In this document: positions 1-64,000 of the stretch, piece after piece | Layout: each line of letters starts with the position of its first letter | Position numbering within the stretch: the first letter of the stretch is position 1 | Assembly: GCA_035610835.1 (NCBI GenBank) | Contig: CM069443.1 | Coordinates: 58,297,266 to 58,361,265 of the forward strand | Source: Ophiura sarsii | Lineage: Eukaryota > Echinodermata > Ophiuroidea > Amphilepidida > Ophiuridae | Direction: 5' to 3' | DNA: 64,000 bases | Translations under genes and position numbers: made by a program | Notes under the pieces: generated by a model | Told to the model about the DNA's origin: nothing | What the model saw: only the letters and a program-made list of their open reading frames with translations | Database searches by the model: none

Positions 1-89
1 TTGGGTTTTTGGTTGCATAATGATTTCCTGGAAATATCTCTTCTCCGACCCTCTACATTTTATCCTTTTTTATTTTTTTTCACACTCTC

Positions 90-182
90 CCTTCCCTCTT
101 TTTCTCTTCCTTCTCCCCCATTTCCCTCCCCTCTTTCTCCCCCATCTCTCCCTCCCTATTTCTCCCACCCCCCCCCCCCCCC
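90..182. repeat. Pyrimidine-rich tract ending in poly-C
   Basis: Nearly pure C/T low-complexity sequence that ends in a run of about 14 C. The open frames across it are compositional artefacts. Similar C or G runs recur across the window, at about 3070, 8108, 19845, 26120, 26741, 30339, 54319, 54382 and 58899. Confidence 0.85.
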
Positions 183-937
183 AACCCGGATCCGTGCCTG
201 ATGCATGCAGTCAAAAGAACCATGTGAAGGGCGAGAAAATAATGCCAACATTTTTAGAGAGTTCAGTCAAACCTATCAAATAATAAAGCTTAACTTAATA
301 TCGGTGATACCTGACTGTTGTGACCACACACTAGAGCTCGAGTTCGAATCCCAATTGCATGCCGACTATAATATTCAAAAATCGATGCGGTGCCTTCCAT
401 CAATATTACGGTCGGTAAATCAACTTCTTTAAGATGTCATTTGTAGTTTGTGCCAAATAATTCACGTAGATTTTGGTCTTTTAAAAAATAATATACGCAT
501 ATAGTGTAAGAGCAGCCAGGTAAGTAGTCGCATGAGGGCAGTGTTGGTCATTGGTATTAGCTCACCAAAGTGATGTCACATACCAAGGACCAATCACGTC
601 CCTCATCCACACTGCCTACGTGGCCGCTGTGAAATGTAGAGAAGTTAGCTAGCGCCCAGCTAGCTAGTCGAAGACGAATTGGAGTAGTAGAGGAGAGAGG
701 AGGTGTACCCGCTCACTAAAGAGCTTGGTACGTGTCTGCACCAGAATGTGGTGTTAGAGTAGAGATGAATAAAGATGACAGAACTTAAGATGGTCTAAGT
801 ATGCTTATTTAGGAGTGAACCCCTTCGTGTATGATAACAGCGCGGAAACGCGTGACGTTACAATAGCTTTCAACGAATGGTAATTTGGTCAAGTATCTTT
901 TCGAAGATTGTATTAAACATAAGCGAGTTATCACATG
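183..937. other. No gene seen; possible LTR-like stretch
   Basis: No coding exon is recognised here. The part at about 520-790 is richer in CpG and contains AATAAA followed by GATGACAGAAC, so it could be an old solo LTR or promoter-like repeat. No partner copy or target duplication is visible. Confidence 0.3.
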
Positions 938-1168
938 TTAACACTTTCCACGCGGCTATTAGTTTTACCATATACAAACAGATTTTTCAAAAACCTTTCC
1001 AAACTTTCCAAAGTCTATCTCAAAAATTACTGTTCCAATACTAGGCATGTTTGAACTTCTTTTAATGCATTTCTCATGGTGATTCCAAATATGGAGATGA
1101 AATTCAATAATATTGACATTTTTGAAGCATTTTGTGACATTTTGGAACTGTCGTCTGCAGACGACTGC
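938..1168 (+). repeat. Truncated MITE, TTAACACTTTCC family
   Basis: Begins TTAACACTTTCCACGCGGC and runs in parallel with the complete copy at 2063-2316. It shares CTATTAGTTTTACC, a TACTAGGCATGT block, ATGAAATTCAATAAT and GACATTTT..GGA.CTGTCGT. The right terminal inverted repeat is missing; the copy fades out after the palindromic CGTCTGCAGACG. Partial copies occur near 8530-8590 and 16672-16780. Confidence 0.7.
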
Positions 1169-1491
1169 AAATTGTAAACCAGAACGATCATACTGAAATT
1201 CATATACTTGTTATTTACAAAGATATGCTTCCTGCCGAATAACTCGGATAAATAATATTGATGCGAGTCAAATGTAATGTTCATGTTGCTTTGTCATACA
1301 TGATTGTAATAAAAACCTTAAAAATCACTTAAAATTTGCATGTACATTTACCTACACAGTCATCTTGTAGTTCTGTTTTGCCTAAAGAAAGATTTAGTGT
1401 AAATTGATGATGAGGAAAATGTCATACAATAACACTTAACCTGAAACGATTTTTATTCCTTTCCTACTTTACAATCATGTTGTTATGACTT

Positions 1492-1573
1492 ACGCGTAAC
1501 AAGAAAACGTAATAGTAGAGACCTGGGATATAAGACTCAAGCGTAACAAGAAAATGTAATAATAGGGACCTGG
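1492..1573. repeat. Imperfect tandem duplication, about 49 bp
   Basis: GCGTAACAAGAAAA.GTAATA.TAG.GACCTGG occurs twice, starting at about 1492 and 1541, with three substitutions. Flanking sequence to 2062 contains nothing I recognise. Confidence 0.6.
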
Positions 1574-2062
1574 AATAGAACAATATTTCCATACAATGGG
1601 TACGGCGGCACTATTTAGTATGCTGTTCACTTCATGCCTGCTTCGGTTACTTTTCACCAAATTGGTTTTCTTTCAGGAAAGGATATTACATTTTATATTA
1701 AAGGTTGAATACAATTTACAAGGTGAAATAGATTTAGACACCTCACAGAAGGCCAGCTCTATGAGTCTCATTGTCTCATTGCCATGTTATGTTTGACAAT
1801 CAGGTTAAATTTAACACATTTGACACGAGAGTTGTGTATATTTCCTATTAGAACATGTGCTAAAGTTGTTAGCAAATAAGGTCAAATTGTTTTATTTAGC
1901 CCACTCACTATTTATTTTTATTTGTTGTAACTTTTGGACTCTTTCATCCAAAGACCCGGATTTCGTAACATTTGTATATTTCTCACCCAAAGACACATGT
2001 TTTGGATAATTTGCCAATTTCTCACTCAAAGTTAAAGACCCTTGTTTATGCAGGGTTATATC

Positions 2063-2316
2063 TTAACACTATCGATCCACGCGGCTATTAGTTTTACCCT
2101 ACAAAACAATTTTTTCAGAAACCTTTCCCAAGTCTTATCTCAAAAATTAATGAACCACTACTAGGCATGTATGGATTTTATTTTAATGCATTTGTCAGTT
2201 GTCACGGGGATTAAAAATATGATGATGAAATTCAATAATTGTAACATTTTTGAACCAATTTTGTGAAATTTTGGAGCTGTCGTTTGTAGACACGGCTGCC
2301 GCGTGGAAAGTGTTAA
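2063..2316 (+). mobile_element. Complete MITE, TTAACACTTTCC family
   Basis: A 254-bp element bounded by TTAACACT..TCCACGCGGC on the left and GCCGCGTGGAAAGTGTTAA on the right. The termini are inverted repeats of about 20 bp. No coding capacity. The sister copy at 938-1168 is about 75-80% similar by eye, so this is a dispersed non-autonomous DNA transposon. No convincing target duplication can be read, and the superfamily is unknown. Confidence 0.75.
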
Positions 2317-2663
2317 AAAGCCTCCATTCGAATAGCAATGTTACTTTTACCATGCTTACTGACTGTGTACAGTGTTAAAGGGAACCAATAGACACTATGA
2401 GACAGAACTGCTGCTCATCAAAAAGAACTTTTGTGACAGATATCATCTAGAGATTTTTCCCAATTTCACGCTCTGATTATTGCAAGCATGTTCTTGTTTC
2501 GCTGGAAGCAATGAAAGCAATACACAAGTAAGGATATAAATGTACCTAAAAGTCATATGCAACACGTTTTCTATTACATGTTCTAATGAAAATGTAAGTT
2601 TTTACCTAATAATTCATCAGTACTTAGCCGGATGTAAAAATATGAGCATGTTCTCTGTAAAGC

Positions 2664-2935
2664 CCCAGGGCCCTATTTCATAAAGGTCAACTTAAGATTA
2701 ATCTTTTAAGATTAATCTTCACAGAAACTCTTCTTAACTACAAACTAGAAGAATATTACCTTAGAATCTAATAAGAATTCCTTAGTAACTTTTCAGTTAA
2801 GGAACTTAAAGAGGATATTTTTCATAAGTTGGTTAATGAAATAGACGATAAGAATCATATTAACTTAAGAAGAATTCAGAAATTAAGAAGAAGAATCAGG
2901 ATTTACGAGAGAATTAATTCATAAGCTACAGTACA
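2664..2935 (+). repeat. MITE beginning CAGGGCCCTATTTCATAAAG
   Basis: Starts AGGGCCCTATTTCATAAAGG, followed by two TTAAGATTAATCTT blocks and a T/A-rich body containing AAGAAGAATTC motifs. The same end, in reverse orientation, is at 50041-50192, and a diverged version lies near 19575-19770. The far boundary here (about 2935) is approximate. Confidence 0.6.
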
Positions 2936-3038
2936 GTAAAACTTTAATTTTGAAGTTATAAACAGTCAGTTTCTTTAGCGCATATAAATCGTACATGATA
3001 TCATTGCGCACTTTTTGCACTAACTCTAAATGCTGGTA

Positions 3039-6000
3039 TAGTCTAATAGGTAGAAGGGGTTTACCTGCACCCCCCCCCCCCCCGGAAATATACTTCTAAT
3101 CGATGTCTCTATATCAGAAAAAATGCGTAAAAAATGATAAGCTATGTTAAAAAAATGTGAAAATGTCCCACGTGTCATTTTTATGCAAATTAGTGCCGCC
3201 ATTACCGAAAAATCTAGTTTTCACTATATCTCGGCCAATAATGCAGATAACTGAACAAATAAGGTTTCTAGACCCATGTTTTGAGGGTCAAAGATCACAA
3301 TAAGACTATTTTTGAAGTGACCACATGTGTCACGTGTCATTTTTATGCAAATTTATAGTGCCGCCATTACCGAAAAATCTAGTTTTCACTATATCTCGGC
3401 CAATATTGCAGATAACTGAACAAATAAGGTGTCTAGACCCATGTTTTGAGGGTCAAAGATCACAATAAAACTATTTTGAATTGACCACATGTGTCACGTG
3501 TCATTTTTATGCAAAGTAGTGCCGCCAAAATGGCCGCCAAAAATGGTAAAATTCCATATATTGGGATATATAAACCAACAAGTATGATCAAAGTATAGTT
3601 TTAACAATGGGATGTATGTGTTAGACCACTAGAAACTCATATCTAGTATTTTTGCTTTGTTAACATACTGTAAAATCAAAATGGCCGCCAAATTAATGGC
3701 CAAAAATGGTTAAAAATAGCATAATATCAACCGAAATGTATGATGAAAATATAATTTTAACGATGGGATGTATGTGGTAGACCCCAAGTAAATCATATCC
3801 AGTATTTTTGCTATGTTAACATAGTTTAAAATCCAAAATGGCTGCCAACATGGCCCCCAAAATGGTTCCCGGAATGGCTGCAAAATTGTCAAATTCCATA
3901 AAATGGGATAATATCAACCTAAATGTATGATGAAAATATAGTTTTAATGATGGGATGCATGTATAAGACCACTAGTAACTCATATCTAGTATATTTGCTT
4001 CATTAACATACTTACAAAAACAAAATGGCCCCCAAAATGGCCCCAAAATGACTGAGCAGATTGTCGAAATTCCATAAATCGTATAATATCAACCAAAACC
4101 TATGATGAAAGTAAAGTTTTAATATTGGATGTATGTATTTGACCACTAGTAACTTATATCCAGTATATTTACATTGTAATAACATACTTTAAATCCAGGA
4201 TGGCCACCAAAATGGCCGCTGTAAATGTAAACAAAGTCTACATGAGTGAATGCTAATCCACAATAGATATTGTATAAGAGTGTATAATTAATACATCAAG
4301 TTTACTTAATAGTATGTTCTAAACTGCTAAGCTATTGCTTTTTAGGCCCACCTCTGTGACAATTTTGATTCTGTATCACTTTCCAAAATGGCTTCCAAAG
4401 TGGTTAAGTTGATGTTAAATGACCTAAAACAATTGTTTTGTATTGTAAATGGTCATACTATGTAATACCAACCCCTCAAATCTAATAAGACAGCATTCAA
4501 TATATGTCCATGATAAAGCCACGGGGCTGTAGATCTAGTTTGAGTATTTTTAAAATATCCAAGATGACTGCAAAAGGTTAAAATAACTGAAAAACAGTTT
4601 AGTTTTATTGTTAGTGTTACATTAGATATGACCAAAAGAATATATCTACAGATTTTAATCCATCCAGTAAACGTATCTGTATGTGACAAGGTATGATTGA
4701 ATGGTATATAATCCATATTTTGATCAATTGGTGGCCACCTGGGGTTACTATTTAGACCATTTGGAGTATACGGGGTAGTTTTATTGACCATTAGGGGGTA
4801 ATTTTAATGAAATGGTCATTATAATGCCCATCTTAATAACATCACATTGTCAAAATGGAGTCTATACCGTTTAATTATACCTTATCATATACGGTATACA
4901 GATATGTTTACCGGATGAATTAAATGCTGTAGATATAGTAATTTGGTCGTATTTGATGTAACACTAACAATAAACTATATATATAATACTGGGTTTTTTC
5001 TCAGTTATTTTAACCTTTTGCAGCCATCTTGGATATTATATATAAAATATTCAAACTAAATCTACAGCACCTAGGCTTTATCAAAGACATAGTGAATGAT
5101 GTCCCATTAGATTTGAGGGTATTGGTATTACATAGTATGGTCATTTACAATGCAAAACAATTATTGTAAGGTCATTTAACATCAACTTATTCATTCTGGC
5201 AGCCATTTTGGAAAGTGATACTGAATCAAAATTGTCAAAGAGGTGGGCCTTATTTCTAAAAGCAATAGCTTAGCAGTTTAGAACATACTATTTGGTGAAT
5301 TTGATGTAATACTACACTCTTACAATAGCTACGGATTATCATACACTCATGTACATGTAGACTATTTTTACATTTACAGCGGCCATTTTGGTGGCCATCT
5401 CGGTTTTAAATTTAAAGTATGTTATTACAATGCAAATGTACTGGATATGAGTTACTAGTTGTCTAATACATACACAACAATGTTAAACCTATACTTTCAT
5501 CATATGTTTTGGCTGATATTATCCAATTTTATGCAATTCCAACAATTTGTTCAGTCATTTTGGGACCATTTTGGGAGCCATTTTGGATTTTTAAGTATGT
5601 TAACAAAGCAAAAGTACTAGATATAAGTTACTAGTGGTCTATTACATACATTTCATCATTAAAACTATATTTTCATCATACATTTATGATGATATAATCC
5701 CATTTTATGGAATTTGACAAATTTTGCAGTCTCTTCGGGAACCATTTTGGGGGGCCATTTTGGCAGCCATTTTGGATTTGAACCGTTTTAACAAAGCAAA
5801 AATACAGGATATGAGTTACTAGTGGTCTAACACATATATCCCATCGTTAAAATTATATTTTCATCATACATTTTGGTTGATATTATGCTATTTTATGGAA
5901 TTTTGACCACTTTTGACCATTTTTGGTCATTAATTTGGCGGCCATTTTGGTTTTAAAGTATGTTAACAAAGCAAAAATACTAGATATGAGTTTCTAGTGG

Positions 6001-6596
6001 TCTAACACATACATCCCATTGTTAAAACTATACTCTGATCATACATGTTGGTTTATATATCCCAATATATGGAATTTTACCATTTTTGGCGGCCATTTTG
6101 GCGGTACTAATTTGCATAAAAATGACACGTGACACATGTGGTCAATTCAAAATAGTTTTATTGTGATCTTTGACCCTCAAAACATGGGTCTAGACACCTT
6201 ATTTGTTCAGTTATCTGCAATATTGGCCGATATATAGTGAAAACTAAATTTTTCGGTAATGGCGGCACTAATTTGCATAAAAATGACACGTGACACATGT
6301 GGTCACTTCAAAAATATTCTTATTGTGATCTTTGACCCTCAAAACATGGGTCTAGACAGTTTTAGACACCTTATTTGTTCAGTTATCTGCATTATTAGCC
6401 GAGATATAGTGAAAAATCCATTTTTCGGTAATGGCGGCACTAATTTGCATAAAAATGACACGTGGGACATTTTCACATTTTTTTAACATAGCTTATCATT
6501 TTTTACGCATTTTTTCTGATATAGAGACATCGATTAGAAGTATATTTCCGGGGGGTGCAGGAAAACCCCTTCTACCTATTAGACTAGTACCCTTCC
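3039..6596. mobile_element. 3.6-kb fold-back (near-palindromic) element
   Basis: The two halves are inverted copies of each other. The left end TAGTCTAATAGGTAGAAGGG is matched by CTATTAGACTA at the right. Poly-C/GGAAATATACTTC, ACGTGTCATTTTTATGCAAA, AATGGCCGCCAAAATGG and CATACTATGTAATACC blocks all recur mirror-wise out from about 4818. Arms are about 1.6 kb, separated by roughly 300 bp. Each arm contains a diverged internal tandem repeat (about 170-190 bp) with ATGATGAAAATATAGTTTTAA, GGGATGTATGT and ACTAGTAACTCATAT. GTA flanks both ends, a possible 3-bp target duplication. No transposase is encoded; the short ORFs are incidental. Confidence 0.85.
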
Positions 6597-7736
6597 TGCG
6601 CGAACTCATCTATAGGATGAGTTGTGTGGAGCGCAATAATTGATAATTTTAGTGCGATAAAATTAAAATCAATCAATACTGAAGTTTATGTAGCGCTAAA
6701 ACCAAGGAACTTGTACTTAAAGCACATATACGGACATCAAAACACGTAAAGAAAACTATACTGTCCATAGGCACGTTCAAAACAATAACATTTCCAAAAG
6801 TCGTTTAAATGTTGATGGAATTAGCGTTTCTGATAATATGTTCCAACAGTTTGCTGATCGAACTCATGTCGCATTTCCACATTATCTACAGTGCAACAGA
6901 CCATAAATGCAATAAATATCAAACTCACTATAATGACCAGAAAAACACCACTTTTCTTTTTAAATAAAGTCAAGTTTGGTGTCACATGATATAGAAGCCG
7001 TACCGTAAATATTTATAAAAATAACTTTCGTAAAATAACATCATTTGCGTATTATTTGCATATTTAATTCGCATCAAGTCCAAAACACATTTTAATTTAT
7101 AACTAGAGATGTGTATACCCTGGTAAACTGGAAATCAGTTATGTTGTGCATATCCCTAGTTCTGATACTTTTGTCAAAGCAAAATTAAAATAAAATCTTT
7201 GTATTTATTTATTTATTAGAATAATTTGCATAATTAAGAACCGATAATTGAGAATTTATTTGAAGATAACCAAAACTTTAATATTGGCTTGTGAGCTATC
7301 AAATTAGAGCTTAAGACATAAACAACAAAATGGTCAAGGCGCTTTTAGTGATTTTGTTTTCAGTTTTTAGTTATTGGTATTTAAGCAGTGTGTATACATT
7401 CTGTACACACTCTTAGCTTTAGTGTATGCAAACAAATGGTTCACCAGTCAGGGAACATGCATTTGAATTTCCCGCGTTAGCAGAACATTATGTTAAACCT
7501 GTGCAGTGAAGCATGGTTATACACAAGAGGCCAGTGTATGGATTTCTATACCAGTCCCCTATAATGTGCTTGTTTACATCCAATACAGGTCTATGCATAA
7601 CAAATTGATATTTATTGCATTTATGGTCTGTTGCACTGTAGTGCTCGGGGAAAAAATACTCAGAAAAAGACAATTTAAAAGACAATTTAATTTACTACAG
7701 GTAAAAAGAAATAAAAATGTAATAGTTTGTAAAATA
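6597..7736. other. No gene recognised
   Basis: AT-rich sequence between the fold-back element and the tRNA gene. It has TATTTATTTATTTATT-type simple sequence at about 7200 and short ORFs without recognisable domains. Confidence 0.5.
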
Positions 7737-7808
7737 GCCTCCACTGAGATTTGAACTCAGGACCCCTGGTTTACAAGACCAGTGCTCTAACCACTGAGCT
7801 ATGGAGGC
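7737..7808 (-). tRNA. tRNA-Thr (anticodon UGU)
   Basis: The minus strand reads as a 72-nt canonical tRNA. The acceptor stem is GCCTCCA/TGGAGGC. The D arm contains box A (TAGCTCAGTGG). The anticodon stem-loop is CTGGT-CTTGTAA-ACCAG with TGT at positions 34-36. The T arm is CTGAG-TTCAAAT-CTCAG and contains box B. No intron. A T4 stretch a few bases downstream on the minus strand (about 7731-7734) can serve as a Pol III terminator. All stems pair fully, so it looks functional. It supplies the decoder for ACA (and wobble) threonine codons. A second copy 1.5 kb away is disrupted. Confidence 0.97.
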
Positions 7809-9251
7809 GATACAAATATACTACTTACTTTATAAATTATATGATTGAGCACCATAATTATGATCATAATGATTGTATCAATTCATAAAAACAATCATAA
7901 TTATGAGATTCTAGGTGGGGCACTCAATTGTGGAAGCTACGGGAATGATCGGATAGTAACTCAAAAGATTCTATATATTAAAAAAAGAGGGTAAATATGG
8001 TGAGAATTCAAAACTTTTTCTTCTTCATATTGCGGGAGGCATTCAGTGAGTTAATTCAGTCACTGTTCAAAAGAGGCTCATTAAAGGCCCATTTTAGGAA
8101 GTGCCCACCCCCCCCCCCCCCAACCTCCCCCGTTAATTGCAAGCTGTTCTGTTACTAACTTTCACTTGCAGTTAAAATGCAACACCTCGAAATCTGACGC
8201 AAAAAAGGGACGAGACTGATTTGAATAAATTTGCATATAATAGGGTTACATTTGTCACATACCTTTTCTGTCCATGGATATTCTTGTTTTCATAATACAA
8301 CAACATTTTTCACATTCTAGTGTCACTCTGTTAGTAGGGAGCAACACCATAGTTTAGGATAGTAGCTGAGGTTCCGAGGGCTTCCTTAATTTATGATTGA
8401 ATGTTTTATGATTGCATGGATCACAGTCAATGTCTTATCATAATCTAGTGCAAGTACCTGTACAGATATTTGTATGCTTGTACCTGTATAGGAGCTCCAA
8501 CCAAAGACGTACACATACACAGTAGCAGAGTTTTGACATTTTCTAAAACATTTTGTGACATTTTAGAACTGTCGTCTGCAGCAATGCAAGTATAACGTAC
8601 AAAGGATATTACTGTGTCCAATTATTAAAACCCATATACAAATGACACATTCCCCAGATATATTTTCGAATCAAAATCTTGTTCCTATTGACTGATTCGT
8701 ATCAAATCAGAATTTTTTTTTAACGAACATAATCCACGATACAACCACAATAGTCTATCACACACAAACAATGATTTGAAGTTGATTAGGGGTTGTATCG
8801 CTTTGTAATTTTGAGGATTCTTTTTAATGCATAATTGGCCGATGTGTGTACCAAAATATTTATTCACATGGCCAACTGTAGAGGACGCTCTTCTTCTTTT
8901 TCTTCTTCAGTTCTTCCAGTTATCATGGTTATGTTCAGCAGTAAAAGATCGACGAATTGAGACAATATTTAACAAAAATATATACTGAGGCTAGACTATG
9001 GACGTCTTCTAAGTCTTATTAATTAATAACGAAAATACTAAGATTTAACTATACTTTGTTCTTCTGTTTTCATAATAGGACAGCAAAGGAAGATGGCGAT
9101 ATATAAATTGCGTTGAGAACTTTTGACTAAAATATATGTTAAAAACACGACCATGTTTATATTAAATCAGCATTCAAACCCTTAATATTTGCAAATGTTG
9201 TCGTTGAAACATGGACAAATTCAAACAAATTCGAAAAAGTTTGAAAAAGTA
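7809..9251. other. No gene recognised; repeat fragments
   Basis: AT-rich spacer between the two tRNA-Thr loci. Contains a poly-C run at about 8108-8122 and a fragment of the TTAACACTTTCC MITE (ACATTTTGTGACATTTTAGA, about 8548-8590). No coding exon recognised. Confidence 0.5.
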
Positions 9252-9304
9252 GCCTCCACTGAGATTTGAACTCAGGACCCCTGGTTTACAAGACCAGTGC
9301 TCTA
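9252..9304 (-). pseudogene. tRNA-Thr(UGU), 3' part of a gene split by a transposon
   Basis: Identical to nucleotides 20-72 of the intact tRNA-Thr at 7737-7808: part of the D arm, the complete TGT anticodon arm, variable loop, T arm and acceptor 3' strand. The match stops abruptly after GTGCTCTA, where foreign sequence begins. The missing 5' part is at 12054-12076. The two pieces share TCTA and together make exactly 72 nt. A T5 terminator lies just downstream on the minus strand. The gene cannot produce a tRNA in this arrangement. Confidence 0.95.
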
Positions 9305-10474
9305 CACAAGTGTTACACAAGGGAAAAAATGGAAAAAATGGCTAGCGCCCTCTTGACTGGAATCGCGAACCGGAAAATGACTGTGGCCACGCCTCCTGAA
9401 TATAAGCTGCAGTATCAACGCCGCCTAGTGACGCTATACGGCATTGCTTCGCCTGCCTCATTGTAATATTTAGTTATAATACCAGAAGATGTAGTCTATT
9501 GTCGATGAAAACGCTATATTTGAATGGATCATATGTTCCAAAATGTGGAGATATTAGAGAAATAGCCCATCAGATATCACTATCTATAGGATTGTAAGAT
9601 AAAAGAACAAATGGGCAAGTCCGGATAGCTTATCCCATGGTGGTGAGATGTTTTAAAATCTATGAATCATGGACTTATCAGACTGATAAGTTCATGTATG
9701 AATCAAGTACGGGTAAAATTCAAAGCTTATTTTCTCGATGATTTACGCTCACACCATATTTATTTTTGGCGTTCCGAACTTTCTTATATATTATATTTAT
9801 ATTTTATTCTCATTTGAAAACAACCCGTGTAATACAACGTCTAATTTCTTGACATTTCGAACTACTAAACTGTGTTCACCAAAACTATAAGTAAACAAAT
9901 AGTCAAGCGAGGTTATATCCCTTTCAAATATCGCGCGTCAATTCCATGAATAACCTGAATGGACTGTAATAACGATGAATGACATATGATTGATTTCTTT
10001 TGATTCACTTTATACCTGAGTCTGCAGTGCCCATCAAAATCACCTATGGTGCAATGCAATGCAAGGCCACGGGTCAATCTCTACTATTGATTGAGATAAT
10101 GATATGAATACTAGTAGGCCTATTGAGATAAGTCATTGATGTCTGACCGTGCAATCGATTTAGGGATTGTAATTTAGTGAAGCATCTATATATCAAGCAG
10201 GAATTAACGTTTTTGTTGGGTTCACCGAGTAACATTTGAATTGCATAACGTCTTGCTTTGTGATAACATGTTCTCGTGCACTTGATTGAACGCGAAAATT
10301 TGAATTGCATTCAACAAAATGTGTACAAACGAAATATTTGCTCTAGAATTGATAATTCTATAAATAATTTATTATTCATGTAAAGCATAGAAATCATCAC
10401 AACCAAGTGTTGAAAATATCCTGGGAGTTGAATGATAAATTATATTTGGGTGTAAAAAGCTGATGACATCACAA

Positions 10475-10547
10475 GGTTCGAAATAGCTCAGTCGGTAGAG
10501 CTTGAGACTCTCAATCAGCATACTGTAGGTTCGAATCTTGGTAGATC
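10475..10547 (+). repeat. tRNA-like sequence or tRNA-derived SINE head
   Basis: Contains a good box A (TAGCTCAGTCGG) and box B (GGTTCGAATCT) at tRNA spacing. The anticodon arm (TGAGACTCTCAATC) and parts of the acceptor and T stems are mismatched, so I do not call a functional tRNA. It lies inside the 2.75-kb element; AT-rich sequence follows. Confidence 0.5.
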
Positions 10548-11250
10548 CGTGTAACCAACTTCTTCCTTTCTTTATTATTTCGGGTTTATTTAGTTATTTA
10601 GTTATTTAACTATCTATTTACATCTATTAAACAAATTACTATGTAGTTACTATTTAATCATATTGATCATTTGTTCTTTTTTCAACTTTCTTGCATATTG
10701 ATGGGTTTATTTATTACTTATGTGTTCATTTGATTTTCGGTTAATTAAACATTTCATTGATGTATAATGTATAAGCTACTTGTTCATTTATTTAACTAGT
10801 GATTTAATTAAGTAACTAATTAATATATTCATTTATTCATTTACATTAATTAATTATTAATAAATATTTCGATGTGGTTAAGCTGATAAACTTATATTTT
10901 TCAGAATAACAGTATCCCACTGTGTTTCAATTCGTATTGAATCTATACACAAACTATTAACATTAATTATCATAATACATTGTTTATATGTGTTCAAAAC
11001 TATTAGGTTTTATTCGGCATACGTCTTCTGAAATGCCATAAGTTTAGCATGCTCATAGATGAGAGTAATTTAATCTGTCATACATGCAGTCTGAATGTCG
11101 TAACCAGCCCATACTAAAGCGTGTTCAGGTTATTTAGAAAATAAATAATAATAAACGCGTGGATAACACTGGATTCAAAATAGCCCGCGCTCTAAATAAT
11201 GAGGTCGTACTACAAATTAAACTGAATGGTGGTAATCGATTGGCCATCCA

Positions 11251-11406
11251 CTATTCACTATCGAAGTGTTACGTGTAATGTAAACCAATTATTACCATAT
11301 CAACTGAATCACGCTTTCAAGTCCTTAACAATGGGATGTGCTAGTATTTATAAAGGTGCATGACCCAGTTACCGGGGAGTTATATAATCACTTCGATAGT
11401 GAATAG
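11251..11406. repeat. Small inverted repeat (MITE-like) inside the 2.75-kb element
   Basis: CTATTCACTATCGAAGTG at 11251-11268 is exactly inverted at 11389-11406, enclosing about 120 bp. It may be a separate short hairpin element nested in the larger insertion. Confidence 0.6.
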
Positions 11407-11540
11407 CAATATGCCGTGTCAGACCTGGATCGCTGCGCATGAATGGTATGAATGGGCGCTTCTTATCCCTTTAGGTATATTTGTCTCAGGATAAACAATC
11501 TCGATAAATACTAAATAAAAGTAACATAGACAAAACGACA

Positions 11541-11611
11541 TGCTGTGATAGGATTCGAACCCGTAACCTCTGAATTTCAAATCCGACACTTTACCGCTAA
11601 GCTAAATCTAT
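11541..11611 (-). repeat. tRNA-like sequence, minus strand
   Basis: The minus strand carries TAGCTTAGCGG (box A) and GGTTCGAATCC (perfect box B) with a loop reading TTTGAAA between them. Anticodon and T stems contain mismatches. It is probably a decayed tRNA or SINE head, the second such sequence within the 2.75-kb element. Confidence 0.5.
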
Positions 11612-12053
11612 TCGATGTAAATGAAGTAAGAACAAACCATTATATAGTTGATCATACCACTACTCTCCAAATCAGAAGCTTAAAATGCTTAATATTTCTT
11701 ATTCTAAGCGTTTTTAACACATGGTTTTCGCCGAAAAGCTGTTTATATGCACTAAAAGAATTTAATTTTGATTTAAATGACACGAATAACAACTATTTGA
11801 AACAATTAAGGCTTTTTCGTTCGTACACACTTCGTTTTGTCGATTAACATCCACAGCCTATCGTTGCATCACGGGGCTTAAACGATGGGTATGCGATGAA
11901 TCGGGTACGTAACCGAATCGTGTGACTTCTGTCCAGGACAATCGCTTGAGAGTAACAAAAGATTTGAACTGTCAATCAAAAATAAACCGAGACTAGATAA
12001 ACTAGACATCAAGCGAGGGCGCTCACGAAAATGTCCCTGCTCTAAGACTTGTG

Positions 12054-12076
12054 TCTAACCACTGAGCTATGGAGGC
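12054..12076 (-). pseudogene. tRNA-Thr(UGU), 5' part of the split gene
   Basis: The first 23 nt of tRNA-Thr (acceptor 5' strand and start of the D arm, ending TAGA on the minus strand), identical to the intact gene at 7737-7808. The rest is at 9252-9304 across the insertion. TCTA is present in both pieces as the target duplication. Confidence 0.93.
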
Positions 12077-13000
12077 GATTGATGAAACATGATCGAAGAT
12101 TAACTAATTTATTTTGACATCACATTTTAATTATGATTGTAGCAATACACGAAATGTACTGTCATAACTGCAGTAATCTAATGGTTGTACGATATGACAA
12201 GCTGTTACAATTTCATGCAGCGATAACCTCAAATTCTGACGCTTACGCTTTGACGACTAGATTGGTTGAGTGATGAGGTTATTTAAGGAGGCACACTGAA
12301 CTCTAAATGCATCAATTGCTCCGAACCGTCAAGGGATGGCGCTCAATAACGCGAGCAGACGACGATATCAGATCGGCCAAGCTTGGCCAAAGTTATCAAA
12401 AAGGGCCAACATGATGGCTGCGCAATGATATCATCTATATGTTGATGTATTGGGCGTGCTTGTAGACGCCCTGTATGACATCATGGCAATTCTTCTGCCG
12501 TTTCGACTGGCAATTCGAACGAAAAATAAGCAAATTATTACCTTTTTAGTACGAGCAGATTTTTTCGACAGGTTTTCTGGGAAAACCAGTATTGACAATG
12601 CTATTGAGCTACACTTTGAAAAGACTATTCAATAATCACATGACATACTGCATGTACTATAGGTATTTAACGGGTTTAAGCCTTTGATACGTTACTATAG
12701 CATTGACAGTTAATATTTTTGGAGTCGGTAATGGGCCACTTTAAATTGACATGTTATGGGGATACACAGATAAACTCAACATCGCTATTAGGGGGAACAA
12801 TGAAAGGATCGGCCCGGTGCTTTAGTCAGGGTGCAAAAGTCATTTCTTCCTCAGGAACATGGTCCTAAGGTTCAAGATTTCCTCAATCAAACCGTAACCA
12901 TGGTAACGCAAAATAGCTTCTGCAGCACTTCAAAAGGAAGAATGTTAACATAATATTAATATGTTTTGTCACAGAACTTAGCTTAATATCTACTCATTCA
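12077..13000. other. No gene recognised
   Basis: Mixed-composition spacer. The ORF at 12450-12635 shows no recognisable family. Nothing else can be supported. Confidence 0.4.
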
Positions 13001-13777
13001 TTAGTATGACAACGAAATTATCAGATTACCTCCCTGGGTTCGGTACATCATTGGAAACTTCATGCGTTGTTGTTGGATTTTAACAACAGCTTGTGAAACT
13101 CTATGAGGTTTCACACTGTAAGACGTGACGAAGTGCCAGCTTTTCCCATCAAAATGTATGTCTAAGGCTTTCCTCAGCACATTATCACGATGGTGGAGTT
13201 CAGGTCCATTCCATGCCACAAGAACGACTTCATTGACACTCTCAGTGGACAATTTTCTCTCTGGTCTATTGTGGTGTTCTAATTTCCTTCCCATTGATTC
13301 AACTACTGATTCAACTGCTCCCTTGATAGAAGCACTTAGAACACAGTGGAGGAAATCTGGAATGAGATCATACAACAAGGCTTGATCTTTGCAGAAGTTT
13401 CCAATAACTTCCTTCTCCGATAACTTTGATTTACTCCCACACTTGATCATTGAGTGAAGTCTGTGCAAGAACATCTTAGCTTGATTGATCATTGTTGGTT
13501 GGTCAACTTCCAAGCTGACTATGGAGCTACATGCATCCCAGAAATTCCTCTGGGCCAATATTCTGGTTACAAAGAGTTATTCGCCACACTTGCTGGCATT
13601 TTCAGCACGATCTGTGTAGCTTGTTAGTGTGCGCACATACTCAGTCAGCTGTTGCTCGTCTTCATCAGCCAACAACCTTTTTTCAAGGTTGGACACAAGA
13701 GTTTCTAGAAAATCTTGGGGATCTCTCTTTGAATTGAGCAAACCAGGCAGGGCATTCTCGCTATTTGAATCGAGCAT
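13001..13777 (-). pseudogene. Unrecognised protein-coding remnant with an in-frame stop
   Basis: One minus-strand frame reads from 13777 to 13001 (about 258 codons) with a single TAA at about 13574-13576, shortly before the segment starting AQRNFWDACSS. The composition is protein-like: an N-terminal acidic helical stretch (DPQDFLETLVSNLEKRLLAD), a middle with W, C and H residues (FLHCVLSAS, VAWNGPELHHRDNVLRKALD) and a C-terminal HFDGKSWHFVT block. I do not recognise the family. The minus-strand ORF upstream (14066-13845; Lys-rich, HTKGCQQEF-like) could be a further exon or part of the same element. The in-frame stop and the repeats around it suggest a decaying transposon gene; an intact exon pair with an intron over the stop is not excluded. 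Confidence 0.45.
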
Positions 13778-14293
13778 TTCTTGTCACATAATCTCACTTT
13801 GGGCTGCGGATTTATAGGAGTATCTGGAAGGAATTTATTTTTGACTAGCACATGTTGTTCAAAAAAGGCCACTTATCTTGTGGTGGTGCTTCCTTTTTTG
13901 TGAGGCTGTTCTTCATTGTCGCATCACTCACATGGATATGAAGATGGTAAAGAGACCGCTGGCTACTTTTATCTTTGAACTCCTGCTGGCAGCCCTTAGT
14001 CCAATGTGTACGCTTGTGATTATAATCATTGGGATTTATGTCTCTTTGTGTATTTTTCACGTGCATCTCCTTTTTAAACTTTCTCTATTTTTGCATTAAA
14101 AAGGTTTCTTTTAAATGTGACTATCAATTTGGTCTTTTCTTTCCTTTTTGTCCATTTAGCAAAAATTAATATATCCTCAAATATGAGATATTGGTGTCAG
14201 CTGCTGTCCTTTTAGTCATCTCCATTTGCGTTACTGCTTTAATGTACCTCTTGATGTTGATGATTACATTTACTCAAACTATTCTACTTTCTA

Positions 14294-14700
14294 CTGCGAG
14301 CGTATAGCAAGATGCGACCGAAGGGAGGGAGCAGGGTCTCTGCTACCAAGGTTTAGAGGGTCTATAGTTTTAGGCTATTGAGGATGCACGAGTCTAGTGC
14401 TATAGTTAGTTCTGTGCTGCGAGCGTATAGCGAGATGCGACCGAAGGAAGGGACCAGGGTCTCTGCTACCAAGGTTTAGAGGGTCACAGTTTTAGGCTAT
14501 TGAGGATGCACGAGTCTAGTGCTATAGTTAGTTCCGTGCTGCGAGCGTATAGCGAGATGCGACCGAAGGGAGGGAGCAGAGTCTCTGCTACCAAGGTTTA
14601 GAGGGTCACAGTTTTAGGCTATTGAGGATGCACGAATCTAGTGCTATAGTTAGATCCGTGCTGCGAGCGTATAAGCGAGATGCGACCGAAGGGAGCATCA
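14294..14700 (+). repeat. 122-bp tandem repeat, about 3.3 copies
   Basis: Units start at CTGCGAGCGTATAG: 14294, 14417, 14539 and 14661. Each contains GATGCGACCGAAGG, CTCTGCTACCAAGG, TTTAGAGGGTC and GAGGATGCACGA. Copies are more than 90% alike; the last is truncated after GACCGAAGGGAGC. A related scrap (GGATGTCTGCTACGAAGG) follows at about 14970. Confidence 0.9.
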
Positions 14701-15264
14701 CTTGAATACCCATTGGTGATATGATTACCCCCACGGGCCGTCAAATTATCATTCAGTTTCCCCCACACAAAAATACATCAAGTTCAATTATGGGTGACCA
14801 GAGCAAAGACAGGATGATTTGGATGGCAATTGGACGGTTTTATGAACAGCTGTCACTTCACGGATCAAGGGAGAATGGAAATAGCCTCTTCTTAATTATC
14901 TGCGTGAAATAAAGATGAGCACGCACGGGCACGGCTATCTGGTTTACTAGTGCCTCCCCAACGCCTAGGGCAGGATGTCTGCTACGAAGGTTCACAGGGT
15001 CACACATATAATTATTGGCAAGGCACGAACACGAACGAGTCAACGAGGTTTTGGCAGAACACCGACGATATCGCTTTAAAGATTGCGCTATCCATCAATC
15101 ATTCAATAAACCGCAGATAGATCTTGGCAACTATATAATATATTCTGTACGTGAAATGACACATAGCAACGAAATGCTCGTTTTATTGATGTAGTAAACT
15201 ATGACGTTATAAAAATCTTTCGTGTCCCATTCCATTTCCGTGCTTGATTTCCTCTCCTCGTTGT

Positions 15265-16180
15265 GCAGCTGGTATTTCCCATCTTACCTTGGAGATTGGT
15301 GGATCCGTAGTCAGGCCTTCTGCTTCAATTAAGAACCTTGGTATTGTATTTGACAATAGCCTCACCATGAATAGCCATGTAAGTTCCTTATGTCGGAGTG
15401 TAAATTTCCATATTCGTAACATTGCAAGAATACGTCGTTTCATTGACCAAACTACTTGTGCACATGCAGCAAGATCTCTGATCCTATCTCGACTGGACTA
15501 TGGCAACTCGCTTTTATGCGGTCTTCCAAAACAGGCAGTGCAACGTCTCCAAAAGCTTCAAAATCGCGCGGCGCGTCTAATTTTTCAAGTTAGTAAGCGT
15601 ACTAGTGCCGCGCCGCTCTTGCGCGAGTTGCATTGGTTGCCTGTCCAGCAGAGGATAGATTTCAAGATCTTGGTGCATGTGTACAACTGTCTTCATGACT
15701 CATCTCCTTCATATTTACAGGATCGGCTGCACAAATACAGGTGTAACCGTACTGGCCTTAGGTCCATGAAGGATCTTTCCCGACTAGAAATCCCCAAAAC
15801 AAAAAGAGCTTATGGGATAGATCATTTTCGGCTTATGGTCCTAAGTTGTGGAACAGCTTACCAACTAATGTACGCGATGCTCCCAATGTGAAAGCTTTTA
15901 AAAAGCTCTTAAAAACCTACCTTTTCCCAAATTAATTGCTAGTCATTGTGCATATTTTTTTTATTTATTTATTTTTTGGTTTCTTAATTGTATATTTATA
16001 TATATATATATCTGTTTTTATCATAATTGCTGATGTAATATGTAGGTCATGTATTTTATCATGTGTCATTATTTTGTTGCATGCTGTAACTATATTGTAT
16101 TTTAGATTGTGTTTTAATGTACAGCGCATTGGTCCATGGGAAATGCGCTTTATAAGTATCCTTAATAATAAAATAATAAA
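15265..16180 (+). mobile_element. 5'-truncated CR1/L2-group LINE: reverse-transcriptase C-terminus and 3' tail
   Basis: The frame from about 15265 encodes the hallmark end of CR1-like ORF2: KNLGIVFDNSLTM, ILSRLDYGNSLL, VQRLQKLQNRAARLI and LLRELHWLPVQQRIDFK, then an LF/SPSYL block. This region lies C-terminal to the RT catalytic core, so catalytic residues are absent by truncation. A one-base deletion near 15812 shifts the frame; the usual C-terminal AYGPKLWNSLP-type motif continues in another frame to a TAA at about 15934. The 3' UTR ends in GCGCTTTATAAGTATCC and an (AATAA)n-like tail at about 16180, the typical end of this LINE group. Non-functional. Confidence 0.88.
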
Positions 16181-16671
16181 TTTCTACTTGTGTTTTGTCG
16201 ATCTGTGTAGTTTTGTGCATTTATATCCATAAATAACATGTTTGTCAGTTATTCATGTCTACTCTTGAGACTTGAATACATATCTCATAATGTGTTTATG
16301 TACACTTGAGACAACTTTAAGTGTAGCTGACATGACTTGCCTGGGCCGGCGACTACATAATGCACATCTTGAAAACAATCTTATTCCCAAATTTAACTTC
16401 AATTACTTTTATAGTGGTTCTCGTGATATAAGCGGGAATTCACTTAAAATGTGTCCATGGAGAACAGTACAAAAACATTTGCATGCATCAAAAACCAATT
16501 TTGTTTCTTTTCGTTTCTTTTTTGTTGTTTTTATAACATCTAAAGCTAACATTTCTAAGGTCTAAAATTGTGCAGGGATAATGAGAAAAATATGGGCTTT
16601 CATCTAAAATGTTTGATATCAAAATCTAAATTTTGACGGGGAAAAGCTTTTAAGCTTTTAAGCGGAAAGTG

Positions 16672-16780
16672 TTAAAACACTTTCCGCACGGCAGCAGACG
16701 ACAGTGAGTTCCAAAAGTTTAATTTTATCACCATATTTGGAATCACCATGGATATGCATTAAAATAAGTACATAGGTAGG
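16672..16780 (-). repeat. Fragment of the TTAACACTTTCC MITE, reverse orientation
   Basis: Starts with AACACTTTCCGC facing an adjacent inverted GCGGAAAGTGTT. It continues with GGCAGCAGACGACAGTG and ATTTGGAATCACCATGG, which match the reverse complement of the copy at 938-1168. Confidence 0.55.
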
Positions 16781-16843
16781 TTGCCACTGGCCTACTATAT
16801 ATATATATTCAAATGTCGTAGTCTAACCAGAAATGGTTGTCAA

Positions 16844-16850
16844 TAATAAT

Positions 16851-16898
<48 letters not shown>
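16844..16898. repeat. (TA)n(GA)n microsatellite
   Basis: Alternating TA followed by about 15 GA units, directly abutting the palindromic element at 16894. A shorter TA tract occurs at 16797-16808 and another at 17803-17820. Confidence 0.9.
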
Positions 16899-16900
<2 letters not shown>

Positions 16901-17737
16901 GATAATAGATATGACTCGGACGAAGCAAGTAGAGTAAATTTGTATTCAAGCTTTCGACTTTATTGTCTTCTTCAGGATACTGCATAAACAAAATAAAACA
17001 GATAAAACATGTAAATAATAAAAGTTGACAATATGGTTACATATGTAACGCGCGCGTTACAATATAATTAAAGTATAAAAAGAGTATAAAGAGTATAAAA
17101 AGAGAAGGAACGAGAGACTCACGTGTATACGGTGTGCGATTGCAAGATAAATTAAAGAATAATAAATGTAAACAAAGATATTGGAAGTGCGTACAAATGT
17201 GACTAGAGCGCTCCCTGCGACGTAAGTGCGCCTCTTGCGATTAATCGCGTGAATAAAAACTGCGCGCGACTGTACGCATCGGCAAAATACGCGGGTATAA
17301 AATGAAAGCGCTACGAGAGCAGAAAAGGCCTACGCGGGCCAAATGCCGCAAATAATGATAATCGAGAGCAAATAAATAACAAAGACGAAAGTTTGATTAT
17401 TCGTCAACGTTCAATACATGATCTTTCACTCATGCCCATTGAAAAAATGAGGAAAGAATGCAATGGCGCCATTTTACACAGAGAGTCATCACTCATTGCT
17501 AAGCTACATACTCTCGTTCCTTCTCTTTTTATACTCTTTATACTCTTTTTATACTTTAATTATATTGTAATGCGCGCGTTACATATGTAATTACCATATG
17601 TACAACTTTTATTATTTACATGTTTTATCTGTTTTATTTTGTTTATGCAGTATCCTGAAGAAGACAATAAAGTCGAAAGCTTGAATACAAATTTACTCTA
17701 CTTGCTTCGTCCGAGTCATATCTATTATCTCACTCTA
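16894..17737. mobile_element. Fold-back element with ~225-bp arms
   Basis: The left arm (16894-17116) and right arm (17511-17737) are inverted copies at about 95% identity. They share AGAGTGAGATAATAGATATG, GGACGAAGCAAGTAGAG, TATCCTGAAGAAGACAATAA (right arm, plus strand), ATGTAACGCGCGCGTTAC-like and AAAGAGTATAAAGAGTATAA blocks. The ~394-bp centre is unique and CpG-rich, with no ORF of note. The arms are AT-rich with an unusual CGCGCG core. Confidence 0.85.
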
Positions 17738-17857
17738 TAACTATTATCTTCGACATGACATGCTCTAATAAGCGTATGGAGATCAACACATTTCTCACAG
17801 TATATATATATATATATATAAAGTTGGCTCTCTTTGGGAGGTTCTATTAGACCCAAG

Positions 17858-20800
17858 TTTATATATATACACAGCCAGGGGCGGAAATTTCTTGTTAGGT
17901 GTGGGGGGGATGATAAGTTTGGCCCCTAAAAAATTAAATTTAGCTGGTACCATCCCGGCGGTGCACAGCACCGCACTCCGAGCTATGCTCGGACAGGGGG
18001 AGTCTGAGGGGGTATGTGCCCCCCTCAGAAGTAGAAAAAATTTCAATTTTCAAACTCATTTGGTGCGATCTGGTGTATACTTTTGATGAATATTGTATTG
18101 AAAAGCCATCGCTTCATTTTCAATAAATATTTTGTTTTTTATCAATGAACAAAAGAAGTTGAGCATTTTTTATACTGATATATTCTTGATTTTAGTATAG
18201 ATGGTTTAAAAGCTCCAACAGGGGGAGTCTGAGTGGGGATGTGCCCCCCTCAGAAGTAGAAAAAATTTCAATTTTCAAACTCATTTGGTGCGATTTTTTC
18301 AAACTCATTTGGTGCGATCTGGTGTATACTTTTGATGAATATTGTATTGAAAAGCCATTGCTTCATTTTCAATAAATATTTTGTTTTTTATCAATGAACA
18401 AAAGAAGTTGAGCATTTTTATACTGATATATTCTTGATTTTAGTATAGATGGTTTAAAAGCTCCAACAGGGGGCATCTGAGGGTGGGGGGATATGCCCCC
18501 CTGAGAAGTAGAATTTGTTTCAATTTTCAAACTCATTTCGTGCGATCTGGTATACTTTTGACCAATATTTTATTGAAAAGCAATCACTTTATTATTTCTG
18601 ATCAATATTGGTTTTTTAAATAGGCAGATAGGCCAAATACCAGAAAGAAGTTAATTAGTTACCTCCAAAAGATGGATTCTTAACGTACATACACGTATGT
18701 ATCCTAACCAACGTACAATAAACTCCAAACGTTCTTATGTCCCTCCCTCCCTCTCTTTTTCCTTTTTTTTCCTCCTTTTTCCCCTTTTTTCTTTCTTTTT
18801 TTCCTTTTCCCCCCTTTTTTCCTTTTTTTTTGTGGTAGATGTGAAAAATCAGGGGGGGGGATGATTACATTGACCATCCCCCCAGGTCAAAAAGTGGGGG
18901 GGATAAATCCCCCCCATCCCCCCCGGGATTTCCGCCCTTGCACAGCCGTTTTCGCCATACGTTTGGTAAACGTTTATGAGGTCTAAACGTTTACCAAACG
19001 TTTTTTAATGTATTAGATAAACGTTTATTAAACGTTTGGACCTTTTAAACATTTATAAAACGTTTGTTGGTTTTTGTTTATGCAATGATTAATATTAATG
19101 TTTATTAAACATTTTCACCAAGTTGCATTTCATACGTTTTGTTATTTTCACCAAACGTTTGCTAAACGTTTACGAGTTCAAACGTTTGCCAACAATTTTG
19201 ATTAACGTTTAACATACATTTTTAGCTTTCAAACGTTTATGTTACGTTTATTGATTTTTGTTCATTTCGCGATTTTAATATTAATGTCAATCAAATATTT
19301 TTTTCGAGGTGTATGTCAGATGTTCTCTTATTGTCGTTGAATAAATGTATATAATTTTACATTCACCTTGTTTTGGTTTTGCTCCAATAATCGTTTTTGA
19401 GATGATTATTTTTCGAACGTTGATATTAAATTACTATAACATGTCTATTTGACATGGAGTTTTTGGTTTTTTTCAAAACATCATCACAGATTTTTAGAAG
19501 TTAGACCCGTTGGACCAAAAATTGCATTATATTAAATCGATGAAAACGCTGAAAATATTTCTATTTTCCCCTTTAACCATCTGGGCTCTGTTGCATAAAA
19601 GTTCAGATTCATCTAAACTTAGGAAGAGCATGGTCTTTCAGATTGAGTGATTCTGAATGCTAGGATAAGAAGGATATTTAAATTTGGCCTACGGTCTAAA
19701 ATCAGAAAGATCAAATCACTAATTATTCTTGCAATCTTCTTTATTTTAAGAAGAGTTATAGGCTGAATATAATCCTTCTTACATGGAATATAGAACTTAA
19801 AAATTCTATGCAATAGGCAAGGCGCGGATCCAGCCAAGTTTAGTGGGGGGGGGGGGGGGCGGAACAAATGGAGTTGCCTTGACAGAACAATGTTCTCTAT
19901 CAAACTAAAAGCACTAATTAACACATGCACTGGTTACGTATAAAGGCCTAGACATACCTATAATGAAAATATAGTTTTATTGTCACGATTGATACAAAAT
20001 AGAGTACAATATATTACAATACAATCATTATTTAATATATACGATAATACGAGACATGCCAGATAGCATGGTATAATAGAGTAAAATGAGTATTACGGTG
20101 TAGGCGACCTTTAAAGGATCTGACAAATTAGCTGCTGAAAAGTACCATTTGCTGCTTTAACCGGAGTCACAATACGAAATTATACATCAGTGATGAAAAG
20201 TATTTTCAAAGTTTGGCTCTTAGGTTCTGTCAATACACGCAAACAACTGAGTTACCTTTAACTTGTATGCACAAACAATTCCTGACCAGATGATGTAGCT
20301 AATTTGAAAACAGTAATTGGTATTAAATATCTTAGACGTACATTAAATGAGCAATTGTTTCCCTATATGCGCACGAGGCTACATGTACGTGATCATGTGA
20401 TTAAGTGAATATAGGACGAATGCTTAACAACGGATCACATTTAAAAATGATACTACTACGAATTATGAAATAATTTAGTTCCATCCAATAACGTGTGATA
20501 AATTTCATGGAGTCATAAAATCCAAATCAATCGTTAGTTTAAATCTAACGGAGATTCAAAATGTTCGTCCGTTCGTGTCCGCCATCGTCTGATTTAGTGG
20601 ATACTTTTACCATCGGGATATCCAAGGGGGAAAGGACTATTAGTACCTTAATTATGCCATTTATGGCACGATTCATGTAAACATTTACCGGCCCAGGCGA
20701 TTTCAACAAAATTGTGTTTTTGAAACCAACTCCAGGCACAACGCGCCTGCCAATGCGCCCTTTATGCTCGCATACCTCGTGCGCCCCACGGCCCGCGCAG

Positions 20801-21460
20801 TAGTACGCTCGTCTTAACGCAGTTTGTTGTGGAAACTGAGACGCGGTGCGTTCGATGTTCTTTATTTAGCCGGCATTTTACCTCAAGCGATCAACCAATG
20901 TGTACGTGCAACGGAAAAGCTCCCGCTTTTAACGACGTGCCATTTTCATAACGATTTTCATGCACATTGCACACTTCATACATTGTTTGGATTAAATTGT
21001 TACTTCATGCTCGTGGAGGTGGTATGTTGCGCAGATTTTGTGTAAGTTTTCGTGTTATAAATGTCGTTTTCATGCGTTCGTTAGTATTTTATCAGCCCAA
21101 AATCATATCTCTTCTTTTACTTTTAGTTTGTTTTGAGGCGTTGTTGTTGTTTTCTTGTGTGTGTGTTTATAATTTAGTAAAGTTCCTTGCTTGCTTCTAT
21201 TTTTGTTATAGGCCTCGTTTTGTTTGTTTGTTTAGGTTATTTTAATTTATTCGTTATCATTTTTTTCGACTCTAATTTAATCCCTGGTTCGTTTAATAAA
21301 CGTTTTACTCGATAATGGTTTGACAAACGTTTGAAAATAAACGTTTGACAGACGTCTGACTCGGTACAGATTTATAAACGGTTTGAAAATTAACGTTTGA
21401 CAAACATTTTCTAAACGTTTATCAAACGTTTGGCGAAAGCGGCTATGTATATAGGCCAGT
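17858..21460. mobile_element. AAACGTTT-rich TIR element (outer), interrupted by a nested insertion
   Basis: If the insertion at 17877-18947 is removed, the left end reads TATACACAGCCGTTTTCGCC followed by ATACGTTTGGTAAACGTTTA. The right end (21395-21460), reverse-complemented, reads TATACATAGCCGCTTTCGCC then AAACGTTTGATAAACGTTTA. Both ends are followed by several hundred bases (18960-19280) or about 150 bases (21285-21440) dense in the palindrome AAACGTTT. The interior (19281-21284) has no transposase; it holds a MITE-like segment near 19575-19770, a poly-G run at 19845 and a GC-richer patch near 20740-20830. Non-autonomous; superfamily unknown. Confidence 0.75.
17877..18940. mobile_element. 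1,064-bp non-autonomous DNA transposon nested in the AAACGTTT element
   Basis: Terminal inverted repeats AGGGGCGGAAATTTC and, at the right end on the minus strand, CAAGGGCGGAAATCCC. CACAGCC flanks both sides (17870-17876, 18941-18947), a 7-bp target duplication or an 8-bp one with a mismatch, suggestive of a hAT relative. The body has a ~215-bp block (GGGGGAGTCTGAGGGG, TCATTTGGTGCGATCTGG, AGAAGTTGAGCATTTTT) repeated about 2.7 times, then a T/C-rich tract (18730-18830) and G-runs. A similar GTGCCCCCCTNAGAAGTAG-type block occurs in the element at 23066. Confidence 0.8.
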
Positions 21461-21532
21461 CGCAACCTACGTGTAGAGCTCATTTTAGAGCCACCATCTT
21501 TGTTCAGTGGAAAAGCGTCAATCCATCTGAAC

Positions 21533-21548
21533 GGCTCTTTTCAGAGCC
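21533..21548 (+). promoter_or_regulatory. Histone-mRNA-type 3' stem-loop (orphan)
   Basis: GGCTCTTTTCAGAGCC forms the canonical 6-bp stem and 4-nt loop of replication-dependent histone mRNAs, preceded by A/C and followed by ACAAA. A purine-rich AAGTAGGAAAGGG lies about 20 nt downstream, where a U7-pairing element would be. A weaker look-alike (GAGCTCATTTTAGAGCCACC) is at about 21477-21496. No histone reading frame is found upstream on this strand, so it is either a relic of a histone gene or coincidence. Confidence 0.5.
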
Positions 21549-22226
21549 ACAAATTTTCTCACAAGTAGGAAAGGGCACCTACTCTCAAATCATCGGGCAA
21601 GGGGCAGCCCAAATGATGATAACAATAGAGAAGTGGCAATCTCTATGTTTTGCTTAATAGTAGGCCTATACTAATTTGGTCCTGAAGAGCTAATCCTGAC
21701 GAAAGCTCGACAGATTAAAGCTTGTCCGACGGCGAACCCGTTAAACTTTTAACTTATATTATGAATACCCATCGTAAAAGCCTATCTCACAATTCTCTCA
21801 AATCATGTTACGAACCATCTAAAAGAAATTCATTACTTCATGAATCATCGCGATAGCTGCGTACCAAGTGCGTTCCAATCAAATTAATCGTTAGATGAGA
21901 ACGCGCACGCCGAGCGCGGGTTACTAATAATTGCCCGAAAGTACTGCGCCAAGTGTTCCATTGTTTTGCTCACTGACCGACCAATCAAATTAACGCCTCA
22001 CGCCCCTAAACTGAATATTCAATGAGTTATGAGGAAACACGATTAAAGCTTATTTCTGATTGGTTGAATGATAAAAATGTTAATGAGCGGATGACCCGAC
22101 TAGGACTGTTTCAATAACTAAGAAGGGGTGGACAAAATAAACAGAAAACTAATTAATCATAAGCAAGATTATATCGGTACAAATCAACGATTTGGATAAA
22201 ATATGCATATTTTTCAGTAATGAATG

Positions 22227-22357
22227 AGAATAATGACTCTTTTCGTGAATTTGTTCCCTCGGGGGCTGCGCCCCTCGGGACAATTCCTCAGACCAGTACA
22301 AAAACCTCTGATTTTAAAACAAATTCACGAAAACAGTTGTTACGCAGTCATTATTCT
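22227..22357. repeat. Short inverted repeat with a CCCTCGGGGGCTGCGCCCC core
   Basis: The left AGAATAATGACTCTTTTCGT is matched by inverted CAAATTCACGAAAA and GCAGTCATTATTCT at the right. The centre holds the palindromic CCTCGGGGGCTGCGCCCCTC. Probably a small MITE. Confidence 0.6.
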
Positions 22358-24247
22358 CTAATTATTTTTAAGACAAAAATAGGCCCTGATTAAGTCAAAG
22401 AAGTATGTACATATATATCACTCGCCTCATTAGGTTAGTCAGTCGAGGTTTTTTCACTATGTTCATTTGAAAGTAGTTCAGGTTAATAGCCTCTTCCCAG
22501 GGTAAAGTCACTCCGATTAATCATTTATTGCGATTTTCAAGAACAATAAAGATTGAGATGCGGTAGGCTATCTGGTACTGAGTCACATCATCGGGGTTTT
22601 TCCCTTTCTGATTCATCATGTTGAAGTAAAGTGGTTTTGGGGCAATGTTTTCTCCGCCGAGATGATATGAGATTGATGAAGTCGATCACATTAGAGATTT
22701 ATAGTGGTAATAACTGATTATCTATAGGTGGAAAGGGGATTCCCCAAGCCCGCATGCGCATCTCCCTTGCTCTGCATATAGTATTCTTTATTATAATTCG
22801 CTATCTGACTATAGTTTGTTTAATATAAAGTGGAAGATGACCTTTAAAGAAAATTATATTTTGGAAAAGTGTTCTTTAGGTCCCGGTTACTGGACTGTAC
22901 TAGCATTTCTTCCGATACTGCCAAACCCAGGATCGTTCGATACTCGTACAAAGTTAGTGTTCCAGTATCGGACGATACTGGCATAAAATGGTTCATATCG
23001 GGCGATACTGGAACACAATTATATACCAGTAGGCCTATTGAGCCAAATTACTACTGGTAGCATGCATAGGCGTGCGCAGGATTTTTTTTACCCGGGGGGC
23101 TTAAAAATAAATTTCATTGGTTCGCACAGCTAATCGCGGTAACGCGGACAGGGGGAGTATAAGGGGGGATGTGCCCCCCTTGGATTTTTTTTGTTTTTGA
23201 TTTAAATTTTCGATCCCATTTGGTGCGATTTGGTGTGTAATTTTCTATCAATATTGTCTTATTATCAATATCATTCAAAATTGGATTTATTTTTTTTCCC
23301 CCTTCAATTTTGGAAAAGCAAACAACACGGCATAAGGGTTTGAAATCGCGATTAAATTAAAAAGGATTTGCGAAAATATTGGCTATTGTTAAAAGAAAGG
23401 TTTAACAAACCGTTCCTGAAGCCATGTTGGTATTAGCTTGACTGATAATTAAAGAGTGAAACTAATTTGCGAGTAGCGCGCCAAAAATGTCTATTTTAAC
23501 ACTAAAAAGTTCCAGAAAACGTTTCAGAAGCCATTTTTTCCAATTGAATAACAAAGAAGTATAAAAATAATAGGCGCGGAGCGCGCAAACATTTGTTATT
23601 GTAAAAATGTAAAAATAAAGGTTTAGAAAAACGTTCTTGAAGTCATCTTGTTAAGCTTGAATAATAAATAAACAGTGAAACTAATGCGCGCGAAGCGCGC
23701 ATAAAATGTATTTTTAACACTAAAAAGGTTCAGAAAACGTTTATGAAGCCATCTTGTTGAAATTGAATAATACAAAGTAAAAAATAATAGACGCGGAGCG
23801 CGAAAAAATTGGCTATTGTAAAAATAAAGGTTTAGAAAAACATTCTTGAAGTCATCTTGTTAAGCTTGAATAATAAATACACAGTGAAACTAATGCGCGC
23901 GAAGCGCGCAAAAAATGTATTTTAACACTAAAAAGGTTTAGAAAATGTTTATGAAGCCATCTTATTGAAATTGAATAATACAGAGTCAAAAATAATAAGC
24001 GCGGAGCGCGAAAAAATTGGCTATTGTAAAAATAAAGGTTTAGAAAAACGTTCTCACAAAAAATATAATTTTAACACTAAAAAGGTTTAGAAAAACGTTC
24101 CTGGAGCTATCTTGTTAAGCTTGAATAATAAATAATCAGTGAAACTAATACGCGCGTCTTGTTCAAATTGAATAACAAAATATTTAAAAAAAATGGCTAT
24201 TGTAAAAGGAAAGGTTAAAAAAAACGTTCCTGAAACCATCTTCTTAA

Positions 24248-24631
24248 AGGGGCACTAAGAGATGTGTTGGAGGATGCGCCCTCAATTATGATAAAAACTG
24301 GGATTAGTATATTTTTATAATTGTATTACATGTATGAACTTTACACCTTATCAGCCCTCTATGTACAAGAAAACGTCGATTCAAAAAATGCTCGTCCCGC
24401 GGGACGAGCATTTTACGTCCGACAGTATCCCCCTGCAGTACGCGTGATACATAACGTGAACCATATTTGCATAGAGGGCGTTTTTCAATAAATAGCGATG
24501 ATATTGTTTTAATCAAGTTTTGCTGTGTTTTTGCTAGTAGAAACAACAGTAATGGCCATTTTTAATGTTCATCTTGAATTCTGAAGTAAATTTTTAAACA
24601 TTTAAAATTTTCAACACCACTTAATGTGCCT
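24248..24631. mobile_element. 384-bp MITE with TTAA target duplication
   Basis: Ends AAGGGGCACTAAG and, inverted, AAGGCACATTAAG. TTAA is at 24244-24247 and 24632-24635. The host repeat unit elsewhere reads CATCTTGTTAAGCTTGAATA without interruption, giving an internal empty-site comparison. TTAA targets are typical of piggyBac and Kolobok groups. The element carries the perfect palindrome at 24385-24414. Confidence 0.8.
24385..24414. repeat. Perfect 30-bp palindrome
   Basis: Half-site AAAATGCTCGTCCCG followed immediately by its exact reverse complement, with no spacer. It is much more GC-rich than its surroundings. Confidence 0.97.
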
Positions 24632-26485
24632 TTAAGCTTGAATAATAAAAAATTCCAACTAATTCCCGCGTAGCGCGCGAAAAATTGTTATTTTTACACT
24701 GAAATGGTCCTGAAAACGTTTCTGAAGCAATCTTGTTAATCTTGAATAATTAAACATTGAAAATAATGTGTGCAAAAACTGGTTATTTTAACACTTAAAT
24801 GGTTCTGAAAAACGTTCATGAAGCCATTTTGTTTAAGCTTGAATAAAAAAATGAAACCAATTCGCTCGAACCGAGCAAAAATGTCTATAGTTTAATAACT
24901 AAAATGGTCCAGAAAACGTTCCTGAAACATGTTGTTATAAAGCTTGAATAAACATTGAAACCATCGTGCGAAGCGCGCAAAAAATGGCTAATTTAACACT
25001 AAAAAGCTGTAGAAAAACGTTCCTGAGCGTACAAACTGTCAGTTTTTTAAACTAAAATGGTCCAGAAAAACGTTCCTTAAGCCCTCTTTTTATAACTTGA
25101 ATAAAGAAACATTGAATGTAACTCGCGCATGAAAAACTGTCCTGAAGCCATCTTGTTAAAGTTATATAATGAAATATTTAAACCAATACGCGCGCAGAGC
25201 GCGCAAAAAAATTGCATTTCTACCACTAATAGTCCAGTATGATAATAACGTCCCCCACATAATATTTACAATTTCTGGTGTGGAGGGTCATAATAATGTT
25301 AAAACCTGTTTTAACTAAAATTGGTCATGGAAAACTGTCCTGAAGCCACCTTGTTAAGCTTAAATAATAAAATATTGAAATTAATACGCGCAAAGCGCGC
25401 AACAATTGCCATTTCTAACTCTTAAATGGTCCAGTATGACGTTTTTAACGTCCAATCATAATATTTAGAATATATTTGGTGAGTTTTGAGACCCATTATA
25501 ATGTTGAAACCTGTTGAAAAAGTGAGCGCGATTCGAGCAAAAAACCCAGTTTTTGAACTAAAATGGTACAGAAAAAACGTTCCCGAAGCCCTCTTGTTAA
25601 GCTTGAATATTGAAACATTGAAACTATACCTGCAAAGCGCGCAAAAATTGGCATTTTTAACAATAAAAAGGTATAATTTAACGTTTTTTAACGTCCCTCA
25701 ATTAAAATTATGGGGACGTGACCCCGTAATCCCCCCCCCCCTCCCCCATGCATTTGCGCCGCATATGTCCCTACTCTCTTCCTCCTTTTTTTACCCTTTT
25801 TCAATGGGATGGGGGGCATCATGGCCTGCTGCCCCCCTGGATACGCCACTGTAACCCCACCGTGACAATGATGGGGGGGGGCACTCCCCGCTAGCATTGT
25901 CTATGCTCGTTACCCTTCCTTCTTATCTTCCTTTTTATTTTTTACTCTTTACGCCACTGGTGATTCAGAGGGCCAAGCTGGTGGGTTTTAACTTGCCTGG
26001 ATGACCTAAAACTCTCTTTGCTATCAATATTTACTTTCGTTATAGAACACTCACATGGTTCAGACGTAGAGATAAAGTGAGAGACACTAATAAAAGCTTC
26101 CGGCCTCTCCTCCCCCCACCCCCCCCCCCCCCACCACTCCTCCTCCCCCTCCCTTCCCCTCTCCTCCCTCCCCTCCCACCACTCCTCCTCCCCCTCCCTT
26201 CCCCTCTCCTCCCCTCCTCCCTCCCCTCCTCCCTCCCCTCCTTCTCTTTTTTTTTTACCCTCTCGGGACCCGGGGGGCTTGAGCCCCCAAAGCCCCCCCC
26301 CTCCCCCTGGGCACGCGCCTGGCATGAGTCCAGTATCGCTCGATCCTGTAACACAATTTGGTGTTCCAGTATCGCCCGATACTGGAACATTAAAATCGTA
26401 CCAGTATCGAGCGATACTGGCAACTTTTATGTTCCAGTATCGAACGACAGAACGATACGGGTATACCAGTATCTGGGACCTAAAG

Positions 26486-29269
26486 TACATCCTTTTTTGT
26501 ATAAATACGAGACTGGTACACAAAGGCGATGTTAAACAATGGTATAATATATGTTTGTAAATGAAGCTATACATTATTTGGCGCGGTATTGGAATGTCTT
26601 CTCTGGTAAATTAGAATGTTTGCAATCTTCACAAAACAAAGGATCTGCTTTTTAGAGTCTATGGGTTGAAAGCAGTTTCCCCTTTGGATAACGTGTAAGA
26701 AATCAACAAATTGTCTAATCAAGTACATTTATGTCGCAGCCCCCCCCCCCCCCCCTGCTAATCTTGCACATAATTATTAGAAACATACGGTATACAATAA
26801 TCAGATTATGAAGCATGGTAAACTGACTGTAGCTTATTGGGTTTTTGACGGGGGAGATGACGAGCCCGTCATTTGAAACGACGTTTCTAAGTCGTAACCT
26901 TTTCACAAACCCCTAAAATTCGCGGCATTTGCTAATATTAATAACTTGCATTAATCATCTTCTGAAGCGATTTTGTTGTAAAATGTAATTGATATTGTTA
27001 TAATATGAAGGTAAGAGGACACAGTAAGTTATTTCAGCTATTTGGATGCCATTTAGTAATATACTAAGCTATTTGGATGCTATTTTGTATTATATTATAT
27101 GATTTAGTAATATACTGAGTCACTGAGTCCACGCCAACGCCACGGCCTCTTTGTTCCGTGTTGCCTTGGCTCTCGCAATTAGCCCAATGATTATGGCGAA
27201 CCCTAGGCTACATCCCCCAGTCATCAATATTACCGTACGGACGCTAAAGCTGTACAAATATCGGAGCCTGCAAGATAGCGACATAAGAGGGCGGCTGAGA
27301 GTTACAGTCTAGGTGAACCCTTCAATATGATTAGCCCAATGATATGGCAACAACCCCTCGACCTTTGCCATGCACTGTTAGTGCAATGCAGTGCTGTAGT
27401 GCTGCGTGTGTATGAATACATCGATGGTATGGACGGCCGGAGACATTTTGGAATATTTCTTGAGACATTTTGGACGTTGTTGTTTGATACTGGATCATCA
27501 GATTTCAATTCTCGTAGGAAATTATATACTGGTATGTTATTTTTCAAGCCATATCGGTGTATAATTTCACCAAGAATATGTAATCTAAAACCATCATGGA
27601 ATAATACAACGCTACGGCTTGAATGCCTTTGTTTGATTGACTGAGATGAATACCTCATCAAATCTCCAAATAACTTGGTAAATATTTCAAAATAAATAAG
27701 AAAAATACTTGTTGTAAAACTTGAACATTGGCCAAGGTACCAAATAAAAGTGTACACCCTCCTCTATTTAGTTAAAAAATCTGTAGATTCTAACTCTTCT
27801 CAGATTATTGGCTAAACTATTTTAAAAATCATTATTCACCTCTAAAAAGTGTCAACAATTTGTTTAAATCGCGACTGTTTGCGATGCGTAGTATTCCCAA
27901 TGACTATGTATCGCTAGAAAACCTGTCGACTTCAGCCCCTTAAAAATCCACATTTATCAATAAATTTTATTTTCTGTCATCGATTGTTTTTATAATACAC
28001 ATCATTTGCGATAAATTCTGGAGTTTCATAATAATTTAGTCATGACTTCGACCAAAAAACGGCAATTTCACAACGTACTTTCAGGGTGGAAATGTTGGCG
28101 TATGGTATACATGCGTTGTGCAGAGATTTCCGCGTAGCTGACGGCCTGCAGATGGGTCAGTGTGTTGTATACGTACACTGCGTGCACTGATGCCCGGGAC
28201 TGATAATGCTGAGCATGTTTAGCAAAGTCTAAAACCGCCGCAAATAAAATGGATAAGCCTATTTTCATTTTCAAACTTTAAACAGAAGGTACCAGTCTTT
28301 CATAAAAAAAGTTTTACATAACCTATTTCTCAATGTGTCCTTATAATATTTCTGAATGATTCGGTGTCCACCATACAACTTTAATTACCCCAATCCAACT
28401 TCTTCATCAATGTTAACCATACGTCTTAAAGGTTGTTGACCCTATTCTAGATTTAAGGGCATCATCAGTGTAATGAGAAATGGGACCTTTCATTTGATAT
28501 CAAAAACACTTTTGAATCCCTTAGAGTTAAATTGTTAGGAAACATAGTAGCAACGCTGTTTGTTAATGTCTGTTCTTGAACTTTCAACAGTCTTCTATCT
28601 CCCCCGTCCAGTTTTTTTTAAATACCTTGTTTAAACTACGTTTGTCAGTTTTTATTAGGAAACCAGGTTGATGTAATCAATGATAGTATGACGATGTATC
28701 ACGCTGTATGGATCATATGGATTATAGTTTGTTAACATTTTTGAATTGAAATTGAATGATGTCACGTTTCAACTTTGTGTGGAGTAGAGAAGAAAGCCGC
28801 CGAGAGAGTGAACGTGACTGAGAACTTTCAGTCTCTGGATAACAGAATGAGTTCATGTTCATATTATAAGAGTATAAGGTAAGAACGAACTGTGTCTGGA
28901 AGATGAGACTGAGAAGGTCTCTATTTTCGTAACATATATATCATCAGGTAATGGCTTTTACCAATTGAAAACCCACTTAAATACTTCAGCAGTTGCAGCT
29001 CGCTTATATTATACTTTATGTAAGTGCAATACGGCGGACACTCTCAGATGTGGACATTAATGGGGTGAATGCAATGCATGCTCTTTTTAATAATTGAACA
29101 TGGACTTTTACTCATTAGTCCCTTTGATATTTTCCGATTGAATGAGCATGATGAGTACCGGTAACAATTTTTATGAAACGCTGTATTGCACAGGGATCAA
29201 AAAGAAATTATGCTATGTAATTGAATATGATATTCATGATATAGCCATACAATAAGCCGTTTCTGGTCC
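26486..29269. other. No gene assigned
   Basis: AT-rich spacer. Minor items: a poly-C run at about 26741; repeated AGCCCAATGAT.ATGGC at 27182 and 27333; and a possible 5' exon near 28790-28880 ending AAG|GTAAGA. None has recognisable coding content. The ORF at 27302-27757 on the minus strand has no identifiable family. Confidence 0.4.
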
Positions 29270-29314
29270 CTTCATTCAAGTGTCCTTGGTGTCACCAAGG
29301 ACACTTGAATGAAG
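29270..29314. repeat. Perfect 45-bp hairpin
   Basis: The 22-nt arm CTTCATTCAAGTGTCCTTGG(TG) is followed by one T and its exact complement. The arms have no mismatch. The surroundings are AT-rich without an obvious element boundary. Confidence 0.97.
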
Positions 29315-29891
29315 TTGGTGTAACCCTCTCCGGGCGAACCATGCAAAAGTCACATTTGATTTTCAAAATAATTAAGAGATCTTCAATATACAAAGGCTAA
29401 ATCTCGAAGAGATCATTTTCTATACCATTGACTACGTGATTGACATGACTATTATATACTGTACGAGGCATCAATGTAGCTTGACTTTTAACACAAATTT
29501 GACTGATAGCAGTATTCCAGTATGCTATTATTAAAGGCATCACGCAATTACAAACAAGCTACATTCGAGTTGATATTATACTTTGTACGCTCAAGGTTAT
29601 GATTTTAGCTCCAGAGACACTTTGTTTACAGTGGAAATATTGCCCATGTTTCATTGTACACGATCCATGTACCAGTGTTGCTGTCAAACAGACACTACGT
29701 TGAATACCCTACCAAAACAAAAAATCCTCATACAATTTATACCAGGTGAATTCAATGATAGGGTAAATCTAATCTTAGCCAGATAAACCACTAGACAAGG
29801 GACAGGAGCAGTGATGACAGATATGTCTGGCCAACTCTCCTCTACACAATTAAAAATAGGTGGATAAAAATGACTCCTTAGTCCTTGTCAT

Positions 29892-30044
29892 GGTTCAACT
29901 ATGCACCGACTGAAAAAGGGTTATATATGACACTTTTCCAGTCATTTCTTACCCTTTTTGTGTCAAATGGACAAAAAAAAAGAGTAAACAGGACTAGAAA
30001 AAGAGGTCATATTTAACCCTTTTTCAGTCGGTGCATAGTTGACC
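29892..30044. mobile_element. 153-bp palindromic MITE
   Basis: GGTTCAACTATGCACCGACT at the left is inverted at the right (AGTCGGTGCATAGTTGACC). Pairing continues through GAAAAAGGGTTA.ATATGAC and more weakly through the centre. It is almost all arm and would fold into one long hairpin. Confidence 0.85.
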
Positions 30045-30481
30045 CTACAAAGCGGTTATTTTTTAACTACCTATTTTTAAGTGTGTATTTAGTATATATA
30101 GTTTAACCCCACAGTTTATTTTTTTACTCTAAATTCACTCTAAAACCATAATTTTGAGGTATTAGGAATCGTATCGCGCTGTAACTTGGAATATATTTAT
30201 GATTTATGATCACTAGAAATATAAATCTGCAAGAAGCAAAAAAAATCGAGGATTGAGGGCGTCTCCTGGAAAAGATCACATAATATACCTTTAACAATAG
30301 AGAATCCCTGCACATTTGTCCGTTAGTTCAGACTCCAGCCCCCCCCCCCCCCCCCCCCCCTCCACCAAAGTATTTATAAACGCTCCCTAACAACAAACAT
30401 TTCATGGTTCAATGCACGCATCAAGGTCAAATAGTCGTTTCAAATCATGCCTAATGTTTTTTGATTCACCCTGCGCCAGTA

Positions 30482-30650
30482 TGTGTTATTACCCACCTCT
30501 GGGTGACAGGCTTTGTTTAGCGTTTGTTGTTCATTCTCAACCTCCTCGCTCTTGGTGTTACAAGCCTGATGTTTCTCTCGTAGAGTAGTTTAATGTTTAG
30601 TCGTTATTCATTGATTAGAGCCTTGTATAACTCCTTCATTGGCGTGGTGA
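30482..30650 (+). repeat. Possible 5' LTR and leader of the gypsy-type element
   Basis: TGTGTTATTACCCACCTCTG begins a stretch that ends near TTGGCGTGGTGACAGCG, about 340 bp before the gag start. The length and TG start suggest a short LTR plus primer-binding region, but no second LTR is visible downstream to confirm it. Confidence 0.3.
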
Positions 30651-30986
30651 CAGCGTCGGATTACTTTTCCACGCATCGCAGCTTTCTCAAGGCGGAAATC
30701 TACAGGAATACTGAAGATTTTGAATGTCAAATTCGGACTCTGATATTTTTGAATTTCACAAGAAGGTGAGCGGCTGACCAGCTTTTACAGTAGCTGTGTG
30801 TATACATTAGACTGCCAGTGTATTTTACGAGATATTATATTCATCATATGAGCACCGGGCTTGTAAAATCATTGAACATTGGTTGCTCAAAGACTCTTTA
30901 TCCAAGTAAGCTTACCAATCAACATCCTTGCCAAAAGCCTAGGCTCAGCAACATTTTCGTCATAAAAGCTTAAGGCTTACTGATAT

Positions 30987-33071
30987 TTGTGCACCATGGC
31001 TGCTACACATCGGGCCCCCAAGCAGTGGTCCCTTAGTAAGACTGAATCAGTAAGCTCCTTCGAAAACTGGAAGCATAATTTGCAGTACTGCTTGTCACTT
31101 GATCCTGGCTTTGCAACCTTTCTGGTTGATGATTTCAAATGGGGTAAAAAGACAAAGGCAACTCCGCTACGTGGTTTTACAGATGATGGTGAACAAATCC
31201 CTGAGGCTAAAAGACTAACCGCCCAACAGAAGACCACCATGCTAGAACTCATGCTCGGCCAGATCGCCAATTATTGTCCAATCATATCCCGCAACACGAT
31301 CGTTAGAAATTCAACCTGTATGAATGATATTTGGCAAGGTATTCGCCTCCACTACGGATTCCAAACCACGGGGGGGCATTTCCTGGACTTTTCATCTCTA
31401 CGTCTAGAACTCAATGAACGTCCTGAGGATTTATTTCAACGCATCATGGCGTTCGTTGAGGACAGCCTCCTCTTGCAGGGTGGGGGTATTACCCATCATG
31501 GTGAAGAGGTCACAGAGGACGAAGAACTCTCCCCAACCCTGGAGAATCTAGTTGTCGTGACCTGGCTTCGTCTGATCCATGTAGACCTACCACGTCTTGT
31601 TAAACAGCGATATGGTACCGAGCTACGATCTAGGACATTGGCTTCCATCAAACCTGAAGTTTCACAGGCCCTTGATTCACTGTTGGATGAGATAAATTCC
31701 TCCTCGGACACCCGTGCTATGCGAACCTTCACACCGCGTTCACAATTTCCACGAAAAATTGTAGGAAAAGGTCCATCTGCAAGACCCCGGCCGAACAAAT
31801 CATCCCCGCTATGCAAACAGGTAGGACGTACCGACATCCAACATTTTCTCAGCGAATGCCCTCACCTGCCAGAGCAAGACCGCAAATACATTGCACGTGC
31901 ACGCCAGGTATCCAACATCTTTGATGAACCCGATACGGATGATGATTCTCCAAATCTTGCCTGTGCCCTTGTTGAGGAACACACAGATGACGTTCAGGTT
32001 TCACATGCTCCTACTGCCCTACGTGTACAGACTCGTCAGTCCCCATACCTGGACACATTTATGGACCATCATACAGTCCGTGTTACCATTGATTGCGGCG
32101 CAACAGGTAACCTAATGCGTGAAACAACAGCCCAGACCCTTGGTGTAAAGATCCGTAAGAGTTCGCAATCTACTCACCAAGCGGATGGTCATTCCCCTCT
32201 TGATGTGGTTGGAGAAACCTCCTTTACTCTTACACGCGATGGCTTCAATTTCCCGTTTGAAGGACTTGTTGTGAAAAGCCTAGACGTGGACATTCTTGGA
32301 GGAACCCCCTTTATGGAGCTTAACGATGTTGCCGTCCGTCCTTCAAAGCGACAGATAATCTTGTGTGATGGTAAGATCTACACATATGGATCACCGCAAA
32401 GTACTCGTGACCATCATACTGTGCGTCGCGCTCACGTGCTTCGTGCCCCACCCCACAACACTACTGTATGGCCAGGAGAATACATTGAAGTGGATCTCCC
32501 AACAGAGATTGCAGAGTCTGACTCAACCTTCGCGTTAGAACCGCGCACAGATTCTCGTGTGGCAAAGACTCTTCAACCAGATCAGTTATGGCCAAGCCCA
32601 GGCCTCATTCGCAGTGTAGCTGGCAAGGTTCGGATCCCCAATCTCACCAATGAGCCTTTGGTTCTTCGACGTCAAGAACAATTCGGCCAAGTCAGTGCTG
32701 TATACTCCCCCAAGCCATGTGTTGAGCCCACAGACTCCCGTGTTGGCGCAATGCGTTGTGACTCGGAATCTCGCTCCAGTGTGTCATACTCCACATCTAT
32801 CTCATTAGACCCAGACCAGACGCTCACTCCGGAAAACCAATCCAAATTTCGTGCACTTCATGAGGAATTTGATGATGTCTTCAATCCAACTTTTCCAGGA
32901 TACAATGGCGCTGCCGGACCTTTTAAGGCTGTTGTCAATATGGGTCCAGTCCAACCACCACAGCGAAAAGGTAGACTACCACAATATGCCCAGAATAAAC
33001 TCCAGGAATTGCAACACAAATTCGACGACCTTGAGAAACTTGGGAGTCTTTGCTCGTCCAGAAGATATTGA
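30987..33071 (+). pseudogene. Ty3/gypsy-type gag-protease (broken gag-pol, part 1)
   Basis: A 694-codon frame. Residues about 10-250 form a gag-like region (SFENWKHNLQYCL, QKTTMLELMLGQIANYCP, FLDFSSLRLELNERPEDLFQ). At about 275-295 a Cys/His motif (CKQVGRTDIQHFLSEC) resembles the gag zinc-binding stretch. A retropepsin motif VTIDCGATGNLM at about residue 369 has DCG in place of the usual DSG/DTG. The frame ends in a stop just after an extra A near 33044 shifts it away from the reverse-transcriptase frame. In related elements gag, protease and RT read as one polyprotein, so this looks like inactivating decay, not programmed frameshifting. An M two codons further in (MAATHR) is an alternative start. 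Confidence 0.85.
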
Positions 33072-34329
33072 CGTTAATGTTGAATACCTGAATCCATCAT
33101 TCTTGGTCAAAAAATCCAATGGTGGTTTTCGCCTAGTGACAGCATTTGCAGATGTTGGACGGTATAGTAAACCACAACCTTCACTTATGCCTGACGTAGA
33201 TTCCACCTTACGTAAGATCGCCAAGTGGAAACACCTTATTGCCACTGACCTGACCAGCGCATTTTATCAGATCCCTCTTTCGCGACAATCTATGAAATAC
33301 TGTGGCGTAGCTACTCCCTTTCGTGGCATTCGTGTATACACTAGATCTGCCATGGGGATGCCTGGATCTGAAACGGCACTGGAAGAACTCATGTGCCGTG
33401 TGCTTGGAGATCTCCTGGAGAAAGGTGTTGTTGCAAAGTTGGCGGATGACTTATACTGCGGTGGCGATACCGTAGATGAGCTTCTACATAATTGGAGGTC
33501 TGTTCTACACGCTTTAGACAAATGTAATCTTCGCCTCTCAGCACCTAAGACTGTAATCTGTCCAGGAAGCACTGTCATCTTAGGCTGGATTTGGTCAAAT
33601 GGCACTCTTCAAGCTAGCCCCCACCGTATTGCAACTCTTTCTAGTTGTGCTCCACCAGAAAGGGTTGGCGGAATGAGATCTTTCATCGGCGCTTACAAGG
33701 TATTAGCCCGTGTCATCCCTGGTTGCGCGTCATTTTTGGCTCCATTGGATGATGTTGCAGCAGGCCGACAAACACAAGACAAGATCACATGGTCTGACAC
33801 TCTCCGAGCAGCTTTCCAAACTGCACAAGCTGCCTTAACGTCAACCCGCACTATCACGCTCCCGAGGCCAGAGGATCAGTTGTGGATTGTTACCGATGGC
33901 TCTGTCAAAAAGCACAGTATTGGATCAACATTGTACATAACCCGGAAAGGAAAACCTCATCTCGCTGGGTTTTATAGTGCTAAATTACGCGGTCGTCAAC
34001 CCACATGGTTACCATGCGAAGTAGAAGCACTCTCTATTTCTGCATCCACCAAGTACTTTAGTCCATTCATCATACAATCCAAACATCATGCATGCATACT
34101 CACTGATAGCAAACCATGTGTGCAGGCATTTGAAAAGCTTTGCCGTGGGGAATTCTCAGCAAGCCCCCGCGTATCCACGTTCCTGTCTACGATTAGCCGT
34201 TACCAAGCTTCCGTTCGTCATCTCGCCCGTCAAATCGATGGCATCGCAAAATCTAATTTTCTTTACCGTCTCAGTCCGGATTTCAGTTACGTGGAGAGAA
34301 CGATTATTGTTTGTAGGTCGGGCCCGTAA
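33044..34329 (+). pseudogene. Ty3/gypsy-type reverse transcriptase-RNase H (part 2)
   Basis: After the frameshift the pol frame continues: [19 protein letters not shown], then [15 protein letters not shown] (RT motif with catalytic D), [13 protein letters not shown] and [12 protein letters not shown] (the catalytic DD box, ADD in place of the more usual V/IDD). RNase H follows with [13 protein letters not shown], a PCEVEAL segment and [11 protein letters not shown]. Similarity ends at about 34235 (QIDGIAKSN); the downstream sequence is unrelated. Integrase and 3' LTR are absent, so the element is 3'-truncated, and a palindromic MITE (34339) sits just beyond. Confidence 0.87.
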
Positions 34330-34338
34330 AACAGGGTT

Positions 34339-34899
34339 ATATGAAGAGGTATTTTGCAAAAGGGCCTACATCCACTTTGGCTCTTATTGAGAAAAAGTCA
34401 AAAAACTGTTTCTAAATATTCAAGTTGAGCAATTGAAAAACTGAATGGATTATGAAAGAGGTACACTACATACTAATTGAAATTGAAATAAATTTTAAAT
34501 GTGCTAGTTTTAATTTTTTTTTAAATCATGTTTACATTTTTTGAAAATTTGGATGTAGGCCCTTTTGCAACAAAACTCCCATCTGTTTGTACATAAAGAA
34601 AAAATACCACACACACAAAAAATCATTTATTTTAATCATTTAAAATAAATAAGTTTGATATTGAAATGTATAGGTCACAATCATATGTTTCAAGGAAATA
34701 ACGTCATTTTTAATTCTGGATACAGGCCCTTTTGCAACAAAACAACAATTTCAATGGCTGTTTACAATGAGATGTAGGTCTTTTTGAAAAAAATGACTTT
34801 GTTTCCTTGAAACATATGATTTTTCCCTATACATTTCTATATCAAACTCATTTTTTTTAAAAATGCACCATAGCCCTTTTGCAAAATACCTCTTCATAT
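34339..34899. mobile_element. 561-bp MITE with TIRs ATATGAAGAGGTATTTTGCA
   Basis: The terminal repeat ATATGAAGAGGTATTTTGCA, continuing AAAGGGC, is perfectly inverted at the right end. Inner copies of CCCTTTTGCAACAAAAC (34559, 34727) and an inner inverted pair around TCATATGTTTCAAGGAAA (34680/34800) show a layered palindrome. No ORF. Confidence 0.85.
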
Positions 34900-35099
34900 G
34901 TAGGTGGGTTTTTTTCTATCAAGACATATCGTCTAACTCCCCAATGTACTTTTCTCTATATCGTATGGTCAATGAGTCATCAACCTCGTTGGCTTCTCCA
35001 ACTCAGTATGATAACTATCATTTATCATATTTCATGATAAACTTGCCCTTTCAATAGTGCCCCTGTACCTATATTCATAATCATCCTTGATTATTGCTT

Positions 35100-35762
35100 A
35101 TGAATAGCTATCAGTGGGAGAGAAGAGGAACTAGGATTCACCATCAAGCCTAGACAAAGTCGAAGAATAGGGCCAAAGAAAGTCACGGATCTTGACTTTG
35201 CAGATGACATAGCGTTACTTTCTGACAAAGAAGCTGCCGAAATATGTTGAGGAAGCAGCACTCAAAACTGGGCTCCACATGAATGCCAAGAACACCAAAT
35301 GCATGGTATTTCCCCAAACACAAGCGGTACAGCTAAAAACATCAGATGGAAGTTACCTAGACAACGTATAGAGGACTTCAAATACCTGGGAGATTGGGTA
35401 GTAGTAGCTAGCATGACATAAAAATACGTAAAGCACTTGCTTGGAAGGCCTGCAATGCTCTGAACAAAGTGTGGAAATCCAGCCTCTTGTCGAAAAATAT
35501 AAATCAGACTTTTCCAAGCTACTGTTTTTAGTATTCTACTGTATGGAGCTGAAACATGGATTAACACCAACCGACTCAAGAAATCTCTAGATGGATGTTA
35601 CACTAGAATGCTGAGAACTGCACTCAACATTAGTTGGAAAGACCAGATACCGAACAAAGACCTGTATGGAATATGGAAACTTAAAAAAGGTATCAGAAAA
35701 CATCACAGATCGAAGGATTAGATTTGCCGGGCATTGCATGAGAAGAGAAAATGAGAGTGCCT
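35100..35762 (+). pseudogene. Non-LTR retrotransposon RT fragment, multiply frameshifted
   Basis: In shifting plus-strand frames the translation shows KKVTDLDFADDIALLSDKEA (the RT catalytic FADD box), TGLHMNAKNTKCM, ILLYGAETW, LDGCYTRMLRTALNISWKDQ and RRIRFAGHCMRREN. This is the order expected for the RT palm/thumb and C-terminal region of an RTE- or jockey-like LINE. At least three frameshifts and stops (for example after AAEIC) make it non-functional. No 3' tail is recognised; LINE clade uncertain. Confidence 0.82.
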
Positions 35763-35769
35763 GACCAGT

Positions 35770-37899
35770 GGCGTACCTTTATTAAGTAGTTTTCAACAAC
35801 AAATTCAGATTTCAAAAAGTTTGCATACAAAAGCACCTGGTAAGTCTTGATTTTGTTGTTGATAGAATATTGAATGGTGTATTTTAGAATAACTAAAGAG
35901 AGAAAAGTGGTCGATTTAGAAGCTCTTACCCAAAAATATTTGTAATCAATATGAAACGAAATTTTAAAATTTGGAGGGAAATTATGTCTAGTAACGCAAC
36001 ACATGTAGAACATTTTTGGGACTTCCATGATAACAATTCACTCTTTGCACAGATTCGCCATGCACATGTGCGAGGAGAGCAGCGAACTGGTACAGCATTG
36101 AATGGGACTATTCCATGCAACTAGTTCAACTCTCTCTGCACAATAATTGGATGCAGCTAGACTTAGTGAAATGATGCATTATTTCCATTCAATCGGATTT
36201 CGGGCTCTCCTCTCAAATGGCAGGGCCATGCAGTAAGCAAATTGTGTACTGTTGCGGTAAAGTGCATTTTGAGATATTGATGAAATTTAGGCATAGAAAA
36301 CTAAAGAAAATAATCTTCATAAAATGATAGCAGTATCCATCCAATTGTAATAAAACTCGGTTTTGAGCTCCTCGATTCATTTTTTTTTGAAAACGTTATA
36401 GAATATAGAATTATATTCTATCCAAGTATTTGTGCATATTTTATTACAATGACTATCGTTTTATATGATTAGGCCCGCGATTTCAATATTGTTGTTTACA
36501 ATAGGCCTATAGGCCATAGCGTAAGGCTTTGCTATCAAATGTAGTTTGTGTTTTAATGAATACCACATTAGTCAGAATACTACGCCTCTTTTTGATGTTA
36601 ACTTGTGCCTATCATAAACCTTGAGTTGAGACTAATGTTACAAACGCAAGATCAGTAAAAAGGTCAAATAAGCTTACTTGCCTAAAACCGGACTAATATT
36701 TTAGTACACACATTTTTTATGATGCATGTTGAGTAGAATATTGTATATGTTGTTAAGAAGTTTATATACTTGATTTGTTGTCATAATTCTATATTGTATG
36801 TGCTCGTTCAGGCCAACAGCTTAATTTATTATGCCTACGACGGCACGATATTTGAGTCTAACAGTCAGTAATTCTGAGGCCGTTTTTATGTTAAACCACT
36901 GTTGTTATAAGCATAGATACTCACGATTTAAATCCTAGCTTGATATTAATCCATAATTGAGTTATCTGATGTTGAAATTCGTCATACAGATTGAGTAAAC
37001 AGTGTTGATTTGCACTCGTTAATTTAGACCAAAGGCTACAGAGCTCTACAGGGCGCCGCCATTTTGTAATTCAGTATTTCTTGGCGAAAGTTTAGTCCCA
37101 AGTATTTGGATGTTGAATAATTACATTACACTATAAATTCTGTTTCTAAAGTTACTGAAATTGTTTTAGATGTTAAATTCCAACTTTTACCGTTGTTATA
37201 AATGTTTTATTCAGGTCAATAATTTGATATTTGGGAACTTATTTTATATCTTATCAAAACGCTTAATTGAGGTTAAAGGTCAAATGAATTCAGCTTAGTC
37301 ATGCGTGATCACTGAACTTCTGTCCAATCAGCGATTACATGTATATCACGCTAGGCGTGGACATTGTTAGTTAACCAATCACAGACTTGTTGTCACATGC
37401 ATTGTAAAAATAATTGCGTCAGCCGATGAGTGACGGATGGCGGTCGTGTTGTGATTGGTTGGAAGTTGTTATTGTGGTTGAAATAATTATTGCTAACAAA
37501 AATACTGGGCAGACGATAACTGGACCTGAACTTGAGCAGTTGTGTGTTAACGGAGCTCCTGGCGGAGCTCCCGTTTTGTGTTGTATCTGACGCCGATTGA
37601 CGGCGACGGTTACTGTAAATTGGATATTACATAAGTTGTATACGGTGTACTGTGTCAAAAAGGAGGAGGAATATGTGGACAATAAATAAATATTACCGTG
37701 ATTTGCAGCCTAAGCAATTCTTTAAATGTGAGTTTTATACGAGATTGTTAAATGTATAAATAATGTTTTATCAACAAGTAGGCCTAGGCCTATGCTAGAC
37801 TGTATCAGCCTACATTTACAGAGACACATAGTCACACCGCAACTTAAACTTAAAGCCGTTTTATACTACACTAAGTTGGGAGAAATAGCTCCACTCCGT
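35770..37899. other. No gene recognised
   Basis: AT-rich spacer with no supported exon or RNA. A GC-richer part at 37540-37640 contains GGAGCTCCTGGCGGAGCTCC. Short minus-strand ORFs lack recognisable domains. Confidence 0.4.
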
Positions 37900-38230
37900 G
37901 GACTTGAAATCATCTAAAAAAACATGATTGTCATTCATGGAGAATTACGAAATTACGATCACCGTAATTTCAGAAGTGGACAGCAGGATATACTTGTATT
38001 ATCCACCAGCACACCACCGATGAATCTCCGCCGGAAGGCCAAGTCTTCGCCAACCAAGCCTGAATTGGGGACTCCAGGACGTCAGACTATTAGAAGTATT
38101 GTGTGTGATGTATTACTTTGTTGCCGTTTTGTACATTCTTCGAGTACAGAGGAAAATGAGAGTGAGAACAGAAGCCGAGTTCTAAATAGCAGCCATTCTG
38201 GGAGTGACTTCACGAACGGGTGTCTACTAA

Positions 38231-38390
38231 CCTAAGACCTAAGACCTAAGACCTAAGACCCAAAACCTAAGACCCAAAAACTAAGACCCAAAACCTAAGA
38301 CCCAAAAACTAAGACCCAAAACCTAAGACCCAAAACCTAAGACCCAAAAACTAAGACCCAAAACCTAAGACCCAAAAACTAAGACCCCCT
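38231..38390 (+). repeat. Outer short tandem repeats of the fold-back element, left
   Basis: CCTAAGA heptamers followed by alternating CCTAAGACCCAAAA and ACTAAGACCCAAAA units (14-15 bp). The mirrored array is at about 44430-44636 (GGTCTTAGGTTTTG). Superficially telomere-like but enclosed by target duplications. Confidence 0.9.
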
Positions 38391-41300
38391 CCCAAATGTC
38401 CTAAAAATCAGTTTTAAATACACGAGGATAGTTGATAAGTTGTTTAGAGAGGATGACGGATCATTTGAATCCATTTTGGCGCCAAAAATCCAAGGGTCTT
38501 AGGTTAGTAGTTGAGAGGGGGGTAAACTACTTACCTAAGACCCCCTCCCAAATGTCCTAAAAATCAGTTTTATATACACGAGGATAGTTGATAAGTTGTT
38601 TGGAGAGGATGACGGATCATTTGAATCCATTTTGGCGCCAAAAATCCAAGGGTCTTAGGTTAGTAGTTGAGAGGGGGGTAAACTACTAACCTAAGACCCC
38701 CTCCCAAATGTCCTAAAAATCAGTTTTATATACACGAGGATAGTTGATAAGTTGTTTAGAGAGGATGACGGATCATTTGAATCCATTTTGGCGCCAAAAA
38801 TCCAAGGGTCTTAGGTTAGTAGTTGAGAGGGGGGTAAACTACTAACCTAAGACCCCCTCCCAAATGTCCTAAAAATCAGTTTTATATACACGAGGATAGT
38901 TGATAAGTTGTTTAGAGAGGATGACGGATCATTTGAATCCATTTTGGCGCCAAAAATCCAAGGGTCTTAGGTTAGTAGTTGAGAGGGGGGTAAATTACTA
39001 ACCTAAGACCCCCTCCCAAATGTCCTAAAAATCAGTTTTATATACACGAGGATAGTTGATAAGTTGTTTGGAGAGGATGACGGATCATTTGAATCCATTT
39101 TGGCGCCAAAAATCCAAGGGTCTTAGGTTAGTAGTTGAGAGGGGGGTAAACTACTAACCTAAGACCCCCTCCCAAATGTCCTAAAAATCAGTTTTATATA
39201 CACGAGGATAGTTGATAAGTTGTTTAGAGAGGATGACGGATCATTTGAATCCATTTTGGCGCCAAAAATCCAAGGGTCTTAGGTTAGTAGTTGAGAGGGG
39301 GGTAAACTACTAACCTAAGACCCCCTCCCAAATGTCCTAAAAATCAGTTTTATATACACGAGGATAGTTGATAAGTTGTTTGGAGAGGATGACGGATCAT
39401 TTGAATCCATTTTGGCGCCAAAAATCCAAGGGTCTTAGGTTAGTAGTTGAGAGGGGGGTAAACTACTAACCTAAGACCCCCTCCCAAATGTCCTAAAAAT
39501 CAGTTTTATATACACGAGGATAGTTGATAAGTTGTTTAGAGAGGATGACGGATCATTTGAATCCATTTTGGCGCCAAAAATCCAAGGGTCTTAGGTTAGT
39601 AGTTGAGAGGGGGGTAAACTACTAACCTAAGACCCCCTCCCAAATGTCCTAAAAATCAGTTTTATATACACGAGGATAGTTGATAAGTTGTTTAGAGAGG
39701 ATGACGGATCATTTGAATCCATTTTGGCGCCAAAAATCCAAGGGTCTTAGGTTAGTAGTTGAGAGGGGGGTAAATTACTAACCTAAGACCCCCTCCCAAA
39801 TGTCCTAAAAATCAGTTTTATATACACGAGGATAGTTGATAAGTTGTTTGGAGAGGATGACGGATCATTTGAATCCATTTTGGCGCCAAAAATCCAAGGG
39901 TCTTAGGTTAGTAGTTGAGAGGGGGGTAAACTACTAACCTAAGACCCCCTCCCAAATGTCCTAAAAATCAGTTTTATATACACGAGGATAGTTGATAAGT
40001 TGTTTAGAGAGGATGACGGATCATTTGAATCCATTTTGGCGCCAAAAATCCAAGGGTCTTAGGTTAGTAGTTGAGAGGGGGGTAAACTACTAACCTAAGA
40101 CCCCCTCCCAAATGTCCTAAAAATCAGTTTTATATACACGAGGATAGTTGATAAGTTGTTTGGAGAGGATGACGGATCATTTGAATCCATTTTGGCGCCA
40201 AAAATCCAAGGGTCTTAGGTTAGTAGTTGAGAGGGGGGTAAACTACTAACCTAAGACCCCCTCCCAAATGTCCTAAAATTCAGTTTTATATACACGAGGA
40301 TAGTTGATAAGTTGTTTAGAGAGGATGACGGATCATTTGAATCCATTTTGGCGCCAAAAATCCAAGGGTCTTAGGTTAGTAGTTGAGAGGGGGGTAAACT
40401 ACTAACCTAAGACCCCCTCCCAAATGTCCCAAAAATCAGTTTTATATACACGAGGATAGTTGATAAGTTGTTTGGAGAGGATGACGGATCATTTGAATCC
40501 ATTTTGGCGCCAAAAATCCAAGGGTCTTAGGTTAGTAGTTGAGAGGGGGGTAAACTACTAACCTAAGACCCCCTCCCAAATGTCCTAAAAATCAGTTTTA
40601 TATACACGAGGATAGTTGATAAGTTGTTTAGAGAGGATGACGGATCATTTGAATCCATTTTGGCCCCCAAAAATCCAAGGGTCTTAGGTTAGTAGTTGAG
40701 AGGGGGGTAAACTACTAACCTAAGACCCCCTCCCAAATGTCCTAAAAATCAGTTTTATATACACGAGGATAGTTGATAAGTTGTTTGGAGAGGATGACGG
40801 ATCATTTGAATCCATTTTGGCGCCAAAAATCCAAGGGTCTTAGGTTAGTAGTTAAGAGGGGGGTAAACTACTAACCTAAGACCCCCTCCCAAATGTCCTA
40901 AAAATCAGTTTTATATACACGAGGATAGTTGATAAGTTGTTTAGAGAGGATGACGGATCATTTGAATCCATTTTGGCGCCAAAAATCCAAGGGTCTTAGG
41001 TTAGTAGTTGAGAGGGGGGTAAACTACTAACCTAAGACCCCCTCCCAAATGTCCTAAAAATCAGTTTTATACACACGAGGATAGTTGATAAGTTGTTTGC
41101 AGAGGATGACGGATCATTTGAAACCATTTTGGCGCCAAAAATCCAAGGGTCTTAGGTTAGTAGTTGAGAGGGGGGTAAACTACTAACCTAAGACCCCCTC
41201 TCAAATGACCTAAAAATCAGTTTTATATACACGAGGATAGTTGATAAGTTGTTTAGAGAGGATGACGGATCATTTGAATCCATTTTGGCGCCAGAAATCC

Positions 41301-41620
41301 AAGGGTCTTAGGTTAGTAGTTGAGAGGGGGGTAAACTATTAACCTAAGACCCCCTCCCAAATGTCCTAAAAATCAGTTTTATATACACGAGGATAGTTGA
41401 TAAGTTTTTTGGAGAGGATGACGGATCATTTGAATCCATTTTGGCGCCAAAAATCCAAGGGTCTTAGGTTAGTAGTTAAGAGGGGGTTGGGGGGGGGGGG
41501 GGGGGTAAACTACTAACCTAAGACCCCCTCTCAAATGTCCTAAAAATCAGTTTTAGATACACGAGGATAGTTGATAAGTTGTTTAGAGGGGATAAGAGAT
41601 CATTTGAATCCAGTTAATTG
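38391..41620 (+). repeat. 156-bp satellite array, left arm (about 20 copies)
   Basis: Units begin CCTAAGACCCCCTCCCAAAT and contain TCAGTTTTATATACACGAGG, GAGGATGACGGATCATTTG, ATTTTGGCGCCAAAAATCC and a closing GGGTCTTAGGTTAGTAGTTG. Identity between units is about 97-99%. Each unit's ends are mutually inverted (CTACTAACCTAAGACC / GGTCTTAGGTTAGTAG), so every monomer can itself form a hairpin. Units mostly alternate between GTTTAGAGAGG and GTTTGGAGAGG variants. A TAAATTACTA variant recurs exactly five units (780 bp) apart. Confidence 0.95.
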
Positions 41621-43324
41621 TTTGAATTCAATTTGCAGCATGCTATTCAATTGTTTATTTGCTGTCCATGATAGAATTTTTTGGGTTTTTTTACTCATCA
41701 GGGGGTGAATTTCTTTTTTTGGCCTGCATAGAGGGTGAATTTTTTTTCTTCCGAAAACTTCCTACGGGGGGTAGGAAGTTTTCGGAAAATCTAATGGTGC
41801 GTCCCTTACCACAACATTATACTATAGCCAAATTCTAAAATTCCAAACTCTTTTTGATCGGGCAAAAAAAGTCATTGAAATTTCAGGCAAAAAATACAAG
41901 TAATAATAAATATTCATATTACTAATTAATATTCATTACAAAACAGATTATCATAATTTATTTATCTTGTAACAAGTACAAAACTATATTCAATATATTT
42001 ACCCCGAATGGGCGCCCATACAACGTCATTCTGTCGAGTGGAAATCATCGTCTTCCGATGATTACTATAGTCCAATTAATATTGAACAAAAAACACACAC
42101 ACAGCACAAAAAGATGATCACGCCCGAAATTATCACGCTTAGGCCACAATTTCTTTTCTTTTTTTGATTGTCCATAGATCACTTTCAGAAACTGGGTAGG
42201 TCGGTCGGGAAAAGGTGTCTTTTAAATTTTTATAAATCACATTCAAAAGATGCATAATTAACTTTAAAATAGGTACTGATATATTTGAATGGGTTATTTA
42301 ATTAGGTCATTCATGTTTTAAAACAGTTTAAAAGACTAAAGAAACTGTGAAAATTATATTTTAGCATATTTCCAGGAAGCAAAATTCTGGAAGAAAAAAA
42401 GAAAAAAAATCTGGAATTTCCAGAATTAGGGTCGATATTCATTTGTCAAAGCAAAAAAGAAGAAGTTTTTCTCAGTTTTCAAAATTAGGGTCAGTCGGAA
42501 GAGGACAATCAAACAACTTTTTTTTACGCAATGTACTGAACTTCAAGGTGTTCGTTCAATTATAAATCCGACTATAATAAATACTGCCAACATGTTACAG
42601 TCAACACTTCTCTTCCCCTATTTAATGATTATTTACTGAATTTAGGTATTTTTTCAAATGTTAGAAATAATTCAAAACTGCATGTATGACTGTGTCTTGA
42701 TCGTCGTTTAAAATTATTTCAACAAACCAAGATAATATTATACTTAGGGGTAATATAGGTGACTCGAGTAGTCAGGTAGGGGTCAATCGATGCTGTTTAG
42801 GGGACCAATTAAAGCTATGAAAATTAAAAAGTTTTAAAAAAAAGTTTTAAAAAAAGTTTAAAAAAACAACTTTTTTAAAATAAAGAAAAGAAGGCAGCGG
42901 CTAAAACAGAGGCGGGCGGGGACGGGAAACATGTAACTTTTTTTTACTAGGCCTAAAGCAGCAATGTCGCAAACTTATGACAAAGAGTTCTAAACTGTCA
43001 AAGTGATGTGTTTTTAAAATTAAAATTAAAAAATCCGGCCTACCGACCCCTATCATTTAAGGACCCTCAAAGGACAAACAAACAATTATTTTTTTTGCCT
43101 AACTAAACAAGGTTAATATGTCGAATTTCAAAAAGCCGATAAGAGCCTTTAGAAGCTAGTTCGACAATTCAGAACAGAGTGCATTCTGGGGGGAAAAAAC
43201 GATCGCGAGAATTCGGGATAAACATGGCCATATCGGGCTAATACACAGAGACCTTACAAATTCTTAGCTTTTCGTGAATTTATTAAAGCAGTGTTAGTCG
43301 ATTATAGCTTGTGTATCTAAAACT
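41621..43324. other. Unique centre of the fold-back element
   Basis: About 1.7 kb of AT-rich sequence with no ORF of useful length on either strand. Contains inverted CTTCCTACGGGGGGTAGGAAG (about 41758-41778) and A/T homopolymers. No recognisable gene or RNA. Confidence 0.6.
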
Positions 43325-44400
43325 GATTTTTAGGACATTTGGGAGGGGGTAGTTTACCCCCCTCTCAACTACTAACCTAAGACCCTTGGATTGTTGGCGC
43401 CAAAATGGATTAAAATGATCCGTCATCCTCTCTAAATAACTTATCCACTATCCTCGTGTATATAAAACTGATTTTTAGGACATTTGGAAGGGGATCTTAG
43501 GTTAGTAGTTTACCCCCTTCTCAACTACTAACCTAAGACCCTTGGATTTTTGGCGCCAAAATGGATTCAAATGATCTCTCATCCTCTCTAAACAACTTAT
43601 CAACTATCCTCGTGTATATAAAACTGATTTTTAGGACATTTGGGAGGGGGTCTTAGGTTAGTAGTTTACCCCCTCTCAACTACTAACCTAAGACCCTTGG
43701 ATTTTTGGCGCCAAAATGGATTCAAATGATCCGTCATCCTCTCTAAACAACTTATCAACTATCCTCGTGTATATAAAACTGATTTTTAGGTCATTTGGGA
43801 GGGGTTCTTAGGTTAGTAGTTTACCCCCCTCTTAACTACTAACCTAAGACCCTTGGATTTTTGGCGCCAAAATGGATTCAAATGATCCGTCATCCTCTCC
43901 AAACAACTTATCAACTATCCTCGTGTATATAAAACTGATTTTTAGGACATTTGGGAGGGGGTCTTAGATTAGTAGTTTACCCCCCTCTCAACTACTAACC
44001 TAAGACCCTTGGATTTTTGGCGCCAAAATGGATTCAAATGATCCGTCATCCTCTCTAAACAACTTATCAACTATCCTCGTGTATATAAAACTGATTTTTA
44101 GGACATTTGGGAGGGGGTCTTAGGTTAGTAGTTTACCCCCCTCTCAACTACTAACCTAAGACCCTTGGATTTTTGGCGCCAAAATGGATTCAAATGATCC
44201 GTCATCCTCTCCAAACAACTTATCAACTATCCTCGTGTATATAAAACTGATTTTTAGGACATTTGGGAGGGGGTCTTAGGTTAGTAGTTTACCCCCCTCT
44301 CAACTACTAACCTAAGACCCTTGGATTTTTGGCGCCAAAATGGATTCAAATGATCCGTCATCCTCTCTAAACAACTTATCAACTATCCTCGTGTATTTAA
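43325..44400 (-). repeat. 156-bp satellite array, right arm (about 7 inverted copies)
   Basis: The same 156-bp unit as 38391-41620 in opposite orientation. The innermost units are the most diverged (for example a deletion near 43390), the outer ones nearly identical to the left arm. Confidence 0.95.
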
Positions 44401-44654
44401 AACTGATTTTTAGGACATTTGGGAGGGGGTCTTAGTTTTTGGGTCTTAGGTTTTGGGTCTTAGTTTTTGGGTCTTAGGTTTTGGGTCTTAGGTTTTGGGT
44501 CTTAGTTTTTGGGTCTTAGGTTTTGGGTCTTAGGTTTTGGGTCTTAGGTCTTAGGTCTTAGGTCTTAGGTTTTGGGTCTTAGGTTTTGGGTCTTAGGTTT
44601 TGGGTCTTAGGTCTTAGGTCTTAGGTCTTAGGTTAGTAGACACCCTTCACGAAC

Positions 44655-45690
44655 ACCGTAAATTACAGATTTCTACGGTCACCGTAATTCACGAAAAATT
44701 ACTATAACCGTAATTTATGAAAAATTAGTATAACCGTAATTTTCCATCATTGGGATACAGGAATTCTCTATGGACTATTACAGAGGTTTATTCTTTCATC
44801 AAAGTAGAGATGCTTCTCTCCCCTTATGAGGCCGCTACTGAGAATATAACCTAGTCTAAGAGAATTCACTCTCCACTTTATATTCATCAAAATTACGACA
44901 ACCGTAATTTGTAGATTTTTTACGATCACCGTAATTTACGAAAAATTACTATAACCGTAATTTATGAAAAATCACTATAACCGTAATTTTCCATCATTGG
45001 GATACAGGAATTCCCTATGGACTATAGAGGTTTATTCTTTCATCAAAGTAGAGATGCTTCTCTCTCCTTATGAGGCCGCTACTGAGAATATAACCTAGTC
45101 TAAGAGAATTCACTCTCCACTTTATATTCATCAAAATTACGACAACCGTCATTTGTAGATTTTTACGAATACCGTAATTTACGAAAAATTACTATAACCG
45201 TAATTTATGAAAAATTACTATAACCGTAATTTTCCATCATTGGGATACAGGAATTCCCTACGGACTATAGAGGTTTATTCTTTCATCAAAGTAGAGATGC
45301 TTCTCTCTCCTTATGAGGCCGCTACTGAGAATATAACCTAGTCTAAGAGAATTCACTCTCCACTTTATATTCATCAAAATTACGACAACCGTAATTTGTA
45401 GATTTTTACAATCACCGTAATTTATGAAAAATTACTATAACCGTAATTTATGAAAAATTACTATAATCGTAATTTTCCATCATTGGGATACAGGAATTCT
45501 CTATGGACTATTATAGAGGTTTATTCTTTCATCAAAGTAGAGATGCTTCTCTCTCCTTATGAGGCCGCTACTGAGAATATAACCTAGTCTAAGAGAATTC
45601 ACTCTCAACTTTGTATGCTCAGTATATCACCAGAATTACGACCACCGTAATTTTCCTGATTATTACGACAACCGTAATTACGGATAAATG
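44655..45690 (+). repeat. ~244-bp tandem repeat with ACCGTAATT palindromes, 4 copies
   Basis: Units marked by TTGGGATACAGGAATTC at 44750, 44997, 45240 and 45483. Each contains several inverted-complement pairs of AATTACGGT/ACCGTAATT, TTTCATCAAAGTAGAGATGC and CCTTATGAGGCCGCTACTGA. A single ACGATCACCGTAATTTCAG stretch at about 37950-37970, left of the fold-back element, belongs to the same family, so the 6.4-kb element landed inside this repeat. Confidence 0.88.
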
Positions 45691-45972
45691 ACGACGCTAC
45701 CGACCTGTTTTGATACCAGGGAATGATATTGGAACCATCGAACGACGACGCTACCGAACTGTTTTGATACCAGAGAATGATATGGGAACCATCGAACGAC
45801 GACGCTACCGAACTGTTTTGATACCAGAGAATGATATGGGAACCATCGAACGACGACGCTACCGAACTGTTTTGATACCAGAGAATGATATGGGAACCAT
45901 CGAACGACGACGCTACCGAACTGTTTTGATACCAGAGAATGATATGGGAACCATCGAACGACGACGCTACCA
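45690..45972 (+). repeat. 54-bp tandem repeat, 5 copies
   Basis: Unit ACGACGCTACCGAACTGTTT then TGATACCAGAGAATGATATG and GGAACCATCGA. Because 54 is divisible by three, both strands show long repetitive ORFs (IPENDMGTIERRRYRTVL on plus, SSFDGSHIILWYQNSSVA on minus). These are repeat artefacts, not evidence of a gene. Confidence 0.92.
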
Positions 45973-46243
45973 CTTAAGAATAATGATTTATAATGTGAAT
46001 ATTGTTGAAATGATGTTATAAATGTTTCTTTGTCACGAATAAACTGGATCTCTGTAAAGAAAGGAATAACAACGATTTTTGTCTGTTACGTATGTACATC
46101 TACGCATATCTCGTATGTTGGGTTCATTTAGCTCCAAAGGCATCGGACGAAAGACTTAATTTCGTTACACAATCTTAACTGAAAAAGGTGTCATTTAGAA
46201 GCATTGATAAAGCTCCTTTTGTCGGTATCGGGTATTAAGATCT

Positions 46244-47918
46244 GGGTCATTCCGTGTCAAATCAACCAAAATTCTGAAAATTGGTACGGGTCACCTCTCA
46301 GATTTGGCTGAAATTCATTTCTAATATACATCTATAGGTATAATGAACACATGCAAAATATAAAATTCCAAATCCAAGTCGTTTCGGAATTATGGCCCTT
46401 CAAAGTTGGGAGGTTACCGCCCTTTCAAGTGACGCGATTCGCGTCATTGAATATATTGTGTTTATAATTGTCTATTAGAGGACCTTTGGAATAAGATGCA
46501 AAGCTGGAAATTGGTACTTAGGGTGACTGTAACCCAAATAACCCAGAAATGGCCTCAAAACAAGTGCATCTTATCCCCCTTTCTTTTTACAGGCAGCGCA
46601 AAACACCAATTTAGTCCGTCGAACAAATTAATTTCCATTTTAAGACCCCCCACAATCATGGTTGATAGTCACAAAAAAGCTTCATATTGCATATTTGCAT
46701 TGTACAGTCACATGTTGTTACCCACAAGCAATGATAGAGCCCCGACTCATTTAATAAATAGTTGGCAAGCGTCTAAAGTTGGCTCCAGACAGAAAATATC
46801 GAAAAAACACCGACATTCTACGTGACCTTTGACCTTTGTAACATATAATCTCCAACTTTATACTCACACCAAATGTTAATACATGTCTAACCTTTCATAT
46901 GAATCAAAAAGTGTTTTGGAGACTCTTCTCCTTCATGGTCAGGCAACTCTTTCAAATTTGGGGTATTTTGACCTTTTTCTGTATGTCATGACTGCTGAAT
47001 TCGACAACCCATTTCATATTTTGACTAAGTATTTTTGGAAAAAATGAATGGGTCATTTATTTTCCCCATATCTTTCATGGTGTCACAATTCTGTCACAGA
47101 AATTTCTTGAGACAATTTTTCTTAAAAATGTTGCTAAAAATACTTAGTCATAATTATAAATGGGTTGCCGAATTCAGCAGTCTTGACACATTGAAAATGG
47201 GAAAAATACCTCAATTTAAAAGAGTTGCCTGACCATGAAGGAGAAGAGTCTCCAAAACACTTTTTGATTCATATGAAAGGTTAGATATGTATTAACATTT
47301 GGTGTGAGTATAAAGTTGGAGATTATATGTTACAAAGGTCAAAGGTCATGGAGAATGTTGGTGTTTTTTCGATATTTTCTGTCTGGAGCCAACTTTAGAC
47401 GCTTGCCAACTATTTATTAAATGAGTCAGGGCTCTATCATTGCTTGTGGGTAACAACATGTGACTGTACAATACAAATATGCAATATGAAGCTTTTTTAT
47501 GACTATCAACCATGATTGTGGGGGGTCTTAAAATGGAAATTAATTTGTTCGACGGACTAAATTGGTGTTTTGAGCTGGCTGTCGAGAGAAAGGGGGATAA
47601 GATACACTTGTTTTGAGGCCATTTCTGGGTCATTTGGGTTACAGTCACCCTAAGTACCAATTTCCAGCTTTGCATCTTATTCCAAAGGTCCTCTAATAGA
47701 CAATTATAAACACAATATATTCAATGACGCGAATCGCGTCACTTGAAAGGGCGATAACCTCCCAACTTTGAAGGGCCATAATTCCGAAACGACTTGGATT
47801 TGGAATTTTATATTTTGCATGTGTTCATTATACCTATAGATGTATATTAGAAATGAATTTCAGCCAAATCTGAGAGGTGACCCGTACCACCATTGGTTGA
47901 TTTGACACGGAATGACCC
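46244..47918. mobile_element. 1,675-bp near-perfect palindromic element (TSD ATCT)
   Basis: Left end GGGTCATTCCGTGTCAAATC; the right end is the same inverted. ATCT precedes and follows the element (46240-46243, 47919-47922). Arms of about 810 bp are roughly 95% identical, with about 50 bp between them near 47081. Mirror-image 109-codon ORFs (46496-46825 plus, 47346-47675 minus) start MQSWKLVLRVTVTQ; they have no recognised domain and probably reflect the arm sequence only. Non-autonomous; superfamily unknown. Confidence 0.92.
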
Positions 47919-47922
47919 ATCT

Positions 47923-48659
47923 TAACTTCTTTGAGAGAAAACTGTACACTTTTGATGCAACCAGTCCTCCAAATAAGCATGTTTGAACCAGGACCTTTAC
48001 TTTACTGGGCAAAATTTGGAAAACAGTAGTTGCCAAAATTGGCAACTCGGCAACAATTGGGTAAAATCCTCCAGAAACTGCTTATTTGGAGCCTTGCGGC
48101 GTCTGTACACACGAGCATGCTATTCGGAGCCTTGGCAATTGTGTGGAGTGTCACTAAAAGTATCACCCTCAAAAGCCATTCAATATGATCCGACCATATA
48201 TTTATTAGTCTTGAATCAAAGTACAAAAATAATCAAACTATAAACATAATTGTCCATAAAACCAATTGTATTTCTTTATTAGACATTGTGAAAATGATAC
48301 TTGGAATCAGTTTTTAGCAGGATGCATTGATAACAAGATGTGTAGTGTTTCCATGAATAAGATGGTGGTATTTAATGCTGTTTCACAAAGTTAATACCAT
48401 TTTGTATGGTGCAGAAAAGCGGATTTGTAATTGAAGTCAGAAACTTTCAAATCAGCTATCACGTGAGATATCACAATCGTGCAGCAAATATCTAATTGGA
48501 GTTTAGTGTCAAGGTCTTAAATGAGATAGCTGTCAGTCAAGTTCAATGTTATTTATGTTACTGATCCATCATGGAGCTAAGAACCCCATGATTGAATATA
48601 AACCACATGGCAGCACTTCTTGTTAGGAACACAAAACCTATGTCTTGGTCATGGATAGC
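47923..48659. other. RPL10A downstream region
   Basis: AT-rich sequence between the palindromic element and the RPL10A stop codon. It should include the short RPL10A 3' UTR and poly(A) site on the minus strand, but I could not place a convincing signal. Confidence 0.4.
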
Positions 48660-51600
48660 TTAGTAGATGCGTTGCGGTCTTCCCATGGTGCTCTTGACGT
48701 AAAGAGATCGGACATTCTGCCAGTTCTTCTTCAGGAGAGAAACCAGGAAGTTGATGCCAAGAGCGATGTTGGTTACCAGGTCATCATCAGCCATGCCAAC
48801 GTGGCCAATAGCAACGGCAATACACAGGGTCTGTGAAATGGACATGATACGAATAAGGTCAGGCATTGAATTATTTGCACTTGTACATTATAAGATTATT
48901 AACAGAGTGAATGAAGTACAGGAGTGAACTCAGTCATTCTAGAGCTAAACTTGGTATCAGCATATTGTTTCAGATAATACATACCAAGTATTTGTCATCA
49001 TTGTTACAAAACTGTACAAAACATTTCATACTTGATAATTCACTAAAACAGTCACAACTTTAACAAGACTCGTATGATTTCTCATAGTACAATGCACATT
49101 AATAAGCAAATTGTACACGATTAAAATTTAGGGGATTGAACTCTCTTTTTTTGTAAGATAATATTAGTTATTAGGTGAGGTTGGGTCGGATACGGATTAT
49201 ATCTAGCCGAGGATTCTGTATCGGGACGAGGGCGCAGCCCGAGTCCTGATACAGACTCCGAGGCTAGATATAATCCGTATCCGACCCAACCTCACCTAAT
49301 AACGATTTTATCCTACTAAAGTCTAAACCACTATTAAAATTAAAACAAAACAAGAACAAATGCCAATGTAGTAGTCACCTAAAACCCGAGCAAGTTCGAC
49401 GTTCAGAAACGCCATATTGTTGATCGTCACGTCGGCGTAGCAACCCTAACGCATGCGCAGTTCCTTACTGACCGGATACGGGGGTCGGATACGGAATATA
49501 TCTAGTCAGCGCTTATCCAATAGGAACACGAGAATCGTCTTGATGGTAGGATAAAGATAGTTCCCAACTTCCCATGATACACCAATACAATTCTAAGCCC
49601 ACTCAATTTGGATACCTAAGAGTGATATGTACCTGACCTAATTGCCGATTTATAGATGTGTGCACATACGTCAAATATCTTTTCACATTACATATTGTAA
49701 CAGGTTATCTTAATAGGATGTTCAACATATTTTGATATCATAAGAAACCTCATATTTGTCTATTATTGCTGTAAAATGTTTGGCCAAGGTATGTTCAATT
49801 TAGACATTATAGGCAAAAATGCAGTGCCAAAGGTAGTTATTTAACCACCTTAAACTGGCCAGTGTGTACATACTACTAAATGGGGCATGGGTAAATGCTG
49901 TCATCTTTGCTTCTAAAATAGAGCTATTGGAGTTATGAAAATGCAACTCCAACTTTGATACACAACTATTTTAAGAATGACCTTCATGTAGAGAAAACAT
50001 CAAGTTGGAAATATTTTTCAGCTCTTTCGGGCCAACGGAACACCTCTTTAAGTTATTAAGGAATTCCTTAATTCTTAGGTAACATTCTTCTTATCCTAAG
50101 AAGAGTTTATTCTTGACCTAATATAAGAAGGATTTAAAATGAACTCTTCTTAACTTTCAAACTTAAGATTAATCTTCGAAATAGGGCCCTGGACTAGGGA
50201 TAAATCCAATCATCAGATTGCTCCTACTGTATAATAATGTTCAAGTAATATAGCTCACCTTCTTCATCTGAAACTTGATGGTTGATTTGACCTCTCCTAC
50301 TTTGTTCACCATTGGTTCACTATGGGTGAGTAGAGAGGGGAATTTACCAGCTTTGTTGAGACCTGGACCAAGGATACGTGGAATCTGACGGATCAGGGAC
50401 TCAGATGCGATAAATGCATCATATTTCTTGGCTGAAAAATACAAGATGTTATATGAAAAAATATATTTATACCTAAACTGATCACAGAGTAATTCTGTTA
50501 TACCCTTCACAGAGGTATTCATAGTGCATGATTTTTAAGAACGACGCATACTACCGATGTTGGTGTGTAGTATAACAGAATTATGCCCTGATCACTTTCA
50601 GTGGCCTATAGTACATATTGAATTGAGCTGTTGAGCATTAAAACAGGCGAACTCGGACATTCTAGAGCTAATAGAAATGTGGTATCAACACATGGTTTCT
50701 GATAATACATACCATACAGAGTCATCATTGTTTCAATCCTGTACATGCATCAATTTAAGAGCAGTTTTTAACTTTCTGTACTGCATCCAGTATTGATATC
50801 TTCAAATATTTACCATTTATAAATAATATCATCTGCAATCCTGCAGTAATTTACTTTGGAAAGTTTGAACTTTAAAGCGGCACTGAGAGAGAGATTTTTA
50901 AGATTAAAAATGAAATTTGGAAGAAAAAAAATTGTTTCAATAGATATGTACATGTACATGTACATGTACATAGGAACCCTGAAGTGTAATAATTATGGGA
51001 AAAGGGTTGAATGATGGCCAGGGTGCATCAAACCCCTTATGTCAACCAATTGATCACTGACCAATTGACAAAATAATACTACACAATTCTATAAAATGTG
51101 TGCTCCAATGACTCCATTTATTTTGTATTATAAATCATTGCCTACCTAATTTCTTGACCATCTTCTTGTTCTTGTTGAGCTTCTTGAGAGCATCTGCGTC
51201 CATGCATGGGATGCCATTTGCCTTGGCCTCATCACAATGCTGTTGATCACCTAGGATGCACACAGAGTACTTGGTTCGGGGGATATGCTGAAGCCTGCAA
51301 GGAAATTATGTTCCAACATTATCAATCAAAAGCATTGAAGCCACACTAGCCTTTCCCTTCTTGAAAAATAATCAAATGGCATTTGTGAAGATTTGTTAAA
51401 AACCCTCGGTATGTTGCCTAGCTTCAGATGAAAAATTTGATTTACAGGCGTTATTTTCCTATACCAAAAGATATCTTATAGATGACAAAAAATGATGTCC
51501 TCTATTTGAATTGGACAACACATAGCTTCTATTTCTATAGATCTATTATTATAGTCCCCATTGATCTTTTGTTACCACGAATGCAATACACATGTACAAG

Positions 51601-52672
51601 GAGAGAACTCAGTGTTTCTAGAGCTAAAAAGAAACTTGTGTATCAACAAATGGTTTCTGATAATACATACCAATATTTGGTCATCATTGTAACAATCCTG
51701 TACATGAAACATTCGTGAAATCAATAATGGTGCATTTATTGTTTAGAAGATATTATGCAATACTCGGCTCCCAATTAAGATCCAAGATCCAAGTGTCATC
51801 TTGAATTTACAGGTGCATCATCAGCCTACTAAGGGAAACTTTTTATAGCCCCAATTACCCAAAAATACAGAATCCTTAGGGGGCTATCATTTTCTTCGGG
51901 AGGGGGGGGGGTCACAAATATGTCAATGGCCGTTGTTAATAAATTTATAACCCCCCTATCCGATACAAAATAATTTTATGACCCCCCCCCCCCCACCGGC
52001 CTATCGAAGTTAGATTTTTTAATGACTAAAATAGCAAATAATGAAAAATAAACAGGAAAGGTGTTGTAAATATGTACATTTATAAGGGATATGCTTAGAT
52101 GAATGCGCGCGAAGCGCGAAAAAATTTGCCGTTTTGAAATGTTAGAATCTGAATTGCTACACAAAACTATAACCCCCCCTATTTTAGATTTTACAAAATT
52201 ATGACCCCCCCCCCCCCACCATATTTGTGGCCCCCCCTCCCGAAGAAAATGACAGCCCCCTTAGAGCTCATCTTAATTATCAAATAACCCATGAAAATCC
52301 CTTGAGTGTTTATTTTTCAGCTGAGCTTGACATTTAGAGGTAATTTAAGAGCCATCAAATGTGGCTCAACTCAGAACAATACTTATATGTCTACCTGTTA
52401 CTTTTAATGTCGGCATATAGCCTTCCCAATTTATTTAAGACCCTGGGTGAAGGTCCGTTAAGTACAACTCAACTACCCAAATTTAAACAAACTTGGGTTA
52501 AAATTATAAGATGCCCTACTTGACGGTGCCAGAGAAACGCTTGTCCTTCTGTGGGTCGTAATTCTTGAGGTTGACCTGTAGTTCCACTGTCTCCACAAAT
52601 TTACGCTGCTTGTCCTTGCTTCCTTTCAGCAAGGCGTCCACAGCCTCAAATATGGTTTCACGCGATACCTTG
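48660..52672 (-). CDS. RPL10A: 60S ribosomal protein L10a (uL1), exons 2-5
   Basis: Encodes uL1, the large-subunit protein of the ribosomal L1 stalk, which binds 28S rRNA and helps release E-site tRNA. Four minus-strand exons join in frame with GT-AG splice sites. Exon 2 is 52672-52520 ([30 protein letters not shown]). Exon 3 is 51294-51146 ([32 protein letters not shown]). Exon 4 is 50431-50259 ([45 protein letters not shown]). Exon 5 is 48830-48660 ([39 protein letters not shown]). The exons give about 215 residues, matching the family's ~217. Exon 2 starts mid-codon, so exon 1 should hold just ATG plus two bases and the 5' UTR; I could not place it. Each visible intron contains one box C/D snoRNA, typical of ribosomal-protein host genes. 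Confidence 0.97.
48925..49006 (-). ncRNA. Box C/D snoRNA, U45-like, in RPL10A intron 4
   Basis: Minus strand: box C ATGATGA (49001-48995), box D' CTGA after the guide GGTATGTATTAT, and box D CTGA (48933-48930) after the guide TTTAGCTCTAGAA. The D' guide pairs with 18S rRNA UAAUACAUGCC and puts its fifth base on U172 (human numbering). The D guide pairs with the adjacent UUCUAGAGCUAA. These are the targets of the U45 (SNORD45) family. External GTACAG/CTGTAC sequences can extend the terminal stem. Its 3' end is about 95 nt from the exon 5 acceptor. It has the best D' box of the four copies. Confidence 0.85.
49167..49303. repeat. 137-bp hairpin element in RPL10A intron 4
   Basis: The outer 42 nt of each arm (GTTATTAGGTGAGGTTGGGT..., ...CGGATACGGATTATATCTAG) are exactly complementary. 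Pairing continues imperfectly through CTGTATC and GGGACGAGGGCGCAGCCCGAG at the loop. Related scraps (GGTCGGATACGG, ATATCTAGTCAGCGCTTATC) lie at 49485-49530, suggesting a larger MITE of about 49150-49560. Confidence 0.9.
50041..50192 (-). repeat. MITE end (GGGCCCTATTTC family) in RPL10A intron 4
   Basis: Reading the minus strand: CCAGGGCCCTATTTCGAAGA, TTAATCTTAAG, then AAGAAGAGTT motifs. This is the same family as 2664-2935, in opposite orientation. Confidence 0.6.
50650..50731 (-). ncRNA. Box C/D snoRNA, U45-like, in RPL10A intron 3
   Basis: Box C ATGATGA (50728-50722), D' guide GGTATGTATTAT followed by CAGA, D guide ATTAGCTCTAGAATGT followed by CCGA (50656-50653). Both guides match the same 18S segments as the other copies. 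The box D is CCGA, a departure from CUGA that could weaken snoRNP assembly, so this copy may be decaying. ACAGG/CCTGT can form an external stem. Confidence 0.75.
51604..51690 (-). ncRNA. Box C/D snoRNA, U45-like, in RPL10A intron 2
   Basis: Box C ATGATGA (51687-51681), D' guide GGTATGTATTAT followed by CAGA, D guide TTTTAGCTCTAGAAACA followed by CTGA (51612-51609). It is nearly identical to the intron 1 copy because the surrounding intron segment is duplicated. TGTACAGG/CCTTGTACA form an extended external stem. Confidence 0.85.
51879..52259. mobile_element. 381-bp MITE in RPL10A intron 2 (TSD TTA)
   Basis: Terminal inverted repeats GGGGGCTATCATTTTCTTCG and, inverted, GGGGGCTGTCATTTTCTTCG. 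TTA on both sides (51876-51878, 52260-52262). The uninterrupted paralogous segment at about 53172-53186 reads AATCCTTTAGGGCTCG, an internal empty site. The 3-bp TTA duplication and GGG start fit PIF/Harbinger (Tourist-like) MITEs. Its body holds a GCGCGCGAAGCGCG motif also seen in the 23.4-25.7 kb repeats. Confidence 0.88.
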
Positions 52673-52804
52673 CTGCAAAATCAAAAGAAACCATAATACA
52701 GTAGGTTAGAGGTTTTGCACACATCTTGCAGTTGGTTAGATAGGGCAAACTTTCCAGCTTAATGTTACTCAAAATGTATTTCCTAACAGTATAGGTTTTG
52801 TACC

Positions 52805-53222
52805 GAAAAATTGATGTCCTCTATTTGAATTGGACAACACATAGCTTCTATTTCTATTCTATAGATCTATTATAGTCCCCTCCCCATTGATCTTGTGTTA
52901 CCACGAATGCAATATACATGTACAAGTAGAGAACTCAGTGTTTCTAGAGCTAAAAAGAAACTTGTGTATCAACAAATGGTTTCTGATAATACATACCAAT
53001 ATTTGGTCATCATTGTTACAATCCTGTACATGAACCATTTGTGAAATCAATACAGGTGCATTCATTGTTTAGAAGAATTATGCAATAGGTACATGATTCC
53101 CATCATCAACCTACAGTACTAAGGGACACTTTCTATAGCCCCGAGCCCACGATACCCACAAAAAAAACCAGAATCCTTTAGGGCTCGTCTTATTTATCAA
53201 ATAACCCATGAAAATCCCTAAC
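52805..53222 (-). repeat. Intron segment duplicated within RPL10A (copy in intron 1)
   Basis: The partner of 51482-52310 without the MITE. It carries the fourth snoRNA. The tail continues into CCCTAACCCTACCCCTAAGG-like sequence at about 53216-53250. Confidence 0.85.
52930..53015 (-). ncRNA. Box C/D snoRNA, U45-like, in RPL10A intron 1
   Basis: Box C ATGATGA (53013-53007), D' guide GGTATGTATTAT followed by CAGA, D guide TTTTAGCTCTAGAAACA followed by CTGA (52938-52935). Same 18S complementarities as the other three. It lies upstream of exon 2, which is one reason to infer that the gene and a first exon extend beyond 53 kb. Confidence 0.85.
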
Positions 53223-56200
53223 CCTACCCCTAAGGCCCTAACCCTAATTCAGGTTTGGTACTACAGATGAAGATCTGATGTCAGGGTTTTGAGGCCACAC
53301 TCGAAAACGCTAAAAAAACAGTGTAAATTCACAAAATATGGGCCGAAGATACAATGACAGGCTAAACTGTTGGCATTTTAATACAAAACATAATACTGAA
53401 TTTTGTTAATAAAATGTAAAGTGCTTATTTTTTATTTTGTTGACCAAAAAAGGTAACTTTATTTATGGTCAAAAATCTATATAAACTAAACATTTTTATT
53501 AAAAATATATAGAATGCTATCTATCCTAGAGTAGAGAAGTGACAATTTCTGCATTTTTTACCAAAAACTCATTTTGTGATATTGTCCGAAAATTGTTGAG
53601 CTAAAAAGTAATTTTTTTAATTCGAATTTTTAGTGAAATTCGACACTAAAAATAGATTCTCCTGACTCAATTCCTTTCCAATAAATAATGTATACTTTTA
53701 TATACTACTACCGTAGTTCAAAAGTTACAGCGCTTGATTAACTTCATGTGAAAGGGTTAAGTTAACACAGGGTTGTAGCAGGGGTCTGCCTCTCAGCTTG
53801 CCGATCGGGTCCACTTTTAAATTGAACTTAGTCAGCATAGAATTGGTGGCGCTATACCGATCAGGCGTGATTGCAGACGTGATTGTAGCAGACGACGCAA
53901 CGCTGGCCACGCGTCTCTCAGACGACCCAATTTGGCAACGGGAGTGCACCATTTTGAATTATTTTTAACAGTCATCGCCCGGTTAACGATAAAAATCCTT
54001 CTAATTATGATGTATTTGTCAAAATGATCGGTTTAAAATTCGCGATTACGTGTAATATTCACTACAAATTCAAAATTTAAGTTTCGCGTGGCCACCGTCG
54101 TCTGTTTAAATCTACAGCGCCCCCAAACCTATGCTGACTAACATGCCGTTTAATGCAGTTCAATAATGATTTTTCCACACAAAAAAAATGTTAACTAGTC
54201 GTTAGACTAGACTTCTAGTCTAGTGACTAGTGGTAGTGCCATTTTTTACCCTTATTTTTTAAGAGTGCCGGACGCTAGGCACAACTTCCGGACCGGACTT
54301 CTACAACCCTGGTTAACACCCCCCCCCCCCCCCCCCACGGCTCTTTATCAAACAGACCTGCTGAGGCAACCCTGGTTAACACCCCCCCCCCCCCCCCCCC
54401 CCCCCCGGCTCTTTATCAAACAGACCTGCGGAGGCTGGTAGTTTATTCCGTCAAATAATGTGTCCCCTTGATTGAAATAGAGGATTGCCAAGAGGTTCAG
54501 ATATTTAACCTAGTCATAAATATTACTTAAACATTTTTGATATCTGGCCTGACGTGTTAAAAAACAACTTGTGCTTGCATATCTATGGTGGCATTGGTGG
54601 GACATACAGGGATCAGGCCAAAATATGAATTAGCACACCAGGTGTTGACTAACAAGAAACAACCATCGAATTTATCGATATGGCAATCAATAAATACTAC
54701 AGTTTGCAGATATTTACATTGAGGGTTATTTATGATATAAAATCTGAATTAATTGAGGGCCAATCTATTAAGGAATCATGGATTAGGGTGGATTTTTGTC
54801 AGACAATTTACCTCGACATCTTGCTTGATTTTCACGTTGCACTAAAAGGACTGACTGACCCTTGAACTTTGCATTTAGACAATTATAAAACCGGCGTATT
54901 AAATTTGATTTGTCGTATGACATTTGAATTGATACAAAATACACGCTGTACCAAAATGTAATATTTCTAATCATTCAAGTAATTCTGATAACGTTTAGAA
55001 CCAGTAATTGTATGCCCATTCATGTTAATTGAACGTATTTGGATTAATAATTTTTCCATTTTGCGATCGAGCCTCTCAATTAACCGCTTACACTTTGTTG
55101 AACAAACGATCCTTTCATCGTATCATCGTATAACAAAATGAACGAGACACATTTGTAGCAGCGATTAGTCATCATGACAGGTTTGATATAAATAGCGGGT
55201 TGTGGGTCAGAAATATAGCTTAAATTCTTATATTTTAACACAAAAAAATAATTTAGTATTATAATGATCAGTATTGTATATAAAATATATAATTATATTG
55301 ATTTATATATTCAATTATATATTTTGATGTTTTTGAAGTTTAAATGCTTTATTCTCAACCTGTTAATTTGGAAAAACAATTCATTATTTTCATTCGACCA
55401 TTTTCTGTGTGATTGCATAGGCAACATAGACCAATTTCCGGGGTAATTTATCACGATTGTTCCACCTATTCCTGAGGACCCAGTAGGGTCCAAACTCGTC
55501 CTGATGGTTCCGGTGGATAACAGCCAGCTAGTGCCGATGCAGGTTAGGCCACTGTGTGTTTGAATTTATCCAAGACCCGGTGACAGTGTGAAATGTGTGA
55601 TGACGACGAACTGTTTTCTTTTCTGTCTTTTTTTCTTCATGATACATTCATGACATTAGTCGTCACTGCAAATGAAATTGAATGAGAAAGCTTGCTCAAA
55701 ATGCAATTCATTGTAATAAGCTTACAAATGGTATAGGATTTATAATTTATATCCTCCAAGTCCATGACCATACAGAATGAATCTTAAATAAAATAGCAAT
55801 AATTTATTAACATCATTTTGACATTTCTAGCAGGTGGCCAAATTGTCCCACAGAGTAAGTGGGCAAATATGGCCACCATTACCAAGACAAAATGCGTATT
55901 TAATTCACTATTTTTATGTTTGAAACCCAAAATAATTGTTCCAATGGAGTAAAAATCTGCTGGGGAAAGGTTTAAGTTTGATTTCCTGTTTGAATTAAGC
56001 AAATTCTGATACTTGTTGAAGAGATGACGAACATTTTGTGATTTTGGGTTTGAGACTGAGAGGCTTGAATTGATATCTCCCAGCACTGCCCAGCACTATA
56101 TCTGGGTGAATCCACTAGCCTAAATGAGTACTTGAAATACAAGGGGTGTGTCAGAAACATCTATTCAGCATCAATGATCAAGCAAAAGTTTTGTCTATTG

Positions 56201-56249
56201 TGAAAAAGTTTTAGTAGTGATGGGAGGCGCAACGATAATCGATACCATG
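53223..56249. other. No exon placed; RPL10A 5' end and promoter expected here
   Basis: The stretch 53730-54120 is richer in CpG than its surroundings and could hold the RPL10A promoter and first exon, but I cannot fix either. Other content: TAGACTAGA..TCTAGTCTAGTGACTAG inverted motif (about 54195-54231) and AT-rich spacer to 56249. Confidence 0.35.
54303..54430 (+). repeat. Tandem duplication with long poly-C tracts
   Basis: Two copies of CAACCCTGGTTAACA-poly(C)-CGGCTCTTTATCAAACAGACC. The C runs are about 18 (54319-54336) and 25 (54382-54406). Assembly length in such runs is unreliable. Confidence 0.85.
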
Positions 56250-56259
56250 TGATTTTTGT

Positions 56260-58330
56260 AATAGGGGGGTTTGGTGTGAGGTGGGGTATAGGGAGGGTGT
56301 TTGTGATTGGGAAGGGGTTAGTGATGGGGGATGGTATTTGTGGTTGGGAGGGAGTTAGTGATGGGGAGGGGGTTTGTGGTTGGGGAGGAGGTTAGTGGTG
56401 GGGAAGGGTTTGTGGTGGAGGGCATGGGTTTGTGGTGGCAAATGGGAATGGCCCTGGAAAGAGGGTTTGTGGTGGGGAACAGGTATGTAGCTACACTGGT
56501 CGGTAGCGACCGCCACTAAGGCTAACCAACCGGCACTCACAGCAATTTTCAGGCAAATTAACCAGCACTAAAGACTCCAAAATTGAGGAAATGTACATCA
56601 AATACCACAAAATGGCTGAGAATGCGAGAGCGTGCCAATAATATGTGAGATTTTAGCCGGCACTAAAATGTGTCTAGCTACAACCCTGGTGGGGAAGGGG
56701 GGATGGTGGCATGGATGGAAGGGGTGGGGTGGGTAAAACTGGGTAGGGTGTTTGTGGTGGGTGGGGTTTCGTGGTGGGGAGGGGTTTCGTGGTGGGGAGG
56801 GGTTTTGTGGTGGGGAAGGGGTTTGTGGTGCGGTTGGGAAAGGAGGGGGTTTAGGTGGGGGTTGTGGTGGGGAGGTGGTTGTGGTGGCATGGATGCATGG
56901 GATGGGGAGGGGGAGGGAGGGGTTTTGTGAATGGGAAAGGGAGGGGTTTGTGGTGGGGATGGGGAGGGGGTTTGTGGTGGTAAAGGGGTTGTGGTGGGGA
57001 GGGGAGTTTGTAGGGGTGGTTTAGATGTGGAGGGGGCATTGTGGGAAGGTGGAGTAGGTTTGTGGTTGGCAGTGTTCGAATTAAGGAAAAAAATCAGGTT
57101 ATCCGGCGGATAACCATGATATAAAATCAGGTTATCCGCCAACATTTTTGGTTATCCGCCAAAGTCAAGATTTCTCAGGAATTTCAGAGACCTGTATAAA
57201 CAACGAAAAAGCACATTTTCTGCAATTTAATCTTATACCACACGACACATTCTAAAAATATTTAAATTCAGTAAATTAACATTTAATATGGGAAGAGAAG
57301 TGTTGCTTGAAACTTCTTGGGAAGAGAAGTGTTGCTTGTAATTTCTTAACGAAGCATCGTACGAATAAACGACATGGTCCATATGGTAGTACGCTTTAAA
57401 ATACAGCTTTCCTAGAAAAATGGCCAGAGTTCCGAACAGGTTAAGAGTCTACATGTACATAGCAAATTATTTAACATTGAAAAATACCTAAATTTAGTAT
57501 ATTTCCATTTAATATGCGAAGAGAAGTGTTGCCTGTTACATGATATATAACAATAAAATAATATTAAATTTATTTGCAAATTGACGTTAGAAAAATTATT
57601 TTTGTGGTTCATATGCATGTGATGTGGTAATGCAAAATGGTAAATCTGTGTATTAAAGATATTACAATGCATTCAAAACTTATGTGTTATTATTTCCATC
57701 ATACATACATGAAACATCTTTTTTGACCAGATCACATGCATAAGAAATAAAGTTATAATTTTTTTGATGTCAAATTAAAAATTAATTTAAAAAAAATGAA
57801 ATAATTTATTCTAACATTATACATCTTTTTAATGCTGCATCATGTTACAGGCAACACTTCTATTGCCATAACAAGCAAAATGTACATGTATAGTTTACTA
57901 AATTTAGTTAGATGTTGTTACTCATAAATAAATAAATGGTATTTTTTACACTGAAAACGGTTCTCAAAAGTCATACTTTTAATCAGAATATTATGGAATA
58001 CCTACCAATGTACTTTTATAAGGTAGGATCTTAAGTTATAGATTACCATAGCTATGGTGTGGGTCATGTGGTATTAAGTGAATTATTTCGGGTCAAATCT
58101 GGATCATAAGGTCATGTTTTATATACTTTTGGGCTTATAAATTTTTTTTTGTTTTTGTTGGGCGTCCGACGGATAACCAGCATTGAATTTTAGGTTTTCC
58201 GGCGGCCATTTTGGGTGTAAAAACGCCCGGATTACCGCTTATGTCGAACGCTGGTGGTTGGGGTTGAGTGGGTTTGTGCATGTGGGATGGGGGGTGGAAG
58301 GGGTTTGTGGTGGGGTAGGGGATTGGTGTG
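56260..58330 (+). repeat. G/T-rich minisatellite, interrupted
   Basis: Degenerate GGGTTTGTGGTGGGGAAGG-like units at 56260-56500, 56690-57069 and 58254-58330. The gaps contain a CGGCACTAA..TAGCTAC segment (56490-56690) and the hAT-like element at 57070. Long ORFs here (rich in G/W on plus, P/H on minus) are compositional. Confidence 0.85.
57070..58253. mobile_element. 1,184-bp hAT-like non-autonomous element (TSD GTGGTTGG)
   Basis: Starts CAGTGTTCGAATTAAG; the right end inverted is CAGCGTTCGACATAAG. GTGGTTGG flanks both sides (57062-57069, 58254-58261), an 8-bp target duplication as in hAT transposons. Subterminal GGTTATCCGCC repeats occur at the left (57107-57160) and as GACGGATAACC at the right. 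The AT-rich body has no transposase. Confidence 0.9.
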
Positions 58331-58429
58331 TGTACACCAATAAGTACACAATAAGCGTAGAGGATTCCCTGTTTTTTACTGTAATAGTGCATTTTCAATG
58401 AAAGCTTGAAAATGAAATTTCAAAAATAG

Positions 58430-58800
58430 TTTTTGCCAAAAATGACTGAAATTGCATCTTTTTTCTAGTAAAACGTAACCATGAATTGTTTTGAAGCGAC
58501 GCAAAATATTTTGGTATCAAGTTCAGCTATCGATATATGAAGGATAGAAGATGCCATTTTGTGTGTGGAAGCGCTACTTTTGGATTAACTGTAAATACTG
58601 GGGAAATATCCACTTGCCACAAAATGACTGAAATGTCATCATTTTTCTGGCAAAACGCAACCAAGATTTATTTTGAAGCGACACAAAATATTTAGGTATT
58701 GAGTTAAACAATTGATATGAAGGGTAGAATATGCCATTTTTTGTGTGGAAGCGCGACTTTTGGATTAACTGCAAATACTGGCAAATATGCCCACTTAGCG
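58430..58800. repeat. ~180-bp imperfect tandem duplication
   Basis: AAAATGACTGAAAT, TTTTTCTGG/AG.AAAACG, TTTTGAAGCGAC.CAAAATATT and TGTGTGGAAGCG.GACTTTTGG-type blocks occur twice, about 180 bp apart. Confidence 0.7.
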
Positions 58801-58897
58801 GGCAAATTTGCCAGGGCTGGACAATTCAAGATCATCATGTAATTGTGCAAGAATTCCTTCAGACTTCATTTTACTAGTCTTAGTTTTCCCCTTCCAC

Positions 58898-58898
<1 letters not shown>

Positions 58899-58935
<37 letters not shown>
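58899..58935 (+). repeat. Poly-C run of 37
   Basis: 37 uninterrupted C, the longest homopolymer in the window. The length may be a sequencing or assembly estimate. Confidence 0.9.
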
Positions 58936-59454
58936 ACACGATATTATTTACCAGTTACCATAAACAACATTTGGTACCTTGACGGAATAAAGCGTATTGC
59001 ATGATGAGACTGATAATACTAATGTTATTGTTAAATGTATTGTATACAGTCTGACAGTGTTTGGCCAAATGTTGTTTACGGTTAATAAATTTGCCCCCCA
59101 CCCCATTTGCAAGATAATAATTATAATTGTGGATCCAAGCACTCGTCGAGTCCTTCCAAATATTGAATGTGGTCTTGTTGTGAATTTGTGATACACTGCA
59201 CTGAATTCCAAACATTAAATTAGCCAACTTTATCTCTTCGGATATACGATTCGAAGAGATTATAGCTAGCCTACAGTACACAACCTGTCCCCTTCATCAT
59301 CTGTCAAACTCCACGCGTCCCACGTGTTGATTTTTTTTGGGACGCATGGAACAAACAGTATATTTCATGGAAAATGTTAACACACACGGATCATAGATCG
59401 TCAATAAAGGGAATGATTATCTCCCGGATTATCTCTATTGAAACGTTGTGTGGA

Positions 59455-59530
59455 GATGATAATAAATAATAATCAGTATTTATATAGCACCTTTTCCAAA
59501 GGGCTCAAAGCGCTGTAATTTTGCTGCTGG
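59455..59530 (-). repeat. LINE/SINE 3' tail, minus strand
   Basis: Minus strand reads TTACAGCGCTTTGAGCCCTT..., then GTGCTATATAAATACTGATT and an ATTATTATT tail. This is the CR1/L2-type 3' end, comparable to the end of the LINE at 15265-16180. Confidence 0.6.
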
Positions 59531-59593
59531 TGAATCATACTAAACAATGCAACGTCCAGGCAGCAGCTTTTTTGATGAGGAGGTCGCTTGTTA

Positions 59594-60412
59594 GGTGTAG
59601 ATATGCCTATTCTCGGACGCATGCCTATTCCTGGACTGACGCTGGCTATTTTTTCCACATCGAAGAGATTGTGATGCTGATTTTTGAGTATGTTGTGAGA
59701 AGTAAGATGGTCAATCATCTTGGTGATAAATTTTTACCAAATGTTGGATTATCCTGGAATTATCATAGAAAATGTTGGTTTTGGGAAAAATTTGCTAATT
59801 TTGCAAATTCTGAAAATGGCAGGCGCGTAAGTAACATCCCCACAAAAAATGAAGCCTGTAAAAATGTTGGGTGGATTCGTTATTACAAATACTTAATTTG
59901 CTTTAAATGTGTCCAATATTACTGTAAGTGTAGAAAAAGTTCCTCGCAACCTATCAAAATGGTCAAAAACAGTCCAAGAATAGGCACAGGGTGTCAGAGA
60001 ATAGGCATACCAATTTTACACAGTGTTTGAATGGGGAAATCCAGAAAAGTACAAAGTGGCGAAGTTAAGGATATTTGGCCATATTTTAAAGCAAATGGAA
60101 TTTGTTGACTTTTTCTTTCATGAACAGGTAGCAGACATAATAAATCTATTATAAACTTGATTTTAATCAACCCATTGCTCTTAGTTTCGAAATTAGATCA
60201 AGCGTCCGGGAATGAGCAAGTGTCTGAGAATAGGCATAGGGCGTCTGAGGATAGGGTGAAGATTTTGAAATGGTTTTTCGCTTCTAACTTGAAAACGAAA
60301 AGGGCTCAGTTAGAACTAAGTCAGATTATAATACCATTTTGTAAAATCTGCCATATTTTTTCTAAAATATGCAATCAATTCTTTGGTATCCCAGAATAGG
60401 CATATCTACCCT
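59594..60412. mobile_element. ~820-bp TIR element, TAGATATGCCTATTCT ends
   Basis: Left GTGTAGATATGCCTATTCTC; right inverted GGGTAGATATGCCTATTCTG. The same AGAATAGGCAT motif recurs internally near 59980-60010 and 60225-60240, often next to GTCTGAG or GTCAGAG. The plus-strand ORF (59521-60030) has no recognised domain. Confidence 0.65.
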
Positions 60413-61370
60413 ATGTCTGTTTCGCACACACCTGTATGACTAGCATAATTGAAAAGCCCGGTAAACAGAATGGGTATTGATACTGATAGTCTATTGCGGC
60501 AACTACAGTATCTAATACTAGCTAATGGGATACATAAAATTAATTTGATAAAAAAAGCAACCGTGAAAGTTAAAATACTTCTAATATTTGAAACAATTTA
60601 ATACACACATTCACCGATGCGATAGATGTAACGCTATTTGTGAAGTTTATAGACACTTATTTCACCCAGTTTCAATAGCACATCTTTTGAAATTGATTCC
60701 TAGCAATTTAATGTATCTGGGAATGAGAGTATCGTATTATTTATGGATTGATGTTGAGAAGTTATTTCATGACAGGGCGAAAGGCTACATCGGCTTTTGT
60801 GTTGAGCGACCTTGGTCCGAAACACACATAGCTTCAAACAAAATACCCACTTATCCATCCCCGTCTTGATTATCTATGCATGGATGTGGCTCTAGCTGAG
60901 AATATCTGTAGCTACATGTACAAATGGCATTGGGCATGGCATTGACATGGTTGGTGCTACTATAAACTGTAATAAAACTTGACAATAATATTATTAAAAA
61001 GATAATAGATAGAATGCGAACAAGTTAAAATAGGCGTAAATAGCTCACCAATAGTGCTCTCTCAGGCCACTTCAATTCCCAATTCTAGGGAACAACGGTG
61101 AAACCTTTTTCATTAACGTCAAGACATTTAGCTAGGTCAGAAGCTAAATTTGGTCAAATTTCTAGAAAATGGTGGAAACTGGGGATGGGGTTACAGTAAG
61201 TCATTTGAGCAAGAGAGACATTTCCGTATCCCCCACCCCACCCCACCACACACACACCCACACACTTGTCCTACCACTGATGATTAAATAGCAGCTACTT
61301 TTTAGGTCAAAAGTTGGCAAGCAAAACCTATCATAAATATAAGTTTGGATTGCCTTTGTTTTTACCACAG
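60413..61370. other. USP47 upstream or first-intron sequence; no exon recognised
   Basis: AT-rich sequence ending in a CA-rich tract (CCCCACCCCACCACACACAC, about 61229-61265) and the polypyrimidine/acceptor of the first recognised USP47 exon. No earlier USP47 exon could be identified between 58.3 and 61.3 kb. Confidence 0.4.
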
Positions 61371-63370
61371 CCCATGTGTGCAGCAGAAAGCCTTAAGGTA
61401 CTATGCATCATCAGGGACCTCACAAACCCCCAGTGGCAACAGTGTAAGATAACAGTGAATCTACCGGCCAGTACAACAGCCAGGGAGTTATGCGAGGAGG
61501 TGGCAAGACAGGCTAACTATGAGGCCGGAACATTCTCTTTAGTGTGGCAACGAGGGGGACAACATGCTGGAGATAATGTGAGTACAGGGCTCGAAATAGA
61601 AGGGGTGAGGGGGCCCAAATTCTCATTTCTACAAATTTTATTCAGTGACGTAATATTTATAATGAAGGTCCGACTGTTCCATGCCAGTCATGACACCTAT
61701 CAGTATTCAGTGTTATACAAACATCCAAGATCCTGAGCCTGCACATATTAACCCTAACCCCTCATGGGGTGTGTAGCCATAAAGCTAACAGGGAAGAAAC
61801 ATGGAACAAATAAGAACAGACAACTCCCGGGATTCAAACGAGGGGCACCACGGCCGGAGTCCAGGTTATCGTGCATCATGCTACGGGTGTCCCGCTCCCC
61901 AAATTAAATCTTCGGAGCCTATGTACCTTTGCAAGATTGCGCAATGAGACGAGACTGGGGAATGGGGCCCACCGGCAAGTTGCTTCTGTTGGATTTGGCA
62001 GGGTTATGGTTAATGGAAAGTTATTCACATTTGAACGGAAGCATTCAATGATTCATGCAATAATTGTTCGCTTATGTTGTCTTTACATACAAAATAATAA
62101 CAGTAAAATATCACCGTATTGCACACATCTTCGCTCAAAGTTCCCCCAGCGTTCTTCTATTTACTTAGCTTCGCCAAGTCACATCACTTTCATCTACCTT
62201 GATAAAGGCCTATGGTCGAAATATCAGAAGTGATAATAAATCTTGAGATTTGAACCCAATTACTTATTCTCTGGACACTAATATCACTGTATTGGTCTAT
62301 GTCTCATAACAATATCATTATTCAATAGGACATGTCGCATTTTTCTTGCTCAAAACGTTGATTGGCAGAATTGAGATGAAAGAAAATTAAAAGCCAAGCC
62401 TGAATTACCCATTAATCTGATTTAGCCAGATACAAACTAAATGTTGATTTTTACATTCGTGTAAGGTGTTGATAAATGATCTGGGAGAACAAAATCTACT
62501 GGACGTGGGCATGCTGACCGACAACAAGAAGAACATGTTTGAACTTGGCGATAAAGACGGAGAACAACCTGTACCGATTGAGGTAGGATTTGAGTGAATC
62601 AGCGTTGAATCCAGTGTTCTCAAATACAATGTATAAAATAAATCAACACAAAGATGTTTCAATTTGGCCGAACTGGACCAATTGTGCAAATTAAAAAATC
62701 ACCTTAACCAATGAGAGCCAGTATGGTGCAGTAGATAGAGCACTGGTGTCAAGATACAACAGTTGTGGGTTTTAAAAAATCACCTTAACCAATGAGAGCC
62801 AGTATGGTGCAGTAGATAGAGCACTGGTGTCAAGATACAACAGTTGTGGGTTTAAGTCCTGCAAGGTCAACTTGTTGTGCTCTTTGAGTAAGGCACTTTT
62901 CCTCAATTACTCTCTCTCTCTATCCAGGTGTGTGCACTGGACTCTCAATACAAAGGTTATGGGTTCAAGTCCTGCAAGTTCAATATGTTTTGCTCTTGAG
63001 TAAGGCACTTTTCTTTAATGACTTTCTCTATTCAGGTATATTTAAGTTAACCTCTGTGTTTATAAAAGGTGTGAGTTTGGTCCAATGGCTTTGAAAGAAA
63101 TTATGGGCTCCTGTGAACCCCGATTCAACTGTCTTTATCTTGACCATTACCGTAATAATACTCCAATTTCAATAATTTGTCAACTATTTATCTATCAGGC
63201 TGGTGCTACCGGTGTGACGGTGACACCTGACGACAACACCTCCACCAGTGCCGTCAACGATGAAGACTCCAGTCCCGTGATAGCCTCGCCAGTTGTTGAG
63301 AACAGCTCAACCTCAACAGAGTATGGCTATGGTATTTACTCATCGGCAGTCATCTCAAAATCTGACACAG
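61371..63370 (+). CDS. USP47: Ubiquitin carboxyl-terminal hydrolase 47, N-terminal exons (partial)
   Basis: USP47 is a cysteine-protease deubiquitinase (known substrates include DNA polymerase beta). Three exons join in frame with GT-AG sites. 61371-61577: MCAAESLKVLCIIRDLTN, KITVNLPASTTARELCEEVA, YEAGTFSLVW. 62466-62582: VLINDLGEQNLLDVGML, KKNMFELGDKDGEQPVPIE. 63199-63370: an acidic/serine linker, then EYGYGIYSSAVISKSDTG. These correspond to the vertebrate USP47 segment just before the catalytic domain (VLCII, LNLPAST, GTFDLVW, DKDGEQP, SYSYSSILNKSETG). The catalytic Cys/His boxes must lie beyond the right edge. Whether ATG at 61374 is a start or an internal Met is open; no upstream exon was found. 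Introns contain SINEs. Confidence 0.93.
61820..61900 (-). repeat. Possible tRNA-derived SINE in the USP47 intron
   Basis: The minus strand has TAGCATGATGCACG (box A-like) and CGTTTGAATCCCGGG (box B-like) about 50 nt apart, the layout of a tRNA-derived promoter. Stems do not fold as a proper tRNA. Confidence 0.35.
62693..63045 (+). repeat. tRNA-derived SINE cluster in the USP47 intron
   Basis: An 81-bp unit (AAAAAATCACCTTAACCAAT, GAGAGCCAGTATGGTGCAGT, AGATAGAGCACTGGTGTCAA) occurs in tandem at 62693 and 62774. The second copy continues through GGGTTTAAGTCCTGCAAGG (box B-like) into GAGTAAGGCACTTTTCCTCA and a CT-rich tail. A third, 5'-shortened copy (GTTCAAGTCCTGCAAG, GAGTAAGGCACTTTTC) follows from about 62930. 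Confidence 0.75.
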
Positions 63371-64000
63371 GTACGATTGTATAAATAATGAGAGGCTATG
63401 GCAAACAGGATTGCGTGAATCATTATTGTTTCCTGTAAACATTTCAGGTTTTCACAGTATTTACCTATGAAGGATTGATTGATGTCTTTCCTTAATCCTT
63501 GATATCAATTTGATTCTGGCAAAGTGCAGTGAAATTCTTCCCACTTTGGTTGCTACTCGTGCATTCCACTGGGAATAAAGGGGGTAGCGCATTGCACTCA
63601 TTGTAGTGTCAAGGGAGTTGATTGGTAGAGGAGTAGAAAAATTCATTGGAGGGTATTGGGGCCCTGTTTAATACAGGGCTGCATTTCTCCTTTTTGAACA
63701 AAATTTGGAATAAGTAAAATGTTGGGAAGTTAAGGTTGTGATATAAGTAGGTGTCAGGTCTTAAATTGTCCCAGGCTCACTAGCAGGCTGAGACAAGAAT
63801 GTCAGCGCATCCATGTCAGTGTTGCCAACTGAAAGTCCTCCAATGGGCAACAAAAAGTAGCCCAATTGAATACATTAGTAGCCCAACAACCCAACATTTT
63901 ACAAAGTCCATTACTTGGTTGGTGGGGGTGGCTATGGTGCAAGAGTCCCAATCAAAATGAGCCAGTTTCTGCTGTCAGCTACAGTGTTGGAAACACTGTT
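63371..64000 (+). other. USP47 intron, right edge of window
   Basis: Follows the donor GTACGATTG. No further exon is recognised before the window ends. Confidence 0.6.

Follow-up and report, generated by a model that had tools for sequence, protein, structure and literature searches.

The TU elements of the sea urchin Strongylocentrotus have heterogeneous middles and long inverted repeats, in which ~15-bp repeats make up an outer domain beside an inner one. Four other systems provide points of comparison for the locus reported here. In Tetris, a fold-back element of Drosophila virilis, long inverted arms combine an outer flanking domain with an inner domain of ~220-bp tandem repeats around a variable non-coding middle; the arm end and the repeat unit have a stretch in common, and target duplications measure 8-10 bp (PMC4079207). 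The cited sections of that report describe just three structurally complete copies, one with three or four left-arm repeats in two alleles, as well as longer arrays of up to 66 repeats, and contain the suggestion that larger arrays may disrupt transposition (PMC4079207). Tm1, a Mutator/Phantom family of root-knot nematodes with MITE-like members, joins 9-bp target duplications to composite ends of 13-15-bp (mostly 14-bp) tandem repeats, variable in number and unequal between ends (PMC3169594). In Galileo (P superfamily, Drosophila), the number of tandem repeats varies independently in each arm and the repeats contain secondary transposase-binding sites (PMC3573991, PMC3688188), while Rehavkus elements of animals have 9-bp duplications, inverted ends of 26-400 bp and a minisatellite near one end (PMC6446971).

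How a satellite array begins and lengthens is seldom easy to follow, since old arrays have undergone homogenisation and offer no dated point of departure. We describe here, from an echinoderm, a family whose best reading is a non-autonomous fold-back DNA transposon resembling Tetris and Tm1, with arms that consist largely of satellite units, and we compare its copies as what appear to be natural replicates of satellite DNA evolution.

Structure of the element

The window, a stretch of 64,000 nucleotides from contig CM069443.1 of Ophiura sarsii, contains at 38218-44645 a single element of 6,428 bp whose termini are exact inverted repeats and whose 9-bp target duplication is perfect, as a first-pass annotation made from the letters alone had proposed. 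GGGTGTCTACTAACC stands at 38218 and an exact reverse complement of it ends at 44645, each occurring once only within the window; the element ends pair without gaps over 62 bp, and TTCACGAAC (9 bp) directly adjoins both, the match holding at 9 bp and failing at 10. The parts of the element are given below as coordinates, strand (a dot where none is assigned) and description.

38209..38217 (.): left target site duplication TTCACGAAC
38218..44645 (.): the fold-back element in full, 6,428 bp
38218..38239 (+): left 22-bp terminus GGGTGTCTACTAACCTAAGACC, near-invariant among copies read
38232..38387 (+): left outer domain of 7-bp (CTAAGAC) and 14-bp (CTAAGACCCAAAAC) repeats
38379..41612 (+): left satellite array of 156-bp units, 20 full and one partial
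38681..38824 (+): example unit body flanked by a 19-bp perfect inverted repeat, with stems AACTACTAACCTAAGACCC at 38681-38699 and its reverse complement at 38806-38824
38862..40421 (+): 5-unit (780-bp) block duplicated in tandem, L04-L08 to L09-L13, with one difference
41616..43307 (.): non-coding centre, homologous to the ~2.05-kb core of other copies
43349..44435 (-): right satellite array, 7 full units, with another partial unit beside the core
44427..44631 (-): right outer domain of 7/14-bp repeats
44624..44645 (-): right 22-bp terminus
44646..44654 (.): right target site duplication TTCACGAAC

Tandem Repeats Finder resolved the left side into a 14-bp array (38237-38387) and 20.6 units of 156 bp (38379-41612), and the right side into 7.0 inverted units (43349-44435) and a second 14-bp array (44427-44626), so that the short-repeat outer domain first noted is present on both sides. 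Counted unit by unit, 20 full units and one partial face seven full and one partial, close to the earlier estimate of about 20 against 7, although exact numbers per array depend on assembly. The arms are thus long, inverted and built of tandem repeats, as in fold-back or TIR-array elements, and their longest ungapped inverted pair spans 917 bp at 99% identity. The centre is non-coding, in agreement with the initial description: its longest stop-to-stop frame is 70 aa, and a Pfam scan of 109 window frames, which took in 10 centre frames (51-70 aa, two extending into the arms), recovered no transposase among the 17 families listed.

The 156-bp array constitutes the inner domain of the element. 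The first-pass annotation had set the 156-bp unit against the 15-bp TU repeats, and in this it chose the wrong domain, the counterpart of the TU repeat being the 14-bp outer domain. The likeness to TU elements is one of description and of an echinoderm host, with a TU duplication of 8 bp against 9 here. That to Tetris likewise concerns structure as described rather than sequence (its ends and TIR-220); relative to the cited sections on Tetris (PMC4079207), the present family differs in having arms of up to 53 units in copies whose target duplications are perfect, an outer domain that is an array in its own right (7/14 bp), and end units whose type depends on position from copy to copy. The cited parts of the Tm1 report describe no 156-bp satellite domain, and Tm1 differs further in having asymmetric 7-bp terminal motifs, where the present element has exact inverted repeats, and in including transposase-bearing members (PMC3169594). 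Galileo, in the portions cited, has 7-bp flanks, two or three repeats of ~210 bp (subfamily F) and a known transposase (PMC3573991, PMC3688188); the Rehavkus members tabulated have one ORF and arthropod and annelid hosts, and are likened here by description (PMC6446971).

A dispersed family with independent target duplications

The 22-bp terminus occurs at 262 places in the same genome when one mismatch is allowed (142 forward and 120 reverse; control 0), and the copies bearing it bore out the proposal of a fold-back transposon family. We fetched 27 long copies; older ones are under-represented among them because the criterion of choice was resemblance to the left end of the element in the window. 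Both ends were seen in 19, of which 15 have perfect 9-bp duplications: 14 directly, all differing in sequence, and the fifteenth (C2:36197500) after an 8-bp extra at its left end was allowed for. Of the remaining four, two match at 8 of 9 bp and two (C1:16736240 and C15:7776267) show no duplication. Twelve short copies, comprising every pair of at most 2.4 kb among the 100 exact terminus places listed, include five with perfect 9-bp duplications, one with a perfect 10-bp repeat (L047), three matching at 8 of 9 bp and three without duplication. The shortest copy, of 130 bp, consists of the outer domain alone with AAAATTGAA on both sides; it may have lost its inside after insertion.

Two-ended copies extend from 130 bp to 14 kb, and arms in the family carry from 0 to at least 60 units; some members of this series from 0 units upward could be later deletions. 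Copies with 53, 43 and 42 units in one arm (partials counted) have perfect 9-bp duplications. In none of the 19 two-ended copies are the arms equal, the median arm ratio being 2.0. The cores of 12 copies diverge by 0.5 to 5.0%, with a longest frame of 99 aa. Solo termini also occur: by a count made by eye, 52 of the 100 listed exact places have no exact partner within 20 kb, the solo termini read being those within the 27 copies.

Further copies that share these termini, each with a separate duplication, stand at unrelated places, which rules out both chance and an assembly artefact as general accounts of the structure. That the inverted arms or the arm copy numbers in particular arose in assembly is scarcely credible: certain units measure 155 or 157 bp, as expected from homopolymer errors, and C14:8842200 and C6:49670400 each include 100 N, but the many loci with identical termini and independent duplications refute an artefact for the element itself, and misassembly at a single locus would not yield variants specific to one arm, duplicated blocks and end types tied to position.

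Transposase and superfamily

No transposase was found in the sequence read, in which 8 of the 27 long copies are represented by one end only. Pfam searches of 12 frames from the centres of six copies gave no transposase, and one centre (C13:39385900) yielded a retrotransposon-type aspartic protease; MULE-type DDE transposases were absent from the frames scanned, and 12 cores and 12 short copies contained no long frame. A copy with a 579-aa ORF (C8:31004198) was considered as an autonomous form and rejected, as its coding part lies inside its own 428-bp inverted ends, in a core that stops there, and has no clear Pfam match; the insert is apparently a separate nested element.

Target duplications of Mutator-like elements (MULE, including Phantom and Rehavkus) measure 8-11 bp in the sections cited (PMC6446971). 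Because those of the present family are 9 bp, within that range, assignment to the Mutator-like superfamily is the most likely and probably correct. A different superfamily with 8-9-bp duplications, such as Merlin-like or P/Galileo-like elements, is unlikely, although no transposase was found in the sequence read. Arms of this tandem-repeat kind also occur in Galileo (P superfamily), yet in the portions cited it is bounded by 7-bp sequences (PMC3573991, PMC3688188), whereas intact duplications here are of 9 bp (one of 10 bp). Tm1, as described in the cited parts of its report, unites 9-bp duplications with ~14-bp terminal tandem repeats under Mutator/Phantom (PMC3169594), which again argues for a Mutator-like affiliation.

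Position-specific ends and variable middles of the arrays

Units at the two ends of an array differ in kind from those between. The outermost unit, beside the outer domain, is of variant A in 30 of 42 arms, whereas 1 of 728 interior units is (Fisher p 4e-43), and the innermost is of variant G in 27 of 38 against 13 of 728 (p 3e-31), although these p values overstate the case because units are not independent. Restricted to two-ended copies, the proportions are 26/34 and 24/32. Unit positions were read by a pattern allowing three substitutions; arms of fewer than three units were excluded from this test, as were the final units of C19 and C9, which extend beyond the fetched stretch, those of other one-ended copies being kept. 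Units that could not be read (2 first, 4 last and 51 interior) were likewise excluded. In-register copying within the window copy, proposed for the end variants common to both of its arms, was rejected, as the same variants recur across copies.

Innermost runs of two to three units are found again in separate insertions, and unit variants frequent in short copies are almost missing from the middles of long arrays but reappear beside the core. Array middles differ among copies and contain block duplications whose length varies by arm (5, 10, 10, 11 and 13 units); the 5-unit block in the window and block repeats in several other arms support the original suggestion that the arms were remodelled by tandem expansion. 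Rare unit types are shared by 145 of 10,417 pairs within an arm, by 20 of 4,814 between arms of one copy and by 165 of 290,922 between copies. Collinearity beyond one unit is modest, with 9 of 886 pairs exceeding shuffles, and one-unit matches already score 68 (shuffle maximum 72) because an 11-bp deletion is counted as 11 variants; ordered runs common to both arms of one copy rose above shuffles in 0 of 17. The arrays thus look end-anchored, a new finding here: the comparison of copies suggests that both ends are fixed while middles grow and shrink.

The claim that satellite DNA travels with the transposon stands in part: end-typical units recur in insertions with different duplications, but transfer of whole arrays is not borne out, as the best 30 array matches listed between copies extend over 1-4 units, and those ranked highest lie at the core. 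These short matches, with the unlike block lengths of individual arms, also weigh against the alternative that arrays grew chiefly ahead of transposition, in a small number of source elements, and moved whole, copy differences being later losses. We regard this alternative as improbable, although the perfect duplications of the copies with 53, 43 and 42 units imply that long arrays accompany an intact mobile structure, and units typical of both array ends are common to different insertions.

Origin and spread of the satellite

Sixteen bp of the unit's 19-bp stem match the element terminus. Because the terminal motif is present in the unit in both orientations, the 156-bp unit probably derived from end sequence, and it could provide extra transposase sites. 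Among the unit's 19-column windows, one stem is the least variable and the other average; a joint test of stem conservation was weak (p 0.016 to 0.066).

Unit junctions number 2,056 genome-wide, 798 of them in copies read, with 1,404 forward and 652 reverse; among the 100 exact junctions listed, which all fall on C1 (1.4-47 Mb), six lie away from any listed exact terminus. A satellite that existed first as free arrays, pieces of which the transposon then captured, could account for the few unit clusters without a listed exact terminus (C1:38305370-38307032 and C1:40056753), and the strand skew could reflect long one-way arrays. Such capture is nevertheless very improbable: both orientations of the element's terminal motif occur within the unit, copies with the outer domain only or with 2-3 units and perfect duplications form a series from 0 units up, the other 94 listed junctions fall in arrays having a listed exact terminus, and the innermost unit type agrees with that of short copies.

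The explanation we favour as a whole, with a probability of roughly 0.8, is a fold-back element served by a transposase in trans, whose arrays grow in their middles after insertion while their ends are kept. It builds on direct observation of termini, duplications, family, size range, array differences, block duplications and position-specific end units. The element would move by cut-and-paste, with transposase supplied from an element not among the sequences found. The 22-bp terminus together with the short repeats of the outer domain probably suffices for mobility, because the 130-bp copy, which has nothing else, shows a perfect target duplication; the same copy suggests that the 156-bp units are dispensable. 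After insertion, copy number would shift mid-array and separately in each arm, through unequal exchange or slippage of unit blocks, with the outermost and core-proximal units retained. A more tentative extension, which we judge less likely than not, treats the copies as nurseries of satellite DNA: a single founder array, its ends fixed, would have been planted at many sites by transposition and undergone birth-and-death in the middle, copy by copy, up to 60 or more units with transposon ends kept, and some copies would lose their ends to become free satellite arrays.

The family offers, in effect, replicate experiments in array growth: many insertions, each marked by a duplication of its own and recent to judge from core divergence, share their kinds of end unit over the whole range of arm lengths, so that rates, block sizes and position effects can be read directly. 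It also allows a test of the idea, put forward in the cited part of the Tetris report, that larger arrays may disrupt transposition (PMC4079207).

Searches outside the genome

Exact scans with the 22-bp terminus and a 19-bp terminus found no match in prokaryote genome contigs, nor was any match obtained in plasmid and phage collections or, for the element's motif strings, in published paper texts. In viral contigs, scans for the terminus and for motifs yielded 0, 3 and 2 matches. These five loci contain one or two CTAAGACC motifs in a single orientation and, with up to three substitutions allowed, no unit junction or unit start; they were taken as chance. Two of them (L002 and L003, near-identical to each other) include a terminus-like match in one orientation only. 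Within the window, the best-matching named relative of a retrotransposon ORF comes from Lytechinus pictus, a sea urchin, at 73% identity.

Anatomy of the element

38218-44645, whole inverted structure of 6,428 bp

Both ends of this element start with GGGTGTCTACTAACC and pair ungapped over 62 bp, and a perfect 9-bp target duplication, TTCACGAAC, lies on each side, bearing out the exact inverted termini and duplication proposed in the first-pass annotation. Just inside the termini lies an outer domain of 7-bp (CTAAGAC) and 14-bp (CTAAGACCCAAAAC/A) repeats. We counted 20 full 156-bp units and one partial unit in the left arm and seven full and one partial in the right, in line with the roughly 20 facing seven first noted, and the centre is non-coding as described, its longest frame being 70 aa. 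BLAST revealed no further match to the unit repeat in the rest of the window; segments of the centre at 42580-42672 gave three matches of 41-82 bp (82-84%) between 57254 and 57870. The element adjoins the edge of a ACCGTAATTTACGAAAAATTACTATA-rich 243-bp tandem array (window 44655-45616; 3.9 copies at about 95%), which starts immediately after the right target duplication.

Family size and target duplications

In the 1.57-Gb genome to which the window belongs (748 contigs), a search with the 22-bp terminus, allowing one mismatch, retrieved 142 forward and 120 reverse places (control pattern, 0), and thereby established a fold-back family with the same termini elsewhere. The 301-bp left end has at least 439 genome matches (39 of 555 candidates scored). 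We read 27 long copies, including that of the window, and 12 short pairs. Both ends lie within the fetched stretch in 19 of the 27 long copies; 14 of these have a perfect 9-bp duplication, all 14 different, and a fifteenth (contig C2, position 36197500) has CGTTTCTTG on both sides if 8 additional bp at the left end are discounted. Two of the 19 match at eight of nine positions and two have no duplication. Among the short pairs, five have perfect 9-bp duplications, three match at eight of nine, three have none, and one (stretch L047) has a perfect 10-bp repeat. The smallest copy, 130 bp at C3:23716440, contains nothing but outer domain and is flanked by a perfect duplication; mobility may thus require no more than about 65 bp per end, and the satellite may be dispensable, although deletion after insertion would produce the same structure.

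With up to three mismatches, the junction between units is present genome-wide at 1,404 forward and 652 reverse places (control, 0), and 798 of these 2,056 junctions lie in the copies read (long copies, 494 + 280; short, 5 + 19). The strand skew is greater genome-wide than in the copies read (499 versus 299), and could reflect a few very long one-way arrays. The 100 exact junctions listed, all on contig C1 between 1.4 and 47 Mb, were compared by eye with the listed termini, which were exact matches only: 94 of these junctions sit in arrays that also have such a terminus, and the others comprise five at C1:38305370-38307032 and one at C1:40056753.

The 156-bp unit

A perfect 19-bp inverted repeat, formed by AACTACTAACCTAAGACCC and its complement, frames each consensus unit; 16 bp of this repeat (CTACTAACCTAAGACC) are identical to the element terminus, so that a unit carries one left-facing and one right-facing terminal motif. 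Folded as single-stranded DNA, one unit reaches -26.5 kcal/mol, a z of -4.9 relative to 200 shuffles. Across the 262 distinct 156-bp unit types in the copies read, no 19-column window varies less than one of the two stems, and the other stem shows average variability; a joint conservation test of both stems gave p values of 0.016 to 0.066, varying with the columns left out, a weak hint of a conserved, putative binding role. On average, units of a single arm differ by 1.7%, those in opposite arms of a copy also by 1.7%, and those of different copies by 1.9%; most unit sequence is therefore common to the whole family.

Array length and turnover

With partial units included, arms of the 27 long copies contain from 0 to 53 units; two other arms, which extend beyond the fetched stretch, contain at least 57 and at least 60. 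The marked inequality of arms first seen in the window proved general: none of the 19 two-ended copies has equal arms, and the unit count of the left arm does not correlate with that of the right (Spearman 0.15, p 0.53). Array ends are position-specific. An A at position 24 marks the outermost unit, beside the outer domain, in 30 of 42 readable arms versus one of 728 readable interior units, and a G variant marks the innermost unit, beside the core, in 27 of 38 versus 13 of 728 (26/34 and 24/32, respectively, in two-ended copies alone). Innermost runs of two to three units are shared between insertions and, by eye, sit on the same side of the core.

In unit order, nine of 886 arm pairs from different copies score above the highest of 600 order shuffles, by a measure that scores every deleted base separately, so that a single shared 145-bp unit already comes near the shuffle limit; the best 30 pairs listed share runs of one to four units, none of them a long run through array middles. 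No ordered sharing was found between arms of the same copy (0/17 exceed shuffles). Exact block repeats vary between arms, with a block of five units in the window left arm and lag peaks at 10 units (left arms of the C7 copy, 5/13, and C3:53045300, 8/32), 11 units (C19 left, 7/45) and 13 units (C8 left, 8/15), upholding the proposal that arms were remodelled by tandem expansion. Once the four commonest unit types are set aside, the two units of a pair are of identical type in 145 of 10,417 pairs from a single arm, in 20 of 4,814 pairs from opposite arms of a copy and in 165 of 290,922 pairs from different copies.

Three variants frequent in short copies (29/46, 27/40, 20/39) are rare in long-array middles (9/507, 1/522, 4/513), and return beside the core in the last unit (28/38, 1/11, 13/22) and next-to-last unit (6/37, 7/34, 2/39). 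In the simplest history, a small ancestral array would have come first, its end units still in place, and a newer unit type would have multiplied between them, independently in every arm of every copy. We infer that short copies carry the older unit type.

Core and coding content

The shared core is matched wholly or partly by 19 of 24 centre segments compared. Among twelve near-complete cores of 1.7-2.3 kb, pairwise differences range from 0.5 to 5.0%, with 36 of 66 pairs (nine copies) at 1.4% or less; the window core stands about 3-5% from the other eleven in alignment, its nearest relative being 97-98% identical by BLAST. The family looks young. In the brittle star Amphiura filiformis, a genome report describes a repeat burst, mostly of DNA transposons, peaking at 2% divergence (PMC11310086).

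The longest frame is 99 aa in the twelve cores and 72 aa in the 12 short copies; extra sequence in centres brings longer ones, which reach 579 aa in C8 and 397 aa in C13:39385900, and C1:16735700 has two above 110 aa. A Pfam scan covered twelve of the longer frames, from six copies (C8, C13:39385900, C14:21620200, C13:21876000, C7 and C12). It identified an aspartic protease of retrotransposon type in C13:39385900; no transposase emerged among the twelve frames, and for this latter reason we assign the element to no superfamily. Within a truncated core of the family, C8:31009415-31014043 (5716-10344 of joined stretches L040 and L045) is a nested 4.6-kb element with inverted ends of about 428 bp (92%) and frames of 579, 222, 174 and 127 aa without clear Pfam match.

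Relation to known elements

The anatomy and behaviour of the element match those of fold-back transposons with tandem-repeat arms. Tm1, a Mutator/Phantom family, shares the 9-bp duplication and end repeats of about 14 bp (PMC3169594); Tetris, a long inner repeat and a motif common to arm end and repeat (PMC4079207); Galileo, tandem-repeat fold-back arms (PMC3573991, PMC3688188); and Rehavkus, a 9-bp duplication with a minisatellite (PMC6446971). Earlier work has documented transposons whose inner repeats resemble satellites, as well as satellites that grew out of such elements (PMC9659126, PMC12628747, PMC4079207). Searches with motif strings, echinoderm and brittle-star fold-back satellites, and fold-back elements with satDNA found no earlier description of this family among the open-access papers listed, a scope that leaves subscription papers and Repbase outside. 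What looks new is the extent of the phenomenon: the two-tier arm, the graded copy sizes, 130 bp up to 14 kb, with duplications still intact, the presence of 40-53-unit arrays within intact copies, and the position-specific array ends with differing middles.

Other repeats in the window

Two tandem arrays about 1 kb apart (3169-4217 and 5410-6464), with related units of 165-175 and 172-188 bp in opposite orientation, in which the consensus CACGTGTCATTTTTATGCAAATTAGTGCCGCCA recurs as its complement, possibly form a second fold-back structure. A retrotransposon (30987-34326) has open aspartic protease and reverse transcriptase/RNase H frames, the best named relative of the second being from Lytechinus pictus (73% identity over 85%). 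A 54-bp tandem array (45690-45971; 5.2 copies, 98%) can be read on its minus strand as an open repeat peptide. An inverted repeat pair of about 260 bp (95%), 1.2 kb apart, occupies 46235-46500, an arm truncated by the query boundary, and 47671-47925. A perfect 81-bp tandem duplication lies at 62691-62853.
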